NCBI RefSeq assembly: GCF_001427665.1
Contig: NZ_LMHC01000007.1
Location: 1-64,000 of the forward strand
Direction: 5' to 3'
DNA length: 64,000 nt
DNA from: Caulobacter sp. Root655
Lineage (GTDB): Bacteria; Pseudomonadota; Alphaproteobacteria; Caulobacterales; Caulobacteraceae
Numbering within the stretch: the stretch's first letter is position 1; the number at the start of each line of letters is the position of its first letter. Positions 1 to 64,000 of the stretch are shown piece after piece. A program made the position numbers and the translations under genes. The notes under the pieces were generated by a model. The model was not told the origin of the DNA, searched no databases, and saw only the letters and a program-made list of their open reading frames with translations.

Positions 1-107
1 TCCAGCGGACCATCGTCGGCCAGATGGAGACCGGAGCGGTGCTGGAACCAGCGGTCAAGTACCAGCGCATCGCCCAGACCAAGGGCCTGCCCAGGGATAA
101 CCACTAG
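1..107 (+). CDS. 3' end of an unidentified gene (possibly a sugar-acid dehydratase)
   Basis: An open frame enters from the left edge (first full codon at base 3) and ends at the TAG at 105-107, giving 34 residues that finish in KGLPRDNH. A strong hairpin follows at once, as expected at a gene end. The tail reminds me of sugar-acid dehydratases of the IlvD/Edd family (xylonate or arabonate dehydratase), which would suit the arabinose genes next door, but this is recall from a short tail only. Too little is visible to assign a function. Confidence 0.45.
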   Translation, partial: QRTIVGQMETGAVLEPAVKYQRIAQTKGLPRDNH

Positions 108-118
108 GACTTGAGACG

Positions 119-146
119 GGGCGCGCTGGTCAGCGCGCCCGGTTTT
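119..146 (+). terminator. Intrinsic terminator
   Basis: A 9-bp perfect stem (119-127 with 132-140, GC-rich) with a 4-nt loop is followed by GGTTTT. It ends the plus-strand gene at the left edge. The stop codon of the convergent GH127 gene (130-132) lies inside the hairpin, so the two transcripts overlap at their 3' ends. Confidence 0.7.
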
Positions 147-2466
147 GCCTGACTAGTCTAGCCTCGAAGATGGCCGTCCACTGGTCGGAGACCATCTGGA
201 ACCGCACGGTGACCTTGCCCCGACCGTTGGTCAGGGCCTGGGGCAGGGGATAGCTTCTAACGTTCAGGGTCGAGGTCCGATCGCCCGCCAGCACCTCGCG
301 CGCCACCTCCTGGCCGTCGACCAGGATCGCGAAGGTCTTCCCCCGCGCCGCACCGTCATAGGTGACCTGCAAGGTCAGCGGACCCGGCGCGGTCGCCATC
401 TGGAACGCGATGAAGCCCTTGTTCAGTATGCGGCTGCGGACGGTCAGATTGCCGCTGTCCTGGGTGCCGGGACTGGCCTTCAGGGCGTGATCGACCTCGG
501 GCTGCTGCTCGCCAAAGCGGATGATATCGGCCGTGCGGTCCTGGATGTCGGCGCGGGCCCTGGCGTCGGCGACCAGAGTCGGTTCGAGCGTCGTCCATTG
601 CGCCTGGGTCAGACGGCGGAAATAGACCGCCGTGCGATTGTGGTGCTGCTCAAAATAGGGACGCAGCACCAAGCCCTGAGGCCGGCCGTGGTCGGCTAGG
701 GCGAACCGCTGTGGCGCGCCGACCGGAACCAATGGCGGGGTGCTCGCCGCATCGACGACCACGGGATCAAAACTGTTCCATGGCTGGTCGGCCGGGCCGA
801 GGTCAGCGGCCAGAACCAGGGGGCCGTTCAGAAAGGCGATCAGGTCTGGATCGTCAGGCATCGCTTCGGTTCGAAGCGACATGGGCAGGGCCAGCGTCAG
901 GCGATCACCGGCGCGCAGGGTGAGCTTGATGTAGCCGCCCTCCGGTGTAGCGGCGCGATCGAGGCCGTTGACCTGCACCGCCGGCTTGGCGCACCAGCCT
1001 GGAACCCGCAGCGAAATCGGCGTGGCCGAGCGCGCTTTTGTCACCGTCAGGGTTACTTGGTCGTCGTATGGGAAATCGGTGTCGATCTCGAGCTTCAGGC
1101 CCTTCTCGGTCCAGTCCAGGGTGGACGGATAGTAGAGATTGACCAGGACCCGTTCGCCGTCGCGCCAGAAGATGCTGTCGCCCAGCTTGGAATAGTTCTC
1201 CATGCCCGTCCCGACGCAGCACCAGAACGAGTCCGTCGGCGTCGAGTGGCCCCGCGCGTAGCCCGAAGCCAGCGGCGAGAAGTAGGTGAACATCCCGGTG
1301 TCGGGGTCCTGCTGCGACAGGATATGGTTCAGGTGGGCGCGTTCGTAGACGTCGAAATACCGCGCCTCGCCCGACCAGGCGTAGAGCCGCCGGGTAAGTT
1401 TCAGCATGTTGTAGCTGTTGCAGCATTCGCAGGTCTGTTGGCCCAGGCGCGTCGAGAGCTTGCGGGGCGGGCCGAAATGCTCGAACTCCGAATTGCCGCC
1501 GATGACGTAGGAGTGGTCGGCGACAACCGTTTCCCAGAAGACCATCGCGGCCTTGGCGGCTCGAGCGTCGCCGCCGGTTTCGTAGAGGCGCGCCTCGCCG
1601 ATCAGCTTGGGGATCTGGGTGTTGGCGTGCTTGCCGGCCAGGTCGTCGCGGCCCTCGGCCAGCGGACGCACGATGTCCTCGTGCTGAACGCGGCGAGCCA
1701 GATCCAGCCAGCGCGGCTGGCCGGTACGGGCGTGGAGTTCGGCGAAGCTCTCGACGATGCCGCCGTGTTCGACGCGCAGCACCGTCTGGACCTGCTGGTC
1801 GTCCAGCGCGTCGAACATCCGACCCAGATAGTCAGCCAAGCCGATGGCCACTGTCAGGGCCCCGGGATCGTCGCACAGGACGTGGGCGTCGAGCGTGCCG
1901 GCCAACACCTTGTGATAGGTGTAGATCGGCACCCAGCCGCCGTTCAGTCCGCCGGAGGCGTCGATCTTGCCCGCGCGGATTTCCTCATAAACGACCTTGC
2001 CGTCGACCGTCTTGCCGTCGCGCTCGACCGTCGTGCCGCCGGCGTAGCCATCGCCGTTCGCGGCCTGGCAGGCGGCCAGCTCCTCGACGATATAGGCCGC
2101 GCGCCGCTTGAACTCGGGCTGGCCGGTCTGGGCCCACATCAGCGAGACGGCCGACAGGTAATGACCCAGGCTATGGCCGGCGATGCCGAGGCTCTCCCAG
2201 CCGCCGTAGACCGCGCCCTTGGGCGTCAGGCCCGCGCCGGCGCGGAAGTTGTGCAGCAGGCGGTCAGGTTCCAGCGACAGCAGGTAGCGCTGGTTGGTCT
2301 CCTGCGCCGTCAGGAAGCGCGATGGCTTCAACCGCACCTGGGAGAGCGGGAAGCTTGTCAGCTTGCCCGCGCTGTCCGTGGCGCGCGCGAGGGTGGGGGC
2401 GGGCAGGCCCGCCGCGCCGACCGCGGCGCTAGCCTTCAGAGCCGTTCGACGCGACAGTCCGGTCAT
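130..2466 (-). CDS. GH127 (DUF1680) beta-L-arabinofuranosidase, exported
   Basis: A 778-residue glycoside hydrolase expected to release terminal beta-L-arabinofuranose from plant glycans in the periplasm. It opens with a short Tat-like signal (SRRTALK, then an Ala-rich segment to about residue 29). The (alpha/alpha)6 catalytic domain fills roughly residues 40-440. The family's metal and catalytic residues are visible: ECCN at 347-350 followed by SYNMLKLTR, and the CC pair at 416-417 in FWCCVGTG, where the family nucleophile is a cysteine. Beta-sandwich domains follow. The start ATG has AAGG 8-11 bases upstream and lies 10 bp after the stop of the sugar porter, so the two form an operon. Confidence 0.9.
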   Translation of the reverse strand: MTGLSRRTALKASAAVGAAGLPAPTLARATDSAGKLTSFPLSQVRLKPSRFLTAQETNQRYLLSLEPDRLLHNFRAGAGLTPKGAVYGGWESLGIAGHSLGHYLSAVSLMWAQTGQPEFKRRAAYIVEELAACQAANGDGYAGGTTVERDGKTVDGKVVYEEIRAGKIDASGGLNGGWVPIYTYHKVLAGTLDAHVLCDDPGALTVAIGLADYLGRMFDALDDQQVQTVLRVEHGGIVESFAELHARTGQPRWLDLARRVQHEDIVRPLAEGRDDLAGKHANTQIPKLIGEARLYETGGDARAAKAAMVFWETVVADHSYVIGGNSEFEHFGPPRKLSTRLGQQTCECCNSYNMLKLTRRLYAWSGEARYFDVYERAHLNHILSQQDPDTGMFTYFSPLASGYARGHSTPTDSFWCCVGTGMENYSKLGDSIFWRDGERVLVNLYYPSTLDWTEKGLKLEIDTDFPYDDQVTLTVTKARSATPISLRVPGWCAKPAVQVNGLDRAATPEGGYIKLTLRAGDRLTLALPMSLRTEAMPDDPDLIAFLNGPLVLAADLGPADQPWNSFDPVVVDAASTPPLVPVGAPQRFALADHGRPQGLVLRPYFEQHHNRTAVYFRRLTQAQWTTLEPTLVADARARADIQDRTADIIRFGEQQPEVDHALKASPGTQDSGNLTVRSRILNKGFIAFQMATAPGPLTLQVTYDGAARGKTFAILVDGQEVAREVLAGDRTSTLNVRSYPLPQALTNGRGKVTVRFQMVSDQWTAIFEARLVRQNRAR

Positions 2467-2475
2467 GGCGCGCCC

Positions 2476-3777
2476 TTAGTCGACGTGCTGGTCGGGGAGG
2501 GCGTGGGTCGGCTTGGAGCCCCACAGCGCGTAGAACAGCACGTACACCTCGCAGGCCGCTGTCAGCAGGAACGACCGCTGCAGACCGAAGGTGTCGGCCA
2601 ACCAGCCCTGGACGATGACCAAGGCGCCGCCAGCGATGGCCATGATGAGCAGACCCGAACCTTCCTCGGTCAGCGGCCCCAGGCCCCGGATGCCCAGGGT
2701 GAAGATGGTCGGGAACATGATCGAGTGGAAGAAACCAACGGCGATCAGCGACCACATGGCCGCCGGGCCATCGACGAAGGTGGCGATCAGCATCACCGTG
2801 AATGCGCCGATCGAGAAGGCGGCCAGGACGTGCTCGGCGGCGAAGCGGCGCATCAGCACGCTGCCCAGGAAGCGGCCGACCATCATGCCGCCCCACAGGA
2901 TAGCCAGATAGCGCGAGGCCTCCTCGTGGGTGATCGCGGCGATATTCGGTTGCGAGACGAAGTTGATGAACAGATTGGCCACGCCGATCTCGGCGATCAG
3001 GTAGATGAAGATCGCCGGCACGCCCCAGACAAGATTGCGGTGCGACCAAAGCGAAAGGCCCTTGCGGGCCTCGCGGGACGCGCGCTGAGTCGCCTGACCG
3101 ATGGTCGGTAGGCGCACGCGGCCCATGACCACGGCCAACGCCACCAGGGCGATCGCCACGATGACATAGGGCAGGACCACGGACTGAGCGTCGGCGTGGC
3201 GCTCCGCGGCGGTCAGGGCGACGCTGGCCTGGGCCGTGCCGCTCTTGGAACGTCCCAGGATCAGGTAGCCGGCGAACAGCGGGGCCAGGGTGGTGCCAAG
3301 CGAATTGAACGCCTGCACCAGGTTCAAGCGGGAGGACCCGGTCTCGGGTGGTCCGAGCACCGCGACATAGGGGTTGGCGGCCACCTGGAGCAAGGTGATG
3401 CCGCTGGCGATCACGAAGAGCGCCGTCAGGACCAGGGCGTAGGAGGTCAAGATCGCCGCCGGAACCATCATGGCCGCGCCAACCGCCATGCCCAGCAAGC
3501 CGACGACGATGGCCTTCTGGTAGCCGATCCGCTCGATCAGCTTGGCCGACGGAAGCGAGGCTACGAAATAGGCGATGAACCAGACCGACTCGATCAGGGT
3601 CGTGCGGGTGTAATCCAGCACGAAAACGCTGCGCAGATGCGGCAGCAGCGTGTTGTTGATGACCGTGATGAAGCCCCACATGAAGAACAGGCTGGCCAGC
3701 AGGCTCAAGGCCGAGCCGTAACGCTGGTGCGGGGTGTCGGCGGCCACGGTCGGCGCGCTTTGCGGAATGGCGGGCAT
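2476..3777 (-). CDS. FucP/GluP-family sugar MFS transporter
   Basis: A 433-residue, 12-helix inner-membrane sugar:proton symporter of the fucose permease family (fucose, glucose/galactose, arabinose-like sugars). Family sequence is seen in the first helix pair (FFMWGFITVINNTLLPHL), in the loop around GYQKAIVVGLLGMAVGA, and in LLQVAANPYVAVLGPPETGSSR near residue 130. The start is supported by AGAGGAAACG just upstream of ATG. It is first in a two-gene operon with GH127 and divergent from GH51, so the likely cargo is L-arabinose released by those two enzymes. The cargo is inferred from context; the family cannot be read for specificity. Confidence 0.88.
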   Translation of the reverse strand: MPAIPQSAPTVAADTPHQRYGSALSLLASLFFMWGFITVINNTLLPHLRSVFVLDYTRTTLIESVWFIAYFVASLPSAKLIERIGYQKAIVVGLLGMAVGAAMMVPAAILTSYALVLTALFVIASGITLLQVAANPYVAVLGPPETGSSRLNLVQAFNSLGTTLAPLFAGYLILGRSKSGTAQASVALTAAERHADAQSVVLPYVIVAIALVALAVVMGRVRLPTIGQATQRASREARKGLSLWSHRNLVWGVPAIFIYLIAEIGVANLFINFVSQPNIAAITHEEASRYLAILWGGMMVGRFLGSVLMRRFAAEHVLAAFSIGAFTVMLIATFVDGPAAMWSLIAVGFFHSIMFPTIFTLGIRGLGPLTEEGSGLLIMAIAGGALVIVQGWLADTFGLQRSFLLTAACEVYVLFYALWGSKPTHALPDQHVD

Positions 3778-3836
3778 CGTTTCCTCTTCGTCGAGCGCGG
3801 TCGCGCAACTCAGGCGGGCTTGTGCCTGCTCTTAAT

Positions 3837-3983
3837 ATTTTGTCCGAGTATATGGTCTCCGTTATTTCGTCAACGCGCGTGGCGCACGCTCAGCAAAGAG
3901 CGGGTTTCGGTCAGCAGTTGGGTCCGCGACAAGCTAGGCAGTCCCGAAATAGCGCTTGGCACTTGGTTATTGTAGGACAAAAT
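3837..3983. promoter_or_regulatory. Divergent promoter region with paired inverted 9-mers
   Basis: The 308-bp gap between the sugar porter and GH51 carries ATTTTGTCC at 3837-3845 and its exact reverse complement GGACAAAAT at 3975-3983, each in a short AT-rich patch within GC-rich DNA. Extended forms share TAAT upstream of the core. One copy lies about 60 bp from the minus-strand start and the other about 100 bp from the GH51 start, fitting one regulator acting on both directions, possibly by looping. The regulator is not in the window and the assignment is inferred. Confidence 0.4.
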
Positions 3984-4085
3984 TAGGCCTGCTACCAAAT
4001 CACGCCGTGAAGCCTCGCATTGCGATCTGGCGTGCGGCGGGAAGTCCGGGAGCGATCTCCCGCAAAATCAATTGGGGATGAGACC

Positions 4086-5642
4086 ATGGCGAAGGCCAAG
4101 ACAATCGTGGGCGCGGCAGTCGCGCTTCTGGCAATGGCCGCGAGCGCGCAAGCCGCCGAACTGGCCGCCACAGCGACGCTGAAGGCCGACCAGCCCGGCG
4201 CGCCGATTTCCCGCTACGTCTACGGGCAGTTTTCCGAGCACCTGGGCGCGGGCGTCTATGACGGCGTCTGGGTCGGGCCGGACTCGAAGATCCCCAACGT
4301 TCGCGGCATCCGTAGCGACGTGGTCGGCGCCCTTAAGGATCTCAAGGTTCCGGTGATCCGCTGGCCCGGCGGCTGCTTCGCCGACGAATATCGTTGGCGC
4401 GACGGCGTCGGCGAGCGCGCCAAGCGTCCTTCGCGCAAGAACAACTGGTGGGGCGGCTCGCCCGAGAGCAACGCGTTCGGCACCCACGAATTCATGGACT
4501 TCGCCGAGCAGATCGGTGCGGACCCCTACCTCTCGATCAATGTCGGCTCGTCCGATCCGACCGAGATGCGCGAGTGGATCGAGTACATGACATCGCCGGG
4601 CGACGACACCCTGGCCCAGGAGCGGCGCGCCAACGGCCGCGACAAGCCGTTCAAGGTGCCGTTCATCGGCATCGGCAACGAAAGCTGGGGCTGTGGCGGC
4701 GAGATGACCCCGGAATACTACGCCAATGAGTACCGTCGCTTCTCGGCGTTCTTCCACAAGAACAAGGACAATCCGGCCGTGCGCGTCGGCTCGGGAGCCA
4801 ACGCCTTCGACACCAATTGGACTGACGTGGTGACCAAGAACGCCGGCCGGTTCATGGACGCGATCTCGTTGCACTACTACACGCTGCCGACCGGCAAGTG
4901 GGACAAGAAGGGTGCGGCCACCGGCTTCGACAAGGCCGCCTGGGGCCAAACCTTTGCTCAGACCCTGCGGATGGAGGACCTGCTCACCCAGCACATCGCC
5001 GTGCTCGACAAGAACGATCCGGACAAGCGCATCGGTCTCTTCGTCGACGAATGGGGCACCTGGTACGATGTCGAGCCGGGCACCAATCCCGGCCATCTCT
5101 ATCAGCTCAACACCCTTCGCGACGGCGTGTTGGCGGCGGCGAACTTCAACATCTTCCACCATCACACTGACCGTGTGAAAATGACCAACATCGCCCAGAC
5201 CATCAACGTTCTGCAGGCGATGATCCTGACCAAGGGCGACCAGATCGTCCTGACGCCGACCTATTACGCGTTCAAGATGTACACGCCGTTCCAGGACGCC
5301 ACGGCCGTGCCGCTTGAAGTGCAGGCGCCCAAGATCACCATCGGAACCACGACCATCCCGGCGTTCAACGCCTCGGCCGCCAAGGGCAAGGACGGAAAGA
5401 CCTACATCGGCGTGGCCAACATGTCGCCGGACGACAGCATCAAGCTCAGCGTGTCCCTCGGCGGATTCAAGGCCAAGTCTGTTTCTGGCCAACTGCTGAC
5501 CGCCGACAAGATGGACGCGTTCAACGCCTTTGGCGCCAAACCCGTCGTCGCTCCGGTTCCCTACAAGGGCGGGCGTCTGGTCGGTGACAAGCTCACTCTC
5601 GACATTCCGGCCAAGTCGGTCGTCGTCGTCGCGGTCGAATAG
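4086..5642 (+). CDS. GH51 alpha-L-arabinofuranosidase, exported
   Basis: A 518-residue retaining arabinofuranosidase removing alpha-L-arabinose side chains from arabinoxylan, arabinan or arabinogalactan. A Sec signal (residues 1-23, ending AQA) gives a periplasmic enzyme, unlike many cytoplasmic GH51. The (beta/alpha)8 barrel shows RWPGGCFADEYRWRDGVG at 92-109, the acid/base motif GNESWG with E199, and the nucleophile E322 in VDEWGTWY. The C-terminal beta domain runs to the end. An in-frame upstream start at 4020 exists, but only ATG 4086 puts the signal peptide at the N-terminus, and GGGGATGAGACC precedes it. It is divergent from the sugar porter/GH127 operon and likely co-regulated. Confidence 0.92.
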   Translation: MAKAKTIVGAAVALLAMAASAQAAELAATATLKADQPGAPISRYVYGQFSEHLGAGVYDGVWVGPDSKIPNVRGIRSDVVGALKDLKVPVIRWPGGCFADEYRWRDGVGERAKRPSRKNNWWGGSPESNAFGTHEFMDFAEQIGADPYLSINVGSSDPTEMREWIEYMTSPGDDTLAQERRANGRDKPFKVPFIGIGNESWGCGGEMTPEYYANEYRRFSAFFHKNKDNPAVRVGSGANAFDTNWTDVVTKNAGRFMDAISLHYYTLPTGKWDKKGAATGFDKAAWGQTFAQTLRMEDLLTQHIAVLDKNDPDKRIGLFVDEWGTWYDVEPGTNPGHLYQLNTLRDGVLAAANFNIFHHHTDRVKMTNIAQTINVLQAMILTKGDQIVLTPTYYAFKMYTPFQDATAVPLEVQAPKITIGTTTIPAFNASAAKGKDGKTYIGVANMSPDDSIKLSVSLGGFKAKSVSGQLLTADKMDAFNAFGAKPVVAPVPYKGGRLVGDKLTLDIPAKSVVVVAVE

Positions 5643-5649
5643 ATCGCCT

Positions 5650-6369
5650 TTGGATATTCTGACGTCTGAGGAAGAGGAAGGAAGTTCGGTCGCCAGCGTC
5701 CCGTCTCGATAGGTCTTGTCGAGCCCGGCGTGAACGAACAGGTCCGCCACCCGGACGGTTGGGGGCGGTCTTCAGATGGACTGACCGCCACGCGCCGGAA
5801 GTCCTGGTCCTCCAGATAGCCGCCGCCTGCTCAGTGGCGGATCTGGATGGCCACGAGGTTCTCACCCGGCTTCACAAGCCGGGTGAGGCCGACCTTTCTG
5901 AGCAGCTTGGAGTGTTGCGAATAGCCGGCCTCGTGGCCATTGATCCAGGCGGGGAGGCCGCGCCGACCTGCAGAATCACGTCCTGGCCGCTCTACCCGGC
6001 GGGGATCTCGAAAGTCCGGCGGTAAGAGCCGGCCGGATTGGTCGTGTGGGATCAGCGGCCGGGACCTTGATCGTCTTCCAGGCCGAGGCGTCGCAATTCG
6101 GCTTTTCGAAGTCGTCGGGCGTGGCGTCGGACGAAGGCGAGAAGTGAAAAGCCCACTGTCCGTCCAGGAACAGGTAGCGCTCGGACCGGGTCATGTCACC
6201 GCTCCAGGGCGGCGCCGGCGGACAGCCTGCCGCGGGCGTTGACCGCCGGGTTTTCCCAGTCGGGATGCGATGGATCGACCTGCACCGGATCGACGCGCGG
6301 CGTTTCTTCCGCCTGGGCGGCGAAGCCGATCGCAAGTCAGGCCATGCTCGCCGTTATGCTTCGCTTCAT
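5650..6369 (-). pseudogene. Decayed GH2 beta-galactosidase, N-terminal part only
   Basis: The start region is intact: AGGGGAGGATCG precedes ATG at 6369, followed by MKRSITASMA, an in-frame TGA, then LAIGFAAQA, i.e. a signal peptide broken by a nonsense codon. In-frame sequence PSHPDWENPAVNA follows, then a stop. A shifted frame continues with SERYLFLDGQWAFHFSPSSD and WKTIKVPA, typical of the GH2 sugar-binding domain. Further frames give WINGHEAGYSQHSKL, KPGENLVAIQIRH, YLEDQDF and VADLFVHAGLDKTYRDGTL. At least three frameshifts and one deletion are needed to join these, and the catalytic barrel is missing. It now abuts the 3' end of GH51. Confidence 0.85.
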
Positions 6370-6557
6370 TCGATCCTCCCCTTCATTCAACCCGTGGTTG
6401 GCTTGCGCCTGCTTTCCAGGCTCAACGTCAGGCCGAGGCCTTGGCCATCACCGGTTGTGATCCCGTATTTTGGCCAGGCCAATTCGAAATTTCGAAAAAG
6501 AATTTCTAGATTGTCTCTGGAAAATAATATACAAAACAAATTGCATATATAAAAAAT

Positions 6558-6575
6558 GACATTGATATCAATGTC
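6558..6575. promoter_or_regulatory. 18-bp perfect palindrome upstream of a TonB receptor
   Basis: GACATTGATATCAATGTC reads identically on both strands. It lies in an AT-rich island (about 6480-6600) that stands out from the GC-rich surroundings and is 146 bp before the receptor start. Size and symmetry suit a LacI- or GntR-type operator for substrate induction. No matching regulator is in the window. Confidence 0.6.
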
Positions 6576-6630
6576 TTGGTTGATGATTTAGATGGTGTCG
6601 TACGGAGGGGGCTCCCGATGGCATCGATCT

Positions 6631-6651
6631 AACCGGCCATTCAGGCCGGTT
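6631..6651 (+). promoter_or_regulatory. Leader hairpin before the TonB receptor
   Basis: An 8-bp perfect stem (6631-6638 with 6644-6651, AACCGGCC/GGCCGGTT) with a 5-nt loop lies 70 bp before the receptor start. No T-run follows, so it is not a standard terminator. It could stabilise or attenuate the leader; the role is unknown. Confidence 0.4.
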
Positions 6652-6720
6652 AGTATCGCGAAGAGGTCAGGCCAATAAATCGCCACTTAAGGCGGCGGCC
6701 GCAAATGAGGAGGGAACGAA

Positions 6721-9700
6721 TTGCACTCGAAAATCAGCCCAGCGCGCGTCCTGAAGGTCGCGCTCCTGTCGGCCACCTTCATTGGGGGTTTGCCGGCCAT
6801 CGCCGTGGCGCAGCAAGCCGCCGCGCCCCAGACCGATACGCTCGACGCCGTCGTCGTGACGGGTTTCAAGCAGAGCTACGCCAACGCGGTCCGCGCCAAG
6901 AAGACCGCCATCGAAATCACCGATGGGATCTCGTCGGACGGCCTGGGCCGCTTTCCGGACCTGAACGTGGGTGAAGCGCTGCAGCGCATCCCGGGCGTCC
7001 AGATCAACCGCGAGGCCGAAGGCCGCGACGCCACCATCAATCTGCGCGGCATGCCGGGTGAGTACGCCCGCACGACGCTGAACGGCCAGTCGTTCGCCTA
7101 TCCGCCGCTGCTGCGCGACAACCAGGGCACGCCGCTGGGCGCTTTCAACTCCGACATCTTCTCGGCCTTCGTGATCCAGAAGTCGCCGATGGCCAACACC
7201 GTGTCGGGCGGCCTCAGCGGCAACGTCGACATGCAGATCGCCCCGGCCCTGTCCCGTAGGGACGGCGGCATCGTGAAGGCGTCGTACGAGTACAACGACC
7301 TGGGCGACCTGGGCGCGCCCGCCGCCACCCTCGGCTACAACAAGCACCTGTCGGACAATCTCGCCGTCTTCGGGACCATCGCCTATAAGAAGGAAAAGTT
7401 CCGCCGCGATACGGTCCGCCTCAACAGCTACGACTATCTGACGTCGGCGATGACGGGCCTGACGCCGACCCAGTTCAACAGCACCTACGGCCAGTACTTC
7501 TCGGCCGCGGCCTGCCCGACCAGCGCGACGTCGTACTGCCGCTCGCTAGGCCAGGCCCTGGGTCTGTCGCAGACGCTGGCCACGCCCTTCATCACCAGCA
7601 ACACCGGTTCGACCAGCGCCAACGGCATCTGGGCCAACAGCCAGATCCGCCAGTACACCCGCATGAACGTCGGCAAGGTCTGGTCGGGCTCGGCGGGTGT
7701 CGAGTGGAAGCCGAACGACAACACCAAGATCGGCCTGATCGGGTTCTCGACCGATCGCGACCTGCCCGACACGACCCAGTATTTCCTGATCAATACCGTC
7801 CTGCCGTCGTCCACGGCCGGCGCGGGTACGGTGATCACGCCGACCGGCGCGCCGATCAAGACCAGTGACGGGCGCTATCTGTACGAGAACTACTCGTTCG
7901 CCAACATGAACGCGCTCTCCTCGACCCGCCTATACTCGCAGCATCAGAAATCGAAGGGGCTGATCGGCAACATCGACTGGAGCAACGACGACTGGCGCCT
8001 CGCCGCCGCCCTGACCCTGTCGTCGGGCTACAACGCGTCGGTCGAGACCGAGGTCGATGTCGCCACCTACACCCGCGCGGGTGGCAATGGCATCTCGGGT
8101 TCGCTGACCACCGGCCTCGATGACATCAGCGGCTTCAAGTACACGACCACGCCGACGCCGCAGAACTCGATCACCAACGGCCAGGCCTGGACCTGGGGTG
8201 GGCCCGGCGACCCGACATCGTTCTACAACAACGGTTCCAAGGCCAACTCGACCAACCAGATCCAAATCCAGGGCACCGAGAGCTTCGCCAAGAACGACGT
8301 GAACACCGCCGCCTTCGATGTCGAGCGCTTCGTCGAGTTCGGACCGGTCAAGAGCCTCCAGGCGGGCGTGCGCCTCGAGCGCGAGAAGTACGTGTCGACC
8401 GGCTACCGGGTCTACGCCTACGGCGCCCAGTTGAGCAAAATCACCTCGAGCATGATGGTCACGGCGCCCTTCGTCGATGACTTCATGGGCGGCTCCGCTG
8501 GCGACTACAACCGCAACTGGCAGGTGCTGAACATCCACGACTTCCTGGACGCGGTCCGCCCAGTCACGGCCTATCAGGGCGGTGGCCTGTCGAGCCAGGG
8601 CTTCAACATCCAGTACGCCGACAGCAGCTACTACGATAAAAACTTCACCAACGAGAACGACGTCAATCAGTTCTACATCCAGGCGAAGTACGACACCGAG
8701 ATCTTCGGCCACGGCGTGCGCGGCAACTTCGGCGGCCGCTACGAAGACACCAAGAACACCATCACGACCCTGGATCGCATCACCCCGCCGACCGACTCGA
8801 TCGGCTCGGCCACGGCGTTCAAGACCGACGAATACGTCAACAAGTACCACTACTTCCTGCCATCGGCGATCTTCGTGGCCGACGTCACCGACGACCTGAT
8901 CCTGCGCGGCGCTTACTACAAGACCTACGTGCGCCCGCACCCGCGCCAGTACTCGCCGTCGACCAAGGTCAGCCCGGCTCCGATCTTCAACAGTAGCCTG
9001 AGCTCGGGTTCGACCAGCGTCTATGACGTCTCGGTCGCCATGGGCAACAACAGCCTCAAGCCGTACCTGGCCGAGTCGTTCGACCTGTCGCTGGAGTGGT
9101 ACAACCGCCCCAACGGCCTGATCTCGCTGGCCTATTTCCACAAGAACATCACGGACCGCATCGCGACGACCACCGACCCGTCGATCATCTGCCCGTCGGA
9201 CGGCTCGACCTGGGGCTTCGGCGCTCTGTCTTGGGACGGCACCTACTGCAACGCCACCGCGCTGAGCAACGCCACCCGGCAGATCCACGTCAACGCCAGC
9301 GGGGCCTACAACCTCGACAAGCCGACCACCGTCGAGGGCGTCGAGTTCAACATCCAGCAGAACCTCGATTTCCTGCCGGGCTTCTGGAAGAACCTCGGCG
9401 GCAGCTTCAACTACGCCTACACGACGTCGAAGAGCCCGGCGATCGCCCCGTTCCCCGGCATCTCCAAGCACAACGTCAACGTCATCGGCTACTACGAGAC
9501 GCCGAAGTACGGCGTGCGCATGGTCTACAACTACCGTTCGGACTATCCGCTGAACGCCAACGGCACCTATACCGGCGCCGCTCGTTCGGTGAAGGCGCGC
9601 GGCCAGCTTGACCTGTCGGCGTCCTACAACGTCACCGATCAGCTCACCCTGTCGCTGGACGCCTACAACCTGACGGACTCCAAGCGTTTCGAATACGAGA

Positions 9701-9774
9701 ATGACACCCGGGTGTCGCGTTGGGTCGACTACGACGGTCGCACCTATACCCTGACGGCGCGCGCCACCTTCTGA
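6721..9774 (+). CDS. TonB-dependent outer-membrane receptor (glycan type)
   Basis: A 1017-residue receptor that would import an oligosaccharide-like ligand across the outer membrane using TonB energy. Signal peptide residues 1-30, then a TonB-box-like stretch TLDAVVVTG at 40-48, a plug domain with GRFPDLNVGEALQRIPGVQI and the INLRG motif, and a 22-strand barrel ending in ARATF with the usual terminal Phe. Translation starts at TTG 6721, because GAGGAGGG lies 7 bases upstream and the nearby ATG at 6705 is out of frame. It precedes GH92, phosphatase and GH115 on the same strand, separated by a terminator, and likely feeds them substrate. Ligand not readable from sequence. Confidence 0.9.
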   Translation: MHSKISPARVLKVALLSATFIGGLPAIAVAQQAAAPQTDTLDAVVVTGFKQSYANAVRAKKTAIEITDGISSDGLGRFPDLNVGEALQRIPGVQINREAEGRDATINLRGMPGEYARTTLNGQSFAYPPLLRDNQGTPLGAFNSDIFSAFVIQKSPMANTVSGGLSGNVDMQIAPALSRRDGGIVKASYEYNDLGDLGAPAATLGYNKHLSDNLAVFGTIAYKKEKFRRDTVRLNSYDYLTSAMTGLTPTQFNSTYGQYFSAAACPTSATSYCRSLGQALGLSQTLATPFITSNTGSTSANGIWANSQIRQYTRMNVGKVWSGSAGVEWKPNDNTKIGLIGFSTDRDLPDTTQYFLINTVLPSSTAGAGTVITPTGAPIKTSDGRYLYENYSFANMNALSSTRLYSQHQKSKGLIGNIDWSNDDWRLAAALTLSSGYNASVETEVDVATYTRAGGNGISGSLTTGLDDISGFKYTTTPTPQNSITNGQAWTWGGPGDPTSFYNNGSKANSTNQIQIQGTESFAKNDVNTAAFDVERFVEFGPVKSLQAGVRLEREKYVSTGYRVYAYGAQLSKITSSMMVTAPFVDDFMGGSAGDYNRNWQVLNIHDFLDAVRPVTAYQGGGLSSQGFNIQYADSSYYDKNFTNENDVNQFYIQAKYDTEIFGHGVRGNFGGRYEDTKNTITTLDRITPPTDSIGSATAFKTDEYVNKYHYFLPSAIFVADVTDDLILRGAYYKTYVRPHPRQYSPSTKVSPAPIFNSSLSSGSTSVYDVSVAMGNNSLKPYLAESFDLSLEWYNRPNGLISLAYFHKNITDRIATTTDPSIICPSDGSTWGFGALSWDGTYCNATALSNATRQIHVNASGAYNLDKPTTVEGVEFNIQQNLDFLPGFWKNLGGSFNYAYTTSKSPAIAPFPGISKHNVNVIGYYETPKYGVRMVYNYRSDYPLNANGTYTGAARSVKARGQLDLSASYNVTDQLTLSLDAYNLTDSKRFEYENDTRVSRWVDYDGRTYTLTARATF

Positions 9775-9801
9775 TCTTCACGTCCCCCGTGAAGCCACTT
9801 G

Positions 9802-9835
9802 ATAGCCGGTCCATTCGTGGACCGGCTATATTTTC
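9802..9835 (+). terminator. Intrinsic terminator after the TonB receptor
   Basis: A 12-bp perfect stem (9802-9813 with 9818-9829) closed by a TTCG tetraloop and followed by ATTTTCT. It may be partly read through, because the GH92 start is only about 70 bp further on and no other promoter is obvious. Confidence 0.85.
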
Positions 9836-9905
9836 TCCCTTCGAAGGGCGCCGCCCAAACATCGTTCCGACGGCCCTCGTCGGGCACGTAGCCAGAAGGA
9901 TTTCC

Positions 9906-12461
9906 ATGCCGGGACTTCGCGCGAGACTGTCGCCCCTGCTGGTTCTGACCGCCCTGGCGGCCGGCTCGATCGCTCAGGCCGAGCCCGACCGGTCTCTCTA
10001 CAAGCTTCCCGCGCTCATTGTCGGCCTCGGCAACGACAACCAAGGCGACACCATTCCCGGGCCTACCCGGCCCAACGGCTCCATTCACCCGTCACCCGAG
10101 ACCCAGAACCCTAGCAACGCGGGCTACAACGCCGCCGAGCCGATCAGCGGTTTCGCCCAACTCCATTCGCAAGGGTCGGGCGGCGTCACCACTTACGGCA
10201 CGTTCCTGCTGTCGCCCCAGGTTGGGCAAGCCATCTTCGACGAGACGGCTCATCTGTCGCCCAAGACCGATGAGGTCCTGGCCGCCGACGCCTATTCCGT
10301 CCGCCTGTCGCGCTACGACACCCGGGTGGAGGTCACGCCGGCCCACTATTCGGCGATCTATCGGCTGAGTTATCCGAAGACGGATCAGGCGCAACTGGTC
10401 TTCGACGTGACGCGCAAGGTCGGCGGGCTGGTCGCCTCGGACCAGGCCGATGTGCGGCTGTTCCCCGCCGACGGCAAGATCGTCGGCCACGTCAAGGCCA
10501 AGGGCTACTGGAACCCAGCCCTGATCGACATCTGGTTCGTCGCCAAGTTCAACCAGAAGCCCACCGCCTGGGGCGTCTTCAACAAGCAGGACCGCCAGCC
10601 CGGCGCCACCGAGGGCAGGACCGGACCGGACGAGCGCCTGGGCGCCTGGCAGACCTTCAAGATCGCTGATGACAAGCCGCTGCTGGTCAAGATCGCTGTC
10701 TCCTTCACCAGCGCGGAAACGGCCGAAGCACTTCTCGATCGGGAGATCCCGGATTGGAACTTCGATCGCGTGCGCCAGGAGACGCAGACCGCCTGGAACG
10801 ACCGGTTGGGCGAGATCGAGGTCTCGGGTCTGTCGGAGGCGCAGACGCGACGGTTCTACACGGCGCTCTATCACGCCTCGACCCATCCGCGTGACCGCAC
10901 GCTGGACCAGCCGGCCAAGGATCTCGACCGTCCCAACTGGGACGACCATTACACCCTGTGGGACACCTATCGGACCCTGTTCCCGTTGATGTCGGTGCTG
11001 CGGCCCAGCGAATACGCAGCCAATCTCAATTCGCTGATCCACACCTTCGACAAGTTCGGCGCCGCCGACACCGCCATTATCGGCGGCCAGAACTATCATG
11101 TCGGCCAGGGTGGGGACGAGGTCGACAATGTGCTGGGCGAGGCGCTGCTGCGCGGCGCCCAGGGCGTGAACTGGAACGACGCCTGGCGCGTGACCCACTT
11201 CAACGCTTTCGAGCGTCGCCGCCCGCGTTATCTCGAAAGCGGCTATTTCGGCGTCGGCGACCTCAGTCCGGAGCCGAACAACCAGCGCGCCAAGTCGGGC
11301 TCTTCCACCCTGGGTTTCGCGCTCAACGACTATTTCGCCGCTCAGGTCGCCCGGGGAGCGGGCCATCTCGACGAAGCCGACGCTCTGATCAGGCGCTCGC
11401 AAAACTGGCGCAAGATCTGGAATCCCGACACCGAGAGCGACGGCTTCAAGGGCTTCCTGATGCCTCGCTATCCCGACGGCCGGTTCCAGGACATCGACCC
11501 CAAGCTCGGCTGGGACGGCAAGGTCCACAACAACGTCGGCTACTACGAGGGCACGGCCTGGATCTATTCCTACGGCGTGCTGCACGATCTCCCCGGCCTG
11601 ATCGAGGCCATGGGCGGCCGCGTGCGCTTCAACGAGCGCCTCAACCACGCCCTCGACGCCGGTTTGATCGACATCACCAACGAACCGTCCTTCGCGACGC
11701 CCTGGCTGTTCCACAACCTGGGCCGCGCCGACCTTTCGTCCTACTGGGCGGGCCAGGTGTTCAAGCACTTCACCGACACCGCCTATCCCGGCGACGAGGA
11801 CGCCGGGGCGATGAGCTCCAACTATGTCTTCAACCGCCTGGGCCTGTTTCCGAAGCTGGGCGGGGACCTCTTCTACCTGCACGGGCCGCGTCACCCTCGC
11901 AGCCTGATCCATCTGGAAGGTGGCAAGTCCCTGGAGATCGTCGCCGAGAACGCGGGTCCCGACCGCCCGTACATCGCCGGCGTCAGCCTCAACGGAAAGC
12001 CGCTGACCGCGCCCTTCGTTTCGCAGGCGCAACTGCTGTCCGGCGGCCTTTTGAGCTTCACGATGAGCGGCAAGCCGGGCCAGTGGGCCTATGACGGCGC
12101 GGTGCTCGGAGCGGAGGCGACCGCGCCGGCCCTGATCGATGGCAAGACCTCCACCGTCTGGACCGCGTCGGCCGGCCAGTCGGCGGTGTTCACCCGTTCG
12201 GCGCCGACGTGCCTGAAGGCCTACACGGTGAGCGTGGGCGCGGATCAGGCCGATCCGTCCGCCTGGCGCTTCAGCGGTTTCGACGGCCGGCGCTGGGTGA
12301 CGCTGGACCAGCGGCGGGGCGAACGCTTCGAGCATCGCCACGCCACCCGGACCTTCGCGCTCGAGGCCAAGGCCTATGTCCGCTATCGCCTGGAACTGAC
12401 CGCGGGCAAGTCCGTCCAGGTCGCCGAGGTGGAACTGATCGCCGGGACCGGATGCCGATGA
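9906..12461 (+). CDS. GH92 alpha-mannosidase with C-terminal discoidin-like domain
   Basis: An 851-residue, calcium-dependent inverting alpha-mannosidase, exported (signal residues 1-24). The N-terminal beta-sandwich (GLGNDNQGDTIPGP) is followed by the (alpha/alpha)6 barrel with DDHYTLWDTYRTLFPL and the family's acidic motif GDEDAGAMSSNYVFNRLG from residue 629. Roughly residues 745-851 look like an F5/8-type carbohydrate-binding module (LIDGKTSTVWTASAG ... VAEVELI). Start ATG 9906 is preceded by AGAAGGA; in-frame codons upstream lie inside the terminator region. It heads a tight operon with the phosphatase (16 bp gap) and GH115. Substrate is alpha-linked mannose; linkage cannot be read. Confidence 0.9.
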   Translation: MPGLRARLSPLLVLTALAAGSIAQAEPDRSLYKLPALIVGLGNDNQGDTIPGPTRPNGSIHPSPETQNPSNAGYNAAEPISGFAQLHSQGSGGVTTYGTFLLSPQVGQAIFDETAHLSPKTDEVLAADAYSVRLSRYDTRVEVTPAHYSAIYRLSYPKTDQAQLVFDVTRKVGGLVASDQADVRLFPADGKIVGHVKAKGYWNPALIDIWFVAKFNQKPTAWGVFNKQDRQPGATEGRTGPDERLGAWQTFKIADDKPLLVKIAVSFTSAETAEALLDREIPDWNFDRVRQETQTAWNDRLGEIEVSGLSEAQTRRFYTALYHASTHPRDRTLDQPAKDLDRPNWDDHYTLWDTYRTLFPLMSVLRPSEYAANLNSLIHTFDKFGAADTAIIGGQNYHVGQGGDEVDNVLGEALLRGAQGVNWNDAWRVTHFNAFERRRPRYLESGYFGVGDLSPEPNNQRAKSGSSTLGFALNDYFAAQVARGAGHLDEADALIRRSQNWRKIWNPDTESDGFKGFLMPRYPDGRFQDIDPKLGWDGKVHNNVGYYEGTAWIYSYGVLHDLPGLIEAMGGRVRFNERLNHALDAGLIDITNEPSFATPWLFHNLGRADLSSYWAGQVFKHFTDTAYPGDEDAGAMSSNYVFNRLGLFPKLGGDLFYLHGPRHPRSLIHLEGGKSLEIVAENAGPDRPYIAGVSLNGKPLTAPFVSQAQLLSGGLLSFTMSGKPGQWAYDGAVLGAEATAPALIDGKTSTVWTASAGQSAVFTRSAPTCLKAYTVSVGADQADPSAWRFSGFDGRRWVTLDQRRGERFEHRHATRTFALEAKAYVRYRLELTAGKSVQVAEVELIAGTGCR

Positions 12462-12477
12462 GATCTGGAGCCGCGTG

Positions 12478-13752
12478 ATGCGCCTGTCCGTCCGAGCCAT
12501 CTTGACCGCGCTCGTGCTCCTATCGGCGAGCTCCGCCTGGGCGGCGGCCCCTGGAGAGCGGCTCGAGAAGGTCGTGATCCTCAGCCGACACGGCGTGCGC
12601 GCGGCGATGTCCAGCCCGGAGCGGCTCGAGGAGGTTTCCGTCCGATCCTGGCCGCGGTTTTCGGTCCCGCCCGGCCACCTAACGGCGCGCGGCGAGGTCC
12701 TGGCGTCGCTGATGGGCGACTATTTCCGTCAGCTCTATGTCGCGGAAGGCCTGCTGGCGCAGGACGATTGCCGCGCGGTCTACTACTGGGCCAACGTCAC
12801 TCAGCGCACGATCGCCACGGCCAGGGCGGTGTCCCAGACGCTTTCGCCGGGCTGCGCGGTCGCGGTGGGCACGGTGGGCGAGGGGCGGGTGGATCCGATG
12901 TTCGAGCCGATCAAGGCGGGCAGGGTCGTCGCCGACGCCAGCCTGGCGCGCGCGGCCGTGGCCGGTCGCGCCGGCGGGGACATCGCCGCCTGGAGCGCCA
13001 GCCATCGCGACGCGATCGAGCGCCTGGACGCGCTGCTGATGCAGTGTCCGGCCGGTCCTTGTCCGCCGTCCCCAGGCAAGCGGCGGATCTTCGACGCCAG
13101 ACCCGGCTTCGCCGAGGGCGAGGACCTTGTCTCACTGTCGGGGCCGGAGGCCTTCGCCTCGGGCGTGACCGAAAGCCTGCTGATGGCCTGGGCCGACGGA
13201 CAGGACTTCGCTGCGCTGGGTTGGCGGGGTCTCGACGAGGATACGCTGACGCGGATTTTCGCCCTGCATCAGGCGGAATTCGACCTGAGACTGCGGACGC
13301 CCTATGTCGCCAGGACCCTGGGCGGTCCCTTGGCGCAAAGGATCCTGGCCACCCTGGAGGCGGGGGCCACGCCGGAACGCGTGGGGCAGGGCGATGCGAT
13401 CGGACCGCCGGACGCCCGGATCGTCTTCGTGGCGGGCCATGACGGGACGCTGGCGGTGCTGGGCGGCCTGCTGCGGATCGAATGGACCATCGCGGGGTAT
13501 CAGCCCAACCAGATCGGCCCGGGCGGCGCCCTGGTGTTCGAACGCTGGAGGCGGGCGGACGGCGTTCGCGTGATCCGGGCCCGCTTCACCGGCCAGAGCC
13601 TGGGCCAGTTGCGCGAGGCGACGCCCCTGACGCGCGCGACGCCACCTTTGGCCGCGCCGGTGTTTATTCCGGGCTGCAGCCTGGCGACGCCTGAATTCGA
13701 CTGCCCGCTGGACCGGTTCGAAGCCGTCATGTCGAAAGCTTCGGGACTGTGA
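12478..13752 (+). CDS. Periplasmic histidine acid phosphatase (AppA/Agp type)
   Basis: A 424-residue histidine phosphatase of the phytase/glucose-1-phosphatase branch. Signal peptide to about residue 24. The phosphate-binding motif is RHGVRAAM at 37-44 (usual RHGxRxP; Pro is replaced) with nucleophile H38. The WPRFSVPPGHLTARGE block, the DPMFEPIKAG block and the catalytic HD pair at 321-322 all follow the E. coli AppA/Agp layout, though the pair is followed by Gly rather than Thr-Asn. Such enzymes remove phosphate from phytate or sugar phosphates. Lying between GH92 and GH115 and near the inositol genes, an inositol-phosphate substrate is attractive but inferred. Confidence 0.85.
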   Translation: MRLSVRAILTALVLLSASSAWAAAPGERLEKVVILSRHGVRAAMSSPERLEEVSVRSWPRFSVPPGHLTARGEVLASLMGDYFRQLYVAEGLLAQDDCRAVYYWANVTQRTIATARAVSQTLSPGCAVAVGTVGEGRVDPMFEPIKAGRVVADASLARAAVAGRAGGDIAAWSASHRDAIERLDALLMQCPAGPCPPSPGKRRIFDARPGFAEGEDLVSLSGPEAFASGVTESLLMAWADGQDFAALGWRGLDEDTLTRIFALHQAEFDLRLRTPYVARTLGGPLAQRILATLEAGATPERVGQGDAIGPPDARIVFVAGHDGTLAVLGGLLRIEWTIAGYQPNQIGPGGALVFERWRRADGVRVIRARFTGQSLGQLREATPLTRATPPLAAPVFIPGCSLATPEFDCPLDRFEAVMSKASGL

Positions 13753-13816
13753 CCGACGGCTTGGCCGTGCATCATCTCAAGAACAAGATCCGCCACGCGC
13801 AGGGAGGCTCGGGCCA

Positions 13817-16339
13817 ATGAGCAAACTCAAGTCGATCTGGCGGAGCGCCCTGGCGCTCGTGCTCTGCCTCGGCGCCGCGCAGGCCGCGCAGGCCGAGGGG
13901 CGTCGCGAGACCGAGACGATCTTCACCGACGGTCTCGCGCGGGGCGGCTTCGTGCTGGTCGAGGCGGGACACGCGCCCACGATCGTCGTCGACCCGGCCG
14001 ACGCCGCCGTCGTGCGCCATGCCGCCGACGACCTGGCGACGGACATCCAGACCGTCACTTCGCAACAGCCGACCGTCTCGTCCGCGCCCGTTGGCAAGAC
14101 CGTGATCCTGGTCGGCACGCTGGGTCACAGCAAGCTGATCGACCAGATCGTCGCCGCGAAGAAGGTCGACGTCTCGCGCCTGGCCGGCGCCTGGGAAAGC
14201 TTCGTGATCGCTTCGGTCGATCGCCCGCTGCCCGGTGTCGACAAGGCCCTGGTGGTGATCGGTAGCGATCGTCGCGGGACCGCCTTCGGGGTCTATGAGG
14301 TGGCGCAGGCCATGGGCGTCTCGCCCTGGGCCTGGTGGGCCGACGTCACGCCCCGGCGCCGAGACGCGCTGTTCGTCGGTCCCGGCGTCCACCGCTTCGG
14401 TCCGCCGTCGGTCCGCTATCGCGGCGTCTTCGTCAACGACGAGGATTGGGGCCTCTATCCCTGGGCGGCGAAGACTTTCGATCCCGAGCGCGGCGACATC
14501 GGTCCCAAGACCTATCGCCGGGTCTTCACCTTGCTGTTGCGCCTGAAGGCCAACACGCTGTGGCCGGCCATGCACCACACGACGGCGCCGTTCAATGCCG
14601 ACCCGGCCAACGCCAGACTGGCCGAGGAGTACGGCATCGTGATGGGCTCGTCCCACGCCGAGGCCATGCTGCGCAACAATGTCGGCGAGTGGAAGGCCGC
14701 GCCCGAGACCTTCAACTACGCCACCAATCCCGAGGGGGTGAAAGCCTACTGGGCCGAGCGCGCCAAGGCCAATGCGGGCTACGAGAGCCTGTGGACGGTC
14801 GGCATGCGCGGCATCCACGACACCGGCATGGTCGGTCCCAAGACCATGCCGGAGAAGGTCGCGCTGCTGGACGGGATCATCCGTGACCAGCGCGAGATCC
14901 TTGGCAAGACCGTCTCGCCCGATGTCTCGAAGATTCCGCAGATCTTCGTGCCCTACAAGGAGGTGCTGGAGATCTACCGGGCGGGCGTGAAGGTCCCGGA
15001 CGACGTCACCATCGTCTGGCCCGATGACAATTTCGGCTACATCCGCCAGTTCCCCAGCGCCGAGGAGGCCAAGCGCGCGGGTGGGGCGGGCGTCTACTAC
15101 CACCTGTCCTATCTGGGCTATCCGCTGGCCTATCTCTGGCTTGGCACGACGCCGCCGGCCCTGGTGCAGGAGGAGATGATCCACGCCTGGGACAAGGGCG
15201 CGCGCAATGTCTGGATCGCCAATGTCGGCGACATCAAGCCGGCCGAGATCGGCGCGAGCCACTTCCTGGAAATGGCCTGGGATATCGACCGCTGGCGCGG
15301 CAAGACCCAGCGCCAGTACCTGGAGGACTGGAGCCGCCGCGCCTTCGGGCCCGCGCTGGCCGGCAAGACCTCGGACCTGTTGGACGCCTACTATCGCCTG
15401 AACTTCGAGCGCCGGCCCGAGCATCTGGAGTGGCAGCCTCGCGCCGAGAACCGCCATCTGAGCAGCTACACGCCTGACGAGGTCAACGACCGGCTCCGCG
15501 CGTTCCGCAAGCTGGCCGCCGAGACCAAGGCGACGGCTGCGTCCGTCCCTCCGCCGCTTGCCGACGCCTGGTTCGAGCTGGTCGAGTTCCCGATCCGCGT
15601 CTCGGCCGCCGCCAACATGCGGTTCTTCGCGGCCGAGCGGTACAACGAGCTGATCGACAATGACCAGGCGATGGCGCGCTCGGCTGGTGGCGCGGCCGTC
15701 GACGCCCAGGCCGAGATCACCGCCCTGACCGACCGTTTCAACAACCAGGTCGCCGGCGGCAAGTGGCGCTGGCTGATGCCGGAAGAGCCGGCCGACAGCC
15801 AGTGGCGCATCTATCGCGCCCGCTCGATCCCGCTGCCGGGCGCGGGGCTGACGGCCGATCCGGCCAGGTTCCTGGCTGTCGTCGACGGTAACGCCCCCGC
15901 CGTCTCGCCGGTGGTGGAGGCCGAGGCCTTCGCCGCCAACGCTGGCTGGCGCCTGGTCGAGGGCGTCGGCCGCGGCCGCGGGGTGATGCTGGCCGACGCG
16001 CCTGGCGCCACCCTGACGCTCGCCGTCGACGTCGCGGGTTCCGACGGCCGCCGCGCGCAACTGGGCGTGCTGCCGATCTTCCCCGACGGCCAGGCCCAGG
16101 AGATCGAACTGGACGTCAGCATCGACGGCGGAGCGCCCGAGCGAGTCCGCCTGGCGCGCAAGGTCGGCTCGCCGGCCTGGGCCGAGGGCGTGCTGGACAA
16201 CCTGCTGAAGGCGATGGCCGGGCCGCCGCTCGCGCCGGGCCGACATACGATCACCGTCGTGTCGCGGACGGGCCGCGTCGGCCTGGATCTCGTTCGCCTG
16301 ATCCTGCCGGAAGAGGTGGCGACGCACGAGAACCACTGA
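13817..16339 (+). CDS. GH115 alpha-glucuronidase, exported
   Basis: An 840-residue GH115 enzyme; known members remove alpha-1,2-linked glucuronic acid (or its 4-O-methyl form) from xylan or arabinogalactan. Signal peptide residues 1-27. Family blocks in order: FVNDEDWGLYPWAAKTF from 205, LKANTLWPAMH, MGSSHAEAML, WTVGMRGIHDTGM, WPDDNFGYIRQFP from 401, and YYHLSYLGYPLAYLWL. A beta-rich C-terminal region follows from about residue 700. AGGGAGG lies 10 bases before ATG. It is the third gene after GH92 and the phosphatase, with 64 bp before it, and ends against a convergent GH92 gene. Confidence 0.9.
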   Translation: MSKLKSIWRSALALVLCLGAAQAAQAEGRRETETIFTDGLARGGFVLVEAGHAPTIVVDPADAAVVRHAADDLATDIQTVTSQQPTVSSAPVGKTVILVGTLGHSKLIDQIVAAKKVDVSRLAGAWESFVIASVDRPLPGVDKALVVIGSDRRGTAFGVYEVAQAMGVSPWAWWADVTPRRRDALFVGPGVHRFGPPSVRYRGVFVNDEDWGLYPWAAKTFDPERGDIGPKTYRRVFTLLLRLKANTLWPAMHHTTAPFNADPANARLAEEYGIVMGSSHAEAMLRNNVGEWKAAPETFNYATNPEGVKAYWAERAKANAGYESLWTVGMRGIHDTGMVGPKTMPEKVALLDGIIRDQREILGKTVSPDVSKIPQIFVPYKEVLEIYRAGVKVPDDVTIVWPDDNFGYIRQFPSAEEAKRAGGAGVYYHLSYLGYPLAYLWLGTTPPALVQEEMIHAWDKGARNVWIANVGDIKPAEIGASHFLEMAWDIDRWRGKTQRQYLEDWSRRAFGPALAGKTSDLLDAYYRLNFERRPEHLEWQPRAENRHLSSYTPDEVNDRLRAFRKLAAETKATAASVPPPLADAWFELVEFPIRVSAAANMRFFAAERYNELIDNDQAMARSAGGAAVDAQAEITALTDRFNNQVAGGKWRWLMPEEPADSQWRIYRARSIPLPGAGLTADPARFLAVVDGNAPAVSPVVEAEAFAANAGWRLVEGVGRGRGVMLADAPGATLTLAVDVAGSDGRRAQLGVLPIFPDGQAQEIELDVSIDGGAPERVRLARKVGSPAWAEGVLDNLLKAMAGPPLAPGRHTITVVSRTGRVGLDLVRLILPEEVATHENH

Positions 16340-16374
16340 GGCTTGCATCGGCGGAGTTGGCCCGCCCCCAAACT

Positions 16375-16406
16375 CCGCTCATCCTGGCATTCGCCGGGAT
16401 GAGCGG
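16375..16406. terminator. Bidirectional hairpin between convergent genes
   Basis: A 14-bp stem with one G-T pair and a 4-nt loop (ATTC) built on CCGCTCATCC/GGATGAGCGG. It lies between the ends of GH115 and the second GH92. The sequence resembles a dispersed Caulobacter-type palindromic repeat, so it may be both a repeat and a two-way terminator. No clear T-run. Confidence 0.55.
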
Positions 16407-16438
16407 AAATGGAGGGCGCAAGCGGGCGCTGACGCAGG

Positions 16439-18748
16439 CTACCGCCCGTCAGGCGGCGAAACGAAGGTCCTCGCCCAACCCGACGGAGCCGGACCCATCG
16501 TCAGGTCCAGCACGCCGCCCTGGGCCAGTTCGGCGTGGGTGATCCAGGCGCGCTCCAGGAGCTTGCCATTCAGGTGCGCGGCCGTGACGTAGCGGTTGGC
16601 TTCCGAGGTGGCCAGGGCCTGGATCGTGAAGGTCTTGCCGCCCTCCAGCGCGATGACGCTGCGCGCGAACACCGGCGAGGCGATGTAGTAGTAGGGCTGG
16701 CCGGCGTTGGGATAGAGCCCGACGGCGTTCCAGACGTACCAGCTGGACATCGCGCCGGCGTCGTCGTTGCCCGGCAGGCCCGTGCGGCTCAGGCGGTAGT
16801 GCTTGGCCATCAGCTGGCGCACGATCTCCGCCGTACGGTCCGGGCGGCCGGCGTGGATGTAGAGATACGGCGCCAGGATGTCGGGCTCGTTGCCCTGCGA
16901 GTAGTGGCCGTCGAACAGCTGGTCCAGCCAGGCGACGAAGCCATCGCGCCCGCCGGTCTTGGCCATCAACCCGCTCACGTCCTGGGGCACGTAGGTCGAA
17001 TACTGCAGGGAATTGCCCTCGTAGAACGGCGCGTCCCACCACGGGCCCGAGCGGTCGGGATATTCGTAGGTGCAGCTGTAGTTCTCGACCCAGTCGCCGT
17101 TCGGGTAGCGGGGACGGATGCAGCCCAGGCTGTCATCCCAGAGGTTCTTCCAGTTCGCTGACCGCCCGAGGTAACGTTCGGCGTCAGCGGTCTTGCCCAG
17201 GGCCTTGGCCACCACGCCGATGGCGTAGTCGTCATAGGCGTATTCCAATGTGCGCGAGGCCGAACGGGTCTGGGTGAACGGCACGTAGCCCAGCTTCAGG
17301 TAGTCCTTCAGGACGCGACCCTGCTGGAACGGCCGGTCGGAGTCGACCTCGCCGTTCTTGCGGATCGCCTCGTAGGCCAGGGCCCGGTCGAAGCCACCCA
17401 GGCCCTTGACCATGGCGTCCGCGATCAGGATGTCGCCGTTCGACCCGCCCTGGGTCATGCCGTTGGCCCCGGCGATACGCGAATCCGGCATCCAGCCCGT
17501 GTGCTTGTAGGTGTCGATCAAGGAGCGGATCATGTCCCGTTGCCGCTGCGGTTGGATCACGGTCAGCAGCGGATGCAGCGTCCGGAAGGTGTCCCACAGG
17601 GTGTAGAAGTCCTCGTAATGGGGCTCGGCGGAACTCCACCAGACATTCTCGCCGCTGACGTCGTGCGGCATGGTGTGGGAGCGATAGAGGGCCGAATAGA
17701 AGATGCGCCGCTGCTCGTCCGAGCCGCCCTCGACCCGGATCTTGGCCAGGGCGTCGTTCCACCGTGCCCGCGCGGCCTGACGATAGGCGTCGAAATCCCA
17801 GCCGGGCATTTCCTCGGCCAGGTTGGCGCGAGCCTTGTCGGCGCTGATGAAGGACACGGCCAGCTTCATCCCCACCTGGCGATCGGTCGTGGTGTCGAAG
17901 GTGAGATAGGCGCCGAGGCGATTGGAGAACTCCTGCTCGGTGTCGTACTCGATCATGAGGCCCTGGCGGTTGGCTGGGCTCCTGACCTGCGCGCCGCCCT
18001 CGGAGCGGCCTATGCCAGGCGCGGTCTTGAACCAGCCCTGGCCGGCCTTCCAGGCGCCGAAAGCCTTGGCGGGGCGGTCGACGACCGCATGGAAGTACAG
18101 GGTGTAGGGCGCCGGATTCCAGCCGCCCTCGACCGTGACCTCGCCGGCCAGGGTCTGGGCGTCGATCAGCTCGACCTTGGCCAGCCTCACCCGCTGCCCG
18201 CGCCCCCGCATGGCGACGACCGAGCCGACGTCGAAGATCAGCTGGCTCTCGGCGGTGGCCGGATAGGTCAGTCGCTGGAAGCCGACGCGACGCGAGGCGG
18301 TCAGCTCGACCTTGATTTTCTCGGCGTCGCTGTTGCCCAGGCCCACGCTATAGTAGCCCGGCGAGGCCTGTTCGGCGGTCTTGCTGAAATGCAGGTGGTT
18401 GACCCGCAGTGGCCCCACGGCGGGCGTGACCCGGAAGTTGCCGTACTTGCCCGAGCCGCCCGTGCCGCTGACGTGGGTGTAGCTGAAGCCGATGATCGGG
18501 CTCTTGGAGTCGTAGCCGTTGGTGTCGGCGTTGGTGGTGTCGGGGCTCAGCGACACGAAGCCGAACGGCACGCCGGCGCCCGGCACGGCGTTGCCGCCGG
18601 TGACCCCGCCGCCGTCGACGCCGACGAACGGATCGGCCAGGGTCGCCAGGTCGGGCGCGACGGCCTGGGCCCGCGCCGAGAGCGGAAGCGTGGCCAGGGC
18701 GGCGCCGAGAAGAAGGACGCTCATGGAGCGCATCGGCGCGGTTCTCAT
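16439..18748 (-). CDS. Second GH92 alpha-mannosidase, distal gene of the inositol transporter operon
   Basis: A 769-residue exported GH92 enzyme (signal ending SARAQA near residue 28). It has the N-terminal block VTGGNAVPGAGVPFGF, FYTLWDTFRTLHPL in the barrel and GNDDAGAMSSWYVWNAVGLYP (G660 onward), the family's acidic motif. It lacks the C-terminal module of the other GH92 in this window. Three in-frame ATGs (18748, 18733, 18724) are possible starts. It begins 16 bp after the end of iatP on the same strand with no terminator, so it is probably transcribed with the inositol transporter. This links alpha-mannoside cleavage to inositol uptake. Confidence 0.9.
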   Translation of the reverse strand: MRTAPMRSMSVLLLGAALATLPLSARAQAVAPDLATLADPFVGVDGGGVTGGNAVPGAGVPFGFVSLSPDTTNADTNGYDSKSPIIGFSYTHVSGTGGSGKYGNFRVTPAVGPLRVNHLHFSKTAEQASPGYYSVGLGNSDAEKIKVELTASRRVGFQRLTYPATAESQLIFDVGSVVAMRGRGQRVRLAKVELIDAQTLAGEVTVEGGWNPAPYTLYFHAVVDRPAKAFGAWKAGQGWFKTAPGIGRSEGGAQVRSPANRQGLMIEYDTEQEFSNRLGAYLTFDTTTDRQVGMKLAVSFISADKARANLAEEMPGWDFDAYRQAARARWNDALAKIRVEGGSDEQRRIFYSALYRSHTMPHDVSGENVWWSSAEPHYEDFYTLWDTFRTLHPLLTVIQPQRQRDMIRSLIDTYKHTGWMPDSRIAGANGMTQGGSNGDILIADAMVKGLGGFDRALAYEAIRKNGEVDSDRPFQQGRVLKDYLKLGYVPFTQTRSASRTLEYAYDDYAIGVVAKALGKTADAERYLGRSANWKNLWDDSLGCIRPRYPNGDWVENYSCTYEYPDRSGPWWDAPFYEGNSLQYSTYVPQDVSGLMAKTGGRDGFVAWLDQLFDGHYSQGNEPDILAPYLYIHAGRPDRTAEIVRQLMAKHYRLSRTGLPGNDDAGAMSSWYVWNAVGLYPNAGQPYYYIASPVFARSVIALEGGKTFTIQALATSEANRYVTAAHLNGKLLERAWITHAELAQGGVLDLTMGPAPSGWARTFVSPPDGR

Positions 18749-18764
18749 GGCCGGCGGCTCTCGA

Positions 18765-19784
18765 TCAGGCCTTGTGGGTGCGGGCGTAGTGGTCGAAGGC
18801 CACCGCGGCGACGATGATCAGGCCGATCACCACCTGCTGGAAGTACGAGGTCACATGCATGATCACGAGGCCGTTCGACAGCACCCCGATCAGCAAGGCG
18901 CCCAGGATGGTGCCGCCGACGCCGCCGGAGCCGCCCGTGAGGCTGGCCCCGCCGATCACCACCGAGGCGATGACGCGCAGCTCGTAGCCCGTGCCGCCCA
19001 CGGCCTCGGCCGAACCCAGGCGCGCCGACAGCAGGAAGCCCGACAGACCGGCCAGGGCGCCGATCACCGCGTAGACGCTGGTCACGATGAAATCGACGTT
19101 GACGCCCGACAGGCGGGCGGCCTCGGCGTTGCCGCCGACCGCATAGACCTGCCGACCGTAGCGGGTGTAGCGCAGCACCAGGTGGCCCACGGCGGCCACC
19201 AGGGCGAAGACCACCACTGGAACCGGCACGAACAGGATGTGGCCCGTGCCCCACCAGCGGTAGGCGGCGTCGAAGCCCGAGATCGGGCCGCCGTCGTTCA
19301 GGATCAGCGTCGCGCCGCGCCAGACGGTCATGCCGCCCAGGGTGACGATGAAGGCTGGCACATGCAGCCAGGTGACCGCCTTGCCGTGGATGTAGCCGCC
19401 GGCCAAGCCGACCAGGCTGGAGAGGGCCAGGGCGATCAGCCAACTGGCTGGCGAGGCGCCGAGCACGGCCGTCACCACATAGGCGGCCGCGAGCGAGGCG
19501 AAGGCCAGCAGCGAGCCCACCGCCACGTCGATGCCGCCGATCAGGATCACATAGGTCATGCCGACCGCGATGATCCCGTAGATCGACACCTCGCTAAGAA
19601 TGTTCAGCGCGTTGCGAACGGTCAGAAAGCGCTCGTTGACGGCGCCGAACACGGCGATCAGCAGCAGCAGGAACAGGATTGTCCGGTGCTTGCGCGCGAA
19701 GGCCAGGAGGCTGAAGCGCCGACCAGGCGGCGGAGCGGCCCGCTCGGCGGCCGGATCGGGGGAAAGCGTCGGGGAGGCGGTCAT
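18765..19784 (-). CDS. iatP: Inositol ABC transporter permease
   Basis: A 339-residue RbsC-type permease with about ten membrane helices and the family segments MTYVILIGGIDVAVGSLLA and GGASLTGGSGGVGGTILGALLIGVLSNGLV. It forms the membrane channel of an import complex with the ATPase and binding protein encoded just upstream. The ATG overlaps the stop of iatA (ATGA). The myo-inositol assignment rests on similarity of the three-gene set to the C. crescentus iat system and on the neighbouring iol genes; by sequence alone it could be a ribose-type importer. Confidence 0.85.
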   Translation of the reverse strand: MTASPTLSPDPAAERAAPPPGRRFSLLAFARKHRTILFLLLLIAVFGAVNERFLTVRNALNILSEVSIYGIIAVGMTYVILIGGIDVAVGSLLAFASLAAAYVVTAVLGASPASWLIALALSSLVGLAGGYIHGKAVTWLHVPAFIVTLGGMTVWRGATLILNDGGPISGFDAAYRWWGTGHILFVPVPVVVFALVAAVGHLVLRYTRYGRQVYAVGGNAEAARLSGVNVDFIVTSVYAVIGALAGLSGFLLSARLGSAEAVGGTGYELRVIASVVIGGASLTGGSGGVGGTILGALLIGVLSNGLVIMHVTSYFQQVVIGLIIVAAVAFDHYARTHKA

Positions 19785-21328
19785 GCGGGACGGTGTTCCA
19801 TTCCTGACGGCGAAGACCGGCCGGCGCCCGTCGCCATGTAGGCCATCAGACCTTCTTCAGTGGCCGTTTCGGCCTCGAGGTTGGCGACGATCGCGCCTTC
19901 GCGGAAGACGATGATGCGATCGCTGACGGCCATGACCTCGGCCAGCTCCGAGGAGATGACGACGATGGCCACGCCCTGGGCGGCCAGGTCGGACAGCACC
20001 TGGTGGACCTCGGCCTTGGCGCCGATGTCGATACCGCGGGTGGGCTCGTCGACGATCAGCACGCGCGGGGCGAGGGCCATCGAGCGGCCCAGCAGCACCT
20101 TCTGCTGGTTGCCGCCCGACAGCTTGCCGATCGGGGTCTCCTGACTGGCCATCTTGATCCGCAGCTTCTGGCGATAGATCTCGACGAGGTCGCGCTCGGC
20201 GCGTTCGTCGACCCACTGGCCCAGGCGGCTCAGGGGCTTGAGGCTGGGCAGGCTGAGATTGTGGCGGATGGAATGGTCCAGGAAACAGCCCTGCTGCTTG
20301 CGGTCCTCGGGCACCAGCATGACGCCGGCCCGGATCGCGTCGCGCGGCGACTTCAGCTTCAGCGGCTTGTCGTCCAGCCGGATCTCCCCCGAGGCCAGGG
20401 CGTCGGCGCCGAAGATCAGGCGAGCGAGATCCGTGCGGCCGGCCCCGACCAGGCCGGCCAGGCCGACGATCTCGCCGGCGCGCACCTCCAGCGAAATGTC
20501 CTTCAGATAGTCAGGCGCGGTCAGGCGAGGGTGGCGGGGCGTCACGGCCTCGACCTTCAGCACGACCGGGCCGGGCGGGCCCGAACGGACGCGGCGGACG
20601 AACTCGACGGAGCGACCGACCATCAGCCGGACCATGTCATCGACCTCGACGTCGGCCACATCGCCGCTGGCCACATAGCGGCCATCGCGCATCACTGTGT
20701 AGCGGTCGCACATGGCCTTCACTTCGGTCAGGCGGTGCGAGACGTAGATGACACTGACGCCGCGCGCCTTCAGGTCGGCGATGATGGCGTGCAGGCGGTC
20801 GACCTCGCGGCTGCTGAGAGCCGCCGTGGGCTCGTCCATGATGATCAGCCGAGCGTTCAGCGTCATCGCCTTGGCGATCTCGACCATCTGCTGCTCGGCC
20901 ACGGTCAGGCGGCTGACCGGCTCGTCGGGATCGAGCGGCAGGCCCAGTTCGCCCAGCAGAGCCTGGGCGTCGGCGCGCAGTCGCCGCCAGTCGATCAGGC
21001 CCAGCCGCTTCGGTTCGCGGCTCAGGTAGATGTTCTCGGCGACGCTGAGCTCGGGGAACAGATTGAATTCCTGGTAGATCGTCGCGATGCCCAGCTGCTG
21101 GCGGCGCAGGGGCGTGTCACGCGGATCCAGCGGCTGTCCGTCGAACGTGACCGCCCCTTCGTCGGCCGCATGGGCCGCCGAGAGAATCTTGATCAGGGTT
21201 GACTTGCCCGCGCCGTTCTCGCCCAGCAGGGCGTGGATCTCGCCGCGCCCGACCTCGATCCGGACCTGGTCGAGGGCGCGCACGCCGGGAAAGCTCTTGC
21301 TGACCTGGCTGACATCCAGAAGAGTCAT
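19781..21328 (-). CDS. iatA: Inositol ABC transporter ATPase, duplicated
   Basis: A 515-residue sugar-type ATPase with two fused ABC domains, as in RbsA. The first has Walker A GENGAGKST at 36-44, the signature region LTVAEQQMVEIAKAM and Walker B LIIMDEPTAALS. The second carries the degenerate GLVGAGRTD P-loop, LSGGNQQKVLLGRSMA and VLIVDEPTRGIDIGAK. The start at 21328 (MTLLDVSQVSKSF) is where the family begins; the frame stays open upstream into ibpA without family sequence. It lies 20 bp after ibpA and overlaps iatP by 4 bp. Confidence 0.9.
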   Translation of the reverse strand: MTLLDVSQVSKSFPGVRALDQVRIEVGRGEIHALLGENGAGKSTLIKILSAAHAADEGAVTFDGQPLDPRDTPLRRQQLGIATIYQEFNLFPELSVAENIYLSREPKRLGLIDWRRLRADAQALLGELGLPLDPDEPVSRLTVAEQQMVEIAKAMTLNARLIIMDEPTAALSSREVDRLHAIIADLKARGVSVIYVSHRLTEVKAMCDRYTVMRDGRYVASGDVADVEVDDMVRLMVGRSVEFVRRVRSGPPGPVVLKVEAVTPRHPRLTAPDYLKDISLEVRAGEIVGLAGLVGAGRTDLARLIFGADALASGEIRLDDKPLKLKSPRDAIRAGVMLVPEDRKQQGCFLDHSIRHNLSLPSLKPLSRLGQWVDERAERDLVEIYRQKLRIKMASQETPIGKLSGGNQQKVLLGRSMALAPRVLIVDEPTRGIDIGAKAEVHQVLSDLAAQGVAIVVISSELAEVMAVSDRIIVFREGAIVANLEAETATEEGLMAYMATGAGRSSPSGMEHRPA

Positions 21329-21348
21329 CGTTTCATCCGCCGCCGAGA

Positions 21349-22332
21349 CTACTTCACCTCGGATATGCGTGAAGCCTCGGCGAGATTGGCGCTGGTGATC
21401 AATATCGGGGTGAGGCTGACGGACTTGGGCGCCGCGCCGGTCTTGATCTTGGCCACGGCCTGGCGAAGGGCGGTGCGGATCTGCTGGCCGGGGTTCTGCT
21501 CGACCGAAGCCACCATCTCGCCGGCCCTGATCCGGGCCAGGGCCTCGGGAATGGCGTCGAAGCCCAGCACCTTGATCTTGTTCGGACCGAAGCCGGCGGC
21601 GCGCACGGCCTCCAGCGCACCCATGGCCATGTCGTCGTTCAGGCACAGGATCACGTCGGGTGGGGTGTCGTGCATCGAGGTCAGCACGTTCTGGGTGACG
21701 GTCAGGGCCTGGTCACGCTTGGAGTTGGCGGTCTGCTCGGTGACGATCTTGAACGCCGGGCCGCCGGCCGCGAGGCCCTCGTGGACGCCCTTGACCCGCT
21801 CGATCGAGCTGGAGCTGCCGGGGTCGTTGGTGATCACCACGACGCGCGCGCCGGCGGGGTAGGTCTTGACCACCCAATCGGCCATCGCACGGCCGCCGGC
21901 CACGTTGTCGGCCCCGACGTGCGGCACGGGCGTCTTCGCGCCGGCGATGTTGCGGTCGACCGAGATCACCGCGACGCCCTGTTCGACCAGTTCGTCGGCG
22001 GCGGTGGCCAGGGCCTTGGAGTCGGTCGGGGCGACGATCACCACCTTGGCGCCCTGCACCGCGGCGGCCTCGAGGTCGGCGATCTGCTTGGAGGAGTTGT
22101 TCTGGGCGTCCATCACCTGGACCTTCACGCCCAGCTTGGTGGCCTCGTCCTCGAGCTCGCGACGCATGGCCACGAAGAAGGGCTGGGAGAGGTCGTTGAA
22201 GCTGACCACGATTTCGGAGGCGTTCTGGCCGCCGCGCGCGCATCCGCCAAGCAAGCCGCCGGCCACCGCCGTCAGCCCAAGTCCCGACACCAGGCCAAGG
22301 AAGCGTCGGCGTGATGTCAGGGGGCGGATCAT
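21349..22332 (-). CDS. ibpA: Inositol-binding periplasmic lipoprotein
   Basis: A 327-residue ribose-type substrate-binding protein (Peripla_BP_4), first gene of the transporter operon. The N-terminus combines a twin-arginine motif (SRRRFLGLVSG) with a lipobox (LLGGC, Cys about residue 31), so it is probably a Tat-exported lipoprotein, which is unusual for this family. Ligand-binding blocks include FFVAMRRELEDEA, VSVDRN-like segment VISVDRNI, and GFDAIPEALARIRAGE. A GGAA-N6-TTCC site 72 bp upstream suggests IolR control. myo-Inositol as ligand is inferred from operon and from the C. crescentus homologue set. Confidence 0.85.
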   Translation of the reverse strand: MIRPLTSRRRFLGLVSGLGLTAVAGGLLGGCARGGQNASEIVVSFNDLSQPFFVAMRRELEDEATKLGVKVQVMDAQNNSSKQIADLEAAAVQGAKVVIVAPTDSKALATAADELVEQGVAVISVDRNIAGAKTPVPHVGADNVAGGRAMADWVVKTYPAGARVVVITNDPGSSSSIERVKGVHEGLAAGGPAFKIVTEQTANSKRDQALTVTQNVLTSMHDTPPDVILCLNDDMAMGALEAVRAAGFGPNKIKVLGFDAIPEALARIRAGEMVASVEQNPGQQIRTALRQAVAKIKTGAAPKSVSLTPILITSANLAEASRISEVK

Positions 22333-22403
22333 GGCGTTTCCCTACTCTCTAATGGCATGGTTATCGGATGCGGAGCATCGCCTTGGTTGCCTGACACAAG
22401 AGT

Positions 22404-22417
22404 GGAAGATAAATTCC
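22404..22417. promoter_or_regulatory. Candidate IolR operator before ibpA
   Basis: GGAA-GATAAA-TTCC. The GGAA-N6-TTCC form matches the binding pattern described for RpiR-family IolR proteins. It lies 72 bp upstream of ibpA, in a 204-bp gap after idhA. Confidence 0.65.
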
Positions 22418-22536
22418 ATGTCAAGAATATCGGGGAAAGAACGTTTCATTTTTGCCGTGACGACACCGGCGGGCGAGCAGGCTTTTCGAGAGGCGTCCGC
22501 TCGCCTCGCCTGTCACGCCGCGTCCCGGCTCGGAGG

Positions 22537-23523
22537 CTACAGCCTCACGACCTGGCTCGTCCTGGCCGACTGGCCGGCCGCCTCGGCCAGGGCCAGGGCC
22601 TCAACGCCATCGACATAGCCGATCAAGGGGAGGGTTTCGCCACGAACGATCTGCGCGAAATGTTCCATCTCGCGGCGGTAGGCCTCGGCATAGCGGTCGA
22701 GGAAGAAGTTCTGGAACGCGTCGCTGGCCACGCCGCCCTTGCCCCAGACCGAGACCGTGCTCTCCATGACGTTGTCGGCGCGGACCAAGCCCTTCGAGCC
22801 GAACGCCTCGATGCGCTGGTCGTATCCGTAGCCGCTGCGGCGGCTGTTGCTGATAACGCAGATCTTGCCCGAGGCGGTGCGCAGCAGGATCTTGGCGGTG
22901 TCGACGTCGCCGGCCTCGCCGATCGCGGGATCCACCAGGCAGCTGGCGGTGGCGAAGACCTCCGTCACCGGTTCATCCAGCAGCCAGCGGGCCATGTCGA
23001 AGTCATGGATGGCCATGTCCTTGAACAGGCCGCCCGACACCTTGACATACGAGACCGGCGGCGGGGCTGGGTCGTGGCTCGTGATGTGAACCGTCTCCAG
23101 GGCGCCGACCACGCCGGCGGCCAGGCGCGCCTTCAGGCCCTGGAAGTTGGGGTCGAAGCGACGATTGAAGCCCAGGAACAGCCTGACGCCCCGACCGCCC
23201 AACGCCGCGGCGGCCGAGCGGGCGCGGTCCAGGTCTTGGTCGATCGGCTTCTCGCAGAATACGGCCTTGCCCGCCGCCACGGCCTTCAGGCTGTAGTCGA
23301 GATGGGTGTCGGTCGAGCTTGCGATGATGACGCCGGCCACGGACGGATCGTTCAATGCGGCGTCGAGGTCGGAGACCTGCGCGCCCGTCTCCGCGGCGAG
23401 GTCCTCGGCCGCCGCGGCGACGGGGTCGACGACATGCTTCAGGCGCAGGCCCGGCTGGTTGGCGACGTTCTTGGCGTGGATGCGACCGATGCGGCCCGCG
23501 CCCAGGATGGCGATGTCGTGCAT
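22537..23523 (-). CDS. idhA: myo-Inositol 2-dehydrogenase
   Basis: A 328-residue Gfo/Idh/MocA oxidoreductase (IdhA/IolG), catalysing NAD-dependent oxidation of myo-inositol to scyllo-inosose, the first catabolic step. The Rossmann motif GAGRIGRIHAKN begins at residue 7, EKPID carries the conserved catalytic lysine, and SHDPAPPPVSYVKVSGGLFKDMAIHDFDM contains the substrate-site histidine/aspartate pattern of inositol dehydrogenases (shown here as key residues in SGGLFKDMAIHDFD). The start at 23523 (MHDIAILGAG) fits the family; longer in-frame sequence upstream is not conserved-looking. It is divergent from iolR. Confidence 0.92.
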   Translation of the reverse strand: MHDIAILGAGRIGRIHAKNVANQPGLRLKHVVDPVAAAAEDLAAETGAQVSDLDAALNDPSVAGVIIASSTDTHLDYSLKAVAAGKAVFCEKPIDQDLDRARSAAAALGGRGVRLFLGFNRRFDPNFQGLKARLAAGVVGALETVHITSHDPAPPPVSYVKVSGGLFKDMAIHDFDMARWLLDEPVTEVFATASCLVDPAIGEAGDVDTAKILLRTASGKICVISNSRRSGYGYDQRIEAFGSKGLVRADNVMESTVSVWGKGGVASDAFQNFFLDRYAEAYRREMEHFAQIVRGETLPLIGYVDGVEALALAEAAGQSARTSQVVRL

Positions 23524-23622
23524 GGGAACCTTCGTACTCTCAAGGGATTGAGCGCCGGCGCGGCCATCGCTGCTCTCTCGTCCAGCTCGTGCGGTGGTCG
23601 CGATTTCGCCTTCCTGTAGCTT

Positions 23623-23659
23623 GGAATAAAAATTCCCTCTATAGCTAAAGCGGAATTCC
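23623..23659. promoter_or_regulatory. Candidate IolR operators between idhA and iolR
   Basis: GGAA-TAAAAA-TTCC at 23623-23636 is a full site 100 bp before idhA. A contiguous GGAATTCC at 23652-23659 follows. Both lie in the divergent idhA/iolR gap, so IolR could repress idhA and its own gene from here. Confidence 0.65.
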
Positions 23660-23743
23660 TGATCGTGATCGGAACCGTGGTGTCCGGGCACGGGATGGAT
23701 ACTCTAAATTTGGATCGTCGAGCCCCAGATGACGGAAGAGACC

Positions 23744-24607
23744 ATGGCGGCGAATGCGCCGGCCAGCGCGGACGAACTGAGGGCGGCGATCCTCGATCGT
23801 TACGAAACACTCAGCAAGCGCCTGCAGCAGATCGCCCGCTACGCGCTGGATGAGCCCAACGGAATGGCGCTGGAAACCCTGGCGGTGATCTCCGAGCGGT
23901 GCGGCGTGCAACCTTCGGCCATCGTCCGTTTCGCCAAAACCTTCGGCTATCCCGGCGCCAGCCAGATGCAACGGCTGTTCCGCGACGGTCTGCTGTCGGC
24001 TCACACGGGGCTGGGTTACGGCGAGCGCGTGCGCCACTTCAACGAGGCGGTGGCCAGAAAGCCCAACGGCGGCGGCGCCGAGGTGTTGGCCGAGTTCGTC
24101 GAGGGCAATACCCTGGCCTTGGAGAACTTGGCCCAGACCGTCAGCGAAGAGGACATGTCCAAAGCCGTGAAGCTGATCGACGAGGCCGAGACGGTTTATG
24201 TCGTCGGTTTCCGCCGCTCGTTCCCGGTGGCCTCGTACTTGGCCTATTCGCTGCAGCAGGTGAACAAACGCACCCTATTCATCGATGGCGTGGCGGGCCT
24301 GACCAGGCAACAGGTCCAAACCATCGGGCCGAAGGATCTGCTGATCGCCGTCAGCTACCACCCGTACGCCGAAGAGACGGTTCAAGCCGTCGAGATGGCC
24401 GTCGAGCGGAGCGCGAAGGTGCTCTCCATCAGCGACAGCCTGGTCAGCCCGATCGCCAAGCCGGCCAGCCTGGTCCTGCATGTGCGCGAGTCCGAGGTGA
24501 GGACCTTCCGCTCGCTGGCCGCCTCGATCTGCTTGGCCCAGGCCCTTGTGATCGGCTTTGCCTTCGAGTCCAACAAGGCAAAAGGGAAGGGCCGCAAGAG
24601 CGGTTGA
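23744..24607 (+). CDS. iolR: RpiR-family transcriptional regulator of inositol genes
   Basis: A 287-residue regulator with an N-terminal HTH_6 domain (about residues 15-85, LQQIARYALDEP ... SERCGVQPSAIVRFAKTFGYPG) and a C-terminal SIS sugar-isomerase-like domain (about 125-255, VYVVGFRRSFPVASYLAYS ... LLIAVSYHPYAEETV) that would bind a sugar-phosphate-like inducer. An ATG at 23729 would add five residues, but GACGGAAGAG sits just before ATG 23744, so I chose that. It lies between idhA and iolC. In C. crescentus the homologue represses the inositol genes; the GGAA-N6-TTCC sites here fit that role. Confidence 0.9.
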   Translation: MAANAPASADELRAAILDRYETLSKRLQQIARYALDEPNGMALETLAVISERCGVQPSAIVRFAKTFGYPGASQMQRLFRDGLLSAHTGLGYGERVRHFNEAVARKPNGGGAEVLAEFVEGNTLALENLAQTVSEEDMSKAVKLIDEAETVYVVGFRRSFPVASYLAYSLQQVNKRTLFIDGVAGLTRQQVQTIGPKDLLIAVSYHPYAEETVQAVEMAVERSAKVLSISDSLVSPIAKPASLVLHVRESEVRTFRSLAASICLAQALVIGFAFESNKAKGKGRKSG

Positions 24608-24664
24608 ACCCCGCGATTCAGTCCGGACCGAAAATGAAATGCGCGTTGCGAAAATTTCTAATTT

Positions 24665-24678
24665 GGAATATGCGTTAC
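24665..24678. promoter_or_regulatory. Degenerate IolR-like site before iolC
   Basis: GGAA-TATGCG-TTAC has one mismatch from GGAA-N6-TTCC and lies 46 bp before iolC in an AT-rich patch. It is weaker than the other sites but correctly placed to control iolCDEB. Confidence 0.4.
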
Positions 24679-24723
24679 ATAATGCCAGCGGGAAGGCTGG
24701 CCCGACAGTAGCGTGGAACCGGC

Positions 24724-26649
24724 ATGGCGCAGGACGCAAAGACCCTTGATCTGATCGCCATCGGCCGCTCCTCGGTCGACCTCTACGGTCAGCAGATCGG
24801 CGGTCGGCTGGAGGACATGGGGTCGTTCGCCAAGTACCTGGGCGGCAGCCCGACCAACACCGCCTCGGGCGGGGCCCGCCTGGGCCTGAAGACCGGCCTG
24901 CTGACCCGGGTCGGGGCTGACCACATGGGCCGCTTCATCCGCGAGCAGCTGGCTCGCGAGGGCGTCGACGTGGCGGGGGTGCTGACCGACCCCGAGCGGC
25001 TGACCGCCCTGGTGATCCTGGGCATCCGCGACCGCGACACCTTTCCGCTGATCTTCTACCGCGAGAATTGCGCCGACATGGCGCTGGAGGAGGGCGACGT
25101 CGATCCGGCGTGGCTGGCCTCGGCGGGCGCGGTGCTGATCAACGGCACGCACCTTTCCCAGCCCGGCGTCTACGCCGCCAGCCTGAAGGCCGCCAAGGCG
25201 GTCAAGGCGACGGGCGGCCGGGTGGCTTTCGACATCGACTACCGCCCGGTGCTGTGGGGCCTGACCGGCAAGGACGCCGGCGAGAACCGCTTCGTCGAGA
25301 ACCAGGACGTCACCCGCAAGCTGCAGGAGGTCCTGACCCTTTGCGACCTGATCGTCGGCACCGAGGAGGAGATCCACATCCTGGGCGGCGCGACCGACAC
25401 CGTCACCGCCCTGCGCGCCATCCGCGAACGCACCGATGCGCTGCTGGTTTGCAAGCGCGGCCCGGACGGTTGCGTCGCCTTCCCGGGCGCGGTGCCCGAC
25501 GCGCTCGACGAGGGCGTCAGCGCCCGCGGCTTCAAGGTCGAGGTGTTCAACGTGCTGGGGGCGGGGGACGCCTTCATGGCCGGCTTCCTGCGCGGCTGGC
25601 TGCGCGGCGAAGCCATCGAGACCAGCTGCGAGTGGGGCAACGCCTGTGGAGCCATCGTCGTGTCGCGCCACGGCTGCGCCCCGGCCATGCCGACCTGGAT
25701 CGAGCTGGAGCAGTTCCTGGGCGAGCGTGAGCGGCCATTCCGCCTGCGCGAGGACAAGGACCTCGAGCACACCCATTGGGCCACCACGCGCGAGGGCGTG
25801 CAGGAGGAACTGACCGTTCTGGCCATGGATCACCGCAGCCAGTTCGAGGACCTGATCGCCGAGACCGGCGCCGACGCCGCCCGCATTCCGCGCTTCAAGA
25901 CCCTGGCCCTGCGCGCCGTCGAGACGGTGGCCGGCGGTGACCACCGATTTGGCGTGCTGCTGGACGGTCGGTTCGGCTTCGACGCCCTGGCCCAGGCTGC
26001 TGACCGGCCCTACTGGATCGGCCGTCCGATCGAGCTGCCCAGGTCGCGGCCGTTGCAGTTCGAGAGCTCGGCCGACGTGGGGACGGAGCTGACCGAATGG
26101 CCGCTGAACCACGTGGTCAAGTGCCTGGTCTTCTATCATCCCGACGACGAGGTCGCGCTGCGCGAGCAGCAGGAGCGCCAACTGCTCCGGCTGTTCGACG
26201 CCTGCCGCAAGACCCGCCACGAACTGCTGGTCGAGGTGATCCTGCCCCAGGGCATGGATAGCGACAGCCGCACCGTGGCCCGCGCCATCCGTCGCCTCTA
26301 CGCCGTCGGCGTGCGGCCCGACTGGTGGAAGCTGGAGCCCGTCTCCGACCCCGCCGCCTGGCGCGAGATCGAGATCGCGGTCAACGAGAATGATCCGCTG
26401 TGCCGGGGCGTGGTGCTGCTGGGCCTGTCGGCGCCGGAGGCCGAGCTGCTGGCCTCGTTCGAGGTCGCCGCGCCCTTCGCGATCGTCAAGGGCTTCGCCG
26501 TGGGGCGCACCATCTTCTACGACGTCGCCCGGGACTGGCTGAGCGACCGCATCGATGACGACGCGGCCGTGACGGCCCTGGCCGGCAAGTTCACCGTGCT
26601 GGTCGAGGCCTGGCGCCGGGCCCGCGCTGCTGGAAAGAGGGCCGCGTAA
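24724..26649 (+). CDS. iolC: 5-Dehydro-2-deoxygluconokinase fused to DUF2090 domain
   Basis: A 641-residue fusion. Residues 1-330 form a PfkB-family kinase phosphorylating 2-deoxy-5-keto-D-gluconate: GGSPTNTASGGARLGLKTGL near 40-60 and GAGDAF at 279-284 with catalytic Asp282. From about residue 355 a DUF2090 domain begins (ELTVLAMDHRSQFE), an aldolase-like barrel found fused to IolC in many bacteria. No separate iolJ aldolase gene is in the window, so this domain may split the phosphorylated product into dihydroxyacetone phosphate and malonate semialdehyde; that is inference. First gene of iolCDEB; its stop overlaps the iolD start. Confidence 0.92.
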   Translation: MAQDAKTLDLIAIGRSSVDLYGQQIGGRLEDMGSFAKYLGGSPTNTASGGARLGLKTGLLTRVGADHMGRFIREQLAREGVDVAGVLTDPERLTALVILGIRDRDTFPLIFYRENCADMALEEGDVDPAWLASAGAVLINGTHLSQPGVYAASLKAAKAVKATGGRVAFDIDYRPVLWGLTGKDAGENRFVENQDVTRKLQEVLTLCDLIVGTEEEIHILGGATDTVTALRAIRERTDALLVCKRGPDGCVAFPGAVPDALDEGVSARGFKVEVFNVLGAGDAFMAGFLRGWLRGEAIETSCEWGNACGAIVVSRHGCAPAMPTWIELEQFLGERERPFRLREDKDLEHTHWATTREGVQEELTVLAMDHRSQFEDLIAETGADAARIPRFKTLALRAVETVAGGDHRFGVLLDGRFGFDALAQAADRPYWIGRPIELPRSRPLQFESSADVGTELTEWPLNHVVKCLVFYHPDDEVALREQQERQLLRLFDACRKTRHELLVEVILPQGMDSDSRTVARAIRRLYAVGVRPDWWKLEPVSDPAAWREIEIAVNENDPLCRGVVLLGLSAPEAELLASFEVAAPFAIVKGFAVGRTIFYDVARDWLSDRIDDDAAVTALAGKFTVLVEAWRRARAAGKRAA

Positions 26650-28496
26650 TGGCCGCCATCCGTCTCACCGCCGCCCAGGCGACCGTCCGCTGGTTGAGCC
26701 AGCAATATGTCGAGACCGCGCGCGGCGAGGTTCCGTATTTCGCCGGGGTCTGGGCGATCTTCGGCCACGGCAATGTCGCCGGCCTGGGCGAGGCCCTGCA
26801 CGGCGTCCGCGACGTGCTGCCGACCTGGCGCGCCCACAACGAACAGGGCATGGCCCACGCGGCCATCGCCTTCGCCAAACAGTCGCGGCGCGAGCGGGCC
26901 ATGGTCTGCACCAGCTCGATCGGCCCCGGCGCGACCAACATGGTCACCGCCGCCGCCCTGGCCCACGTCAACCGCCTGCCGGTGCTGTTCCTGCCCGGCG
27001 ACGTCTATGCCAGCCGACGCCCGGATCCGGTCTTGCAGCAGGTGGAGGACTTCGGCGACGGGACGATCAGCGCCAACGACTGCTTCAGGCCAGTGTCGCG
27101 CTATTTCGACCGCATCATGCGGCCCGAGCAAATTCTCGACTGCCTGCCGCGCGCCCTGGCGACCATGCTCGACCCGGCCTCCTGCGGCCCGGCGACCCTG
27201 GCCTTCTGCCAGGACGTCCAGGCCGAAGCCTTCGACTATCCGGAAGGCTTCTTCGCCAGGCGGGTCTGGCGTATTCGCGCGCCCCAGCCCGACCCGCGCG
27301 AGCTGGATGACCTCGTCGGCCTGATCCGGGCGGCCAAGGCGCCGCTGATCGTGGCCGGAGGCGGGGTGCTCTACGCCCGCGCCGAGGCGGCGCTGGCGGC
27401 TCTGGCCAGCGACACCGGCGCGCCGGTCGCCGAGACGCAGGGCGGCAAGGGTTCCCTGGCCTGGGATCACCCGTGCAACCTGGGCAGCGTCGGCGTCACC
27501 GGCAGTGCGGCCGCCAACGCCGCCGCCGAGGCCGCCGACCTGATCGTCGGGATCGGCACGCGGCTGCAGGACTTCACCACCGGTTCGCGGGCGCTGTTCG
27601 GCGCGCCGGGCCGCAAGCTGGTCCAGGTCAATGTCGCTGTTCACGACGCCCACAAACATGGCGCCGTCAGCGTGGTCGGCGACGCCGGGGCGGTGATCGC
27701 GGCCCTGGCCGAGCGCCTGGCCGACTGGAAGGCGCCCGCCGCCTGGGCCGACGAGGCCACTGGCCGCATCGCCGGTTGGAACGCCGCCTTCGACGCCGCC
27801 ACGGCGCTCGACGACCGGCCCTTGCCGACCGACGCCCAGGTGCTGGGCGCGGTGTCGCGGTCGGCGTCCGATGACGCGGTGGTGGTCTGCGCGGCCGGCG
27901 GGCTGCCAGGCGAACTGCACAAGCTTTGGCGCACGAAACAGCCCGGCGGCTATCACGTCGAATACGGTTTCTCGTGCATGGGCTACGAGATCGCCGGCGC
28001 CGTGGGCGTCAAGATGGCCGCGCCGGACCGCGAGGTCCATGTGATGGTCGGCGACGGCAGCTACCTGATGCTCAACTCCGAACTGGCCACCTCGGTGATG
28101 CTCGGGACCAAGCTGATCGTCACCGTCCTCGACAACCGGGGCTATGGCTGCATCAACCGTCTGCAGGCCGCGACCGGCGGCGCGCCGTTCAACAACCTTC
28201 TGGCCGATACGGTCCACCAGACCCTGCCCGACATCGACTTCGCCGCCCATGCCGCCAGCCTCGGCGCGCGGTCGGAGAAGGTCCGAAGCCTCGTGGAACT
28301 GGAGGCGGCGCTGCAACGCGCCAAGGCCAGCGACCGGACCTATGTCGTGGTCATCGACACCGACCCGATGTCGACCACGGAAGAGGGCGGCGCCTGGTGG
28401 GACGTGGCGGCGCCCGAGGTGTCGGTGCGTCCGACGGTCAACGCGGCGCGGGCCGACTACGAAAACAAAATCAAGCAACAGCGTACGGGAGACTGA
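26649..28496 (+). CDS. iolD: Trihydroxycyclohexane-1,2-dione hydrolase, ThDP-dependent
   Basis: A 615-residue enzyme opening the ring of 3D-trihydroxycyclohexane-1,2-dione to 5-deoxyglucuronate in the cytoplasm. The three domains of ThDP enzymes are clear: an N-terminal domain with the catalytic glutamate in RAHNEQGMAHAA (about residue 63), a central domain (LIVAGGGVLYARAEAAL), and a C-terminal domain whose ThDP/Mg motif starts GDGSYLMLNSEL and ends near VLDNRGYGCINRLQ. The ATG at 26649 overlaps the iolC stop by one base, indicating translational coupling. Confidence 0.94.
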   Translation: MAAIRLTAAQATVRWLSQQYVETARGEVPYFAGVWAIFGHGNVAGLGEALHGVRDVLPTWRAHNEQGMAHAAIAFAKQSRRERAMVCTSSIGPGATNMVTAAALAHVNRLPVLFLPGDVYASRRPDPVLQQVEDFGDGTISANDCFRPVSRYFDRIMRPEQILDCLPRALATMLDPASCGPATLAFCQDVQAEAFDYPEGFFARRVWRIRAPQPDPRELDDLVGLIRAAKAPLIVAGGGVLYARAEAALAALASDTGAPVAETQGGKGSLAWDHPCNLGSVGVTGSAAANAAAEAADLIVGIGTRLQDFTTGSRALFGAPGRKLVQVNVAVHDAHKHGAVSVVGDAGAVIAALAERLADWKAPAAWADEATGRIAGWNAAFDAATALDDRPLPTDAQVLGAVSRSASDDAVVVCAAGGLPGELHKLWRTKQPGGYHVEYGFSCMGYEIAGAVGVKMAAPDREVHVMVGDGSYLMLNSELATSVMLGTKLIVTVLDNRGYGCINRLQAATGGAPFNNLLADTVHQTLPDIDFAAHAASLGARSEKVRSLVELEAALQRAKASDRTYVVVIDTDPMSTTEEGGAWWDVAAPEVSVRPTVNAARADYENKIKQQRTGD

Positions 28497-28500
28497 CGTC

Positions 28501-29400
28501 ATGGCCATCCGTTTCGGCGTGAGTCCCATCGCCTGGATCAACGACGACATGCCCGAGCTGGGCGGCGACACCCCGCTGGAGAGCGTGCTGGCCGATTGCC
28601 AGGCCATCGGCTTCGCCGGCGTCGAGCTGGGCGGGGTGTTCCCTCGCGACCCGGCGGTGCTGAAGCCGCTGCTGGCCCGCTACGGCCTCGACCTGGTCGG
28701 CGGCTGGCACAGCGGCAACCTGCTGGTCCAGTCGGCCGACGACGAGATCGCGGCGCTGCAGAAGCACCTGGCCCTGCTGAAGGCCATGGGCAGCACCGTC
28801 TTCGTCCATGCCGAGACCAGCAACGCCATCCACGGTGACAAGTCCAAGGCCCTGTCGGCCACCCCGCGCCTCGACGCCGAGGGATGGAAGGAATTCGGCG
28901 CCCGCCTGACCAGGGTGGCCGACTATATCCAGTCCCAGGGGCTGAAGTTCGCCTACCACCATCACCTGGGCACCGTGGTCGAGCGGCCCGAGGATCTGGA
29001 AGCGTTCCTGGCCAATACGGGTTCGTCGGTGGGTCTGACGGTCGACACGGGTCACGCGGCGCTGGGCGGGCTGGATCCCGTGGCGATGATCCGAAGCTAT
29101 CCGCACCGCATCGCCCACGTGCACTGCAAGGACATTCGCGGCGAGGTCTTCCGCAAGGTGATCTCCGACCAGGGCGGCAGCTTCCTGGACGGCGTGCTGG
29201 CCGGCATGTTCACCGTGCCCGGCGACGGCTATCTCGACTATGCGGCGGTGATGCGGGCCCTGGCCGAGATCGGCTATTCGGGCTGGATCATCGTCGAGGC
29301 CGAGCAGGACCCGGCCATCGCCAATCCCCGCGAGTACGGCGAGATCGGTCTGGCGACGCTGAAGCGCGAGGCCGCGGCGGCCGGCCTGAAGGCGGCGTGA
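28501..29400 (+). CDS. iolE: myo-Inosose-2 dehydratase
   Basis: A 299-residue xylose-isomerase-like TIM barrel that dehydrates scyllo-inosose to 3D-trihydroxycyclohexane-1,2-dione. Family blocks: FGVSPIAWINDDMPELGG at the N-terminus, GVELGG, AYHHHLGT, TVDTGHAALGG and HVHCKDIR, which carry the metal-binding acidic and histidine residues. The start ATG 28501 lies 4 bp after the iolD stop with GGGAG upstream; a longer in-frame extension runs back inside iolD and is an overlap artefact. Confidence 0.94.
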   Translation: MAIRFGVSPIAWINDDMPELGGDTPLESVLADCQAIGFAGVELGGVFPRDPAVLKPLLARYGLDLVGGWHSGNLLVQSADDEIAALQKHLALLKAMGSTVFVHAETSNAIHGDKSKALSATPRLDAEGWKEFGARLTRVADYIQSQGLKFAYHHHLGTVVERPEDLEAFLANTGSSVGLTVDTGHAALGGLDPVAMIRSYPHRIAHVHCKDIRGEVFRKVISDQGGSFLDGVLAGMFTVPGDGYLDYAAVMRALAEIGYSGWIIVEAEQDPAIANPREYGEIGLATLKREAAAAGLKAA

Positions 29401-29432
29401 TCATGGGTGTTCACATGACCGGTCCCCAAAGG

Positions 29433-29542
29433 TTGTCATCCCGGCCGGAGCGCGTAGCGCGGAGAGCCGGGACCCAGGGGCGACCACGAAGCGCCGGCCC
29501 CTGGGTCCCGGACAGCCTCTGCGAGGCTTCCGGGATGACAAC
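29433..29542. repeat. Palindromic intergenic repeat between iolE and iolB
   Basis: A 110-bp element with outer arms TTGTCATCCCGG and CCGGGATGACAA and inner arms around CCGGGACCCAGGGG/CCCCTGGGTCCCGG. It would fold into a long hairpin. It resembles dispersed palindromic units of alphaproteobacterial intergenic DNA. It interrupts an otherwise tight iolCDE-iolB arrangement and could lower expression of distal genes or process the mRNA. Confidence 0.75.
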
Positions 29543-29557
29543 GACGGGGAGGCCGCG

Positions 29558-30364
29558 ATGAGTCCTCTCCTTGTGCGCCCCCACGCGCCGGATGCCTCGG
29601 GCGCCGTGCTCGAGGTCACGCCCCAGAGCGCCGGCTGGACCCACGTCGGCTTCAAGGTCGTCAAGCTGGAGCCCGGCCAGTCGCTGGGCGGCGGCGAGGT
29701 CGATCGCGAGACCTGCCTGGTGGTGATGTGCGGCAAGGCCTCGGTCACGGTCGGCGGCCAGGACTTCGGCGCGATCGGCGGCCGGGCCAGTGTGTTCGAG
29801 GACGCCGCTCCCGGCGCGGTCTACGCCCCGGCCGGCGCGGCCTTCAGCGTCACGGCGGTCACCGCCGTGGAGCTGGCCCTGTGCTCGGCCCCGGGCAAGC
29901 CCGGCCACGAACCTCGCCTGATCGCGGCCGGCGACATGCCCCGGGAGGTGAGGGGGCAGGGGACCAATGTCCGCCACGTCCGCAACATCCTGCCCGAGAC
30001 CGCTCCGGCCGACGGCCTGCTGGTGGTCGAGGTGATCACCCCCGGCGGCCACTGGTCCAGCTATCCGCCGCACAAGCACGATACGGCGGCCGACGGCGAG
30101 GAGACCGCGCTGGAGGAGACCTATTATCACCGCCTGGACCCGCCGCAGGGCTTCGCTTTCCAGCGCGTCTACACCGACGACCGCAGCCTGGACGAGACGG
30201 TCTGCGTCCAGGACGGCGACGTGGTGATGGTGCCGCGCGGCTACCACCCGGTCGGGGCCCCGCACGGCTACGACCTCTACTACCTCAACGTCATGGCCGG
30301 CCCGCACCGCAAGTGGATCTTCCGCAACGACCCGGCCCACGACTGGATCGCCCGCAAGGCCTAG
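29558..30364 (+). CDS. iolB: 5-Deoxy-glucuronate isomerase
   Basis: A 268-residue bicupin metalloenzyme isomerising 5-deoxyglucuronate to 2-deoxy-5-keto-D-gluconate. Conserved segments include TCLVVMCGKASVTVGGQDF in the first cupin, and YPPHKHDTAADGEETALEET with the metal-binding HKHD and Glu plus GYHPVGAPHGYDLYYLNVMAG in the second. GGGGAGG precedes ATG 29558. It follows the palindromic repeat and is read in the same direction as iolCDE. Confidence 0.93.
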   Translation: MSPLLVRPHAPDASGAVLEVTPQSAGWTHVGFKVVKLEPGQSLGGGEVDRETCLVVMCGKASVTVGGQDFGAIGGRASVFEDAAPGAVYAPAGAAFSVTAVTAVELALCSAPGKPGHEPRLIAAGDMPREVRGQGTNVRHVRNILPETAPADGLLVVEVITPGGHWSSYPPHKHDTAADGEETALEETYYHRLDPPQGFAFQRVYTDDRSLDETVCVQDGDVVMVPRGYHPVGAPHGYDLYYLNVMAGPHRKWIFRNDPAHDWIARKA

Positions 30365-30368
30365 TCAT

Positions 30369-30430
30369 TTAGATCTTTGTTCTAACGCATTTTCTTCACG
30401 CGAACCGGCATCCACCTCGCTCGAAAATGC
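30369..30430. repeat. Intergenic palindromic repeat between iolB and mmsA
   Basis: GCATTTTC (30387-30394) and GAAAATGC (30423-30430) flank a 28-nt segment containing TTCACGCGAACCGG. I recognise this as a common dispersed intergenic element of Caulobacter-like genomes. It fills nearly the whole gap and overlaps the upstream possible starts of mmsA, supporting the later start chosen there. Confidence 0.65.
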
Positions 30431-30447
30431 TCATGAAGGAGCGCGTG

Positions 30448-31947
<1,500 letters not shown>

Positions 31948-31952
31948 CGAGC

Positions 31953-31982
31953 CGGGCGTGCGGCGCCAAGCGCCGTCGCCCG
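31953..31982 (+). terminator. Possible terminator or processing hairpin after mmsA
   Basis: Two stacked stems (CGGGCG/CGCCCG and CGGCG/CGCCG) with a 5-nt loop start 5 bases after the mmsA stop. No T-run follows, so read-through into GH89 is plausible. Confidence 0.35.
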
Positions 31983-32051
31983 ACTGGCGCCTTCAGGCCG
32001 CCGAGCGGTCGCCGGATTTCATTCATTTGACGTCCTCACGAGCAGGTTCCG

Positions 32052-34382
32052 ATGTCCTCCAGGCCCTCGCGTCGCCAAACCCTGAAGCAAGCCGTGGCCG
32101 CCCTGGCCGCGGCCGCGACGCCATCCTTCGCCGCGGCGACGGCGGACGAGGCGAGGGGAGTCGAGGCGGCCCAAGGCGTGCTGGCGCGCCGGCTCGGGGC
32201 GCGGGCGGCGGGCATCGCCCTAACCCTCGTCCCGTCCGCGAGGCCGGCGGGCAAGCCCTGGTACAATGTGCAGGCGCGGGGCGGCAGGGTGATGATCACG
32301 GGGGACACGCCGGTGGCCTTGGCCCGCGGCGCCTACGCCTATCTGAAGCAGGCCGGGGCGGCTTCCGTCAGCTGGGAAGGTGACCGCATTGCCCTGCCGG
32401 CGCGGTTTCCCGACGCCGACACCGGACCGGTCATCAGTCTCTTCACCCATCGCGCCTACCTCAACACCTGCACCTACGGCTACACCACACCCTGGTGGGG
32501 GTGGGACCGCTGGAGCCGCGAGATCGACTGGATGGCGGTTCACGGCGTCGACATGCCGCTGGCCATGGAAGGTCAGGACCATGTCTGGCGCGCGTTGTGG
32601 CGCGAGCTTGGTCTGAGCGAGACCGAACTGGCCGACTATTTCTCCGGGCCCGCCTTCACGCCCTGGCAGCGCATGGGCAATATCGAGGCCTACCGCGCGC
32701 CTCTGCCCGCGAACTGGATCGACAAGAAGAAGGACCTGCAGGTCCGGATCCTGGGAAGGATGCGGGCGCTGGGCATGACCCCGATCCTGCCGGCCTTCGG
32801 CGGCTACGTGCCCAAGGCCTTTGCTCGGAAACACCCGAAGGCCCGTATCTACCGCATGCGGCCATGGGAGGGGTTTCACGAAACCTACTGGCTGGATCCG
32901 GCCGACCCGCTGTTCGCGAAGATCGCCGGCCGCTTCCTGGCGCTCTATACCCAGACCTACGGGGCGGGGGCCCACTACCTGGCCGACTCGTTCAACGAGA
33001 TGCTGCCGCCGATCAGCGCCGACGGCGCGGACGCGCGCGACGCCGCGTATGGCGACGGCGTGGCCAACACGGCGGGGACCAAGACCAAGGTCGAGGTCGA
33101 CCCCGCCACCAAGGCCCAGCGCCTGGCCGCCTATGGCAAGGCCATCTACGACTCGATCCGGCAAACCCGGCCCGACGCGGTCTGGGTGATGCAGGGCTGG
33201 CTGTTCGGCGCGGACTCCCACTTCTGGGAGCCGTCGGCGATCTCGGCCTATCTTAGCCTCGTCCCCGACGACAAACTGATGATCCTCGACATTGGCAACG
33301 ATCGGTATCCGGACGTCTGGCGCAACGCCAAGGCCTTTGGCGGCAAGCCATGGATCTACGGCTACGTGCATAATTATGGGGGCAGCAACCCGGTCTACGG
33401 CGACCTCGACTACTACCGTCGCGACCTGGCGGGCATCGCGGGCAATCCCGACGCCGGCAAGCTGGCGGGCTTCGGGATGTTCCCCGAGGGGCTGCACAAC
33501 AATTCGATCGTCTACGAGGCCGTCTACGACCTGGCCTGGGGCGCGGGACAGCCGTCGCTGCCGGCCTGGCTCGGGACCTATGCGCGCGCGCGCTACGGCC
33601 GGACCACGCCCGAACTCGATGCGGCCATGGCGCTGCTGGTTCAGGCGGCCTATTCGACCCGCTACTGGTCGCCGCGCTGGTGGAAGAGCAAGGCCGGCGC
33701 CTATCTGTTCTTCAAGCGGCCGACGGCGACGATCGGCGAGTTCCCGGGTCATCCTGGTGATCGCGCCAAGTTGGACGCGGCTGTCCGCGCGCTAGCCGCC
33801 CAGGGGGCCGCCTTCGTTGACCAGCCCTTGTTCGTGCTGGACCTCGTCGACGCGGCCCGACACCTGGCCAGCCTGGAGATCGACGGCCAACTGCAGGCCG
33901 CCGTGGCCGCCTATCGCCGGGGCGACCTTGTCGCCGGCGACCGGTCGCGCGGTGAGGTCGAGGCATTGGCCTTGGCGATCGACGCGCTGCTGGGCGTCCA
34001 GCCCGAGACCCTGGCGACCTGGATCGACGACGCCAAGGCTTACGGCGATACGCCGGCGGACGCTGCCGCCTATGTCGCCAACGCCAAGGCTCAGGTCACC
34101 GTCTGGGGCGGCGAGGGCAATCTCAACGACTATGCGTCCAAGGCCTGGCAGGGGCTCTATCGCGACTTCTACCTGCCGCGCTGGTCGCGGTTCCTCGACG
34201 CGCTGAAGGCGGCGGGGGCAGGGGCCTTCGACGAGGCCGCTGTCACTCGCGACGGCGTCGCCTGGGAGCGTGCCTGGGTCGCGGCGGATGTCGTCTATCG
34301 CCGCCAGCGACCCGCCGACCCTGTCGGCGGGGTCAAGGTCCTGATCGCGCGCCTGGATCAAGCCCGGGAGAAGAACGGTTGA
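32052..34382 (+). CDS. GH89 alpha-N-acetylglucosaminidase (NAGLU family), exported
   Basis: A 776-residue enzyme removing terminal alpha-linked GlcNAc. A twin-arginine-type signal (RPSRRQTLKQAVA, then Ala-rich to about residue 29) suggests Tat export. After a small N-terminal domain, the barrel shows LNTCTYGYTTPWWGWDRW, DWMAVHGVDMPLAM, ADSFNEMLPP with E316 and GMFPEGLHNNSIVYE with E479, which I take as the catalytic pair by comparison with human NAGLU. A C-terminal helical domain follows. It lies downstream of mmsA in the same direction, and its stop overlaps the start of a glucosaminide acetyltransferase. Confidence 0.93.
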   Translation: MSSRPSRRQTLKQAVAALAAAATPSFAAATADEARGVEAAQGVLARRLGARAAGIALTLVPSARPAGKPWYNVQARGGRVMITGDTPVALARGAYAYLKQAGAASVSWEGDRIALPARFPDADTGPVISLFTHRAYLNTCTYGYTTPWWGWDRWSREIDWMAVHGVDMPLAMEGQDHVWRALWRELGLSETELADYFSGPAFTPWQRMGNIEAYRAPLPANWIDKKKDLQVRILGRMRALGMTPILPAFGGYVPKAFARKHPKARIYRMRPWEGFHETYWLDPADPLFAKIAGRFLALYTQTYGAGAHYLADSFNEMLPPISADGADARDAAYGDGVANTAGTKTKVEVDPATKAQRLAAYGKAIYDSIRQTRPDAVWVMQGWLFGADSHFWEPSAISAYLSLVPDDKLMILDIGNDRYPDVWRNAKAFGGKPWIYGYVHNYGGSNPVYGDLDYYRRDLAGIAGNPDAGKLAGFGMFPEGLHNNSIVYEAVYDLAWGAGQPSLPAWLGTYARARYGRTTPELDAAMALLVQAAYSTRYWSPRWWKSKAGAYLFFKRPTATIGEFPGHPGDRAKLDAAVRALAAQGAAFVDQPLFVLDLVDAARHLASLEIDGQLQAAVAAYRRGDLVAGDRSRGEVEALALAIDALLGVQPETLATWIDDAKAYGDTPADAAAYVANAKAQVTVWGGEGNLNDYASKAWQGLYRDFYLPRWSRFLDALKAAGAGAFDEAAVTRDGVAWERAWVAADVVYRRQRPADPVGGVKVLIARLDQAREKNG

Positions 34383-35497
34383 CTACCCCCGCTCCACGTT
34401 TCCTGTCCCTGGATGTCTTCCGGGGCCTGACGGTCTGCCTGATGATCGTCGTCAACACGGCGGGGCCAGGCGCCGAGGCCTACGCCCCGATGGTCCATGC
34501 CCCTTGGTTTGGGTTCACCGCGGCGGACGCGGTGTTCCCGTCGTTCCTGTTCGCGGTCGGCTGCTCGATGGCCTTCGCCTTCTCGCGGCCGATCCCGACG
34601 GGGGATTTCATGTCGAAGGTGCTGCGGCGCGCGGCGCTGATCTTCCTGCTCGGCTTCCTGATGTACTGGTTCCCGTTCGTCCGGAAGCTGGACGGGCACT
34701 GGACGCTGATCCCGTTCGCGGACACGCGGGTGATGGGCGTCCTGCAGCGCATCGCCCTTTGCTACGCGCTCGCCGCCTTCGCCGCGCGCTGGCTGTCGCC
34801 ACGCCTGATCGTCGTCCTGTCGGTCGTGCTGCTGCTGGGCTACTGGGCGATCCTGCTGGCCTTCGGCGATCCGGTCGCTCCATTGTCCAAGCTGGGCAAC
34901 GCGGGAACCCATTTGGATCTCTGGCTGCTGGGCAAGAATCACCTTTATCGCAAGGACGGCGGCTTCGATCCCGAAGGTCTGTTGGGAACCTTGCCGTCGA
35001 CGGTCAACGTGCTGGCCGGCTATCTCGCCGCGCGCTTTCTGAAGGAGACGTCCGACGCTCGCCGGGCCACGATCGGCATGGCCCTGACCGGCCTGGCCCT
35101 GATCGCCGGCGGTCTTGCCTGGGGGCTGGTCTTTCCGATCGCCAAGAAACTGTGGACCAGCAGCTTCGTCCTGCTGACCGTCGGCCTGGACCTGGTGTTG
35201 CTGGCGGCCCTGATCGCGGTGTTGGAAGGCCGCAAGCCCAATGCGGCGATACGCTTCTTCCAGGTGTTCGGCCTCAATCCGCTGGTGATCTACCTGTTCT
35301 CCGAGCTCTTCGTGACCGTGTTGGGCATGGTCGAAGTCGCGCCGGGCAGGGGGCTCTACGCGTGGATTGGGGTCCACGTGTTCCAGGCGCTGGCGCCGGG
35401 CGCGCTGGGCTCGCTGCTATGCGCGATAGGCTACATGCTGGTCTGCTGGCTGCTGGGCTACGTCATGGATCGCCGCCGCATCGTCGTGAAGCTGTAG
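34379..35497 (+). CDS. HGSNAT/NagX-type membrane glucosaminide acetyltransferase
   Basis: A 372-residue membrane protein with about ten helices. Its N-terminus (SLDVFRGLTVCLMIVVNTAG, then HAPWFGFTAADAVFPSFLF with H40) matches heparan-alpha-glucosaminide N-acetyltransferase, where that histidine is central to passing acetyl from cytosolic acetyl-CoA to an alpha-glucosamine on the far side of the membrane. Start is TTG 34379, overlapping the GH89 TGA, with GGGAGAAG upstream. Coupled to GH89 it would acetylate alpha-GlcN so that GH89 can remove it. Activity is inferred; many bacterial members (NagX/DUF5009) are uncharacterised. Confidence 0.82.
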   Translation: MTTPAPRFLSLDVFRGLTVCLMIVVNTAGPGAEAYAPMVHAPWFGFTAADAVFPSFLFAVGCSMAFAFSRPIPTGDFMSKVLRRAALIFLLGFLMYWFPFVRKLDGHWTLIPFADTRVMGVLQRIALCYALAAFAARWLSPRLIVVLSVVLLLGYWAILLAFGDPVAPLSKLGNAGTHLDLWLLGKNHLYRKDGGFDPEGLLGTLPSTVNVLAGYLAARFLKETSDARRATIGMALTGLALIAGGLAWGLVFPIAKKLWTSSFVLLTVGLDLVLLAALIAVLEGRKPNAAIRFFQVFGLNPLVIYLFSELFVTVLGMVEVAPGRGLYAWIGVHVFQALAPGALGSLLCAIGYMLVCWLLGYVMDRRRIVVKL

Positions 35498-35571
35498 AAG
35501 GTTCGCACCCATGTCCGACAGGGCGCGCCACTCCGGTACAGCTTCTGGGCCGGATCGCACTCACATTCGAG

Positions 35572-35597
35572 GGAACAGCCTCGTCGAGACATCCGTT
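35572..35597 (+). promoter_or_regulatory. Sigma-T/EcfG-type promoter before the CBS gene
   Basis: GGAAC, 17 bases, CGTT: an exact match to the general stress sigma factor promoter of alphaproteobacteria. It lies 60 bp before the CBS gene start. Confidence 0.75.
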
Positions 35598-35656
35598 CTG
35601 TTCGCGGAGCCGGCGGGAGGTGTCCAAGGGCCGGGCTTCTTGCAAGGGAGGTTCAG

Positions 35657-36094
35657 ATGCGTGTGAGCGACTGCATGACCCGGGGTGTCGAGATCACCAA
35701 CCCCCAGGAGACGATCCGTGACGCCGCCAGGATGATGGTCGAGTGCGACGCTGGCGCCCTGCCGGTGGGCGAGAACGATCGGCTGGTGGGTGTGATCACC
35801 GACCGAGACATCGCCGTCCGCGCCGTGGCGGAGGGCAAAGGTCCCGACGCCAGGGTTGGCGACGTGATGAGCGCCGAGGTGAGATACTGCTTCGAGGACG
35901 ATGACGTCGACGAGGTGCTGCGCAACATGGGCGAACTCCAGCTGCGGCGGCTGCCGGTTCTCAGCCGTGACAAGCGCCTGGTCGGCATCGTGTCGCTCAG
36001 CGATCTGGCGGCGATCCGCGCGGCCGGGCCCGTCGGAGCGGCCTTGGCCGATATCGCCCGCCCCGGCGGCGAACACTCCCAGACTCGGCACTGA
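35657..36094 (+). CDS. Paired-CBS-domain protein
   Basis: A 145-residue cytoplasmic protein that is almost only two CBS domains (about residues 8-60 and 72-125), a fold that binds adenine nucleotides such as AMP or ATP. Typical blocks: DCMTRGVEITNPQETIRDAARMM-like opening, VGVITDRDIAVRAVAEG and VGIVSLSDLAA. No enzymatic domain is attached, so a sensor role is likely. GGGAGG precedes the ATG. A stress-type promoter stands upstream, and two further small stress-type genes follow. Confidence 0.88.
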   Translation: MRVSDCMTRGVEITNPQETIRDAARMMVECDAGALPVGENDRLVGVITDRDIAVRAVAEGKGPDARVGDVMSAEVRYCFEDDDVDEVLRNMGELQLRRLPVLSRDKRLVGIVSLSDLAAIRAAGPVGAALADIARPGGEHSQTRH

Positions 36095-36145
36095 CGCCGT
36101 CGCGGGCTCCCTGACGGTCGTTGTCCCCGCGGGCGGTGACTCCAC

Positions 36146-36174
36146 GCGGGTCGGATTCCCACGATCCGACCCGC
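36146..36174 (+). terminator. Strong hairpin after the CBS gene
   Basis: An 11-bp perfect stem (36146-36156 with 36164-36174, GCGGGTCGGAT and complement) with a 7-nt loop. No T-run. It separates the CBS gene from the next stress-type promoter. Confidence 0.45.
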
Positions 36175-36222
36175 CGCGCGACCGTCATCAGTTGTGGGCG
36201 GCCCATGCCGCCGCAGGCCAAG

Positions 36223-36247
36223 GGAACGGGCGTTCGGCCTGGGTGTT
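36223..36247 (+). promoter_or_regulatory. Sigma-T/EcfG-like promoter before the PRC-barrel gene
   Basis: GGAAC, 16 bases, TGTT. Close to the consensus (spacing right, first base of the -10 differs). It lies 60 bp before the PRC-barrel start. Confidence 0.55.
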
Positions 36248-36306
36248 TTCGACAGGATGGAAGGCGGCTCCAGGCTGCCTTGAACCTGGCCGCAAGGAGG
36301 GCCGAA

Positions 36307-36684
36307 ATGACCTCTGAGCCATCCAAGCACAACCTGATCACCAGCGACCGGGTGAACGGGACCCCGGTGTTCGACCTCACCGGTGAACGCATCGGCCATG
36401 TCGATAACCTGTCCGTCGACAAGACGTCCGGCCAGGTGCGGTATGCCCTGCTCTCGTTTGGCGGCTTCCTGGGGATCGGCGAGCGGTTCCATCCGCTGCC
36501 CTGGGCCGTGCTGACCTACGATCCTGACCAGGCGGGTTATGTGGTGTCGCTCGACAAGACCCAGCTTCAGGCCGCCCCGTCCTACACCAAGACGGAACTC
36601 GAAGCCTTCGGAGCCGGCGATCAGAGTTATCGCGAAAAGCTCCTCGACTATTACGCCCGCTACGGGGCCGCGCCCTACTGGTGA
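36307..36684 (+). CDS. PRC-barrel domain protein
   Basis: A 125-residue soluble protein with one PRC-barrel (about residues 12-75: SDRVNGTPVFDLTGERIGHVD, then QVRYALLSFGGFLGIGERFHPLPW). The rest is a charged, helical tail ending YYARYGAAPYW. PRC-barrel proteins of this size are common in alphaproteobacterial stress regulons; the biochemical role is unknown. The start is set by a near-perfect AAGGAGGG just upstream; a frame extension to 36121 has no such signal. Confidence 0.87.
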   Translation: MTSEPSKHNLITSDRVNGTPVFDLTGERIGHVDNLSVDKTSGQVRYALLSFGGFLGIGERFHPLPWAVLTYDPDQAGYVVSLDKTQLQAAPSYTKTELEAFGAGDQSYREKLLDYYARYGAAPYW

Positions 36685-36796
36685 ACGCCAGGTCTCGAAG
36701 CCCGAACGGATAGCTCGCTTCCGGGCCGCGCACTCCCTCCAAGACCGCCGTTCGAAGGTATCTGGGAGCGAGCGGCGGCGACCGGTTCCCGTGTTC

Positions 36797-36820
36797 GGAA
36801 CGGGGACCTTCGCGACGGTT
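36797..36820 (+). promoter_or_regulatory. Possible sigma-T/EcfG-like promoter before the DUF3008 gene
   Basis: GGAAC, 15 bases, GGTT. Spacing is one or two bases shorter than usual, so weaker than the two upstream. It lies 40 bp before the gene start. Confidence 0.4.
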
Positions 36821-36860
36821 GAGGCGTTTTGCAGCTGGATCGCAGATCAGGAGCCATCCC

Positions 36861-37049
36861 ATGCCCGCCAAATCCGCTGCTCAACAAAAGGCCGCCGGCG
36901 CGGCGCTGTCGGCCAAGCGAGGCGAGACGCCAAAGAGCAAGCTCAAAGGCGCCTCGAAATCCATGCTGTCGATGAGCGAAAAGCAGCTCGAGGAGTTCGC
37001 CCATACCAAGCGCAAGAACAAGCCCGAGCACGTTTCGAAGGCGCATTAG
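36861..37049 (+). CDS. DUF3008 small basic protein
   Basis: A 62-residue Lys/Ala/Ser-rich protein (MPAKSAAQQKAAGAALSAKR ... EKQLEEFAHTKRKNKPEHV). It matches the DUF3008 family as I know it: small, hydrophilic, often stress induced, without assigned function. AGGAG lies 9 bases before ATG 36861. It closes a run of three small genes that each have a GGAAC-type promoter. Confidence 0.82.
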   Translation: MPAKSAAQQKAAGAALSAKRGETPKSKLKGASKSMLSMSEKQLEEFAHTKRKNKPEHVSKAH

Positions 37050-37089
37050 GTCGGGGTCAGGCGTCTCGGCGGAACCCCCTCGCAGATCT

Positions 37090-37539
37090 TCATCCCGCTC
37101 CGCCCGCCGGACGCCAGTCCTGGCCAGCCATGGTGTTGACCATCCACGGGATGCCGAACCGGTCGGTCAGGCTGCCGTAGCCGGGCGACCAGAAGGTCTC
37201 GGCGAAGGCCATGCCGACCTTGCCGCCTTCGGACAGGGCCTCGAAGACACGTTTCGCCTCGGCGGCGTCCTCGGTATGGAACGTGACGTCGAAACCGTTC
37301 TTGGGCTTGTCGATGTTCGGGGCGTACTCGGGCGGCATGTCCGCGCCCATCAGGGCCTGGTCGCCGACCTCCAGCCAGCAGTGCATCAGCCAGTCCTTGT
37401 ACTTGGGATCGACCGGCATGTCGGCCGGGCCTTCACCGAACGGGAAGGCGGCGGTGACCTTTCCGCCCAACACGCGGGCGTAGAAGTCGAAGGCTTCGCG
37501 GCATTCGCCCTGGAAGCTCAGGCTGGTGACGATCTTCAC
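37090..37539 (-). CDS. VOC/PhnB-like protein
   Basis: A 149-residue glyoxalase/bleomycin-resistance-fold protein of the PhnB-like subgroup (SFQGECREAFDFYARVLGGKV, LMGADMPPEY, GYGSLTDRFGIPWMVNT). These are usually annotated as 3-demethylubiquinone-methyltransferase-like, but real substrates are unknown. Start is GTG at 37539 with AAGGAGAAACGCC upstream. It lies 48 bp after the glycosyltransferase gene on the same strand. Confidence 0.85.
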   Translation of the reverse strand: MKIVTSLSFQGECREAFDFYARVLGGKVTAAFPFGEGPADMPVDPKYKDWLMHCWLEVGDQALMGADMPPEYAPNIDKPKNGFDVTFHTEDAAEAKRVFEALSEGGKVGMAFAETFWSPGYGSLTDRFGIPWMVNTMAGQDWRPAGGAG

Positions 37540-37587
37540 GGCGTTTCTCCTTGGTCTCGGTTTTTGAAGGTCGACGATTCAAGCTGG

Positions 37588-38331
37588 TCAGGGTCGGCGG
37601 ACCATCGACCAGCGCCGGGCGGCGGCTCGGCGTCGTCGCAAGACCAGATTCAACAGCGCGATGTTCTGGCTGACCAGACCGACGGGCGACAGGACGCGCA
37701 GGGCGTCGCCAACCATCTGACCCTCGGCCAGCGCGCCCCGGACACGACCGATCTTGCGGTGCTTGCGGATGTTGGTGACGCGAGGCCAATCGACGACCTC
37801 GATGTGCAGGCCGGCCTCGATGATCCGCTGGTTGATGAAGGCCTCACCGCCCCAACGCGGCAGCGCTTCCATGACCGCGATCTGATCTCGAACCAGCCAG
37901 GCGGGGATCACGCGCTCGCCGGATACGAAGTCCAGTCCGATCAGCCTATAGAGCGGCAGGCTGTTGCGACGCAGGCTGATGCTGACCTCCGCGCGGCCGG
38001 CCACGATCGGGGCGGCGAGTCGGTCGATCTCCTGGCGTCCGAGGCCGGAGAGATCAGCGTCCAGGAACATCAGCAGTTCGCCGGTCGCCGCGGCGACGCC
38101 CCGGCTCATCGCATAGGTCTTTCCGCGATTGGCGCCGTAGGTGATCACGCGGACATTGGGGTGGGTCTTCAACAGGGCGTCGACGCCGTCGGTCGAACCG
38201 TCGTCGACGACGATCACTTCCTTCAGAGCGGGGTGTCCGTCCACGGCCGAAAGGATGTCCCGCAGCCGATCGCCCTCGTTGTAGACGCAGACGATGCAAG
38301 AGATGTTCGCCATGCCCTCGGTCCTGGCCAT
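37588..38331 (-). CDS. Family 2 glycosyltransferase
   Basis: A 247-residue GT-A enzyme: CIVCVYNEGDRLRDILSAV, VIVVDDGSTDGVDALL and the nucleotide-sugar DxD motif in LLMFLDADLSGLG. Polyprenyl-phosphate or UDP-sugar glycosyltransferase activity is likely; acceptor unknown. No clear transmembrane segment except a hydrophobic stretch near the basic C-terminus (VSQNIALLNLVLRRRR). A second in-frame ATG at 38313 (MANISCIVCVYN) is an equally likely start and fits the family better. Confidence 0.85.
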   Translation of the reverse strand: MARTEGMANISCIVCVYNEGDRLRDILSAVDGHPALKEVIVVDDGSTDGVDALLKTHPNVRVITYGANRGKTYAMSRGVAAATGELLMFLDADLSGLGRQEIDRLAAPIVAGRAEVSISLRRNSLPLYRLIGLDFVSGERVIPAWLVRDQIAVMEALPRWGGEAFINQRIIEAGLHIEVVDWPRVTNIRKHRKIGRVRGALAEGQMVGDALRVLSPVGLVSQNIALLNLVLRRRRAAARRWSMVRRP

Positions 38332-38726
38332 GTTCGCCAGGACTCAAGCTTTCCGCCGAGCGAAGGTTCCGCGACCGGTCGTGCGCCGCGCCGTCGAAAG
38401 AGACGGCGACCTTGGGAATGGCCGGCGAAGCTCCACGAATTGGGATCCTTGAAGTGAGCCTTGAGCCGCGCTGCTGAGTCGGTGGGCGCCCGGACGGCCA
38501 GACAGAAATGCTGGTCGCGCCTTGCGGAAATTTGCGCGCCCTGAGCCCGGCGAAGCGCCCGGCGCGCGCCTATCTCTGCGTCAGACGGGCGAGGTCGATC
38601 CTCGCCGGCGGCGGGATCCCCGACGCCAACTTCAATTTCCCGGACTAACGGCCGGTCAACGCCCCTTCGCCAGAGCACGACACGTCAACAACCGGGCCGT
38701 TGAGCGCCCGAGCACCGGAGACCGCC
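38332..38726. other. 395-bp gap, no firm gene
   Basis: Between the divergent GT2 and MFS genes. A 46-codon frame on the plus strand (38508-38648, ending AGGGIPDANFNFPD) is open but has no ribosome binding site and no family match I know. No hairpin or operator stands out. Confidence 0.4.
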
Positions 38727-39980
38727 ATGGATGGTTCCACGATCGCCAAACAGGACCAGGGCGTCTCGATCCCGGAGACCCAGGTCGGGTCCAACGCCGG
38801 GCCGCCCGCCGCCTGGGCCGCGATCGGGGCCCTGACCCTGGGCGTCTTCGCCCTGGTGACCTCCGAGTTCCTGCCGGCCAGCGTCCTGACGCCGCTGGCG
38901 GCCGACCTGGGCGTCAGCGTCGGCGCGGCGGGCCAGGCGGTCACCGCCACCGCCGTCATCGGCGCCATCGCCGCGCCCCTGACGCCGGTGCTGACGGGGC
39001 GCTTCGACCGGCGACTGGTGATGTGGAGCCTGATGGCGCTGCTGTGCGCCTCGAACCTGCTGACGGTGTTCGCCGTCAACCTGCCCATGCTGCTGGTCGC
39101 GCGGATCCTGTTGGGCGCCAGCCTGGGCGGCTTCTGGTCCATGGCCGCGGCCCTGGCCATGCGGCTCGTGCCGGTCACGGCCCTGCCCAGGGCGATGTCG
39201 ATCGTCTTCACCGGCGTGTCGGTGGCCACGGTCTCGGCCGCCCCGGTCGGGGCCTATGTCAGCGACACCTTGGGCTGGCGCGCCGCTTTCATCATCGCCG
39301 GCGTGGTCGGGGGCCTGGCGTTGCTGGCCCAGGTGCTGACCCTGCCCAGGCTGGCGCCGACGGCGCCGCCGCGACTGCGCGGCCTGTTGCAGGTGGCGCG
39401 CCGTCCCAGCGTCGCGGTGGCCCTCATCGGCGTCCTGCTGGTGATCTCCGGCCACTTCGCCGGCTTCACCTATGTTCGTCCCGTGCTCGAGCAGGTGACG
39501 CGGCTGGGCGTCGGCGCGATCTCCCTCGTCCTGCTGGCCTTCGGCGTCGCCGGGTTCTTCGGTAATTTCGCGGGGGCTTTCCTGGCGGAACGCGATCCGC
39601 GCCTGGCGGTGCTGGGCGGCGCGGGCCTGGTCGCCGCCTCGGCCCTGGCGATCGTGACCCTGGGCGCCTGGCCTCCCGTGGTCGCGATCGCCCTGGCCGT
39701 CTGGGGCTTCGCTTTCGCCATGCTGCCGGTCGGCTTCCAGGCCTGGGCGACCTCGGAGGCCTCCGACCAGGCTGAGCTGGCGGGCGGCCTGCTGACCTCG
39801 ACCTTCCAGGTGGCCATCGCCATGGGGGCGATCTTCGGCGGCGTGCTGGTCGATCACCTGGGCGCGGTCAGCGCCTCGGCCTATGCCGGCCTGGCCGCCG
39901 CGTCGGGTGTTGTCCTGGTGCTGGCGGCGCGGCGAGAGCGCCCCGTCGCGACGCCGGTCCCTTGCGAGGCTTGCCCGTAG
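38727..39980 (+). CDS. MFS drug/sugar efflux transporter (DHA1, AraJ/NepI-like)
   Basis: A 417-residue, 12-helix efflux protein. The first helix block LTLGVFALVTSEFLPASVLTPLAADLGVS and the motif A region LTGRFDRRLVMWSLM are typical of the AraJ/SotB/NepI group, which export sugars, nucleosides or drugs. GGAG lies 8 bases before ATG 38727; an upstream TTG frame adds nine residues without support. Convergent with the FAD dehydrogenase, 13 bp between stops. Cargo unknown. Confidence 0.87.
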   Translation: MDGSTIAKQDQGVSIPETQVGSNAGPPAAWAAIGALTLGVFALVTSEFLPASVLTPLAADLGVSVGAAGQAVTATAVIGAIAAPLTPVLTGRFDRRLVMWSLMALLCASNLLTVFAVNLPMLLVARILLGASLGGFWSMAAALAMRLVPVTALPRAMSIVFTGVSVATVSAAPVGAYVSDTLGWRAAFIIAGVVGGLALLAQVLTLPRLAPTAPPRLRGLLQVARRPSVAVALIGVLLVISGHFAGFTYVRPVLEQVTRLGVGAISLVLLAFGVAGFFGNFAGAFLAERDPRLAVLGGAGLVAASALAIVTLGAWPPVVAIALAVWGFAFAMLPVGFQAWATSEASDQAELAGGLLTSTFQVAIAMGAIFGGVLVDHLGAVSASAYAGLAAASGVVLVLAARRERPVATPVPCEACP

Positions 39981-39993
39981 GGACGGGGGCGGC

Positions 39994-41670
39994 TCAGACC
40001 ATGCCCGCCAGGGCGCGTCCCGCCGCCCGGCCCGAGAAGATGCAGCCGCCGAGGAAGGTGCCTTCCAGCGCGTTGTAGCCATGCATCCCGCCACCGCCGA
40101 AGCCCGCCGCCTCGCCCGCGGCGAACAGCCCCTCCAGCGCCGCGCCGCTGGACGTCAGCACGCGACCCGAAAGGTCGGTCTGCAGTCCGCCCAGCGACTT
40201 GCGGGTGAGGACATGCAGCTTGACCCCGATCAACGGTCCCGCCCTCGGATCGAGAATGCGGTGGGGCGTCGCCGTGCGCGCCAGCCGGTCGCCCAGGGCG
40301 CGGCGGCTGTTGTGGATGCCCATGACCTGCAGGTCCTTGGTGAAGGGATTGGCCATCTGGGCGTCGCGGTCCTCGATCTGGCCGCGGATCAGCGCCGCGT
40401 CCAGCAAGGGTTGCTCGGTCAGCGCGTTCATCCTCCCGACCAGGGTCTCCAGCGTGTCGGCGACCACGAAGTCGGCGCCATGACGCTTGAAGGCCTCCAC
40501 CTCGGGCGGCGCGCCCTTGCCCAGGCGTGAGCGCAGCAGGCCCAGCACCCGGCGATTGGTGATGTCGCCGTTCTGCTCGGACCCTGAAAGGGCGAACTCC
40601 TTCTCCAGGATCTTCTGGGTGACGATGAACCAGGAGTGGTCGTGCTCGGCCAGGTCCGGCGTGGTGCGGAGGTGGCGCAGGGTCGCGACGGTGTCGTAGC
40701 CGGGCAGGGCGGGGAAGGGCAGGCGCCGGCCCAGGGCGTCGAACCACATCGCCGAAGGGCCCGGCAGGATGCGGATGGCGTGGCGGGGCCAGATGGGGCT
40801 CCAGTTCCGTACGCCCTCGACGTAGTGCCACATGCGATCGCGGTTCACGAGCCGGGCGCCGGCCGCGCCGGCGATGTCCAGCATCCGCCCGTCGACATAG
40901 GCCGGGACGCCGGTGATCATGTTTCGCGGTGGCGCGCCCAGCCGGTCGGGCCAGAAGCGCCGCACCAGGTCGTGGTCGCCGCCGATGCCGCCGGTGGCCA
41001 GGACGACCGCCTGGGCCTTCAGGGTGTAGCCGCCGACCACCTCGCGACTGGATGGCGCCCCGCGCCCCGCGTCGTCCGGCGTCAGGATCGCCCCGGCGAC
41101 CCCCGTGACCCGGCCGCCCTCGACCAGCAGCTCGTCCACCCGGCGCCGATAATGAAAGGTCAGCAGGCCACCGCCGGCGGCCTCCCGAGCGCGCTGGGCG
41201 AACGGCTCCGACACGCCGGTGCCCGTGCCCCAGGCGACATGGAAGCGTGGCACGGAGTTGCCGTGGCCGAAGGCCTGGCCGCCGCCGCGTTCGGCCCAGC
41301 CGACCATGGGGGTCAGCTTGATCCCGTGGCGGCGCAGCCAGTCGCGCTTCTCACCGGCGGCGAATTCCACATAGGCGCGCGCCCAGCGCACCGCCCATTC
41401 ATCCTCGGGCAGGGGGCCGTCCAGCCGATCCCACCCGGCGCTGCCCCGCCAGTCCCGCCAGGCCAGGTCGAAGCCGTCGCGCACGCCCAGGCGTCGTTGT
41501 TCGGGCGAATTGACCAGGAACAGGCCTCCGAACGACCAGAACGCCTGGCCCCCCAGATTGGCGGCGTTCTCCTGGTCCACCAGGGCGACGCGCTTGCCCG
41601 CCTGGATCAGTTCGTTCGTCGCGACCAGTCCCGCCAGTCCGGCTCCGACGACAATCACGTCAGCGTCCAT
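39994..41670 (-). CDS. FAD-dependent dehydrogenase of the fumarate reductase/ketosteroid dehydrogenase type
   Basis: A 558-residue flavoprotein. The dinucleotide-binding motif VGAGLAGLVATNEL starts at residue 8, and the C-terminus has AGEAAGFGGGGMHGYNALEGT, which closes the FAD site. No signal peptide, so cytoplasmic. Substrate unknown; the family includes ketosteroid 1-dehydrogenases and fumarate reductase-like proteins. GAGGGGGAG precedes ATG 41670; a longer upstream extension lacks support. It is divergent from the TonB receptor at 42535, suggesting the receptor brings in its substrate. Confidence 0.87.
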   Translation of the reverse strand: MDADVIVVGAGLAGLVATNELIQAGKRVALVDQENAANLGGQAFWSFGGLFLVNSPEQRRLGVRDGFDLAWRDWRGSAGWDRLDGPLPEDEWAVRWARAYVEFAAGEKRDWLRRHGIKLTPMVGWAERGGGQAFGHGNSVPRFHVAWGTGTGVSEPFAQRAREAAGGGLLTFHYRRRVDELLVEGGRVTGVAGAILTPDDAGRGAPSSREVVGGYTLKAQAVVLATGGIGGDHDLVRRFWPDRLGAPPRNMITGVPAYVDGRMLDIAGAAGARLVNRDRMWHYVEGVRNWSPIWPRHAIRILPGPSAMWFDALGRRLPFPALPGYDTVATLRHLRTTPDLAEHDHSWFIVTQKILEKEFALSGSEQNGDITNRRVLGLLRSRLGKGAPPEVEAFKRHGADFVVADTLETLVGRMNALTEQPLLDAALIRGQIEDRDAQMANPFTKDLQVMGIHNSRRALGDRLARTATPHRILDPRAGPLIGVKLHVLTRKSLGGLQTDLSGRVLTSSGAALEGLFAAGEAAGFGGGGMHGYNALEGTFLGGCIFSGRAAGRALAGMV

Positions 41671-41716
41671 GGTCTCCCCCTCGCAAGGCCCGGTGATAGT
41701 GGCTATTTTGACATCT

Positions 41717-41899
41717 ATGTAAATATCTGATCGGCGTGAAAATTCTGGGTGAGCCCCTCTGTTCGGGACCGGGGAGGGTGATTGGCCCGGCCCTTGGGGT
41801 GGTTTCCGGCAGGGCGATATCGTGGGCAAGGCGCGCGCGGCGGCTCTCCCTGACGTTGTTTTGTATCGACGCAGGCTATGTATTTACATTTAAGTGAAT
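41717..41899. promoter_or_regulatory. AT-rich dyads in the FAD dehydrogenase/TonB receptor gap
   Basis: ATGTAAATA at 41717-41725 and its exact complement TATTTACAT at 41881-41889 lie in AT-rich patches of the 864-bp divergent gap. The second extends into an imperfect dyad, ATTTACATTTAAGTGAAT (41882-41899). A related ATGTAAGTAATGTATTG patch with TTGACA (42392-42397) lies nearer the receptor. They look like operator sites for one regulator of both genes. Confidence 0.4.
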
Positions 41900-42048
41900 A
41901 TTTGGACGAGATTGACGATGTGTTGGCTGTCCGGCCCCGGCCACCAGTCTGAGCCGCACCTCGCGGCCTTCAGCGAATGTTTCCGGCGCTCCGCGCGGCC
42001 ATGATGCTCCGCCTCGCCCGGTCGGGCGTCGGCGCTTTTCACGGCTTG

Positions 42049-42210
42049 GCCTCCAACGAGAGGTTGCAACAGCTGGCCCGGCCCATGCATCGTCAGCGGT
42101 GCGCTCACCAGCTCGCCATCCTTGACGGTGCTTTGAGCCGTCTGATTGGCGTGGTGTTTCGATCTGCTCACGCCTGGCGGCGCCCAGAGTCTTCGGGCTC
42201 CTGGCGCGTC
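42049..42210 (+). pseudogene. Deleted remnant of a PraB-like secreted protein gene
   Basis: This segment repeats both ends of the gene at 45687. CTCCAACGAGAGGTTGCAA (42051-42069) copies the leader hairpin with one change. Then, after a deletion of the ribosome site and most of the coding region, codons for IVSGALTSSPSLTVL and TGA (to 42136) copy the last residues (INGTLTSSPSLTVS). A degraded copy of the terminator follows at about 42180-42210, including the TTCG loop and the CTTGCCTTGA tail. No start codon remains. Confidence 0.75.
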
Positions 42211-42534
42211 TTGCCTTGAAAGGCCCCCCGGGCTGGAAGCCGTCGGTTTCGACGGGCCGAAGCACCTCATCCACGGACCCTTGTCGATGACCGGTCCGCG
42301 CGCCCAGGGGCGGTTCCTGGAGCCGCGATGTCGCCAACCAGGACGGCGCGAAACTTCCCCAACGTCACTAAACACCAATGTAAGTAATGTATTGACAGGG
42401 TGGTGAATAGATGGATGTTTGGCGACGCAAAGCCGTCGGCGTTTCGCCCTGCCAGACGGACATAGATCAAGGGCGGAGGAAACGTTCATATCGGTCCAGC
42501 TGAGGAGTTGGGCCGGGTCTGGGGAGGATTCCGC

Positions 42535-45489
42535 ATGGCTTCATCGGCCTGTGTTCGCGCGCGTCTGGCTGTCACCGCGTCGGTCGTCGCTCTCGCCGTC
42601 GGGGCGGGCTCGGCTTGGGCGCAGGAGGTGACGCAACTCGACGACGTCATCGTCACGGCCCAGAAGCGCGAGGAATCGATCCAGGACGTGCCGATCGCCG
42701 TGACGGCCCTGTCGTCCGAAAACCTGGACACGCTGAAGATCGAAGGGGGCTCGGAGCTGGTGCGGGCCGTGCCGAACGTGACCTTCTCCAAGGCCAATTT
42801 CAGCATGTACAACTTCTCGATCCGCGGGATCGGGACCAAGGCGATCTCGGCCAGCAGCGACCCGGCCGTCGCGGTCAGCTTCAACTCCACGCCGCTGATC
42901 CGCAACCGGCTGTTCGAGCAGGAATATCTCGACGTCCAGCGGGTCGAGGTGCTGCGCGGGCCGCAGGGCACCCTGTACGGTCGCAACGCCACCGGCGGGG
43001 TGGTCAACATGATCCCCAAGCTGCCGGGTCATGAGTTCGAGGGCGTGATCAAGGGCGAGGTCGGCAACTACGACTCCCGCCGGATGTCGGGCATGATCAA
43101 CGTGCCGCTCGGCGACACCTTCGCCGTGCGCGCCGCCGGCTCGATGACCAGGCGCGACGGCTTCGACTACAACAGCTTCAACGACACCCACGTGAACGAC
43201 CGCGATCTGTGGTCCACCCGCCTGTCGGCGGCGTGGGAGCCAAGCAGCCGCTTCCGCAGCAACCTGATCTGGGAGCATTTCGAGGAAGACGACAACCGCT
43301 CGCGCACCGGCAAGCAGCTGTGCACCACCGACCCCGGCCCAACGCGGGCGGGCAGCGTCACCATCACCTCGCCGATCATCCGCAACCGGCTGAGCCAGGG
43401 CTGCCTGCCGGGCTCGCTGTATAGCGACGCGGCCTATGGCGTGCCCAACGGCGGGGCCTTCGCCCACATCTTCCTGGCGTCCCTGTCCTACGGCCAGAAC
43501 GCCCAGGGCCGACCGGTCCAGGCCGTGCCCCTGGGCACGGACCCCTATGCGGGCCTGACCCAGTCCCGGAACTTGCGCGAAATCGCGACCAGCTACGATC
43601 CGATCTTCCGTGTGAAGAACAACGTGGTGCAGTTCAACATGGAGTTCGACCTCAGCGACAAGCTGAAGCTGGTCTCCCAGACGGCCTATGCCGAGGACGC
43701 CTACTACTCCTCGCAAGACTACAACCGGTTCGTTTCCAATCCGATCTTCAGCAACTCCGACGGCCTGTTCGACGTCCTGGGCCGACCGATCGTCGCCCCG
43801 ACCACGCCGACGCCTGGCGGGTACTACACCGATCCCCAGCTGGGCATGTCCAACCGGATGGTCTCGGCCGACCTGAGCCGGTCCGACAACCGCCAATGGA
43901 CCCAGGAGTTGCGCCTGCAGTCGGACTTCGATGGGAAGTTCAACTTCAGCCTCGGGGCCAACTATCTCGACTTCAAATCCCAGGACGACTATTTCGTATT
44001 CAACAACGTCTTCACGTTCCTGGCTGAATATTACTACAATGTCGCCGTCGGCCTGCCGACCAATCTTGGCCGGCAGACACAGCCCTGCACGCCACAGACG
44101 ACGAAGGAATGCATCTACGTCGATCCCACGCCGATGAATCAATTGGCCGGTGACGGTCACAACTACTTCCGCAGCAAGAACGTCATCCACACCCGGTCCT
44201 GGGCGGTGTTCGGCGAGGGCTACCTGGACCTGTCGCCCGAGTTCCGGCTGACGGCGGGGCTGCGCTACACCGACGACCGCAAGGTCAGCACCCCCTATCC
44301 CAGCCAGCTGCTGCTGGGCGCGGATCGCGGCAATCCGGGGCCGTCGTCGGGCGGCTATGTCAGCCGGGACTATCCGGCCCTGCCCGACATCGATCAGCGG
44401 TGGGACGCCGTCACCGGCCGACTGGTGCTGGACTGGAAGCCCAAGCTCAGCTTCACCGACGAGACCCTGGTCTACGCCTCCTACTCGCGGGGCTACAAAG
44501 GCGGTGGGTCCAATCCGCCGCGCGTCGACATCAATCCGACGGTCATCCAGTATCAGCCTCTGCCCGAGACGTTCGAGCCGGAATACGTCAACGCCTTCGA
44601 GATCGGGACCAAGAATTCGCTCTATGGCGGCAAGGTGAGGCTGAACGCCACGGCCTTCTATTACGACTACACCGACTACCAGGTGTCCCAGATCGTCGAC
44701 CGCATCTCGTTGAACGAGAACTTCGACGCCCGCAGCATGGGGCTGGAACTGGAGACGGTCTTCCGTCCCAACCGCGCCTTCCGGGTGGACGCCAATTTCG
44801 GCTATCTGAAGACGCGGATCGGCGACGGCGAAAGCTCCATCGACGTCATGAACCGCACCCAGGGCAATCCCGACTGGATGGTGTTGCGTCCCTGGCTCCA
44901 GGTGCCGTCGAACTGCGTCGCCCCGACCAAGTACGTGCAGACCATCCTTTCGCGACCGTTCCCACCGGAGATGACGGTCGTCGCGCTTCAGGCCCTGTGC
45001 GGCGGGTCGCTGCGGACGGGGACGTTCAATCCGAACTTCCCGTCGAGCGTGCCCTTCTGGCGCCTGTTCGGCTTCAACTATGACCCGCTGACCGAGGCCC
45101 CGAATGGCGGGCGAGGGTTCAAGGCGGACCTGAGCGGCAATGAACTGCCCAATGCGCCGAACTGGACCGCCAACATCGGCGCCCAGTACACCTTCTTCCG
45201 GGGCCCATGGAGCCTGACGTTCCGCGGCGACTACTACTATCAGGGCAGCAGCTATGCCCGCGTCTACAACACCGAATACGACCGGTTGAAAGCCTGGGAC
45301 AACGCCAACCTGTCGGTGACGCTCGAGCGGCCCGACCAGGGCCTGGTCTTCCAGGCCTACGTCAAGAACCTGTTCGACAAGACGCCCATCACCGACACCT
45401 TCACCAACAGCGACGACACCGGCCTGACCGCCAACGTCTTCACCCTGGATCCACGTCTCGTGGCGTTCAGCGTGTCCAAGCGCTTCTAG
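42535..45489 (+). CDS. TonB-dependent receptor (catabolic type)
   Basis: A 984-residue outer-membrane receptor. Signal peptide to about residue 28, then DDVIVTAQKREESIQDVPIA, the opening typical of receptors for hydrophobic or aromatic/steroid-like compounds in sphingomonads and Caulobacter. Plug motifs RNATGGVVNMIPK follow, and the barrel ends in FSVSKRF. GGGGAGG lies 7 bases before ATG 42535; a TTG at 42508 is an alternative with its own GAGGAG. Divergent from the FAD dehydrogenase. Ends in a strong terminator, so it is transcriptionally separate from the PraB-like gene. Confidence 0.9.
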   Translation: MASSACVRARLAVTASVVALAVGAGSAWAQEVTQLDDVIVTAQKREESIQDVPIAVTALSSENLDTLKIEGGSELVRAVPNVTFSKANFSMYNFSIRGIGTKAISASSDPAVAVSFNSTPLIRNRLFEQEYLDVQRVEVLRGPQGTLYGRNATGGVVNMIPKLPGHEFEGVIKGEVGNYDSRRMSGMINVPLGDTFAVRAAGSMTRRDGFDYNSFNDTHVNDRDLWSTRLSAAWEPSSRFRSNLIWEHFEEDDNRSRTGKQLCTTDPGPTRAGSVTITSPIIRNRLSQGCLPGSLYSDAAYGVPNGGAFAHIFLASLSYGQNAQGRPVQAVPLGTDPYAGLTQSRNLREIATSYDPIFRVKNNVVQFNMEFDLSDKLKLVSQTAYAEDAYYSSQDYNRFVSNPIFSNSDGLFDVLGRPIVAPTTPTPGGYYTDPQLGMSNRMVSADLSRSDNRQWTQELRLQSDFDGKFNFSLGANYLDFKSQDDYFVFNNVFTFLAEYYYNVAVGLPTNLGRQTQPCTPQTTKECIYVDPTPMNQLAGDGHNYFRSKNVIHTRSWAVFGEGYLDLSPEFRLTAGLRYTDDRKVSTPYPSQLLLGADRGNPGPSSGGYVSRDYPALPDIDQRWDAVTGRLVLDWKPKLSFTDETLVYASYSRGYKGGGSNPPRVDINPTVIQYQPLPETFEPEYVNAFEIGTKNSLYGGKVRLNATAFYYDYTDYQVSQIVDRISLNENFDARSMGLELETVFRPNRAFRVDANFGYLKTRIGDGESSIDVMNRTQGNPDWMVLRPWLQVPSNCVAPTKYVQTILSRPFPPEMTVVALQALCGGSLRTGTFNPNFPSSVPFWRLFGFNYDPLTEAPNGGRGFKADLSGNELPNAPNWTANIGAQYTFFRGPWSLTFRGDYYYQGSSYARVYNTEYDRLKAWDNANLSVTLERPDQGLVFQAYVKNLFDKTPITDTFTNSDDTGLTANVFTLDPRLVAFSVSKRF

Positions 45490-45507
45490 CGCACCGCTCG
45501 GCGACTC

Positions 45508-45540
45508 GCCGCCCCGCATGGCCGGGGCGGCGGCTTTTTT
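45508..45540 (+). terminator. Intrinsic terminator after the TonB receptor
   Basis: A 9-bp perfect GC stem (45508-45516 with 45523-45531) is followed by GGCTTTTTT. Confidence 0.9.
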
Positions 45541-45650
45541 CGCGACGCCCTCCAAGGGCGCCGCGCGATGATGCGTTGTTCATATAAGTCATTGTTTTTT
45601 ATTGAGAATTTAATTTGACTCCCTCTGCTGTTAGTAGTTGCATCGCTCAG

Positions 45651-45678
45651 ACCTCCAATGAGAGGTTGCAATAGGAGG
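45651..45678 (+). promoter_or_regulatory. Leader hairpin competing with the Shine-Dalgarno site
   Basis: ACCTC (45651-45655) pairs with GAGGT (45662-45666); alternatively CCTCC (45652-45656) pairs exactly with the GGAGG ribosome site at 45674-45678. The two foldings exclude each other. The hairpin is retained in the remnant copy at 42051 with an A-to-G change that keeps pairing as G-T. A switch controlling translation is plausible. Confidence 0.5.
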
Positions 45679-45686
45679 AAGACGAC

Positions 45687-46169
45687 ATGTTGAAGAGCGC
45701 TTCTATTCTGTCCGCCGCCGTGTTGGCCGTGGCCGGCCTTTCCGCCCCCGCCTCGGCCTCGGCCGCGACCATCAGCCCCTCCGGCGCTTTCACCCTCACC
45801 GGCACGCTGACCCTGCAGCAGTCGACGACCGTCAACTGCAACGTCACGCTGAACGGCACCGTGGCCCCCGGCGGCGCCTCGGCCACCATCACCGGCGGTT
45901 CCTTCGCCCCCGGCGACTGGCAATGCGGCTGGCTGATCTCGCCCACCGGCTTCAACTGGACGATCACGCCGAACGGCGGCACTTCGATCACCATCACGGG
46001 CATCGGCGCCACCTCGATCCTCGGCAACTGCAGCGGCAACATCACCACCAACTGGACCAACGGTTCGCCGGGCAAGGTCACCTTCGTGGGCGCCTCCATC
46101 CCGGGCTCGCCCGGCGCCTGCACCATCAACGGCACCCTCACCAGCTCGCCGTCCCTGACGGTGTCCTGA
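45687..46169 (+). CDS. PraB-like secreted beta-rich protein
   Basis: A 160-residue exported protein: Sec signal to about residue 26 (ASASA), then a mature domain nearly all Thr, Ser, Gly, Asn and hydrophobic residues in alternating beta-strand patterns, with four cysteines (CNV, QCGW, GNCSG, GACT) that could form two disulfides. The layout, including the final C-x-NGTLTSSPSL, resembles the PraB family (alkane-oxidation activator, surface/biofilm protein in Pseudomonas). AGGAGGA lies 8 bases before ATG. It precedes a four-gene exporter and has its own terminator, as for an abundant cargo. Confidence 0.8.
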   Translation: MLKSASILSAAVLAVAGLSAPASASAATISPSGAFTLTGTLTLQQSTTVNCNVTLNGTVAPGGASATITGGSFAPGDWQCGWLISPTGFNWTITPNGGTSITITGIGATSILGNCSGNITTNWTNGSPGKVTFVGASIPGSPGACTINGTLTSSPSLTVS

Positions 46170-46177
46170 GCCGCCTG

Positions 46178-46951
46178 ATGGCGCGGTCGAATTTCGACCC
46201 TTCCATCCCTGACCTCGCCGGGAGCCTTCGGGCTCCCGGCGTTTCTTGCTTTGAGGGCGCGCCGGCCGCGCTGGCCCTGGTCGGCGTGTCGAAGGCCTAT
46301 GGGGCCGGCCCCACGCGCGTGCCGGTGCTGCACGACATCTCGCTGAACATCCCGGCCGGCGGTCTTGTCGCCATCGTCGGCCCGTCCGGCTCGGGCAAGA
46401 GCACGCTGCTGAACCTGATCGGTCTTCTGGACCAGCCCGACAGCGGCGAGATCCGACTGGACGGACAGCGGGTCGCCTTCCGGTCGGCGGCCGAGGCGGC
46501 GCGACTGCGCAACCGCATGATCGGCTTCGTCTTCCAATCCTTCCAGTTGTTGCCGCGCCTGACGGCCTGGGAGAACGTGGCGCTGCCCCTGCTGTATCGA
46601 GGCGTGCCGCGCGCCGAACGACGCGTTCGCGCCCTGGCCATGCTGGAGAGCGTCGACCTGGCCGATCGGGTCGACCATCGGCCCTCGGCGCTGTCGGGTG
46701 GTCAGTGCCAGCGCGTCGCCCTGGCCCGCGCCCTGATCGGGGAGCCGCGCCTGATCCTCGCCGACGAGCCGACCGGCAGTCTGGACACCGCCACCGGCGC
46801 GACCGTCATGGATCTGCTGCGGGACTTGAACCGACGGCTGGGGACGACGATCGTCATGGTCACCCATGACCCGGACCTGGCGGCGCGCTGCAACGCCCTG
46901 ATCGAGATTCGGGATGGGCGCATCCGGACCCAGCGCGAGGAGGCGACATGA
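46178..46951 (+). CDS. MacB/LolD-type ABC exporter ATPase
   Basis: A 257-residue ATPase: Walker A GPSGSGKSTLLNLIG, Q-loop FVFQSFQLLPRLT, signature LSGGQCQRVALARALIG (usual GGQ-Q with Cys in between), Walker B LILADEPTGSLD and the H-loop TH. This is the MacB/LolD/FtsE type that powers periplasm-facing exporters without moving substrate through the membrane. ATG 46178 is 8 bp after the PraB-like stop, but its first 24 codons span a terminator hairpin and have no family match; a start at GTG 46286 is possible. Coupled to the permease by an ATGA overlap. Confidence 0.87.
   Translation: MARSNFDPSIPDLAGSLRAPGVSCFEGAPAALALVGVSKAYGAGPTRVPVLHDISLNIPAGGLVAIVGPSGSGKSTLLNLIGLLDQPDSGEIRLDGQRVAFRSAAEAARLRNRMIGFVFQSFQLLPRLTAWENVALPLLYRGVPRAERRVRALAMLESVDLADRVDHRPSALSGGQCQRVALARALIGEPRLILADEPTGSLDTATGATVMDLLRDLNRRLGTTIVMVTHDPDLAARCNALIEIRDGRIRTQREEAT
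46216..46247 (+). terminator. TTCG-loop terminator after the PraB-like gene
   Basis: An 11-bp perfect stem (46216-46226 with 46231-46241) with TTCG loop and GTTTCTT after it. A decayed copy follows the remnant gene at 42136. It could set a high cargo to low exporter ratio by partial termination. Confidence 0.75.
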
Positions 46952-48129
46952 CGACCAACGCCGCGCCGACCGCCCTGTTCGTCGAGGCCCTGGACAATCT
47001 GAAGGGGCAGGGCCGACGCTCGCTGTTGGCGTTGCTGGGGGTGGTCATCGGCTCGGGCGCCATCGTCGCCCTGCTCAACCTCGGCCACATGGCGCAGCTG
47101 GAGACCCTGAAGCGGTTCCGCCAGACGGGGGTGGACATGCTGCAGGTCGTGGCCCAGCCGACCGGCGCCGAACCGGTCGGGCTCGACCTCGGGGCGCTGA
47201 AGGCCGCGGCCGCGTCGGAACCCGGGGTCGTGCGGGTCACACCGCTGGCGACGGCGCGGCTCCCGGTTCGGGCCGGCGCCCGTCAGATCGACGCGATGGT
47301 CGCGGCCGTGCCGCCCGCGATGGCCGAGGTCGCCGGGTTGCGGGCCGCGACGGGGCGACTGCTGGGACCGATCGACGATTGCGGCGCGGCCGCCCTGGTC
47401 GGCGCGCGGCTGGCCAACGACCTGTCCGGACCGGGCGCCGCCCTGGCGCCGGGCGCCTTGATCACGGTCGGCGACTACGGCTTCACGGTCGTGGGCCTGT
47501 TGCGGCCCGTGCCGATGGAGGCGCTGAGCCCCGTCGACTACGACCAGGCCGTCGTCATCCCGCTGGCCTGCGCGCGCCGCGTGGCCGGGCCGGACCCGAC
47601 GGCCGCCCTGATCCGCCTGCGCCTCGAGGCCGATCCCGAGGCCGTCGGACGTCGCCTGACCACGCGGTTGAGCCGTCCCGGCCTGAGCGTCCAGGTTCGC
47701 GACGCCCGGGCCATGATCCGGGCCATGAACGCCCAGGCGGCGGTTCATTCCCGCCTCTTGACGGCGATCGGCGCGATCTCCCTTCTGGTCGGCGGGATCG
47801 GGGTGATGAATGTCATGCTGATGACGGTGATGGAACGGCGGCGCGAGATCGGCCTGCGCGCCGCGATCGGGGCGACGCCCGGCGACATCCGGTTGATGTT
47901 CCTGATCGAGGGCGTGGTTCTGTCGCTCAGCGGCGGCGCCCTGGGGGCGGCGCTGGGCGTGGCGGCGACGGCGATGATCGCCAGGATGTCCGGCTGGACC
48001 TTCGACCTGGCCCTCTGGGTGCTGCCGCTGGGGCCGGGCATGGCGGCCGTGGTCGGCCTGATCTTCAGCCTCTATCCCGCGATCACCGCGTCGCGCGTTC
48101 ATCCGATCGAGGCCTTGCGTGCGGACTAG
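46948..48129 (+). CDS. MacB-like ABC exporter permease (FtsX domain)
   Basis: A 393-residue inner-membrane permease: one N-terminal helix (about 20-45), a large periplasmic domain, then a three-helix FtsX domain from about 260 (LLVGGIGVMNVMLMTVMERR, EIGLRAAIGATPGDI, ASRVHPIEALRAD). Unlike E. coli MacB the ATPase is a separate protein. With the ATPase, TolC-like protein and periplasmic adaptor it makes a complete tripartite exporter that would take substrate from the periplasm. Starts on the ATPase stop (ATGA). Confidence 0.88.
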   Translation: MTTNAAPTALFVEALDNLKGQGRRSLLALLGVVIGSGAIVALLNLGHMAQLETLKRFRQTGVDMLQVVAQPTGAEPVGLDLGALKAAAASEPGVVRVTPLATARLPVRAGARQIDAMVAAVPPAMAEVAGLRAATGRLLGPIDDCGAAALVGARLANDLSGPGAALAPGALITVGDYGFTVVGLLRPVPMEALSPVDYDQAVVIPLACARRVAGPDPTAALIRLRLEADPEAVGRRLTTRLSRPGLSVQVRDARAMIRAMNAQAAVHSRLLTAIGAISLLVGGIGVMNVMLMTVMERRREIGLRAAIGATPGDIRLMFLIEGVVLSLSGGALGAALGVAATAMIARMSGWTFDLALWVLPLGPGMAAVVGLIFSLYPAITASRVHPIEALRAD

Positions 48130-49624
48130 TCGGGTGGCGTGGGCGAGCTTCTTGGGCATATGCGGCGTGGCGACGGCTTCGGCGGCGGGCGCCCAGTCCC
48201 AGGGCGTCGTGGGCGTGCCGTCCTTCAGCGTGTCGCCGGTCGCTGGCGTGCCTTCGCCCTCCGCCACACCGGTCCCGTCCGGCGCCGCGCTGAACCTCGG
48301 CCTCGAGGAAGCCGTGGCGCTGGGGTTGCGCCAGAACCGCGCCATCCGTTCGGCCTATCTGCAGCGCGCGGTCGAGCGGTTCGATCTCTTCGTCGCCCAG
48401 CGCGCCTTCGTTCCGGTGGGCGGGGTCGCGGCCGAGGTGGTGCGACGTCGCTCCGCGAACGGAACAACCCAGACGGAGGCGGTGGTTACGCCTTCGGCCG
48501 GCTGGCGCACGCCGCTGGGAACGACCGCCGCCTTCGTGTGGGACCGGCGCGAGCGGCTGGAGGGCGGCGGGGGCGGGGCCAGGAAAACCTTGTCCCTGAG
48601 CCTGCGACAGCCGCTGCTGCGCGGCGCCGGCCTCGACGTCAACATGGCCCCGGTGCGCGTCGCCCGCTTGCAGGAGGAGATCAACCGCCTGCGCCTGAAG
48701 GCGACGGTGTCGGACACCGTCACGGCCGTCGTCTTCGCCTATCGCGGCCTGATCCAGGCGCAGGAGCAGGTGCGTCTGGCCGAGTTGTCGCTGGAGCGGA
48801 CCCGCGCCTTGCTCGAGACCAACCGGGCCCTGATCGACGCCGGCCGAATGGCGGCGGCCGATATCGTGCAGACGGAATCCGGCGTGGCGAACCAGGAGGT
48901 GGCGGTGCTGGAGGCCCGTCGTCAGCGGGCTTCCGCCCAGGTGACCCTGCTTCGGCTGCTGGCGCTCGACCCGCGCACCAATGTCATGGCGTCCGACGAC
49001 ATCGCGGCCAGGCATGTCGAGATCGACCTGAATCTGGCGGTCGAACTGGCGCTGGAGGCGCGGGTCGACGTCCTGGCCCAGCGCAAGTCGATCGAGCAGG
49101 CGCGGCAAGCCGCCGCCGTGGCGCGCAACAATCGCCTGTGGGACCTGTCGGTGGTCGGCTCCCTGACCCGGCAAGACGGCGACTGGGGGCCGGGCGTGCT
49201 GTCGGGGCGCACGGATCGCACGATCGGCCTGACGCTGGGTATTCCGATCGGAGACTATTCCGCCCGCCAGGCCGACCTGGCCGCCTCGACCAGCCTGAAG
49301 ACCGCCGAACTCTATTACGAGGACCTGGCGGCGGCCGTCGAGGCTCAGATCCAGGACGCCGTCCAGACGGCCGAGAGCACCTGGCGTCAGCTGGAGGCCG
49401 CGCGCCGCGCTCGCGACCTGGCCGAGCGGGCCCTGGAGCTGCAGCAGGAAAAGCTGCGGGTGGGGCGCGCCTCCAACTTCGAGGTGCTCTCCTTCCAGTC
49501 CGACCTGAGGGCCGCGGACAGTCAGGAACTGTCGGCTCGGATCGCCTACCTCAACGCGCTGACGGCGCTGGACCAGCAAATCGGGAGCACGCTCGAGACA
49601 TGGCGCATTTCCTTGAACGACTAG
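48119..49624 (+). CDS. TolC-family outer-membrane efflux protein
   Basis: A 501-residue protein with a signal peptide (ending ASAAGAQ near residue 26) and two repeats of the outer-membrane efflux domain, rich in Ala/Gln/Leu coiled-coil helices (LAELSLERTRALLETNRALIDAGRMA; ARRARDLAERALELQQEKL). It provides the outer-membrane duct. GTG start at 48119 overlaps the permease by 11 bp. A TolC gene inside an exporter operon, rather than a shared one, points to a dedicated substrate. Confidence 0.88.
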   Translation: MRTSRVAWASFLGICGVATASAAGAQSQGVVGVPSFSVSPVAGVPSPSATPVPSGAALNLGLEEAVALGLRQNRAIRSAYLQRAVERFDLFVAQRAFVPVGGVAAEVVRRRSANGTTQTEAVVTPSAGWRTPLGTTAAFVWDRRERLEGGGGGARKTLSLSLRQPLLRGAGLDVNMAPVRVARLQEEINRLRLKATVSDTVTAVVFAYRGLIQAQEQVRLAELSLERTRALLETNRALIDAGRMAAADIVQTESGVANQEVAVLEARRQRASAQVTLLRLLALDPRTNVMASDDIAARHVEIDLNLAVELALEARVDVLAQRKSIEQARQAAAVARNNRLWDLSVVGSLTRQDGDWGPGVLSGRTDRTIGLTLGIPIGDYSARQADLAASTSLKTAELYYEDLAAAVEAQIQDAVQTAESTWRQLEAARRARDLAERALELQQEKLRVGRASNFEVLSFQSDLRAADSQELSARIAYLNALTALDQQIGSTLETWRISLND

Positions 49625-50889
49625 GGGCGCGATGGGGACGGCGGCTGCTCTATGCCGGCCTGGCCGTCGTGGTCGGCGGCCTGCTGGTGGTGGGCATGAC
49701 GCGCGGCCGCGACAAGGCGACCGGCGACGTCGCGGCGGAACAGAGCGCGGTGGCGCGGCGAGGGCCCTTTGTCCTGTCCGCCAATTTCACGGGCCGGATC
49801 GCCCCGGGGGCCCGGATCGATGTGACGGCGCCGTTCGACTCCCGCGTGGCCGAGGTCCGCTTCACCTACGGCGACCAGGTCGAGGCGGGGCAGGTGCTGG
49901 TCGAGCTTGACCCCGCCGATGTGGGCCGCGGTCGCGCCGAGGCCGAGATCGCCTGGCTGAGGGCCGAGGCGGAGGCGTCGCGATTGGATAACTGGGAGCA
50001 GGGGCCGGAGGTGAAGCGCGCCGCGCGCGCGGTCACGACCGCTGATGCCGAACTGGGCGATATCGAGGCCAAGCTGGCGGAGACCAGGGCGCTGCTGGAT
50101 CGTGGCCTGGTGCCGCGCAGCGAGTACGACACGATCGTGCAGCAGCGGCGCCAGCGACAGACGGCCGCCACGGCGGCGCGCGAGGATCTCGCCGACACCG
50201 CGCGGCGAGGACAGGGCGGCGAGCGGCGGATCGCCCTGTTGCAGAGGGGGGTGGCGCGTTCGCAGTACGCGGGCGTCGGGGGAGCGTCCTCGGGCCCCGT
50301 CATTCTGGCGCCCCAGGCCGGAGTCGTCGTGCGTCCCGACGACGGGACCGAAGGCGGCGCCAAAGGCGTGCATAGCGGCAGCCGGGTCAGCAAGGGCCAG
50401 CTGTTGGGCGTCATCGCCAGCACCTCCGGCCTGGACGTGGTCTTCAAACTGGATGAAGCGGACCTGGCCGCGGTCAAGACCGGGCAGAGGGCGGTGGTGA
50501 CGGGCCCCGGTTTTGGCGGAAGCCCCCTGATGGGGACAGTGCTCAGCGTGGGGGGCGAAGCGGAGGCGACCTCGGCGGGAGGAAAGGCGACGTTCGAGGC
50601 GCGCGTGCGTCTCGATCGCCTGTCCGAAGCGGCCGCGCGCGACGTCCGCATCGGCATGACCGCCAACATCGCCATAGCGACCTACCAGAATCCGGCCGTC
50701 GTGACCGTGCCGCCTCAGGCTGTCCAGGGCGCCGCGCCGCAGGCCTATGTGATGGTGCGATCGAAGGCCGGGCGCGGACCGCGGCGCAGGCCGGTCGGGA
50801 TCGGCCGCGTCGGTCCAGCCGCGGTGGAGATCCTGTCAGGACTGGAGCCCGGCGAGACGGTGGTCTGGGGCGCTCCCGCCGGCGGTTGA
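49600..50889 (+). CDS. Periplasmic adaptor (HlyD/MacA type)
   Basis: A 429-residue membrane fusion protein: one N-terminal anchor (about 14-34, RRLLYAGLAVVVGGLLVVGM), lipoyl-like half motifs (GARIDVTAPFDSRVAEV and SSGPVILAPQAGVVV), a coiled-coil hairpin between about 110 and 215, and a beta-barrel/proximal domain to the end. It would bridge the permease and the TolC-like duct. The ATG overlaps the TolC gene by 25 bp. The operon ends here, convergent with a siderophore-type receptor. Confidence 0.88.
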   Translation: MAHFLERLGARWGRRLLYAGLAVVVGGLLVVGMTRGRDKATGDVAAEQSAVARRGPFVLSANFTGRIAPGARIDVTAPFDSRVAEVRFTYGDQVEAGQVLVELDPADVGRGRAEAEIAWLRAEAEASRLDNWEQGPEVKRAARAVTTADAELGDIEAKLAETRALLDRGLVPRSEYDTIVQQRRQRQTAATAAREDLADTARRGQGGERRIALLQRGVARSQYAGVGGASSGPVILAPQAGVVVRPDDGTEGGAKGVHSGSRVSKGQLLGVIASTSGLDVVFKLDEADLAAVKTGQRAVVTGPGFGGSPLMGTVLSVGGEAEATSAGGKATFEARVRLDRLSEAAARDVRIGMTANIAIATYQNPAVVTVPPQAVQGAAPQAYVMVRSKAGRGPRRRPVGIGRVGPAAVEILSGLEPGETVVWGAPAGG

Positions 50890-50922
50890 TCCGAAGCGAC
50901 GGGACTGTTGGCCGCGTCCGGA

Positions 50923-53013
50923 TCAGAAGGCCAGCTTCACACGCCCGGTGATCGTCCTTGGCGCACCCGGGGTGATCCACACGTTGCTGTACGAGCTTTC
51001 GAGATAGTAGGCGTCCAGCAGGTTCTCGGCATCCAGGTGCAGGGAGAGTTCCGGCGTTACGCGATAGCTGAGGTTCAATCGCGCGGTGACGTAGCCGGGC
51101 AGGGTGAAGCCCGAGTTGACGTCGTCGCCCTGGCGTCCGCCGACATAGACCAGCCCGCCGCCCACGCCGATCGCGCCGGGACCTTCGCGGGCCGAACGCC
51201 AATGCGCGTGGACCGCCGCCGAGTGGCGCGGGATGTTGCTCAAGGCGCTGCCGACCAGGTCCGGCCGCGTGTCCTTGGTGATCTCCGTGTCGGTGAAGGC
51301 ATAGACCCCCGTCAGGGTCAGCTGGTCTCCGATCTTCAGATTGGCGTCGAACTCCACCCCCTGGCTGCGGGCTTCGCCGACGGCGATGAAGAAGCCGCTG
51401 TTGGCCGCGTCGTTGGCCAGGATGTTCTTCTTGTCGATGCGGAAGACCGACAGGGTCCCGGTCAGGTCGCCGTCGCGCAGGGCGTACTTGGCGCCGCCTT
51501 CCAGGGCCTCGCCTTCCTCCGGCGCGAAGGCCAGGCCCGCCGCGTCGGCGCCCTGGTTGTAGCGGAACGACTGGCCCCAGCTGACATAGGCCGACAACTG
51601 GTCGGACGCCGCCCAGGTCAGGGCGGCGCGCGGCGAGGTCCGGGCGGGGCTCTGATGGCTGGCGGTATGGCTGCGGTAGTTGGTGGTGGTCTGCTGGATC
51701 CAGTCATGGCGCAGGCCAAGCAGGACCGTGAAGCGGCCGGCGGTGACGAGGTCCTGGGCATAGACGCTCTGGCCGCGCAGCTCTTCCAGCAGGTCCTGGT
51801 TCAGCGTGGCCACCGGCTTGGCCTGGCCATAGACCGGATTAAAGACGTCGATGGCGTAGGGCGCCGCCGCCGTCGGGCTGTAACGCAGGAAGACTCGCCG
51901 CTGGTCGTAGGTGAAGGCGTCGCCGCCAACCCGCAACTGATGTTCAAGGCCCACCAACTGGCGCCTGACGCTCAGTTCCGCACGGCCGGAAAAGTCTTGC
52001 CAATCATAGTCGTGGACGCGCAACTGGCGGCGAAGCTGGGCGCCGACCAGGCTGGCATTGTGGGTCGACTGACCCTTGAAGAAGCCGTCGCGATACTGGA
52101 CGCCGCCTTCCAGCGACACGCCCTCGACCAGGTCGAAGGCGGCGGAGACCTGGTGCTGCAGGCTTTGCTGGTGGATCTTCCCGTCATTGGGCTCGCCCAG
52201 GAAGCGATCGCGGGGCAGGGCCCTGCCGTCGCCGTTCACCGCGACCAGGCCCCGGTCGTGGACAAAATGAACGTCCATCGCCTCGAACTGATAGAGCAGG
52301 CGGGTCTTGTCGGTCGGCGTCCAGGCCAGGGACGGGGCCAGCACCAGGCGGTCGCTGCCCGCGTGGTCGCGGAAACCGTCCGTGGTCTGATAGGCTCCCA
52401 CCAGCCGCGCCGACACCGTTCCGCTCATCGGCCCGCCCACGTCGCCAACCGCCCGCCAGGTGTCGAAGTCGCCATAGCCCAGCTCCGCCGAGGCGTGGGC
52501 GTGGCGCAGGGGCGTCTTGGTGACGATGTTGATCGAGCCGCCGGGCTCGCCCTTGCCCGATAGGGCCGAGGCCGGTCCCTTGAGCACCTGGAAGACCTCG
52601 ACCGTGGCGACGTCGCGGCGCGGGTTGAAGCCGCGATTGGCGGTGAAGCGGTTGACCAGCAGGTCGGGCCCCTGGTTGATGTCGCCGGAGAAACCCCGGA
52701 TCGCATAGGCGTCCCAGGCGCCGCCGAAGCTGTTCTGGCGGGCCATGCCGCCGGCCAGGTCGAACAGGTCCGACAGGTTGGCCACGCCCATTTGGTCGAT
52801 CAGCTGGCGGTCCAGGACCCGCACGCTCTGCGGAAGCCTGAGGGGCGAGACATCCAGGCCGTTGATGCTGGCGTTGGCCCGCCGGGCGGTGACCGTGACG
52901 TTCTCCACGACCGTGTCGGCGACCTCGACGTCAACCTCGGCCGCCGCGTTGGTCGAAAGGCCGACCGCCGCGCAACCCGCCATCAACGCGGTGCGAAAAT
53001 CCATGAACCTCAT
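50923..53013 (-). CDS. TonB-dependent siderophore-type receptor
   Basis: A 696-residue receptor of the FhuA/FhuE/FpvA-like length class. Signal peptide to about residue 24, then TVVENVTVTARR and the plug (LPQSVRVLDRQLIDQMG, AIRGFSGD, VLKGPASALSGKGEPGGSIN). The barrel ends RVKLAF. Such receptors import metal chelates. It is divergent from an ABC-2 exporter cluster with a symmetric site between them, so the pair is probably co-regulated by metal status. The ligand cannot be read. Confidence 0.9.
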   Translation of the reverse strand: MRFMDFRTALMAGCAAVGLSTNAAAEVDVEVADTVVENVTVTARRANASINGLDVSPLRLPQSVRVLDRQLIDQMGVANLSDLFDLAGGMARQNSFGGAWDAYAIRGFSGDINQGPDLLVNRFTANRGFNPRRDVATVEVFQVLKGPASALSGKGEPGGSINIVTKTPLRHAHASAELGYGDFDTWRAVGDVGGPMSGTVSARLVGAYQTTDGFRDHAGSDRLVLAPSLAWTPTDKTRLLYQFEAMDVHFVHDRGLVAVNGDGRALPRDRFLGEPNDGKIHQQSLQHQVSAAFDLVEGVSLEGGVQYRDGFFKGQSTHNASLVGAQLRRQLRVHDYDWQDFSGRAELSVRRQLVGLEHQLRVGGDAFTYDQRRVFLRYSPTAAAPYAIDVFNPVYGQAKPVATLNQDLLEELRGQSVYAQDLVTAGRFTVLLGLRHDWIQQTTTNYRSHTASHQSPARTSPRAALTWAASDQLSAYVSWGQSFRYNQGADAAGLAFAPEEGEALEGGAKYALRDGDLTGTLSVFRIDKKNILANDAANSGFFIAVGEARSQGVEFDANLKIGDQLTLTGVYAFTDTEITKDTRPDLVGSALSNIPRHSAAVHAHWRSAREGPGAIGVGGGLVYVGGRQGDDVNSGFTLPGYVTARLNLSYRVTPELSLHLDAENLLDAYYLESSYSNVWITPGAPRTITGRVKLAF

Positions 53014-53071
53014 GCCGTTCCCCGAAACCCGATACGCGGATCGATCCGCGATTGACTCGCAATGTGTATGT

Positions 53072-53085
53072 TACGTTATAACGTA
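53072..53085. promoter_or_regulatory. Palindrome between the siderophore receptor and ABC-2 operon
   Basis: TACGTTATAACGTA is a perfect 14-bp palindrome 58 bp from the receptor start and 62 bp from the ATPase start. Its GTTATAAC core recalls Zur-type sites, but the half-site spacing is not a standard match. One shared operator for both directions is likely. Confidence 0.5.
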
Positions 53086-53147
53086 GTAATTGAGATCGAC
53101 GTGGGTTCGCAACCGCCTTCACGCCGACATGCGAGGGGATCGGTATC

Positions 53148-53882
53148 TTGACCACCACATCCGCCATGGCGCTCGAGGCCGTGGGGCTTGAGCAGAACTA
53201 CGGGACCCAGCGGGTTCTTCGCGGCCTGACTTTTTCCGTGAGGGCGGGGGAGATCTACGCCCTGCTGGGCGGCAACGGCGCGGGCAAGTCGACGACCCTG
53301 AACCTGTTTCTGGGACTGGCGCGGCCGACGGCCGGTTCCGCGCGGGTCTGCGACGTCGAGGTCGGGTCGGATCCCGCGGCGGCGCGGGCGCGCATCGCCT
53401 ACGTGCCCGAGAATGTCGCGCTCTATGAGCACCTGACCGCGCGCGAGAACATCGACTACCTGCTGACCCTGGCCCGGGCCGACACGGCGGGCGCCCTGAT
53501 CGAGGAGGCGCTCGACGCCGTGGGCCTGGTCCGCGAGGCCTGGGATCGGCGGCTCGGAGGCTACTCCAAGGGCATGCGCCAGAAGGTGGCCATCGCCCTG
53601 GCCATCGCCCGCCGCGTGCCGGTCCTGCTGCTCGACGAGCCGACCGCGGGCCTGGACCCTCGGGCCACGGCGGATTTCCACCGCCTGCTGGAGACCGCCC
53701 GGATTCGCGGCGTGGCGACCTTGATGGTGACCCACGACCTGCTGGGCGCGGCCGAGGTCGCCGACCGCATCGGCTTCCTGGCCGAGGGCCGCATCGAAGC
53801 CGAACTCATCGCCGAGGGGACGGAGCGTTTCGACGTTCGAGCCCTTCACCAGCGCTATCTCCAGGCGGGAGCCGCGGCGTGA
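53148..53882 (+). CDS. ABC-2 type transporter ATPase
   Basis: A 244-residue ATPase of the CcmA/NosF/drug-export class: Walker A GGNGAGKSTT, signature YSKGMRQKVAIALAIA, Walker B VLLLDEPTAGLD and TLMVTHD. Start is TTG 53148 with GAGGGGAT upstream; the internal ATG 53166 has no ribosome site. Coupled to the first permease by a GTGA overlap. Confidence 0.88.
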   Translation: MTTTSAMALEAVGLEQNYGTQRVLRGLTFSVRAGEIYALLGGNGAGKSTTLNLFLGLARPTAGSARVCDVEVGSDPAAARARIAYVPENVALYEHLTARENIDYLLTLARADTAGALIEEALDAVGLVREAWDRRLGGYSKGMRQKVAIALAIARRVPVLLLDEPTAGLDPRATADFHRLLETARIRGVATLMVTHDLLGAAEVADRIGFLAEGRIEAELIAEGTERFDVRALHQRYLQAGAAA

Positions 53883-55318
53883 GCGGGCGGCCAAGCCTGG
53901 TCGGCCGGGTCGCGCGCGAGGAATGGCGGGCCCTGGCGCGCAATCGGGTCGCGGTGGTCGCCGGCTTGATCCTGGCGGTGCTGCTGGCCGGTTCCGCGCT
54001 TCTGTGCGTGGAGCAGCGCAACGCCATCGAGGCGTCGCGCGAGCGTCATCAGGCCAGTTCCGACCGCCAGTTCGACCTCCAACCCGACCGGCATCCGCAC
54101 CGCATGGTCCACTACGGCCAGTTCGTGTTCCGGCCGCTCTCGACCCTGGCCTTCTTTGACCGTGGGGTGGACAGTTTCACCGGCCACACGGTCTTTCTCG
54201 AAGGCCACCGCCAGAACAGCGCCAATTTCAGCGAAGCGCGGCAATCCTCGCTGTTGTTGCGCTTCGGCGAGCTGACACCGGCCTTCGTGCTCCAGACGCT
54301 GGCGCCGCTGCTGGTGATCTTCCTGGCCTATGGCGCGGTGGCCAGCGAGCGGGAGCGCGGCACGCTGCGCCTGCTGGCCGCCCAGGGGCTGGGGGCGAGC
54401 GACATGCTGGCTGGCAAGCTCCTGGCCCATGGCGGGGCGGCCGGCCTGATCCTGGCGCCGGCGGCGCTGGCCCTGCTGATCGCCGCGCTGCTGGGCTGGG
54501 CTCCGCCCGGGCCGGCGGTGCTGCTGCTTGTCATCTACGGGCTCTACCTGGCGATCTGGGCGGTGATGGCGGTCCTGGTCTCCTCCCTGGCGCGGCGTTC
54601 GCGCGACGCCTTGATCCTGCTGGTGTCGATCTGGATGGTGCTGGTGGTGTTGATCCCGCGCACCCTTCCCGAGGCGGCGGCGCGCTTGCGGACGCAGACG
54701 CTGACGCGGATCGAGACCGACATCGCCATCCACGCCGACCTCAACAAGATCGGCGACAGCCACGACCCCGACGACCCCTATTTCTCGGCCTTCAAGGCCA
54801 AGATCCTGGCCCAGTACGGCGTCCGGCGCGTCGAGGACCTCCCCGTCCAGTGGGCCGGCCTGGTTGGCATGGAAGGCGAGCGCCTGACCAGCCAGCTCTT
54901 CGACCGCTACGCCCGCGAGGCCTTCGCCCGTGAGCAGGCTCAGAACCGCTTCGTGCGCGGCTTTGGGGCCGTCAGCCCGGTGATCGCCCTGCGTCAGGCC
55001 TCGATGAGCCTGGCCGGCACGGACATCGAGAGCCATCAGGACTTCCTCGATCAGGTCGAGCGCTACCGCTACGCCTTCGTCCAGTCGCTCAACCGGATGC
55101 AGGTCGAGCAGATTCCCAACCAGGGCGCCGGCGAGGATCCGCGCATCGCCGCCGCCAACTGGAAGCGCGTGCCCAGCTTCGCCTACGTCGCGCCGGACGT
55201 GCTGCGCCTGGCCGGCGGCCGTATCGCGGCCAACCTCGCTGTTCTGATCGTCTGGCTCGTCGCGCTGCTGGCGCTCTGCGCGCCCGTCGCCCGCCGACTC
55301 CGCGAGGACGCCCGATGA
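53879..55318 (+). CDS. ABC-2 permease with DUF3526 domain (1)
   Basis: A 479-residue permease. One helix near 20-40, a long periplasmic region (HRMVHYGQFVFRPLSTLAFFDRG), a helix bundle at about 135-270 with the ABC-2 motif ERERGTLRLLAAQG, a second soluble region (FVRGFGAVSPVIALRQASMSLAGTD) and a C-terminal helix. DUF3526 architecture. GTG start overlaps the ATPase stop. With the second permease it would form a heterodimer; function of this family is not established. Confidence 0.82.
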   Translation: MSGRPSLVGRVAREEWRALARNRVAVVAGLILAVLLAGSALLCVEQRNAIEASRERHQASSDRQFDLQPDRHPHRMVHYGQFVFRPLSTLAFFDRGVDSFTGHTVFLEGHRQNSANFSEARQSSLLLRFGELTPAFVLQTLAPLLVIFLAYGAVASERERGTLRLLAAQGLGASDMLAGKLLAHGGAAGLILAPAALALLIAALLGWAPPGPAVLLLVIYGLYLAIWAVMAVLVSSLARRSRDALILLVSIWMVLVVLIPRTLPEAAARLRTQTLTRIETDIAIHADLNKIGDSHDPDDPYFSAFKAKILAQYGVRRVEDLPVQWAGLVGMEGERLTSQLFDRYAREAFAREQAQNRFVRGFGAVSPVIALRQASMSLAGTDIESHQDFLDQVERYRYAFVQSLNRMQVEQIPNQGAGEDPRIAAANWKRVPSFAYVAPDVLRLAGGRIAANLAVLIVWLVALLALCAPVARRLREDAR

Positions 55319-56673
55319 ACCGCTTTCGATATGAGCTGCGCCTACTGCTGCGGTCGCGAGTCGCCGCCGCCGCGCTGACACTGCTGCTGGTGCTGTCGGC
55401 GGTCGCGGTGGGCGCCGGCCTGTCGGCCAGCGCGCGCCAGACCGCGCTGATCGACCGGGTGGCGACGGCCCAGGCGCGCGACTTCGCCGCCGCCACGACC
55501 CAGTATGGCAAGCCCGACGGCGAGGCCGGCTACGCGGCCTACTACACCTTTCATCTGACTTCGGATCGTCCCTCCAGCCTGGCCTTCGCCGCCATGGGGC
55601 AGCGCGATATCCAGCCCTATGTCCTGCGCGTGCGGCTGCTGGGCCTCCAGGCGCAGCTCTACGAGACGGAGACGGTGAATCCGGAACTGGCGTTGCCGGG
55701 GCCGTTCGATTTCGCCTTCGTGCTGATCTACCTCGCGCCGCTGGCCGTCATCGTCCTGATGCACGACCTTGTCTCGGGCGAGCGGGAGGCTGGGCGCCTG
55801 CGCCTGCTGAGCGCCTTGCCGGTGACGCCGGGACAGCTGTGGCTGCGCCGAGCCGGCGTGAGGCTGATGCTGGTGCTGCTGGCTCTGCTCGGGCCTTTCC
55901 TGGTCGGCGCGCTTGTGGCCAAGGCCCCCATCTGGGGGGTGGCGATCCTGAGTCTGGTCGCCATTCTCTACGTCGCCTTCTGGGCGGGCCTTGGCCTGAT
56001 GGTCGGCGCCTGGGGCCGTCGGTCCGCCTTCAACGCTGCGACGCTTGTCGGTTGTTGGATCGTCCTGGTCCTGCTGGTCCCGGCCCTGGCCAACGCCGCG
56101 TTGTCGCGCGCGATTCCGGTCGGTCGCGGCGTCGACCTGACCCTGGCCCAGCGCGAGGCGGTCCACCACGCCTGGGACGTTCCCCGCGAAGCGGTGATGG
56201 CGCCCTTCGTCGCCAAGCATCCGGAGTGGAAGGACAAGGCGCGGGTCGGCGGCGGCTTCCACTGGAAGTGGTACTACGCCATGCACGAGATGGGAGACGA
56301 CGGCGTGGCCGGTCAGGTCGCCGCCTATCGCGCTAGCCTGGCGGCCCGGCAGGCCTGGACCGAACGCCTGGGCTGGCTGTCGCCGGCCGCCGCCGCCCAG
56401 AGCCTGGTCCACCGCGTCGCCGATAGCGACCTGCAGGCCCATCTGGCCTATCAGGACAACGTCACGGCGTTCCACCGTCACCTGCAGGACTTCTACTACC
56501 CCTATCTCTTCAGCGAGCGGCCGTTCACGCGGAAGGACTTCGCCAGGGCGCCTGTCTACGCGCCGCGCGGTTCTTCATCGTCGACGCCGGTCGTTCCCCT
56601 GCTTGCCCTTCTGGTTCTGTCGCTGAGCGCTTGGGCTGGGGGCGTGGTCGGGGCGCGGCGCACCGTGAGTTGA
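55315..56673 (+). CDS. ABC-2 permease with DUF3526 domain (2)
   Basis: A 452-residue paralogue of the preceding gene with the same layout: N-terminal helix, periplasmic region, ABC-2 bundle (VSGEREAGRLRLLSALPVTP), second periplasmic region (DFYYPYLFSERPFTRKDFAR) and C-terminal helix. ATGA overlap with the first permease. Three-gene unit opposite a siderophore-type receptor suggests metal-linked traffic or envelope maintenance. Confidence 0.82.
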   Translation: MNRFRYELRLLLRSRVAAAALTLLLVLSAVAVGAGLSASARQTALIDRVATAQARDFAAATTQYGKPDGEAGYAAYYTFHLTSDRPSSLAFAAMGQRDIQPYVLRVRLLGLQAQLYETETVNPELALPGPFDFAFVLIYLAPLAVIVLMHDLVSGEREAGRLRLLSALPVTPGQLWLRRAGVRLMLVLLALLGPFLVGALVAKAPIWGVAILSLVAILYVAFWAGLGLMVGAWGRRSAFNAATLVGCWIVLVLLVPALANAALSRAIPVGRGVDLTLAQREAVHHAWDVPREAVMAPFVAKHPEWKDKARVGGGFHWKWYYAMHEMGDDGVAGQVAAYRASLAARQAWTERLGWLSPAAAAQSLVHRVADSDLQAHLAYQDNVTAFHRHLQDFYYPYLFSERPFTRKDFARAPVYAPRGSSSSTPVVPLLALLVLSLSAWAGGVVGARRTVS

Positions 56674-56691
56674 TCCGACAGGTCGTTTCGT

Positions 56692-56725
56692 GAAAACGGC
56701 GTCGGCTGGAGGAAGCCGACGCCGT
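56692..56725 (-). terminator. Terminator between convergent genes
   Basis: A 12-bp perfect stem (56696-56707 with 56714-56725) with a 6-nt loop; AAAA on its left side becomes a T-run for the minus-strand receptor transcript. It may also stop the plus-strand ABC-2 transcript. Confidence 0.7.
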
Positions 56726-56757
56726 GACCAAGGCGCAGTACAGGGAAGAGGCGCGCC

Positions 56758-59583
56758 CTAGAAGTTGTAGCGAAGACCCACGAAATAGGTCCGGCCGCTG
56801 TGGGTGTAGACGTTCAGTCGGTTGCTATCGTCGACATACTGGTCGTTGAACTCGTCGGTCAGGTTCACGCCCTCGACGCTCAGCTTGAGGTTCGGGCGGA
56901 TGTTGAAGCTGGCCTGCATGTCGACGTTCAAGGTCGAGTTGGTGCCGTGAACCGAGTTGCCGTCGTTGCCCGGCACCTGGGTCAGGTAGCCGCCGCGATA
57001 GGCGACCGAGCCGCGGACGCTCCAGCGATCGGTCTCGTAATAGAGCGTGGCGTTGGCGGCGTTCTTCGACAGACCGATCAGGGGGGCGGTGACGGTCGTC
57101 GCGGTCGCGCCGATGCCTGACTGGTATTGCACCTTCGAGCTGACATAGGTGTAGTTGAGGATGTAGCCGAAATGGCTCCAGGCTCCCGGCAGGAAGGTCA
57201 GCGGCTGCTGCCAGTTGATCTCGAAGCCCTTCAGGTTGCCGCCATCGGCATTGACGGGCTGGCTGACGTTGAAGATGTCGGTGGGCAGGGCGCCGGTGCC
57301 GGCGATCAGCGAGTCCGGCAGGCCCAGGGTATTGTAGGCCACCTGGGCGGGCAGGGTGGCCACGAAGGTGTCGATCTTCTTGTAGAAGAAGCCGCCCGCC
57401 AGCATCGCCCCCTGGGCCGGGTACCATTCCAGCGACAGGTCCAGGTTCTTGGACTGGGTCGGGTTCAGGTCGGGATTGCCCGAGGTGAAGCTGCGGTTGG
57501 CTCCCTGGACGTTGACGTCGGCCCCGGGCGACAGCGAACCGATGCCGGGACGGGAGATGGTCTTGGCGGCGCTGATCCGGGCGACGACGGTGTCGGTGAG
57601 GTCGGCGGCCAGGTTGAAGGACGGCAGGCTCATATTGTAGTCGCGCCGCACGTTGACCAACCGCACCGCGCCGTTGACCACCGCGTAGCCGCCCGACTCC
57701 TGCTGGGTGTTGACCTGGCGCAGGCCGGCGTCGCCGCGGAAGGGCAGGCCGAAGGCGTCGAACTTGAACAACGCCTCGACATAGGCCCCGGCGTCCTTCT
57801 CCTCGACCGTGCCGTACTGACCGCGCGCCGAGCTGTTGTTGGTGTTGGTCAGGGCATAGATGCCCGTGTTGCCGTAGATGCCGTAGGCCTTGGCGTAGGC
57901 GTCGATGTCGGGCACCAGCCAGGCCGTGGCGTTGCCGGCCGGCAGGTCCAGGTTCTTGCCGAAGCCCGAATAGACCTTGGAGACGGCGGCCAGCTGGGCA
58001 GGGGTCAGGGTCTGGGACACGGTCTCGCTGGTCCGGTACTGGCCGTAGCTGTCGTACTCGAACTTGCGGAAGTCGATCCCGGCCTTGATCGTGAGGTTGT
58101 TGCTGAATTCGTACTCGCCGTAGAGCTTGGCGGTGGTGAACTGGTTCTCGACGAACTGCGGGCGCAGGCGGACCTCGGAGGTGCCGTTGATGGCGCTCCA
58201 GTTGGCTGGATCGGTCGGATCGAAGCCGAGCAGGATGGTCGGCAGGCGATCGCCCCGGAAGTCGTACGAATAGCCCTGGCTGTTGGCCCGGTCGAAGGTG
58301 ATGATCGTCGAGACCGGCTGGGTGAAGGTCGAGTCCGCATAGCCGGCCAGGCCGCCGACCTTGAACCGGTCGCTGAACCGATGCTCCGCCGAGAGGGTGA
58401 ACTGCTTGAACTCGGTGTTCAGCTCGTCATAGGCCGACTGGCTGCGCAGATCGACATTGTCGAGCTTGGCGTAGACCAGGTTGTGGTTGGCGTCGACGAC
58501 ACCGTCACGGATGATGGTCTGCGGCTTGCCGGCGCCGTTGCGCGACAGGCCCAGCGCCTGGAGCTGGGCTTCCTTGCGGGTGCCGGCCAGGTAGGAATAG
58601 AGCGCGTCCAGCGAGACCGTGGTGTCGTCGGTCGGCTTCCACTGCAGTGAGCCGCTGGCGCCGAAGCGCTTGGATTCGATGTCGTAGCTGACATAGGCCG
58701 GGATACGCGGATGGTAGATCGCGCCGGCCGTGCTGGGGTTGTTGATCTGGGCGATCGTGTAGCCGGGCAGGGTGGAGAGCGGGCTGAAGCCGTTTTGCGA
58801 ACCGCTGTTGGTCCAGCGCGTGATGTTGGCGCCTTCCTCGTGCAGGCGGCGATCCTCGTAGGCCACCGAGACCAGGGCGCCGATCGTGCCGTCGCGCCAG
58901 GTGCGGCTGGCCAGGGCCGAGAGGCGGGGGCCGGCCTTCTCGGCCAGATCGTTGTAGCTGGCCTGGGCCGACAGCACGAGCTGGGGCTTGCCGGAGTCGA
59001 ACGGGCGGGCGGTGCTCAGGTCGACCGTCGCGCCGAGCGAGCCTTCCTCGACATCGGCCGAGGCGGTCTTGCGCACCGCGATGCTGTTGAACAGGTCCGA
59101 GGCGAAGATGTTGAAGTCGAAGCCGCGACCGCGGTTCGTGCCGCCGCTGTTGGCGGTGCCGCCGGTGGTGCTGATGGCTTCCATGCCGTTGATGCGGACA
59201 CGGGTATATTCCGAGCCCAGGCCTCGGACCGAGATCTGCCGACCCTCGCCGTTGATCCGCGAAATCGAGACGCCGGGGATGCGCTGCAGGGATTCGGCCA
59301 GGTTCAGGTCGGGGAACTGGGCGATGTCCTCGGCCTTGATGGCGTCGACGACGCCCGAGGCGCTGCGCTTGACGTTGATGGCGCTGGCCAGGCTGGCGCG
59401 GAAGCCGGTGACGACCACGGCTTCGACTTCATCGCTCGACGCCGCTCCGGCGGGAGGCGCGGCGTCCTGGGCCTGGGCCTGGGCCTGGGCCGCGCCGAAC
59501 GCGGCGAAGGCCACCGTCACGGCCAGGCCGGAAGCCCCGCCACGCAGAATGGTTCGCAGACCCGGTGAATTTCGAAACGCCAT
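56758..59583 (-). CDS. TonB-dependent receptor (glycan type)
   Basis: A 941-residue receptor. Signal peptide followed by an AQAQAQAQ run, EVEAVVVTGFRASLASAINV (TonB box and plug start), AEDIAQFPDLNLAESLQRIPGVSI and ISVRGLGSEYTRVRINGMEA, typical of Caulobacter/Xanthomonas receptors for plant oligosaccharides. The barrel ends FVGLRYNF. GGGAGGGATT precedes ATG 59583; a longer frame upstream lacks family sequence. Divergent from the hexuronate-type porter and the exported protein at 61309, which suggests a shared uronic-acid glycan substrate. Confidence 0.9.
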   Translation of the reverse strand: MAFRNSPGLRTILRGGASGLAVTVAFAAFGAAQAQAQAQDAAPPAGAASSDEVEAVVVTGFRASLASAINVKRSASGVVDAIKAEDIAQFPDLNLAESLQRIPGVSISRINGEGRQISVRGLGSEYTRVRINGMEAISTTGGTANSGGTNRGRGFDFNIFASDLFNSIAVRKTASADVEEGSLGATVDLSTARPFDSGKPQLVLSAQASYNDLAEKAGPRLSALASRTWRDGTIGALVSVAYEDRRLHEEGANITRWTNSGSQNGFSPLSTLPGYTIAQINNPSTAGAIYHPRIPAYVSYDIESKRFGASGSLQWKPTDDTTVSLDALYSYLAGTRKEAQLQALGLSRNGAGKPQTIIRDGVVDANHNLVYAKLDNVDLRSQSAYDELNTEFKQFTLSAEHRFSDRFKVGGLAGYADSTFTQPVSTIITFDRANSQGYSYDFRGDRLPTILLGFDPTDPANWSAINGTSEVRLRPQFVENQFTTAKLYGEYEFSNNLTIKAGIDFRKFEYDSYGQYRTSETVSQTLTPAQLAAVSKVYSGFGKNLDLPAGNATAWLVPDIDAYAKAYGIYGNTGIYALTNTNNSSARGQYGTVEEKDAGAYVEALFKFDAFGLPFRGDAGLRQVNTQQESGGYAVVNGAVRLVNVRRDYNMSLPSFNLAADLTDTVVARISAAKTISRPGIGSLSPGADVNVQGANRSFTSGNPDLNPTQSKNLDLSLEWYPAQGAMLAGGFFYKKIDTFVATLPAQVAYNTLGLPDSLIAGTGALPTDIFNVSQPVNADGGNLKGFEINWQQPLTFLPGAWSHFGYILNYTYVSSKVQYQSGIGATATTVTAPLIGLSKNAANATLYYETDRWSVRGSVAYRGGYLTQVPGNDGNSVHGTNSTLNVDMQASFNIRPNLKLSVEGVNLTDEFNDQYVDDSNRLNVYTHSGRTYFVGLRYNF

Positions 59584-59699
59584 AATCCCTCCCTTGCCCA
59601 CGGCTCGCGGGTCGTTTTCTTGTGGAGACCGGTCCGCGCCGATCTCTTGCGGTCTGAAAAGGATAGGGGTGGTAGCGGTCGCGCGGCCAATCCTAATCA

Positions 59700-59715
59700 G
59701 GCATCGACCGATGCC
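59700..59715. promoter_or_regulatory. Dyad in the receptor/MFS divergent gap
   Basis: GGCATCG-AC-CGATGCC: 7-bp arms around a 2-base centre, as in LacI-type operators. It is the only clear symmetry in the 394-bp gap (59584-59977), 117 bp from the receptor start. Nothing else coding is seen in this gap. Confidence 0.45.
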
Positions 59716-59977
59716 AGATCTGCACCGATGTACGACGAAAACGCCGTTTGTCACCGGTTTCCCAGGCGAAATCCGGACGAGACGCGCGTTTCACGCTCAC
59801 GGGAATCGTGCGCGACCTGGGCTATCGATGTCCGTGGTGGATCGGTCGATAGGCGATTTGACTTAGACCGCTCGACCCGAGGTCTTTAGCGTCAGGTGCA
59901 CAGACCCTTCATCGGGGCGGCGCGGCGCGATCGAATCGGGCCGCGACAAGAAGAGCAAAAAGCAGGGGAGAGATGCG

Positions 59978-61312
59978 ATGACCGCGCAGAACGCCAACGG
60001 CGACACCAAGAGGACCCGTGTCCGCTGGCTGATCATCCTGCTGCTGTTCATCATCACCACCATCAACTATGCCGACCGCGCCACCTTCTCGATCGCGGGA
60101 CAGTCGGCCTCCAAGGATCTGGGCCTGGATCCGGTGGCCATGGGCTACATCCTGTCGGCGTTCGCCTGGGCCTATGTGATCGGCCAGATTCCCGGCGGCG
60201 CGCTGCTCGACCGGTTCGGCTCCAAGAAGATCTACACCGCCGCCCTGGTGATCTGGTCGTTCTTCACGGCGCTGCAGGGCTTCTCCGGAATCTTCACCGG
60301 CCTGACGGCGGCGGTCGCGCTGTTTTCGATGCGCTTCATGGTCGGCCTGGCCGAGGCGCCGTCCTTTCCCGCCAACGCCCGCATCGTCGCCGCCTGGTTT
60401 CCGGGCTCGGAACGCGCCACGGCGGCGGCGATCTTCAACTCGGCCCAGTATTTCGCCCTGGTGGCCTTCGCCCCGCTGATGGGCTGGCTGGTGCATCGCT
60501 TCAGCTGGCATTCGGTGTTCTTCGTGATGGGCGTCATCGGCCTCGTCGCGGCGGTGATCTTCGTCAAGTTCGTGCACGCGCCCACCGACCATCCGGCGAT
60601 CAACAAGGCCGAGTTCGACTATATCGAAGCCGGCGGCGGCCTGGTGCGGATGGAGGACAAGGTCGCCAGCAACGGCGCGGCCTTCACCTGGCACAACGTC
60701 CGCCAGATCCTGACCAGCCGCATGCTGCTGGGCGTCTATCTGGGCCAGTACTGCATCAACGTCCTGACCTATTTCTTCGTCACCTGGTTTCCGATCTACC
60801 TGGTCAAGGAGCGCGGCCTGTCGATCCTGCAGGCGGGGTTCACGGCCGCGGCGCCCGCCCTGTGCGGCTTCGCCGGCGGGCTGCTGGGCGGGATCATCTC
60901 GGACCGCCTGCTCAAGAAGACCGGCTCGTTGGACGTGGCCCGCAAGGGACCGCTGCTGATCGGCATGCTGCTGGCCGCGACGATCATCGCCTGCAACTAT
61001 GTCGAACAGGAATGGCTGGTCATCGTGATCATGGCCGTGGCCTTCTTCGGCAAGGGCCTGGCGTCGCTGGGCTGGGCGGTGGTGGCCGACACCTCGCCCA
61101 AGGAGATGGCCGGGGTGACGGGGGCGATCTTCAACACCTTCGGCAACATCGCCGGCATCGTGACCCCGATCGTCATCGGCTACATCGTCAAGGGCACCGG
61201 CTCGTTCGACGGCGCGCTGATCTTCGTGGGCGCCCACTGCCTGATCACCATCGCCGCCTATTTCCTGATCGTCGGCAAGATCCAGCGTCTCGTGCTGAAG
61301 CCGGCGGCATGA
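59978..61312 (+). CDS. Hexuronate-type MFS transporter (ACS family)
   Basis: A 444-residue, 12-helix importer of the anion:cation symporter group (ExuT, GudP, DgoT). Diagnostic start ITTINYADRATFSIAG, then GYILSAFAWAYVIGQIPGGALLDRFGSKK, RFMVGLAEAPSFPANARIVAAWFP and RATAAAIFNSAQY. Substrates in this group are hexuronates, aldarates or aldonates. AGGGGAGAG precedes the ATG. The stop overlaps the start of the next gene (ATGA), so the two are coupled. Glucuronate from the GH115 reaction is a possible cargo, but that gene is far away. Confidence 0.88.
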   Translation: MTAQNANGDTKRTRVRWLIILLLFIITTINYADRATFSIAGQSASKDLGLDPVAMGYILSAFAWAYVIGQIPGGALLDRFGSKKIYTAALVIWSFFTALQGFSGIFTGLTAAVALFSMRFMVGLAEAPSFPANARIVAAWFPGSERATAAAIFNSAQYFALVAFAPLMGWLVHRFSWHSVFFVMGVIGLVAAVIFVKFVHAPTDHPAINKAEFDYIEAGGGLVRMEDKVASNGAAFTWHNVRQILTSRMLLGVYLGQYCINVLTYFFVTWFPIYLVKERGLSILQAGFTAAAPALCGFAGGLLGGIISDRLLKKTGSLDVARKGPLLIGMLLAATIIACNYVEQEWLVIVIMAVAFFGKGLASLGWAVVADTSPKEMAGVTGAIFNTFGNIAGIVTPIVIGYIVKGTGSFDGALIFVGAHCLITIAAYFLIVGKIQRLVLKPAA

Positions 61313-63198
61313 GCGAAGGCGTCCCGATGACCAGCCGCCGCTGCTTCCTGCGCACCGCCTCGGCCCTGTTGCTGGCCGCCGTGGCCTCGCCGGCCTTCCC
61401 CTCGAAGACCTGGGCCGCGTTGCCCGTCGCGCTGGAGATCAGAACGTCGATGGCCCCGCCCGAATGGGCGCTGCTGGAGCGCGAACTGCTGTCGGCCAAC
61501 GCCGTGGCCTGTGAAGCCTTCTACGCCCGCTATTTCGATGCGCGTGGCTTCCTGCTGGCCGTCGAGCGCTGGGGCGCCAACGACGGTCCCGACGACGCCA
61601 TCGAGAACCTCAACGACTGGCCGACGCTGCACGCCCTGGGGGCCAGCGACCGGCTGCTGGAGCTGTCGAAGCAGGCCTATGAAGGCAATGTCCGCCAGTA
61701 CACCCTGGCCAGGACCAAGGACGTGCCGTTCGCGCGCGAGGGCATGTACTACAAGGAGTTCCCGGTCATGACCGACTGGCAGCACCTCTCCGAGGGGCTG
61801 TCGGTGTTCAACCTGCTGGGTCTGTCCGATCCGGGCGACCCGCGCTACCGCGACCGGGTCAAGCGGTTCTCCGGCTTCTACATGAACGAGGACCCGGGCG
61901 CGCCGAACTACGACCCCAAGCACAAGATCATCCGCAGCATGATCACCGGCAGTCGGGGGCCAATGCCGCGCAAGGCCACGCCGCTCGACTGGGCTGGCGA
62001 CCCCTTCGAGGTCGGCGACTTCTTCATGGAGCACGGCGAGCGCACCTATGAAGAGACGCTGCACCACTACGACGAATATACCGACGTCATCGGCGACGGA
62101 CCGCTGAACCTGCAGGTCACCAGCCTGGTGCTCAACGCCTATATGCTGGACCACGAGCCCAAGTACCGCGCCTGGCTGCTGGGCTATGTCGACGCCTGGG
62201 TCGAACGGGCCCGGGCCAATGGCGGGGTGCTGCCCAGCAATATCGGCCTGGACGGCAAGATCGGCGGGGCGACGGACGGCAAGTGGTGGGGCGGCGTCTA
62301 TGGCTGGGGCTTCAGCCCGGTGGTTCCCCAGACCGGCAAGCGCGAGGACCGCAACCGGGTGTCGCGCGCCGTCGTCGGCTTCATGAACGCCTATCTGCTG
62401 ACCGGCGACGACCAGTATCTCGACGTCTGGCGCAAGCAGGCCGACGTCATCAACGCCCAGAGGAAGGTCATCGACGGCAAGGTCTCGACCCCGCGCATGT
62501 ACGGCGAGGGCGGCTGGTACGGCTATGCGCCCGGCGACTACCGGATCAACGGGCTGGAGATCTGGTACCTGTCGATGAAGGCGTCGGACCGGGCGCGGGC
62601 GGCCGAGCATCCGTGGCTGACCTATCTGGACGGCAAGGATCCGGGCTTCCCCGCCAAGGTCCTGCGCGCCGACCTCGAGCGTGTTCGGGCCCGCGCCCAG
62701 GCGCAGCGCGACGATCGCTCCACGCCCGACACCCGGCTGGCGGACGCGGCGCTGGACATCAATCCGGCCAGCGTCCAGGCGCTGATCCACCTGATGCAGG
62801 GCGGCATCCACATCGCCCGCCCGCCGTGGTCGCCGACCTCGCCGGCCCAGGGCGGGGCGCTGCTCTATGCCCGCCTGCGCTATTTCGACCCCGAGCGTCG
62901 CCGGGCCGGCGTGCCCGATGACGTCGCCGCCCTGGTCGAGGCGCTGAGCGACGACGGCGTCGTCGTGACCCTGGTCAACGCCAACCAGGTCGAGGCCCGC
63001 ACCGTGACCGTGCAGGGCGGCGCCTATGGCGAGCACCAGGTGCTGAGCGTGGCGACCGACGGCGGGGCGCCCGTCGCGATCGACGCCTCGGCGTTCACGG
63101 TGCGGCTGGCGGCCGGGGCGGGCGCGCGGCTGGTGCTGAAGATGAAGCGGCACGTGAACGCGCCGACCTTGAACTTTCCGTGGGACCGCAAACTCTGA
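61309..63198 (+). CDS. Tat-exported protein of unknown family, probably carbohydrate-active
   Basis: A 629-residue protein with a Tat-type signal (TSRRCFLRTASALLLAAVA, cleavage near residue 36). I do not recognise the family with certainty. The body is helical with aromatic and acidic motifs (MTDWQHLSEGLSVFNL, EETLHHYDEYTDVIGDGPLN, KWWGGVYGWGFSPV, YGEGGWYGYAPGDYRINGLE) like an (alpha/alpha) barrel of a glycosidase or lyase, and about 120 C-terminal residues look like a beta-sandwich. GH154-like beta-glucuronidases are one possibility. Coupled to a hexuronate-type porter and opposite a glycan receptor, so a uronic-acid-releasing role is inferred. Confidence 0.7.
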   Translation: MSEGVPMTSRRCFLRTASALLLAAVASPAFPSKTWAALPVALEIRTSMAPPEWALLERELLSANAVACEAFYARYFDARGFLLAVERWGANDGPDDAIENLNDWPTLHALGASDRLLELSKQAYEGNVRQYTLARTKDVPFAREGMYYKEFPVMTDWQHLSEGLSVFNLLGLSDPGDPRYRDRVKRFSGFYMNEDPGAPNYDPKHKIIRSMITGSRGPMPRKATPLDWAGDPFEVGDFFMEHGERTYEETLHHYDEYTDVIGDGPLNLQVTSLVLNAYMLDHEPKYRAWLLGYVDAWVERARANGGVLPSNIGLDGKIGGATDGKWWGGVYGWGFSPVVPQTGKREDRNRVSRAVVGFMNAYLLTGDDQYLDVWRKQADVINAQRKVIDGKVSTPRMYGEGGWYGYAPGDYRINGLEIWYLSMKASDRARAAEHPWLTYLDGKDPGFPAKVLRADLERVRARAQAQRDDRSTPDTRLADAALDINPASVQALIHLMQGGIHIARPPWSPTSPAQGGALLYARLRYFDPERRRAGVPDDVAALVEALSDDGVVVTLVNANQVEARTVTVQGGAYGEHQVLSVATDGGAPVAIDASAFTVRLAAGAGARLVLKMKRHVNAPTLNFPWDRKL

Positions 63199-63368
63199 AC
63201 CCTCTCCCGGCGGGAGAGGGAGGGGCCCACGCCGAAGGTGTGGGAGGGTGAGGGGTTACACCCTCACCGATTTCACGCGAACGCCCTGCCGGCACGCCGT
63301 CCGACGTCTTACCCCCTCACCCTCCCACCGCTGCGCGGCGGGCCCCTCCCTCTCCCCATGGGAGAGGG
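63199..63368. repeat. Large inverted repeat element
   Basis: Two arms (about 63199-63257 and 63311-63368) built of CCTCTCCC, GGGAGAGG, GGGGCCC and GGGAGGGTGAGGGG are inverted around an approximately 50-bp centre that contains TTTCACGCGAACGCC. The first hairpin follows the unknown gene's stop by 2 bp and may end its transcript. It looks like a dispersed miniature inverted element; no coding content. Confidence 0.75.
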
Positions 63369-63379
63369 TCCGTCAGAGC

Positions 63380-63890
63380 ATGGACGCCCTTTGCGCGCAG
63401 CAAAATCAATGGCTTGAAGTTTTTCGATCTTTTTGGTCCTCACCCCTTCCGGGCGCCCCGATACTGAGCTCACCCCATCGCACGGGGAGGGACGTCGGCC
63501 GGCGACCTGACGGGCGGTGGGGAGTGGTCGAGCGGGAAGGCTTGGCCGCCGCGCCTTTCGGGGCGCCTTCGGTCGGTTCGGAGCAGGTTCGCCTCAGCCG
63601 CGACGAAACTCCGGCGCCGGGGGTAGGCGGGCAAGCCAGCAGGTGCGAGGGGGTTACTCGCACGGTCCGGGACCGGGGCTCGCCGCCCTGGCCCGCCCGT
63701 CGGGGGCGAATGCAGACCGGCTAAGTGATAAAACCACTGCCTACCGGACGCTCTCGGATAACGGTTCCACGCGAAGCGCTCGTCTTCGTCGAAACGGTAC
63801 ACACACTGCAAAACCTCCGGGCGGAGCCCGGGCGCTTCGCACCCTCCCTGCATCTTCAGCGGCAGTCCGCGTGAAGCCGCGAAGCCGTGT
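63380..63890. other. 511-bp GC-rich region without a recognised gene
   Basis: A minus-strand frame (to about 63853 and open further upstream) reads MQGGCEAPGLRPEVLQCVYR, then FDEDERFAWNRYP and RQWFYHLAG, a protein-like stretch, but turns into Pro/Arg-rich sequence after about 45 residues. It could be the remnant of a gene or chance. GC-rich palindromic segments around 63540-63700 could form structured RNA, but match no RNA class I know. Confidence 0.4.
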
Positions 63891-63898
63891 GTCCCAGG

Positions 63899-63947
63899 TC
63901 CTCCCCCTGTGGGGGAGGTGTCGGCGAAGCCGACGGAGGGGGGAGGG
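63899..63947. repeat. Tandem-hairpin intergenic repeat
   Basis: CCTCCCCC-TGT-GGGGGAGG followed directly by GTCGGC-GAA-GCCGAC and a G-rich tail. This double hairpin is typical of dispersed palindromic units in Caulobacter-like genomes. Confidence 0.65.
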
Positions 63948-63955
63948 ATCGGCCG

Positions 63956-64000
63956 ATGGCCAGACTCGCGATCGACGATCCCAACATTCCCCCCACCGAT
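63956..64000 (+). CDS. Possible start of a gene cut by the window edge
   Basis: ATG at 63956 opens a frame MARLAIDDPNIPPTD that runs off the window. GGGAGGG lies 9 bases upstream, though it belongs to the repeat. Only 15 codons are visible. Confidence 0.3.
   Translation, partial: MARLAIDDPNIPPTD

Follow-up and report, generated by a model that had tools for sequence, protein, structure and literature searches.

A locus at about 6.7-35.5 kb of the window (the whole stretch of 64,000 nucleotides of Caulobacter sp. Root655 that was analysed) probably serves to dismantle plant GIPC headgroups or released inositol-phosphate glycans, with an overlapping GH89 and HGSNAT-like gene pair providing the hexosamine-removal step. 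GIPCs, or glycosylinositol phosphorylceramides, are very abundant and are major sphingolipids of the plant plasma membrane. The enzyme families for GlcN(Ac)-a1,4-GlcA-a1,2-Ins-P, with specificities predicted from sequence, occur together in the window and in several relatives. GIPC-headgroup utilisation is a class proposed here and has no defined family. The features concerned are the following (position in the window, strand, description, evidence):

130..2466, minus: GH127 beta-L-arabinofuranosidase, flanking, possibly part of the locus (GH127, E 1e-124)
4020..5642, plus: GH51 alpha-L-arabinofuranosidase, flanking, possibly part of the locus (Alpha-L-AF_C)
6721..9774, plus: TonB-dependent receptor (TonB_dep_Rec and Plug)
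9720..12461, plus: GH92 alpha-mannosidase a (Glyco_hydro_92, E 2e-106); translation probably begins downstream of the listed TTG
12475..13752, plus: histidine acid phosphatase of AppA/phytase type (His_Phos_2); export predicted
13817..16339, plus: GH115 alpha-glucuronidase, BtGH115A-like (Pfam GH115, E 2e-128; closest solved structure BtGH115A 5by3, 542 bits)
16439..18748, minus: GH92 alpha-mannosidase b (Glyco_hydro_92, E 6e-159)
18765..19784, minus: iatP-like permease (BPD_transp_2)
19781..21646, minus: iatA-like ABC ATPase (ABC_tran)
21349..22332, minus: IbpA-like myo-inositol binding protein (closest solved structure 4irx, E 3e-160)
22537..23691, minus: iolG/idhA inositol 2-dehydrogenase (TIGR04380, equivalog, over cut-off)
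23729..24607, plus: RpiR-family regulator in the iolR position (SIS and HTH_6)
24724..26649, plus: iolC-DUF2090 kinase/aldolase fusion (fusion model NF047869, over cut-off)
26649..28496, plus: iolD (TIGR04377, equivalog, 936 bits, over cut-off)
28501..29400, plus: iolE inosose dehydratase (TIGR04379, equivalog, over cut-off)
29558..30364, plus: iolB 5-deoxyglucuronate isomerase (TIGR04378, equivalog, over cut-off)
30427..31947, plus: iolA / CoA-acylating methylmalonate-semialdehyde dehydrogenase, MMSDH (TIGR01722, subfamily model, 672 bits, over cut-off)
32052..34382, plus: GH89 alpha-N-acetylglucosaminidase with Tat-like signal (Pfam NAGLU_N/NAGLU/NAGLU_C, AF2 model)
34379..35497, plus: HGSNAT/NagX-type transmembrane glucosamine N-acetyltransferase, TTG start (Pfam HGSNAT_cat, AF2 model)

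The GH89 ORF is full-length with 776 aa and the HGSNAT-like ORF has 372 aa. The coordinates confirm the 4-bp overlap between them described in the sequence-only reading, with the TTG start (34379-34381) lying over the TGA stop (34380-34382). This TTG is a credible start since the same start site is used in homologues and the 4-bp overlap is kept in 41 of the 79 paired loci described below, mostly with ATG or GTG as the start codon. Immediately 5' of GH89 lie iolC-DUF2090, iolD, iolE, iolB and iolA/MMSDH, so the pair does follow inositol genes as had been claimed. A second HGSNAT/NagX paralogue of this genome (L084) is separate, on another contig, and NCBIfam names in its neighbourhood were uninformative except for one beta-lactamase-like gene.

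The GH89 protein matched three Pfam models over cut-off, NAGLU_N, NAGLU (E 2e-123) and NAGLU_C. Its E316 and E479, at the catalytic Glu positions, match the FNEM and PEG motifs of human NAGLU (4xwh) and were invariant in 32 homologues. Family membership is assigned from the domains and this Glu pair, and alpha-N-acetylglucosaminidase activity is predicted. The AF2 model gave a Z of 39.2 to 4xwh against 34.6 to CpGH89, with sequence identities of 34% and 26%, respectively. The proposed export of GH89 is consistent with a Tat-like N-terminus (SRRQTLK). Alignments of the loop sequence were ambiguous for the CpGH89 Trp-loop as a marker of specificity.

The HGSNAT-like protein matched HGSNAT_cat (PF07786) with 38.6 bits against a cut-off of 22 (E 1e-9) and human HGSNAT in phmmer (E 1e-16). 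Its score to the NagX equivalog NF046061, 141 bits, missed the curated cut-off of 480 and the protein is therefore not that equivalog. The structural comparison with human HGSNAT proposed earlier was done with an AF2 model (pLDDT 91), which gave a Z of 40.1 over 343 residues to 8vli. Residues H40, N26, D50, R117, D197, E199 and E309 are conserved and align with H269, N258, D279, R344, D469, E471 and E587, these being the catalytic His, the acetyl-CoA-binding Asn and luminal salt-bridge residues. H40, the key His of the sequence-only reading, thus corresponds to the human catalytic His (H297 in the 663-aa numbering, H269 in the 635-aa numbering) and was invariant across 40 homologues. Human H586 is replaced by S308; nearly all acetyl-CoA-site residues are otherwise retained in the model.

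Among 80 loci holding the closest relatives of the window GH89, an HGSNAT-like gene adjoined GH89 in 79, the exception ending at a contig edge; as the lineages are related, such neighbourhood counts overstate independence. Of 398 Pseudomonadota genomes in a sample, only 6 had GH89, and this rarity, together with the neighbour in 79/80, argues that the pairing is not due to chance. In these six genomes, a less biased sample of the phylum, the HGSNAT-like gene was adjacent in four and about 5 kb distant in a fifth, while the sixth had none. Genes for GH115, phosphatase, GH92 and an inositol importer were found to recur around the pair, which strengthened the earlier suggestion of alpha-GlcN linked to inositol or to glucuronate-inositol.

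The myo-inositol catabolic module of the window is complete (iolG, C, D, E, B and A, with the importer). The structure closest to its binding protein, 4irx, carries only the database name of a sugar-binding protein, and we take it to be the Caulobacter myo-inositol-binding protein. The iatA-like ORF runs into the binding protein gene and its true start is probably near 21330, the homologue in L085 being shorter. The iolD gene was within 20 kb of GH89 in 9 of 15 genomes having iolD, where matches below the cut-off of the model, being other thiamine enzymes, were left out. In C. crescentus, iolR also adjoins the iol operon (PMC2597717).

GH115 lay at most 20 kb from GH89 in 19 of 50 genomes against about 0.6 expected. 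The GH115 copies with low Pfam scores formed two deep clades in a tree, both closest to BtGH115A in PDB searches, with a high-scoring copy being closest to xylan enzymes. Of the BtGH115A-like copies, 24 of 42 had GH89 or iolD at most 20 kb away, compared with none of 27 xylan-type copies from the same genomes (Fisher 2e-7, uncorrected for the relatedness of lineages). The order TonB-dependent receptor-GH89-NagX-histidine phosphatase-GH115 was found in Caulobacter (L010, L011, L012, L014 and L112), and the order TonB-dependent receptor-GH92-histidine phosphatase-GH115 is common to the window, L085 and L086. A histidine acid phosphatase adjoins GH115 or NagX in nine loci, the window included; the closest solved structures to that of the window are histidine acid phosphatases/phytases (E 1e-69). 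A GH92 gene of the b type lies beside inositol ABC and GH115 genes in L085, L086, L089 and L103, and GH51 was also present on the GH89 locus in L018 and L025. The layout differs in Asticcacaulis (L099-L101), where a GH115 of the other lineage, with an identity of only about 40% and a deep clade of its own, is overlapped by an alkaline phosphatase gene and is divergent from iolA-inositol ABC-GH92. The same slots are filled in Caulobacter and Asticcacaulis by divergent GH115 lineages and unrelated phosphatases.

From these genes we infer the substrates, the sequence of reactions, which proteins are exported and how they are oriented, as follows. Glycans would enter the periplasm through the TonB-dependent receptor, with trimming of Man and Ara by the GH92 enzymes and perhaps GH51 and GH127. 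The HGSNAT/NagX protein would then use cytosolic acetyl-CoA to N-acetylate terminal alpha-GlcN across the inner membrane, after which GH89 may remove alpha-GlcNAc from GlcA, GH115 the alpha-1,2-GlcA from inositol and the phosphatase the phosphate of inositol phosphate. Inositol could finally be taken up by the myo-inositol ABC importer and catabolised through iolG and iolCDEBA. The two-step transmembrane chemistry suggested previously is supported by the fold, the acetyl-CoA site and the pairing; it is not new for NagX, for which transmembrane acetylation of free glucosamine was already proposed in 2022 (PMC9007349), and the pair also occurs in loci without iol genes. The GIPC headgroup is GlcNAc(a1-4)GlcA(a1-2)Ins-1-P-ceramide, with tobacco having PSL1 with GlcNAc and PSL2 with GlcN and Arabidopsis leaves having Man-GlcA (PMC8099651). 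A phospholipase C of Botrytis frees inositol-phosphate glycans, and ions of m/z 596 and 638, differing by one acetyl, were reported from infected tomato (PMC11496612). No ceramide-releasing phospholipase or ceramidase was recognised among the annotated genes of the locus, these being a subset of its ORFs.

The two enzyme families are those of the human heparan pathway, and GH89 is slightly nearer to human NAGLU than to CpGH89. It is nevertheless highly improbable that the locus is a lysosome-like module for exo-degradation of heparan or heparosan. The sequence-only reading had set the pair apart from sulfatases, and a motif scan found a genuine sulfatase-type motif in only 3 of 80 loci. In 50 genomes no Hepar_II_III gene came closer than 20 kb to GH89, the nearest being about 24 kb away on one contig, and a heparan-degradation cluster was rejected as neither search showed a consistent link. 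Neither of the two findings that would have refuted the sequence-only reading, regular clustering with heparan genes or loss of the acetyl-CoA site in the model, was thus observed. GH2 neighbours were also considered as beta-glucuronidases for heparosan and rejected, as the Xanthomonas GH2 proteins lack the NxK motif expected of such enzymes.

The main rivals to the GIPC reading are glycans of GPI anchors and arabinogalactan proteins, and general GlcNAc scavenging. Digestion of GPI-anchored arabinogalactan protein, in which GH115, GH51 and GH127 would act on arabinogalactan, GH92 on GPI mannoses and NagX with GH89 on GlcN-alpha1,6-inositol before the phosphatase and inositol catabolism, is considered unlikely. 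The GPI core bears non-acetylated alpha-GlcN on inositol, so NagX would be needed, and two GH92 genes, GH51 and GH127 are in the window. However, glucuronic acid is absent from the GPI core, which would leave the tight GH115-iol-GH89 linkage without a role, and the compact Caulobacter operon GH89-NagX-phosphatase-GH115 (L010, L011, L012 and L014) has no adjacent GH92. BtGH115A, the sole characterised relative of this GH115 branch, was reported to be active on arabinogalactan, a point in favour of this rival and against the GIPC reading; a further point against the rival is that GlcA in arabinogalactan is beta-linked, according to PMC9063842. Scavenging, in which GH89 would free alpha-GlcNAc from a variety of glycans of plants or microbes and NagX acetylate free periplasmic glucosamine, with iol and GH115 reflecting plant-biomass clustering, also appears improbable. 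It draws on NagX fitness data on glucosamine from five bacteria (PMC9007349), on the MFS transporter, LacI, SIS and NagA-like amidohydrolase genes with the pair in Xanthomonas and some Asticcacaulis, and on PTS genes adjoining the pair in C. vibrioides L011. The window genome has its separate paralogue, however, only BtGH115A-like copies of GH115 show the linkage (xylan type 0/27), and coupling to GH89 is so conserved (41/79 with the overlap) that the acceptor is more simply read as terminal alpha-GlcN. Against the GIPC reading, Xanthomonas and many Sphingomonas have GH89-NagX without iol or GH115, beside GH2 and GlcNAc-catabolism or other glycan genes, the Asticcacaulis GH115 is divergent, and GH89-NagX in the window lies 16 kb from GH115 in a different transcription unit.

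It is an evenly balanced proposition that plant-associated alphaproteobacteria have dedicated loci for eating GIPC headgroups by periplasmic acetylation and then cleavage, with the BtGH115A-like GH115 enzymes being GIPC alpha-1,2-glucuronidases. Literature searches on bacterial GIPC catabolism turned up no account of such a locus in bacteria. If true, the proposition would provide a concrete and testable enzyme set for bacterial recycling of GIPC headgroups and enzyme tools for GIPC structure analysis, and would assign a role to a GH115 branch that has been puzzling and has no settled natural substrate. A lysosome-like acetyltransferase would then be coupled to an alpha-GlcNAcase because headgroups with GlcN and with GlcNAc both occur in plants.

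Among known systems, human lysosomal HGSNAT and NAGLU are of the families found here, with fold Z values of 40 and 39 and with the catalytic His and Asn, the acetyl-CoA site and the catalytic Glu pair conserved. The bacterial genes differ by their 4-bp overlap, a probable periplasmic rather than lysosomal setting, the lack of the luminal domain of HGSNAT and the absence of heparan genes nearby. Bacterial NagX of the Shewanella SO_3504 type is of the same transmembrane family, with proposed transfer from cytosolic acetyl-CoA to periplasmic GlcN, but is found with chitin genes instead of GH89 and inositol genes. The C. crescentus myo-inositol module (iol, ibpA-iatA-iatP) has the same importer and catabolic genes, although at two loci and with glycosidases unmentioned (PMC2597717), whereas in the window both sets sit in one locus together with GH92, GH115, phosphatase and GH89-NagX. 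BtGH115A (5by3) is the nearest solved relative of both GH115 lineages linked to GH89 or iol; it was reported to be inactive on xylan, its reported arabinogalactan linkage is questioned in PMC9063842 and GIPC headgroups go unmentioned in the passages on it. Botrytis BcGIPC-PLC1 shares the proposed substrate class, releasing inositol-phosphate glycans, but this fungal phospholipase C cuts the lipid bond, while the bacterial locus would process the freed glycan.

The window contains a GH89 gene (NAGLU family) that overlaps a gene for a predicted transmembrane glucosamine N-acetyltransferase of the HGSNAT/NagX type (NagX below):

32052-34382, + strand: GH89 ORF, 776 aa, with all three NAGLU domains
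34379-35497, + strand: HGSNAT-type ORF, 372 aa, TTG start, HGSNAT_cat match

ORF coordinates and domain matches confirm the sequence-only reading of a pair with a 4-bp overlap and a TTG start. The nearest solved structures by phmmer were human NAGLU (E 2e-114) and human HGSNAT (E 1e-16), respectively. Two adjacent DUF3526 ABC-2 membrane proteins (53879-56673) also overlap by 4 bp.

Modelled by AF2 from a 40-row alignment (pLDDT 91), the acetyltransferase matched human HGSNAT with a Z of 40.1 over 343 residues at 2.6 Å, followed by GWT1 (Z 20.7), with the remaining structures below Z 7. In human HGSNAT, H269 is catalytic and N258 binds acetyl-CoA (PMC11357348). These align with H40 and N26 of the window protein (its residue numbers being counted by hand from the HGSNAT alignment), and D50, R117, D197, E199 and E309 align with D279, R344, D469, E471 and E587; S308 stands where HGSNAT has H586. 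The aligned site residues are invariant or nearly so across 40 homologues. The key His noted in the sequence is kept, as are nearly all residues of the acetyl-CoA site, and homology would place H40 on the periplasmic side. The GH89 model was closest to human NAGLU (Z 39.2, 34% identity), then to CpGH89 (Z 34.6, 26%).

A scan of genome contigs gave 80 GH89 loci, a set biased toward close relatives, from Caulobacter, Phenylobacterium, Asticcacaulis, Sphingomonadales, Xanthomonas relatives and others. The proposed pairing recurs in 79 of these, the remaining locus (L049) stopping at a contig edge, and 41 of the 79 pairs have an overlap of exactly 4 bp. In a less biased sample of 398 evenly drawn Pseudomonadota genomes, six carried GH89, with HGSNAT adjacent in four (including the window), about 5 kb away in one and absent from one. 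A second NagX paralogue of the window genome (C25:9874-11037, 40% identical) has no adjoining GH89; about 1.3 kb downstream is a beta-lactamase/AmpH-like gene in convergent orientation.

Upstream of GH89 lie iolC-DUF2090, iolD, iolE, iolB and iolA, on the same strand, and an RpiR regulator; iolG and an ABC importer are on the opposite strand to these iol genes. The nearest solved structure to the importer's binding protein is 4irx (E 3e-160), the myo-inositol-binding protein of Caulobacter. In C. crescentus, myo-inositol enters only through IbpA-IatA-IatP (PMC2597717). Among the 15 genomes with a true iolD, 9 have it no more than 20 kb from GH89. Other recurring neighbours are TonB receptors (TBDR), GH115, phosphatases, GH92, GH51/GH43, GH2, GH29 and GlcNAc-catabolism genes. 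A tryptophan-halogenase family gene adjoins the TonB receptor of GH89 loci in several Caulobacterales (e.g., L019:3229-4740). In Xanthomonas (e.g., L055:6930-9896) a GH2 without the NxK motif is immediately upstream of GH89, possibly a galactosidase acting on Gal-capped headgroups.

Of 50 GH89-locus genomes surveyed, 19 had a GH115 no more than 20 kb from GH89, against about 0.6 expected. The GH115 copies form two Pfam score groups: 24/42 low-score and 0/27 high-score copies had GH89 or iolD no more than 20 kb away (Fisher 2e-7, kinship ignored). The low-score copies tested were closest to BtGH115A (5by3), and one high-score copy to xylan alpha-glucuronidases. A second GH115 of the window genome (C24:259911-262370), 60% identical to the window copy, adjoins a TonB receptor, with neither iol genes nor GH89 nearby.

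The window layout, TBDR-GH92-histidine phosphatase-GH115 / GH92-inositol ABC-iolG-regulator-iolCDEBA-GH89-NagX, was seen again in two Caulobacter genomes (L004, L005), and a compact order with equivalent functions, TBDR-GH89-NagX-phosphatase-GH115, in five Caulobacter loci (L010, L011, L012, L014, L112). In Asticcacaulis (L099-L101), GH115-phosphatase and iolA-inositol ABC-GH92 form divergent blocks, and GH89-NagX and iolDEB lie farther on. There, the GH115 belongs to a different deep clade and is overlapped or directly followed by an alkaline phosphatase (L099:12110-13621), closest in the PDB to animal-type enzymes and unrelated to the Caulobacter histidine phosphatase. Different GH115 lineages and unrelated phosphatases in the same slots point to selection for one reaction set, suggested to be hexosamine removal, alpha-glucuronidase action, dephosphorylation and inositol use.

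This set, with putative specificities for all locus enzymes, fits GlcN(Ac)-a1,4-GlcA-a1,2-inositol-1-P, the headgroup core of glycosylinositol phosphorylceramide (GIPC) from plants, which we hold with moderate confidence to be the most likely specific substrate. Tobacco headgroups occur N-acetylated (PSL1) and as the free amine (PSL2), and Arabidopsis leaf GIPC has Man-GlcA instead of GlcN(Ac)-GlcA, with Ara, Gal or Man possibly added (PMC8099651); the free amine would account for a dedicated acetyltransferase ahead of an alpha-GlcNAcase, and Man-GlcA for GH92. No lipid-cutting enzyme for GIPC was found among the annotated genes of the locus. Infected tomato contains inositol-phosphate glycans with GlcN/GlcNAc-type masses, which a fungal phospholipase C most likely frees from GIPC (PMC11496612); cleavage of the lipid by the bacteria themselves would then be unnecessary.

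Heparan was judged a very unlikely substrate: a true sulfatase motif occurred in only 3 of the 80 loci (L040, L057, L074), and in 50 genomes the 20 kb around GH89 held no Hepar_II_III gene. This agrees with the earlier remark that the pair follows inositol genes and is not placed with sulfatases, and the two-step scheme proposed there, in which GlcN on inositol or glucuronate-inositol would be acetylated and then cleaved, appears supported by context and structure. GPI or arabinogalactan-protein glycans are a rival substrate; PMC9063842 gives BtGH115A as inactive on xylan with reported arabinogalactan activity, a result called unusual by others because arabinogalactan GlcA is beta-linked. General GlcNAc scavenging is another rival. 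The window genome encodes elsewhere a GlcNAc-type PTS homologue (71% identity to that of C. vibrioides), so GlcNAc released from a GIPC headgroup could be used.

Periplasmic GlcN acetylation by NagX via acetyl-CoA, its HGSNAT homology and its conserved His have already been proposed, with fitness data published for free glucosamine (PMC9007349), so the acetyltransferase idea is not new. What does appear to be new, judged from open papers, is that the acetyltransferase is almost always coupled to GH89 and sits in an inositol-glycan locus.

Follow-up and report, generated by a model that had tools for sequence, protein, structure and literature searches.

Emulsification by Pra proteins has been recognised since the 1970s as an aid to alkane use, and PvdRT-OpmQ is known as a MacB-type exporter of pyoverdine. 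Pra of Pseudomonas aeruginosa (PA4590) has been described as an emulsifier that is induced on alkanes and pre-solubilises them (PMC5410065), and published emulsifying or alkane-solubilising activity is confined to Pseudomonas Pra members (PMC5410065, PMC4542665). No report of how Pra proteins leave the cell was found in the literature searched. In review accounts, MacB pumps collect substrates in the periplasm, and an ATP-driven closure pushes these out by way of MacA and TolC; STII of Escherichia coli depends on Sec and Dsb before this step, and dispersin leaves the cell by a split system of the MacB type (PMC5985334, PMC8277102, PMC7943197). Both STII and dispersin are Sec-dependent, disulfide-bonded exports of MacB pumps (PMC5985334, PMC7943197), a precedent that agrees with the premise, taken in an earlier note on the DNA studied here, that MacB-type pumps draw their substrates from the periplasm. 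Separate ATPases are known within the MacB superfamily, and dispersin, at about 10 kDa, has been suggested as a possible size limit for folded MacB cargo (PMC5985334).

The window analysed here, a stretch of 64,000 nucleotides from Caulobacter sp. Root655 (NZ_LMHC01000007.1:1-64000), carries a split MacB-type pump that probably exports a small PraB-like protein encoded beside it. This locus resembles E. coli MacAB-TolC, with its substrate STII (PMC5985334, PMC8277102), in combining a MacB-type permease with an HlyD/MacA adaptor and TolC, and its cargo, like STII, is proposed to reach the periplasm by Sec and would acquire disulfides. It differs in that the ATPase and permease are separate genes, in that the cluster includes its own TolC and a cargo gene, and in its substrate, a predicted 13-kDa beta-barrel of another family. 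The Aat/Cex systems (dispersin/CexE; PMC7943197) share with the window a split MacB-type ATPase and permease, a TolC homologue of their own, an adaptor and a small Sec-exported protein, which is a surface protein in Aat/Cex and the proposed dedicated cargo in the window. Unlike Aat/Cex, the window operon has no gene for an AatD-type acyltransferase (none among the profile matches of the operon genes), its cargo is unrelated, and the predicted mature N-terminus of this cargo is Ala-Thr, not the glycine acylated by AatD. PvdRT-OpmQ is likewise a MacB-type exporter working from the periplasm and linked to a TonB-receptor nutrient pathway, but its substrate is a small molecule, in contrast to the protein cargo proposed here. 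As a Sec step followed by a MacB-type pump is already known from STII and dispersin, the window system would vary a known route and bring a new cargo family to it. No description of a PraB-family cargo, or of an exporter clade with varied small cargoes, was found in the literature searched, outside which most subscription journals lay.

The exporter operon and the PraB-like protein

The five genes proposed in the earlier note (cargo, ATPase, permease, TolC-like duct and adaptor) are all present, complete and correctly placed. The ABC ATPase of the exporter (46178..46951, plus strand; ABC_tran, 2.4e-36) matches MacB/LolD-type models, its closest models being those of MacB, LolD and the darobactin exporter. 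It is followed, on the same strand, by a MacB-type permease without a fused ATPase (46948..48129; MacB_PCD, 3e-21; FtsX, 3.5e-18), a TolC-family outer-membrane duct (48119..49624; OEP, 8.6e-39) and an HlyD/MacA-type periplasmic adaptor (49600..50889; HlyD_3, 6e-15). The permease matched the solved MacB structure 5nik (E=2e-29), and the ATPase-permease fusion of E. coli MacB was not found here. With a MacB_PCD and FtsX permease, an ABC ATPase, an HlyD/MacA adaptor and a TolC duct, the genes make up a MacB-type tripartite exporter, and the operon holds every part that the MacB model of periplasmic export requires. The coupling by overlaps originally claimed for all the genes holds for those of the exporter, which overlap by 4, 11 and 25 bp, but not for the cargo and ATPase genes, which do not overlap and lie 8 bp apart. 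A terminator had also been placed between cargo and exporter and taken to fit high cargo expression, a reading that gained no support here. The terminator-like hairpin is indeed present behind the cargo gene (46216..46241, plus strand; 11 pairs; identical in the nearest relative), but it lies inside the longest ATPase frame. As ATPase homologues begin about 30 residues downstream of the start of this frame, and the hairpin lies within it, the true start codon of the ATPase is uncertain.

The gene for the proposed cargo (45687..46169, plus strand) is complete and encodes a protein of 160 amino acids. Residues 1-26 (45687..45764, plus strand) were read by eye as a Sec-type signal peptide, with predicted cleavage between MLKSASILSAAVLAVAGLSAPASASA and AT; no lipobox was seen in this peptide by the same reading. 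The mature protein (134 amino acids, 13.1 kDa) contains 26 Thr, 22 Gly, 16 Ser and 4 Cys residues, with just one Lys and one Asp. It matched the NCBIfam models of PraB (NF041562, an equivalog model; E=1.6e-14, 53.9 bits) and PraA (E=1.5e-14) over the full length, with scores below the curated cut-offs of 120 and 150 bits, respectively, and is therefore considered a homologue rather than a PraB equivalog. The features of the PraA/PraB superfamily were found in it, namely full-length homology, the putative signal peptide and four cysteines, which are invariant across 26 relatives; the protein is a distant relative of the alkane-emulsifying PraA/PraB proteins. Its nearest counterpart among named genomes is that of Caulobacter sp. 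AP07 (95% identity), and a profile scan of named genomes with a narrower alignment recovered close relatives in Caulobacter alone; the genomes of the genus-level searches below are accordingly assigned to Caulobacter. A search of plasmids yielded no PraB-like match, and a search of the PDB yielded no sequence relative at E≤1.

Linkage and co-occurrence of the exporter and PraB-like genes

A gene for a TonB-dependent receptor, TBDR1 (42535..45489, plus strand; Pfam TonB_dep_Rec, 1e-35; Plug, 4e-14), precedes the cargo gene; its start was set at the ATG of its relatives, 27 bp inside the longest frame, and a hairpin search detected a terminator-like hairpin with a T run behind it (45506..45533, plus strand). 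TBDR1 (50-99% identical) adjoins a PraB-like gene in 15 of the loci examined, with or without an exporter, and is the most constant partner of this gene in Caulobacter. A gene for an FAD_binding_2 dehydrogenase (39994..41670, minus strand; Pfam FAD_binding_2, 2e-75), divergent from TBDR1, is kept beside the TBDR1-PraB pair in the closer Caulobacter relatives (L058-L063, 86-96%). The earlier note mentioned neither the receptor as the most constant neighbour nor the existence of PraB-like genes without an exporter.

Among 75 Caulobacter genomes (permease orthologues at E≤1e-60), the exporter was present in nine and a PraB-like gene in 17, with both present in eight (Fisher, 1.1e-5). The PraB-like gene lay no more than 5 kb from the permease gene in all eight testable exporter genomes; the remaining exporter sits on a contig of 4 kb, with its neighbourhood beyond reach. 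Two layouts were observed. The genes run in the order TBDR, PraB, ATPase, permease, TolC, adaptor in the window, in G021 and in G065, the last of which has six tandem PraB-like genes. In G007, G012, G023, G075 and G088, the TolC gene is divergent from the ATPase gene, which is followed by those of the permease and adaptor, and a PraB-like gene stands between that of the adaptor and TBDR1, with a sigma-factor gene separating it from TBDR1 in the loci checked. The dependence of the PraB-like gene on the exporter is not strict in Caulobacter: nine genomes have PraB-like genes, mostly with TBDR1, and no such exporter, the genome of the window itself has a second PraB-like gene with no adjacent exporter, and, where the PraB-like protein is most closely related to the cargo, the TBDR1-PraB pair stands without an exporter more often than with one.

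A phylum-wide search identified further members of the exporter subfamily, including those of a second genus, g118. We infer that g118 is Pseudomonas, as suggested by the PraA/PraB models and by a gene order equal to that of PA4594-PA4589 of P. aeruginosa, in which PA4589 is FadL-like. In the numbering of this species the exporter operon comes before pra; PA4594-PA4591 of PAO1 has been reported as an ABC-transporter operon (PMC6437102), with PA4591 an HlyD-domain protein (PMC9515472). The Caulobacter locus resembles Pseudomonas PraA/PraB and PA4594-PA4591 in its PraB homologue and in that the g118 exporter falls in the same permease clade. In a sample of 298 g118 genomes (exporter threshold E≤1e-120), PraB was found in 61 of the 62 genomes with the exporter and in none of the other 236 (one weak match with two internal stops was set aside); the Fisher value of 2.7e-63 is inflated and overstates independence, because PraB is clustered by clade and ancestry is shared. 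In an rpoB tree of 80 g118 genomes, the numbers of state changes were about 5 for PraB and 4 for the exporter, versus about 27 with shuffled labels, and about four separate lineages of this tree, together with the G287 group, which lies outside it, each carry both exporter and PraB. The ATPase, permease, TolC, adaptor, PraB and FadL genes form one run, in this order, in G287 (the PraB of which scores over the curated cut-off), G563 and G657, and the permease and PraB genes lie within 4.6 kb of each other in two further g118 genomes; in most genomes of this genus, exporter and PraB are tens of kb or more apart, or on different contigs. The sole g118 exporter genome without PraB, G515, a draft assembly, has fragmented genes for TolC and the adaptor, and its ATPase frame is short, as if the exporter were decaying after loss of the cargo. 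The presence of a PraB-like gene in eight of nine Caulobacter and 61 of 62 g118 exporter genomes supports the earlier proposal that a PraB-like protein exported by Sec is served by a MacB-type exporter of its own. It had been thought that this proposal would fall if the operon usually lacked such a gene in relatives, and the opposite was found, with linkage at every testable Caulobacter exporter.

FadL occupies the place of the receptor in g118, in which most praA-praB genes lie beside an alkB-like gene, adjoined by both this gene and fadL in the examples read. In Caulobacter, by contrast, the partner is a TonB-dependent receptor, and a search of the 75 genomes, run without a positive control, found no relative of the g118 alkB-like gene at E≤1e-20; alkanes may therefore not be the ligand there. 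The nature of the partner in the two genera, TonB-dependent receptor or FadL, suggests the capture of hydrophobic compounds over the biofilm role initially considered, for which no evidence was found and which we have not adopted. We would give about equal weight to the PraB-like protein and TBDR1 serving the capture of a hydrophobic compound and to their not doing so.

In the permease tree, both PraB-linked groups cluster with the exporters of G473, G789, G800, G591 and G390 in one clade (support 0.98); exporters on plasmids were picked by permease similarity and stand outside this tree. In G473, G789 and G800, from an alphaproteobacterial genus, a small Sec-type protein with four cysteines is encoded beside the exporter, near luxR/luxI, and a homologue of this protein adjoins the exporter on a plasmid of Azospirillum argentinense. 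Its predicted structure (pLDDT 69) resembles that of aegerolysins (Cry34Ab1; Z 14.5, 2.0 Å over 106 residues). Kinship between PraB and this protein was considered and rejected, as profile comparison aligned the signal peptides alone. Two tandem genes for proteins with two cysteines lie directly upstream of the ATPase gene in G591, a protein of 155 amino acids with two cysteines is encoded beside the exporter on Citrobacter, Pantoea and Rahnella plasmids, and FlhE-like proteins flank the exporter on both sides on another Pantoea plasmid. Single cargo candidates were found in Rhizobium, Methylosinus, Azospirillum B510 and G390. The plasmid exporters of Deefgea and Enterobacter had no cargo-like neighbour, and that of Rahnella aceris sits where its record ends. 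Automatic counting of secreted, cysteine-containing small ORFs (23 of 29 clade and 7 of 13 control exporters) was too noisy to be informative, and the cargo HMMs matched none of 14 control loci, a comparison biased by the construction of these HMMs from clade loci and by the small number of controls. The small Sec-type cargo candidates beside exporters of the clade or close relatives of these come from unrelated families, and we lean towards the view that this clade serves in general for the dedicated secretion of small beta-proteins that are exported by Sec and have paired cysteines.

The pump might instead export a small molecule of the same hydrophobic-nutrient pathway, such as a biosurfactant, a siderophore-like compound or a toxic product, on the model of PvdRT-OpmQ and pyoverdine, with the PraB-like protein leaving the cell otherwise. 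Small-molecule export by MacB pumps is documented (PMC5985334), a TonB-dependent receptor adjoins the pump and nine Caulobacter genomes have PraB-like genes without it. Nevertheless, we regard export of a small molecule as unlikely: no biosynthetic gene cluster was recognised beside the exporter in the loci listed, what recurs as the partner in different genera is a small protein exported by Sec, and other protein families take the same place in the exporter clade.

The predicted fold and the proposed export route

The AlphaFold2 model of the cargo, predicted with 26 relatives, is all-beta (pLDDT 88). Structural comparison matched it to closed barrels of small size, among them OmpW, designed barrels and avidins (Z scores of 8-11); the surface barrel of TbpB, which works with a TonB receptor, fell within the middling range (Z 7.8), and Foldseek gave no match at E≤0.001. 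In the strands, a Thr/Asn face alternates with a Gly/Leu/Val face, the latter bearing three of the four invariant cysteines. These cysteines would fit a periplasmic folding step and probably pair in two disulfides, and a soluble barrel with a hydrophobic interior would fit an emulsifier. It is improbable that the protein is an integral OmpW-type outer-membrane barrel and no cargo, even though OmpW is among the best structural matches (Z 11, 3.1 Å over 120 residues, tied with other small barrels) and the strands have one hydrophobic face, because designed soluble barrels score equally with OmpW, the C-terminal aromatic residue usual in outer-membrane proteins is missing from the window protein and most of its relatives, and three of four invariant cysteines lie on the hydrophobic face; moreover, Pra, which belongs to the same family, is reported to emulsify and pre-solubilise alkanes (PMC5410065). 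Slightly less credible still is a functional unit of PraB-like protein and TBDR1 with an unrelated drug-efflux operon downstream by chance in a few strains. In its favour are the prevalence of exporter-less TBDR1-PraB pairs among the nearest cargo relatives and the terminator-like hairpin parting cargo from exporter; against it, linkage reappears with the genes reordered and again in g118, and exporter and PraB still co-occur where their loci are unlinked.

According to the preferred reading, that of export by the split MacB-type pump, the PraB-like protein would cross the inner membrane via Sec and, once in the periplasm, adopt a small beta-barrel fold and form two disulfides. The pump would then drive the folded protein across the outer membrane, with the ATPase and permease acting as bellows, the HlyD adaptor as a gate and TolC as a duct. 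Once outside or on the surface, the protein may bind or emulsify a hydrophobic compound, and import of that compound may fall to the TonB-dependent receptor encoded alongside. The mature cargo, at 13 kDa, exceeds the limit suggested for folded MacB cargo, and this counts against export; given this suggested limit of about 10 kDa, the barrel is a useful test.

If the proposed route is true, the substrate range of MacB grows from about 10 kDa to a folded barrel of 13 kDa. A probable export machine is named for the Pra proteins, including PA4594-PA4591 in P. aeruginosa, and the route of Pra secretion is now directly testable by single gene deletions. These findings also suggest that a broader clade of exporters for small proteins is now annotated as generic ABC transport or efflux.

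Surroundings of the window operon and the second PraB-like gene

The longest frame of TBDR1, the TonB-dependent receptor encoded upstream of the PraB-like gene, starts at a TTG codon 27 bp upstream of the ATG used by relatives (window 42508-42535). Just past the exporter operon lie the genes for an ABC ATPase and two ABC-2/DUF3526 permeases (window 53148-56673), which are adjoined by a siderophore-type TonB receptor gene on the minus strand (window 50923-53013). A second PraB-like gene, 60% identical, is present in the same genome (G000:C5:67247-67723, corresponding to L003:9248-9724), and both the exporter and TBDR1 are absent beside it.

Exporter loci in G515 and on plasmids

Genome G515, the only member of g118 (a genus inferred to be Pseudomonas) with the exporter but without PraB, has broken exporter genes, with a fragmented TolC and adaptor and a short ATPase frame (L182, 4785-9221; draft assembly). 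The exporter copy on a Rahnella aquatilis plasmid (L290:3185-9042) may also be damaged, because the annotation gives its TolC and adaptor genes in fragmentary form and the ATPase is separated from the permease by an ORF of 573 bp. On Citrobacter and Pantoea plasmids, the gene for the small secreted protein is separated from the ATPase gene of the exporter by one that encodes a protein of 313-319 aa with no evident signal peptide (L285:4284-5225; L286:4249-5208); these intervening proteins are homologous.

luxR/luxI genes in g22

In the alphaproteobacterial genus g22, luxR/luxI (L141:1264-4277; L274:7879-10281; L277:9872-12385) lie close to an exporter of the same permease clade and to the gene for a small Sec-type protein with four cysteines, for which an aegerolysin-like fold is predicted.
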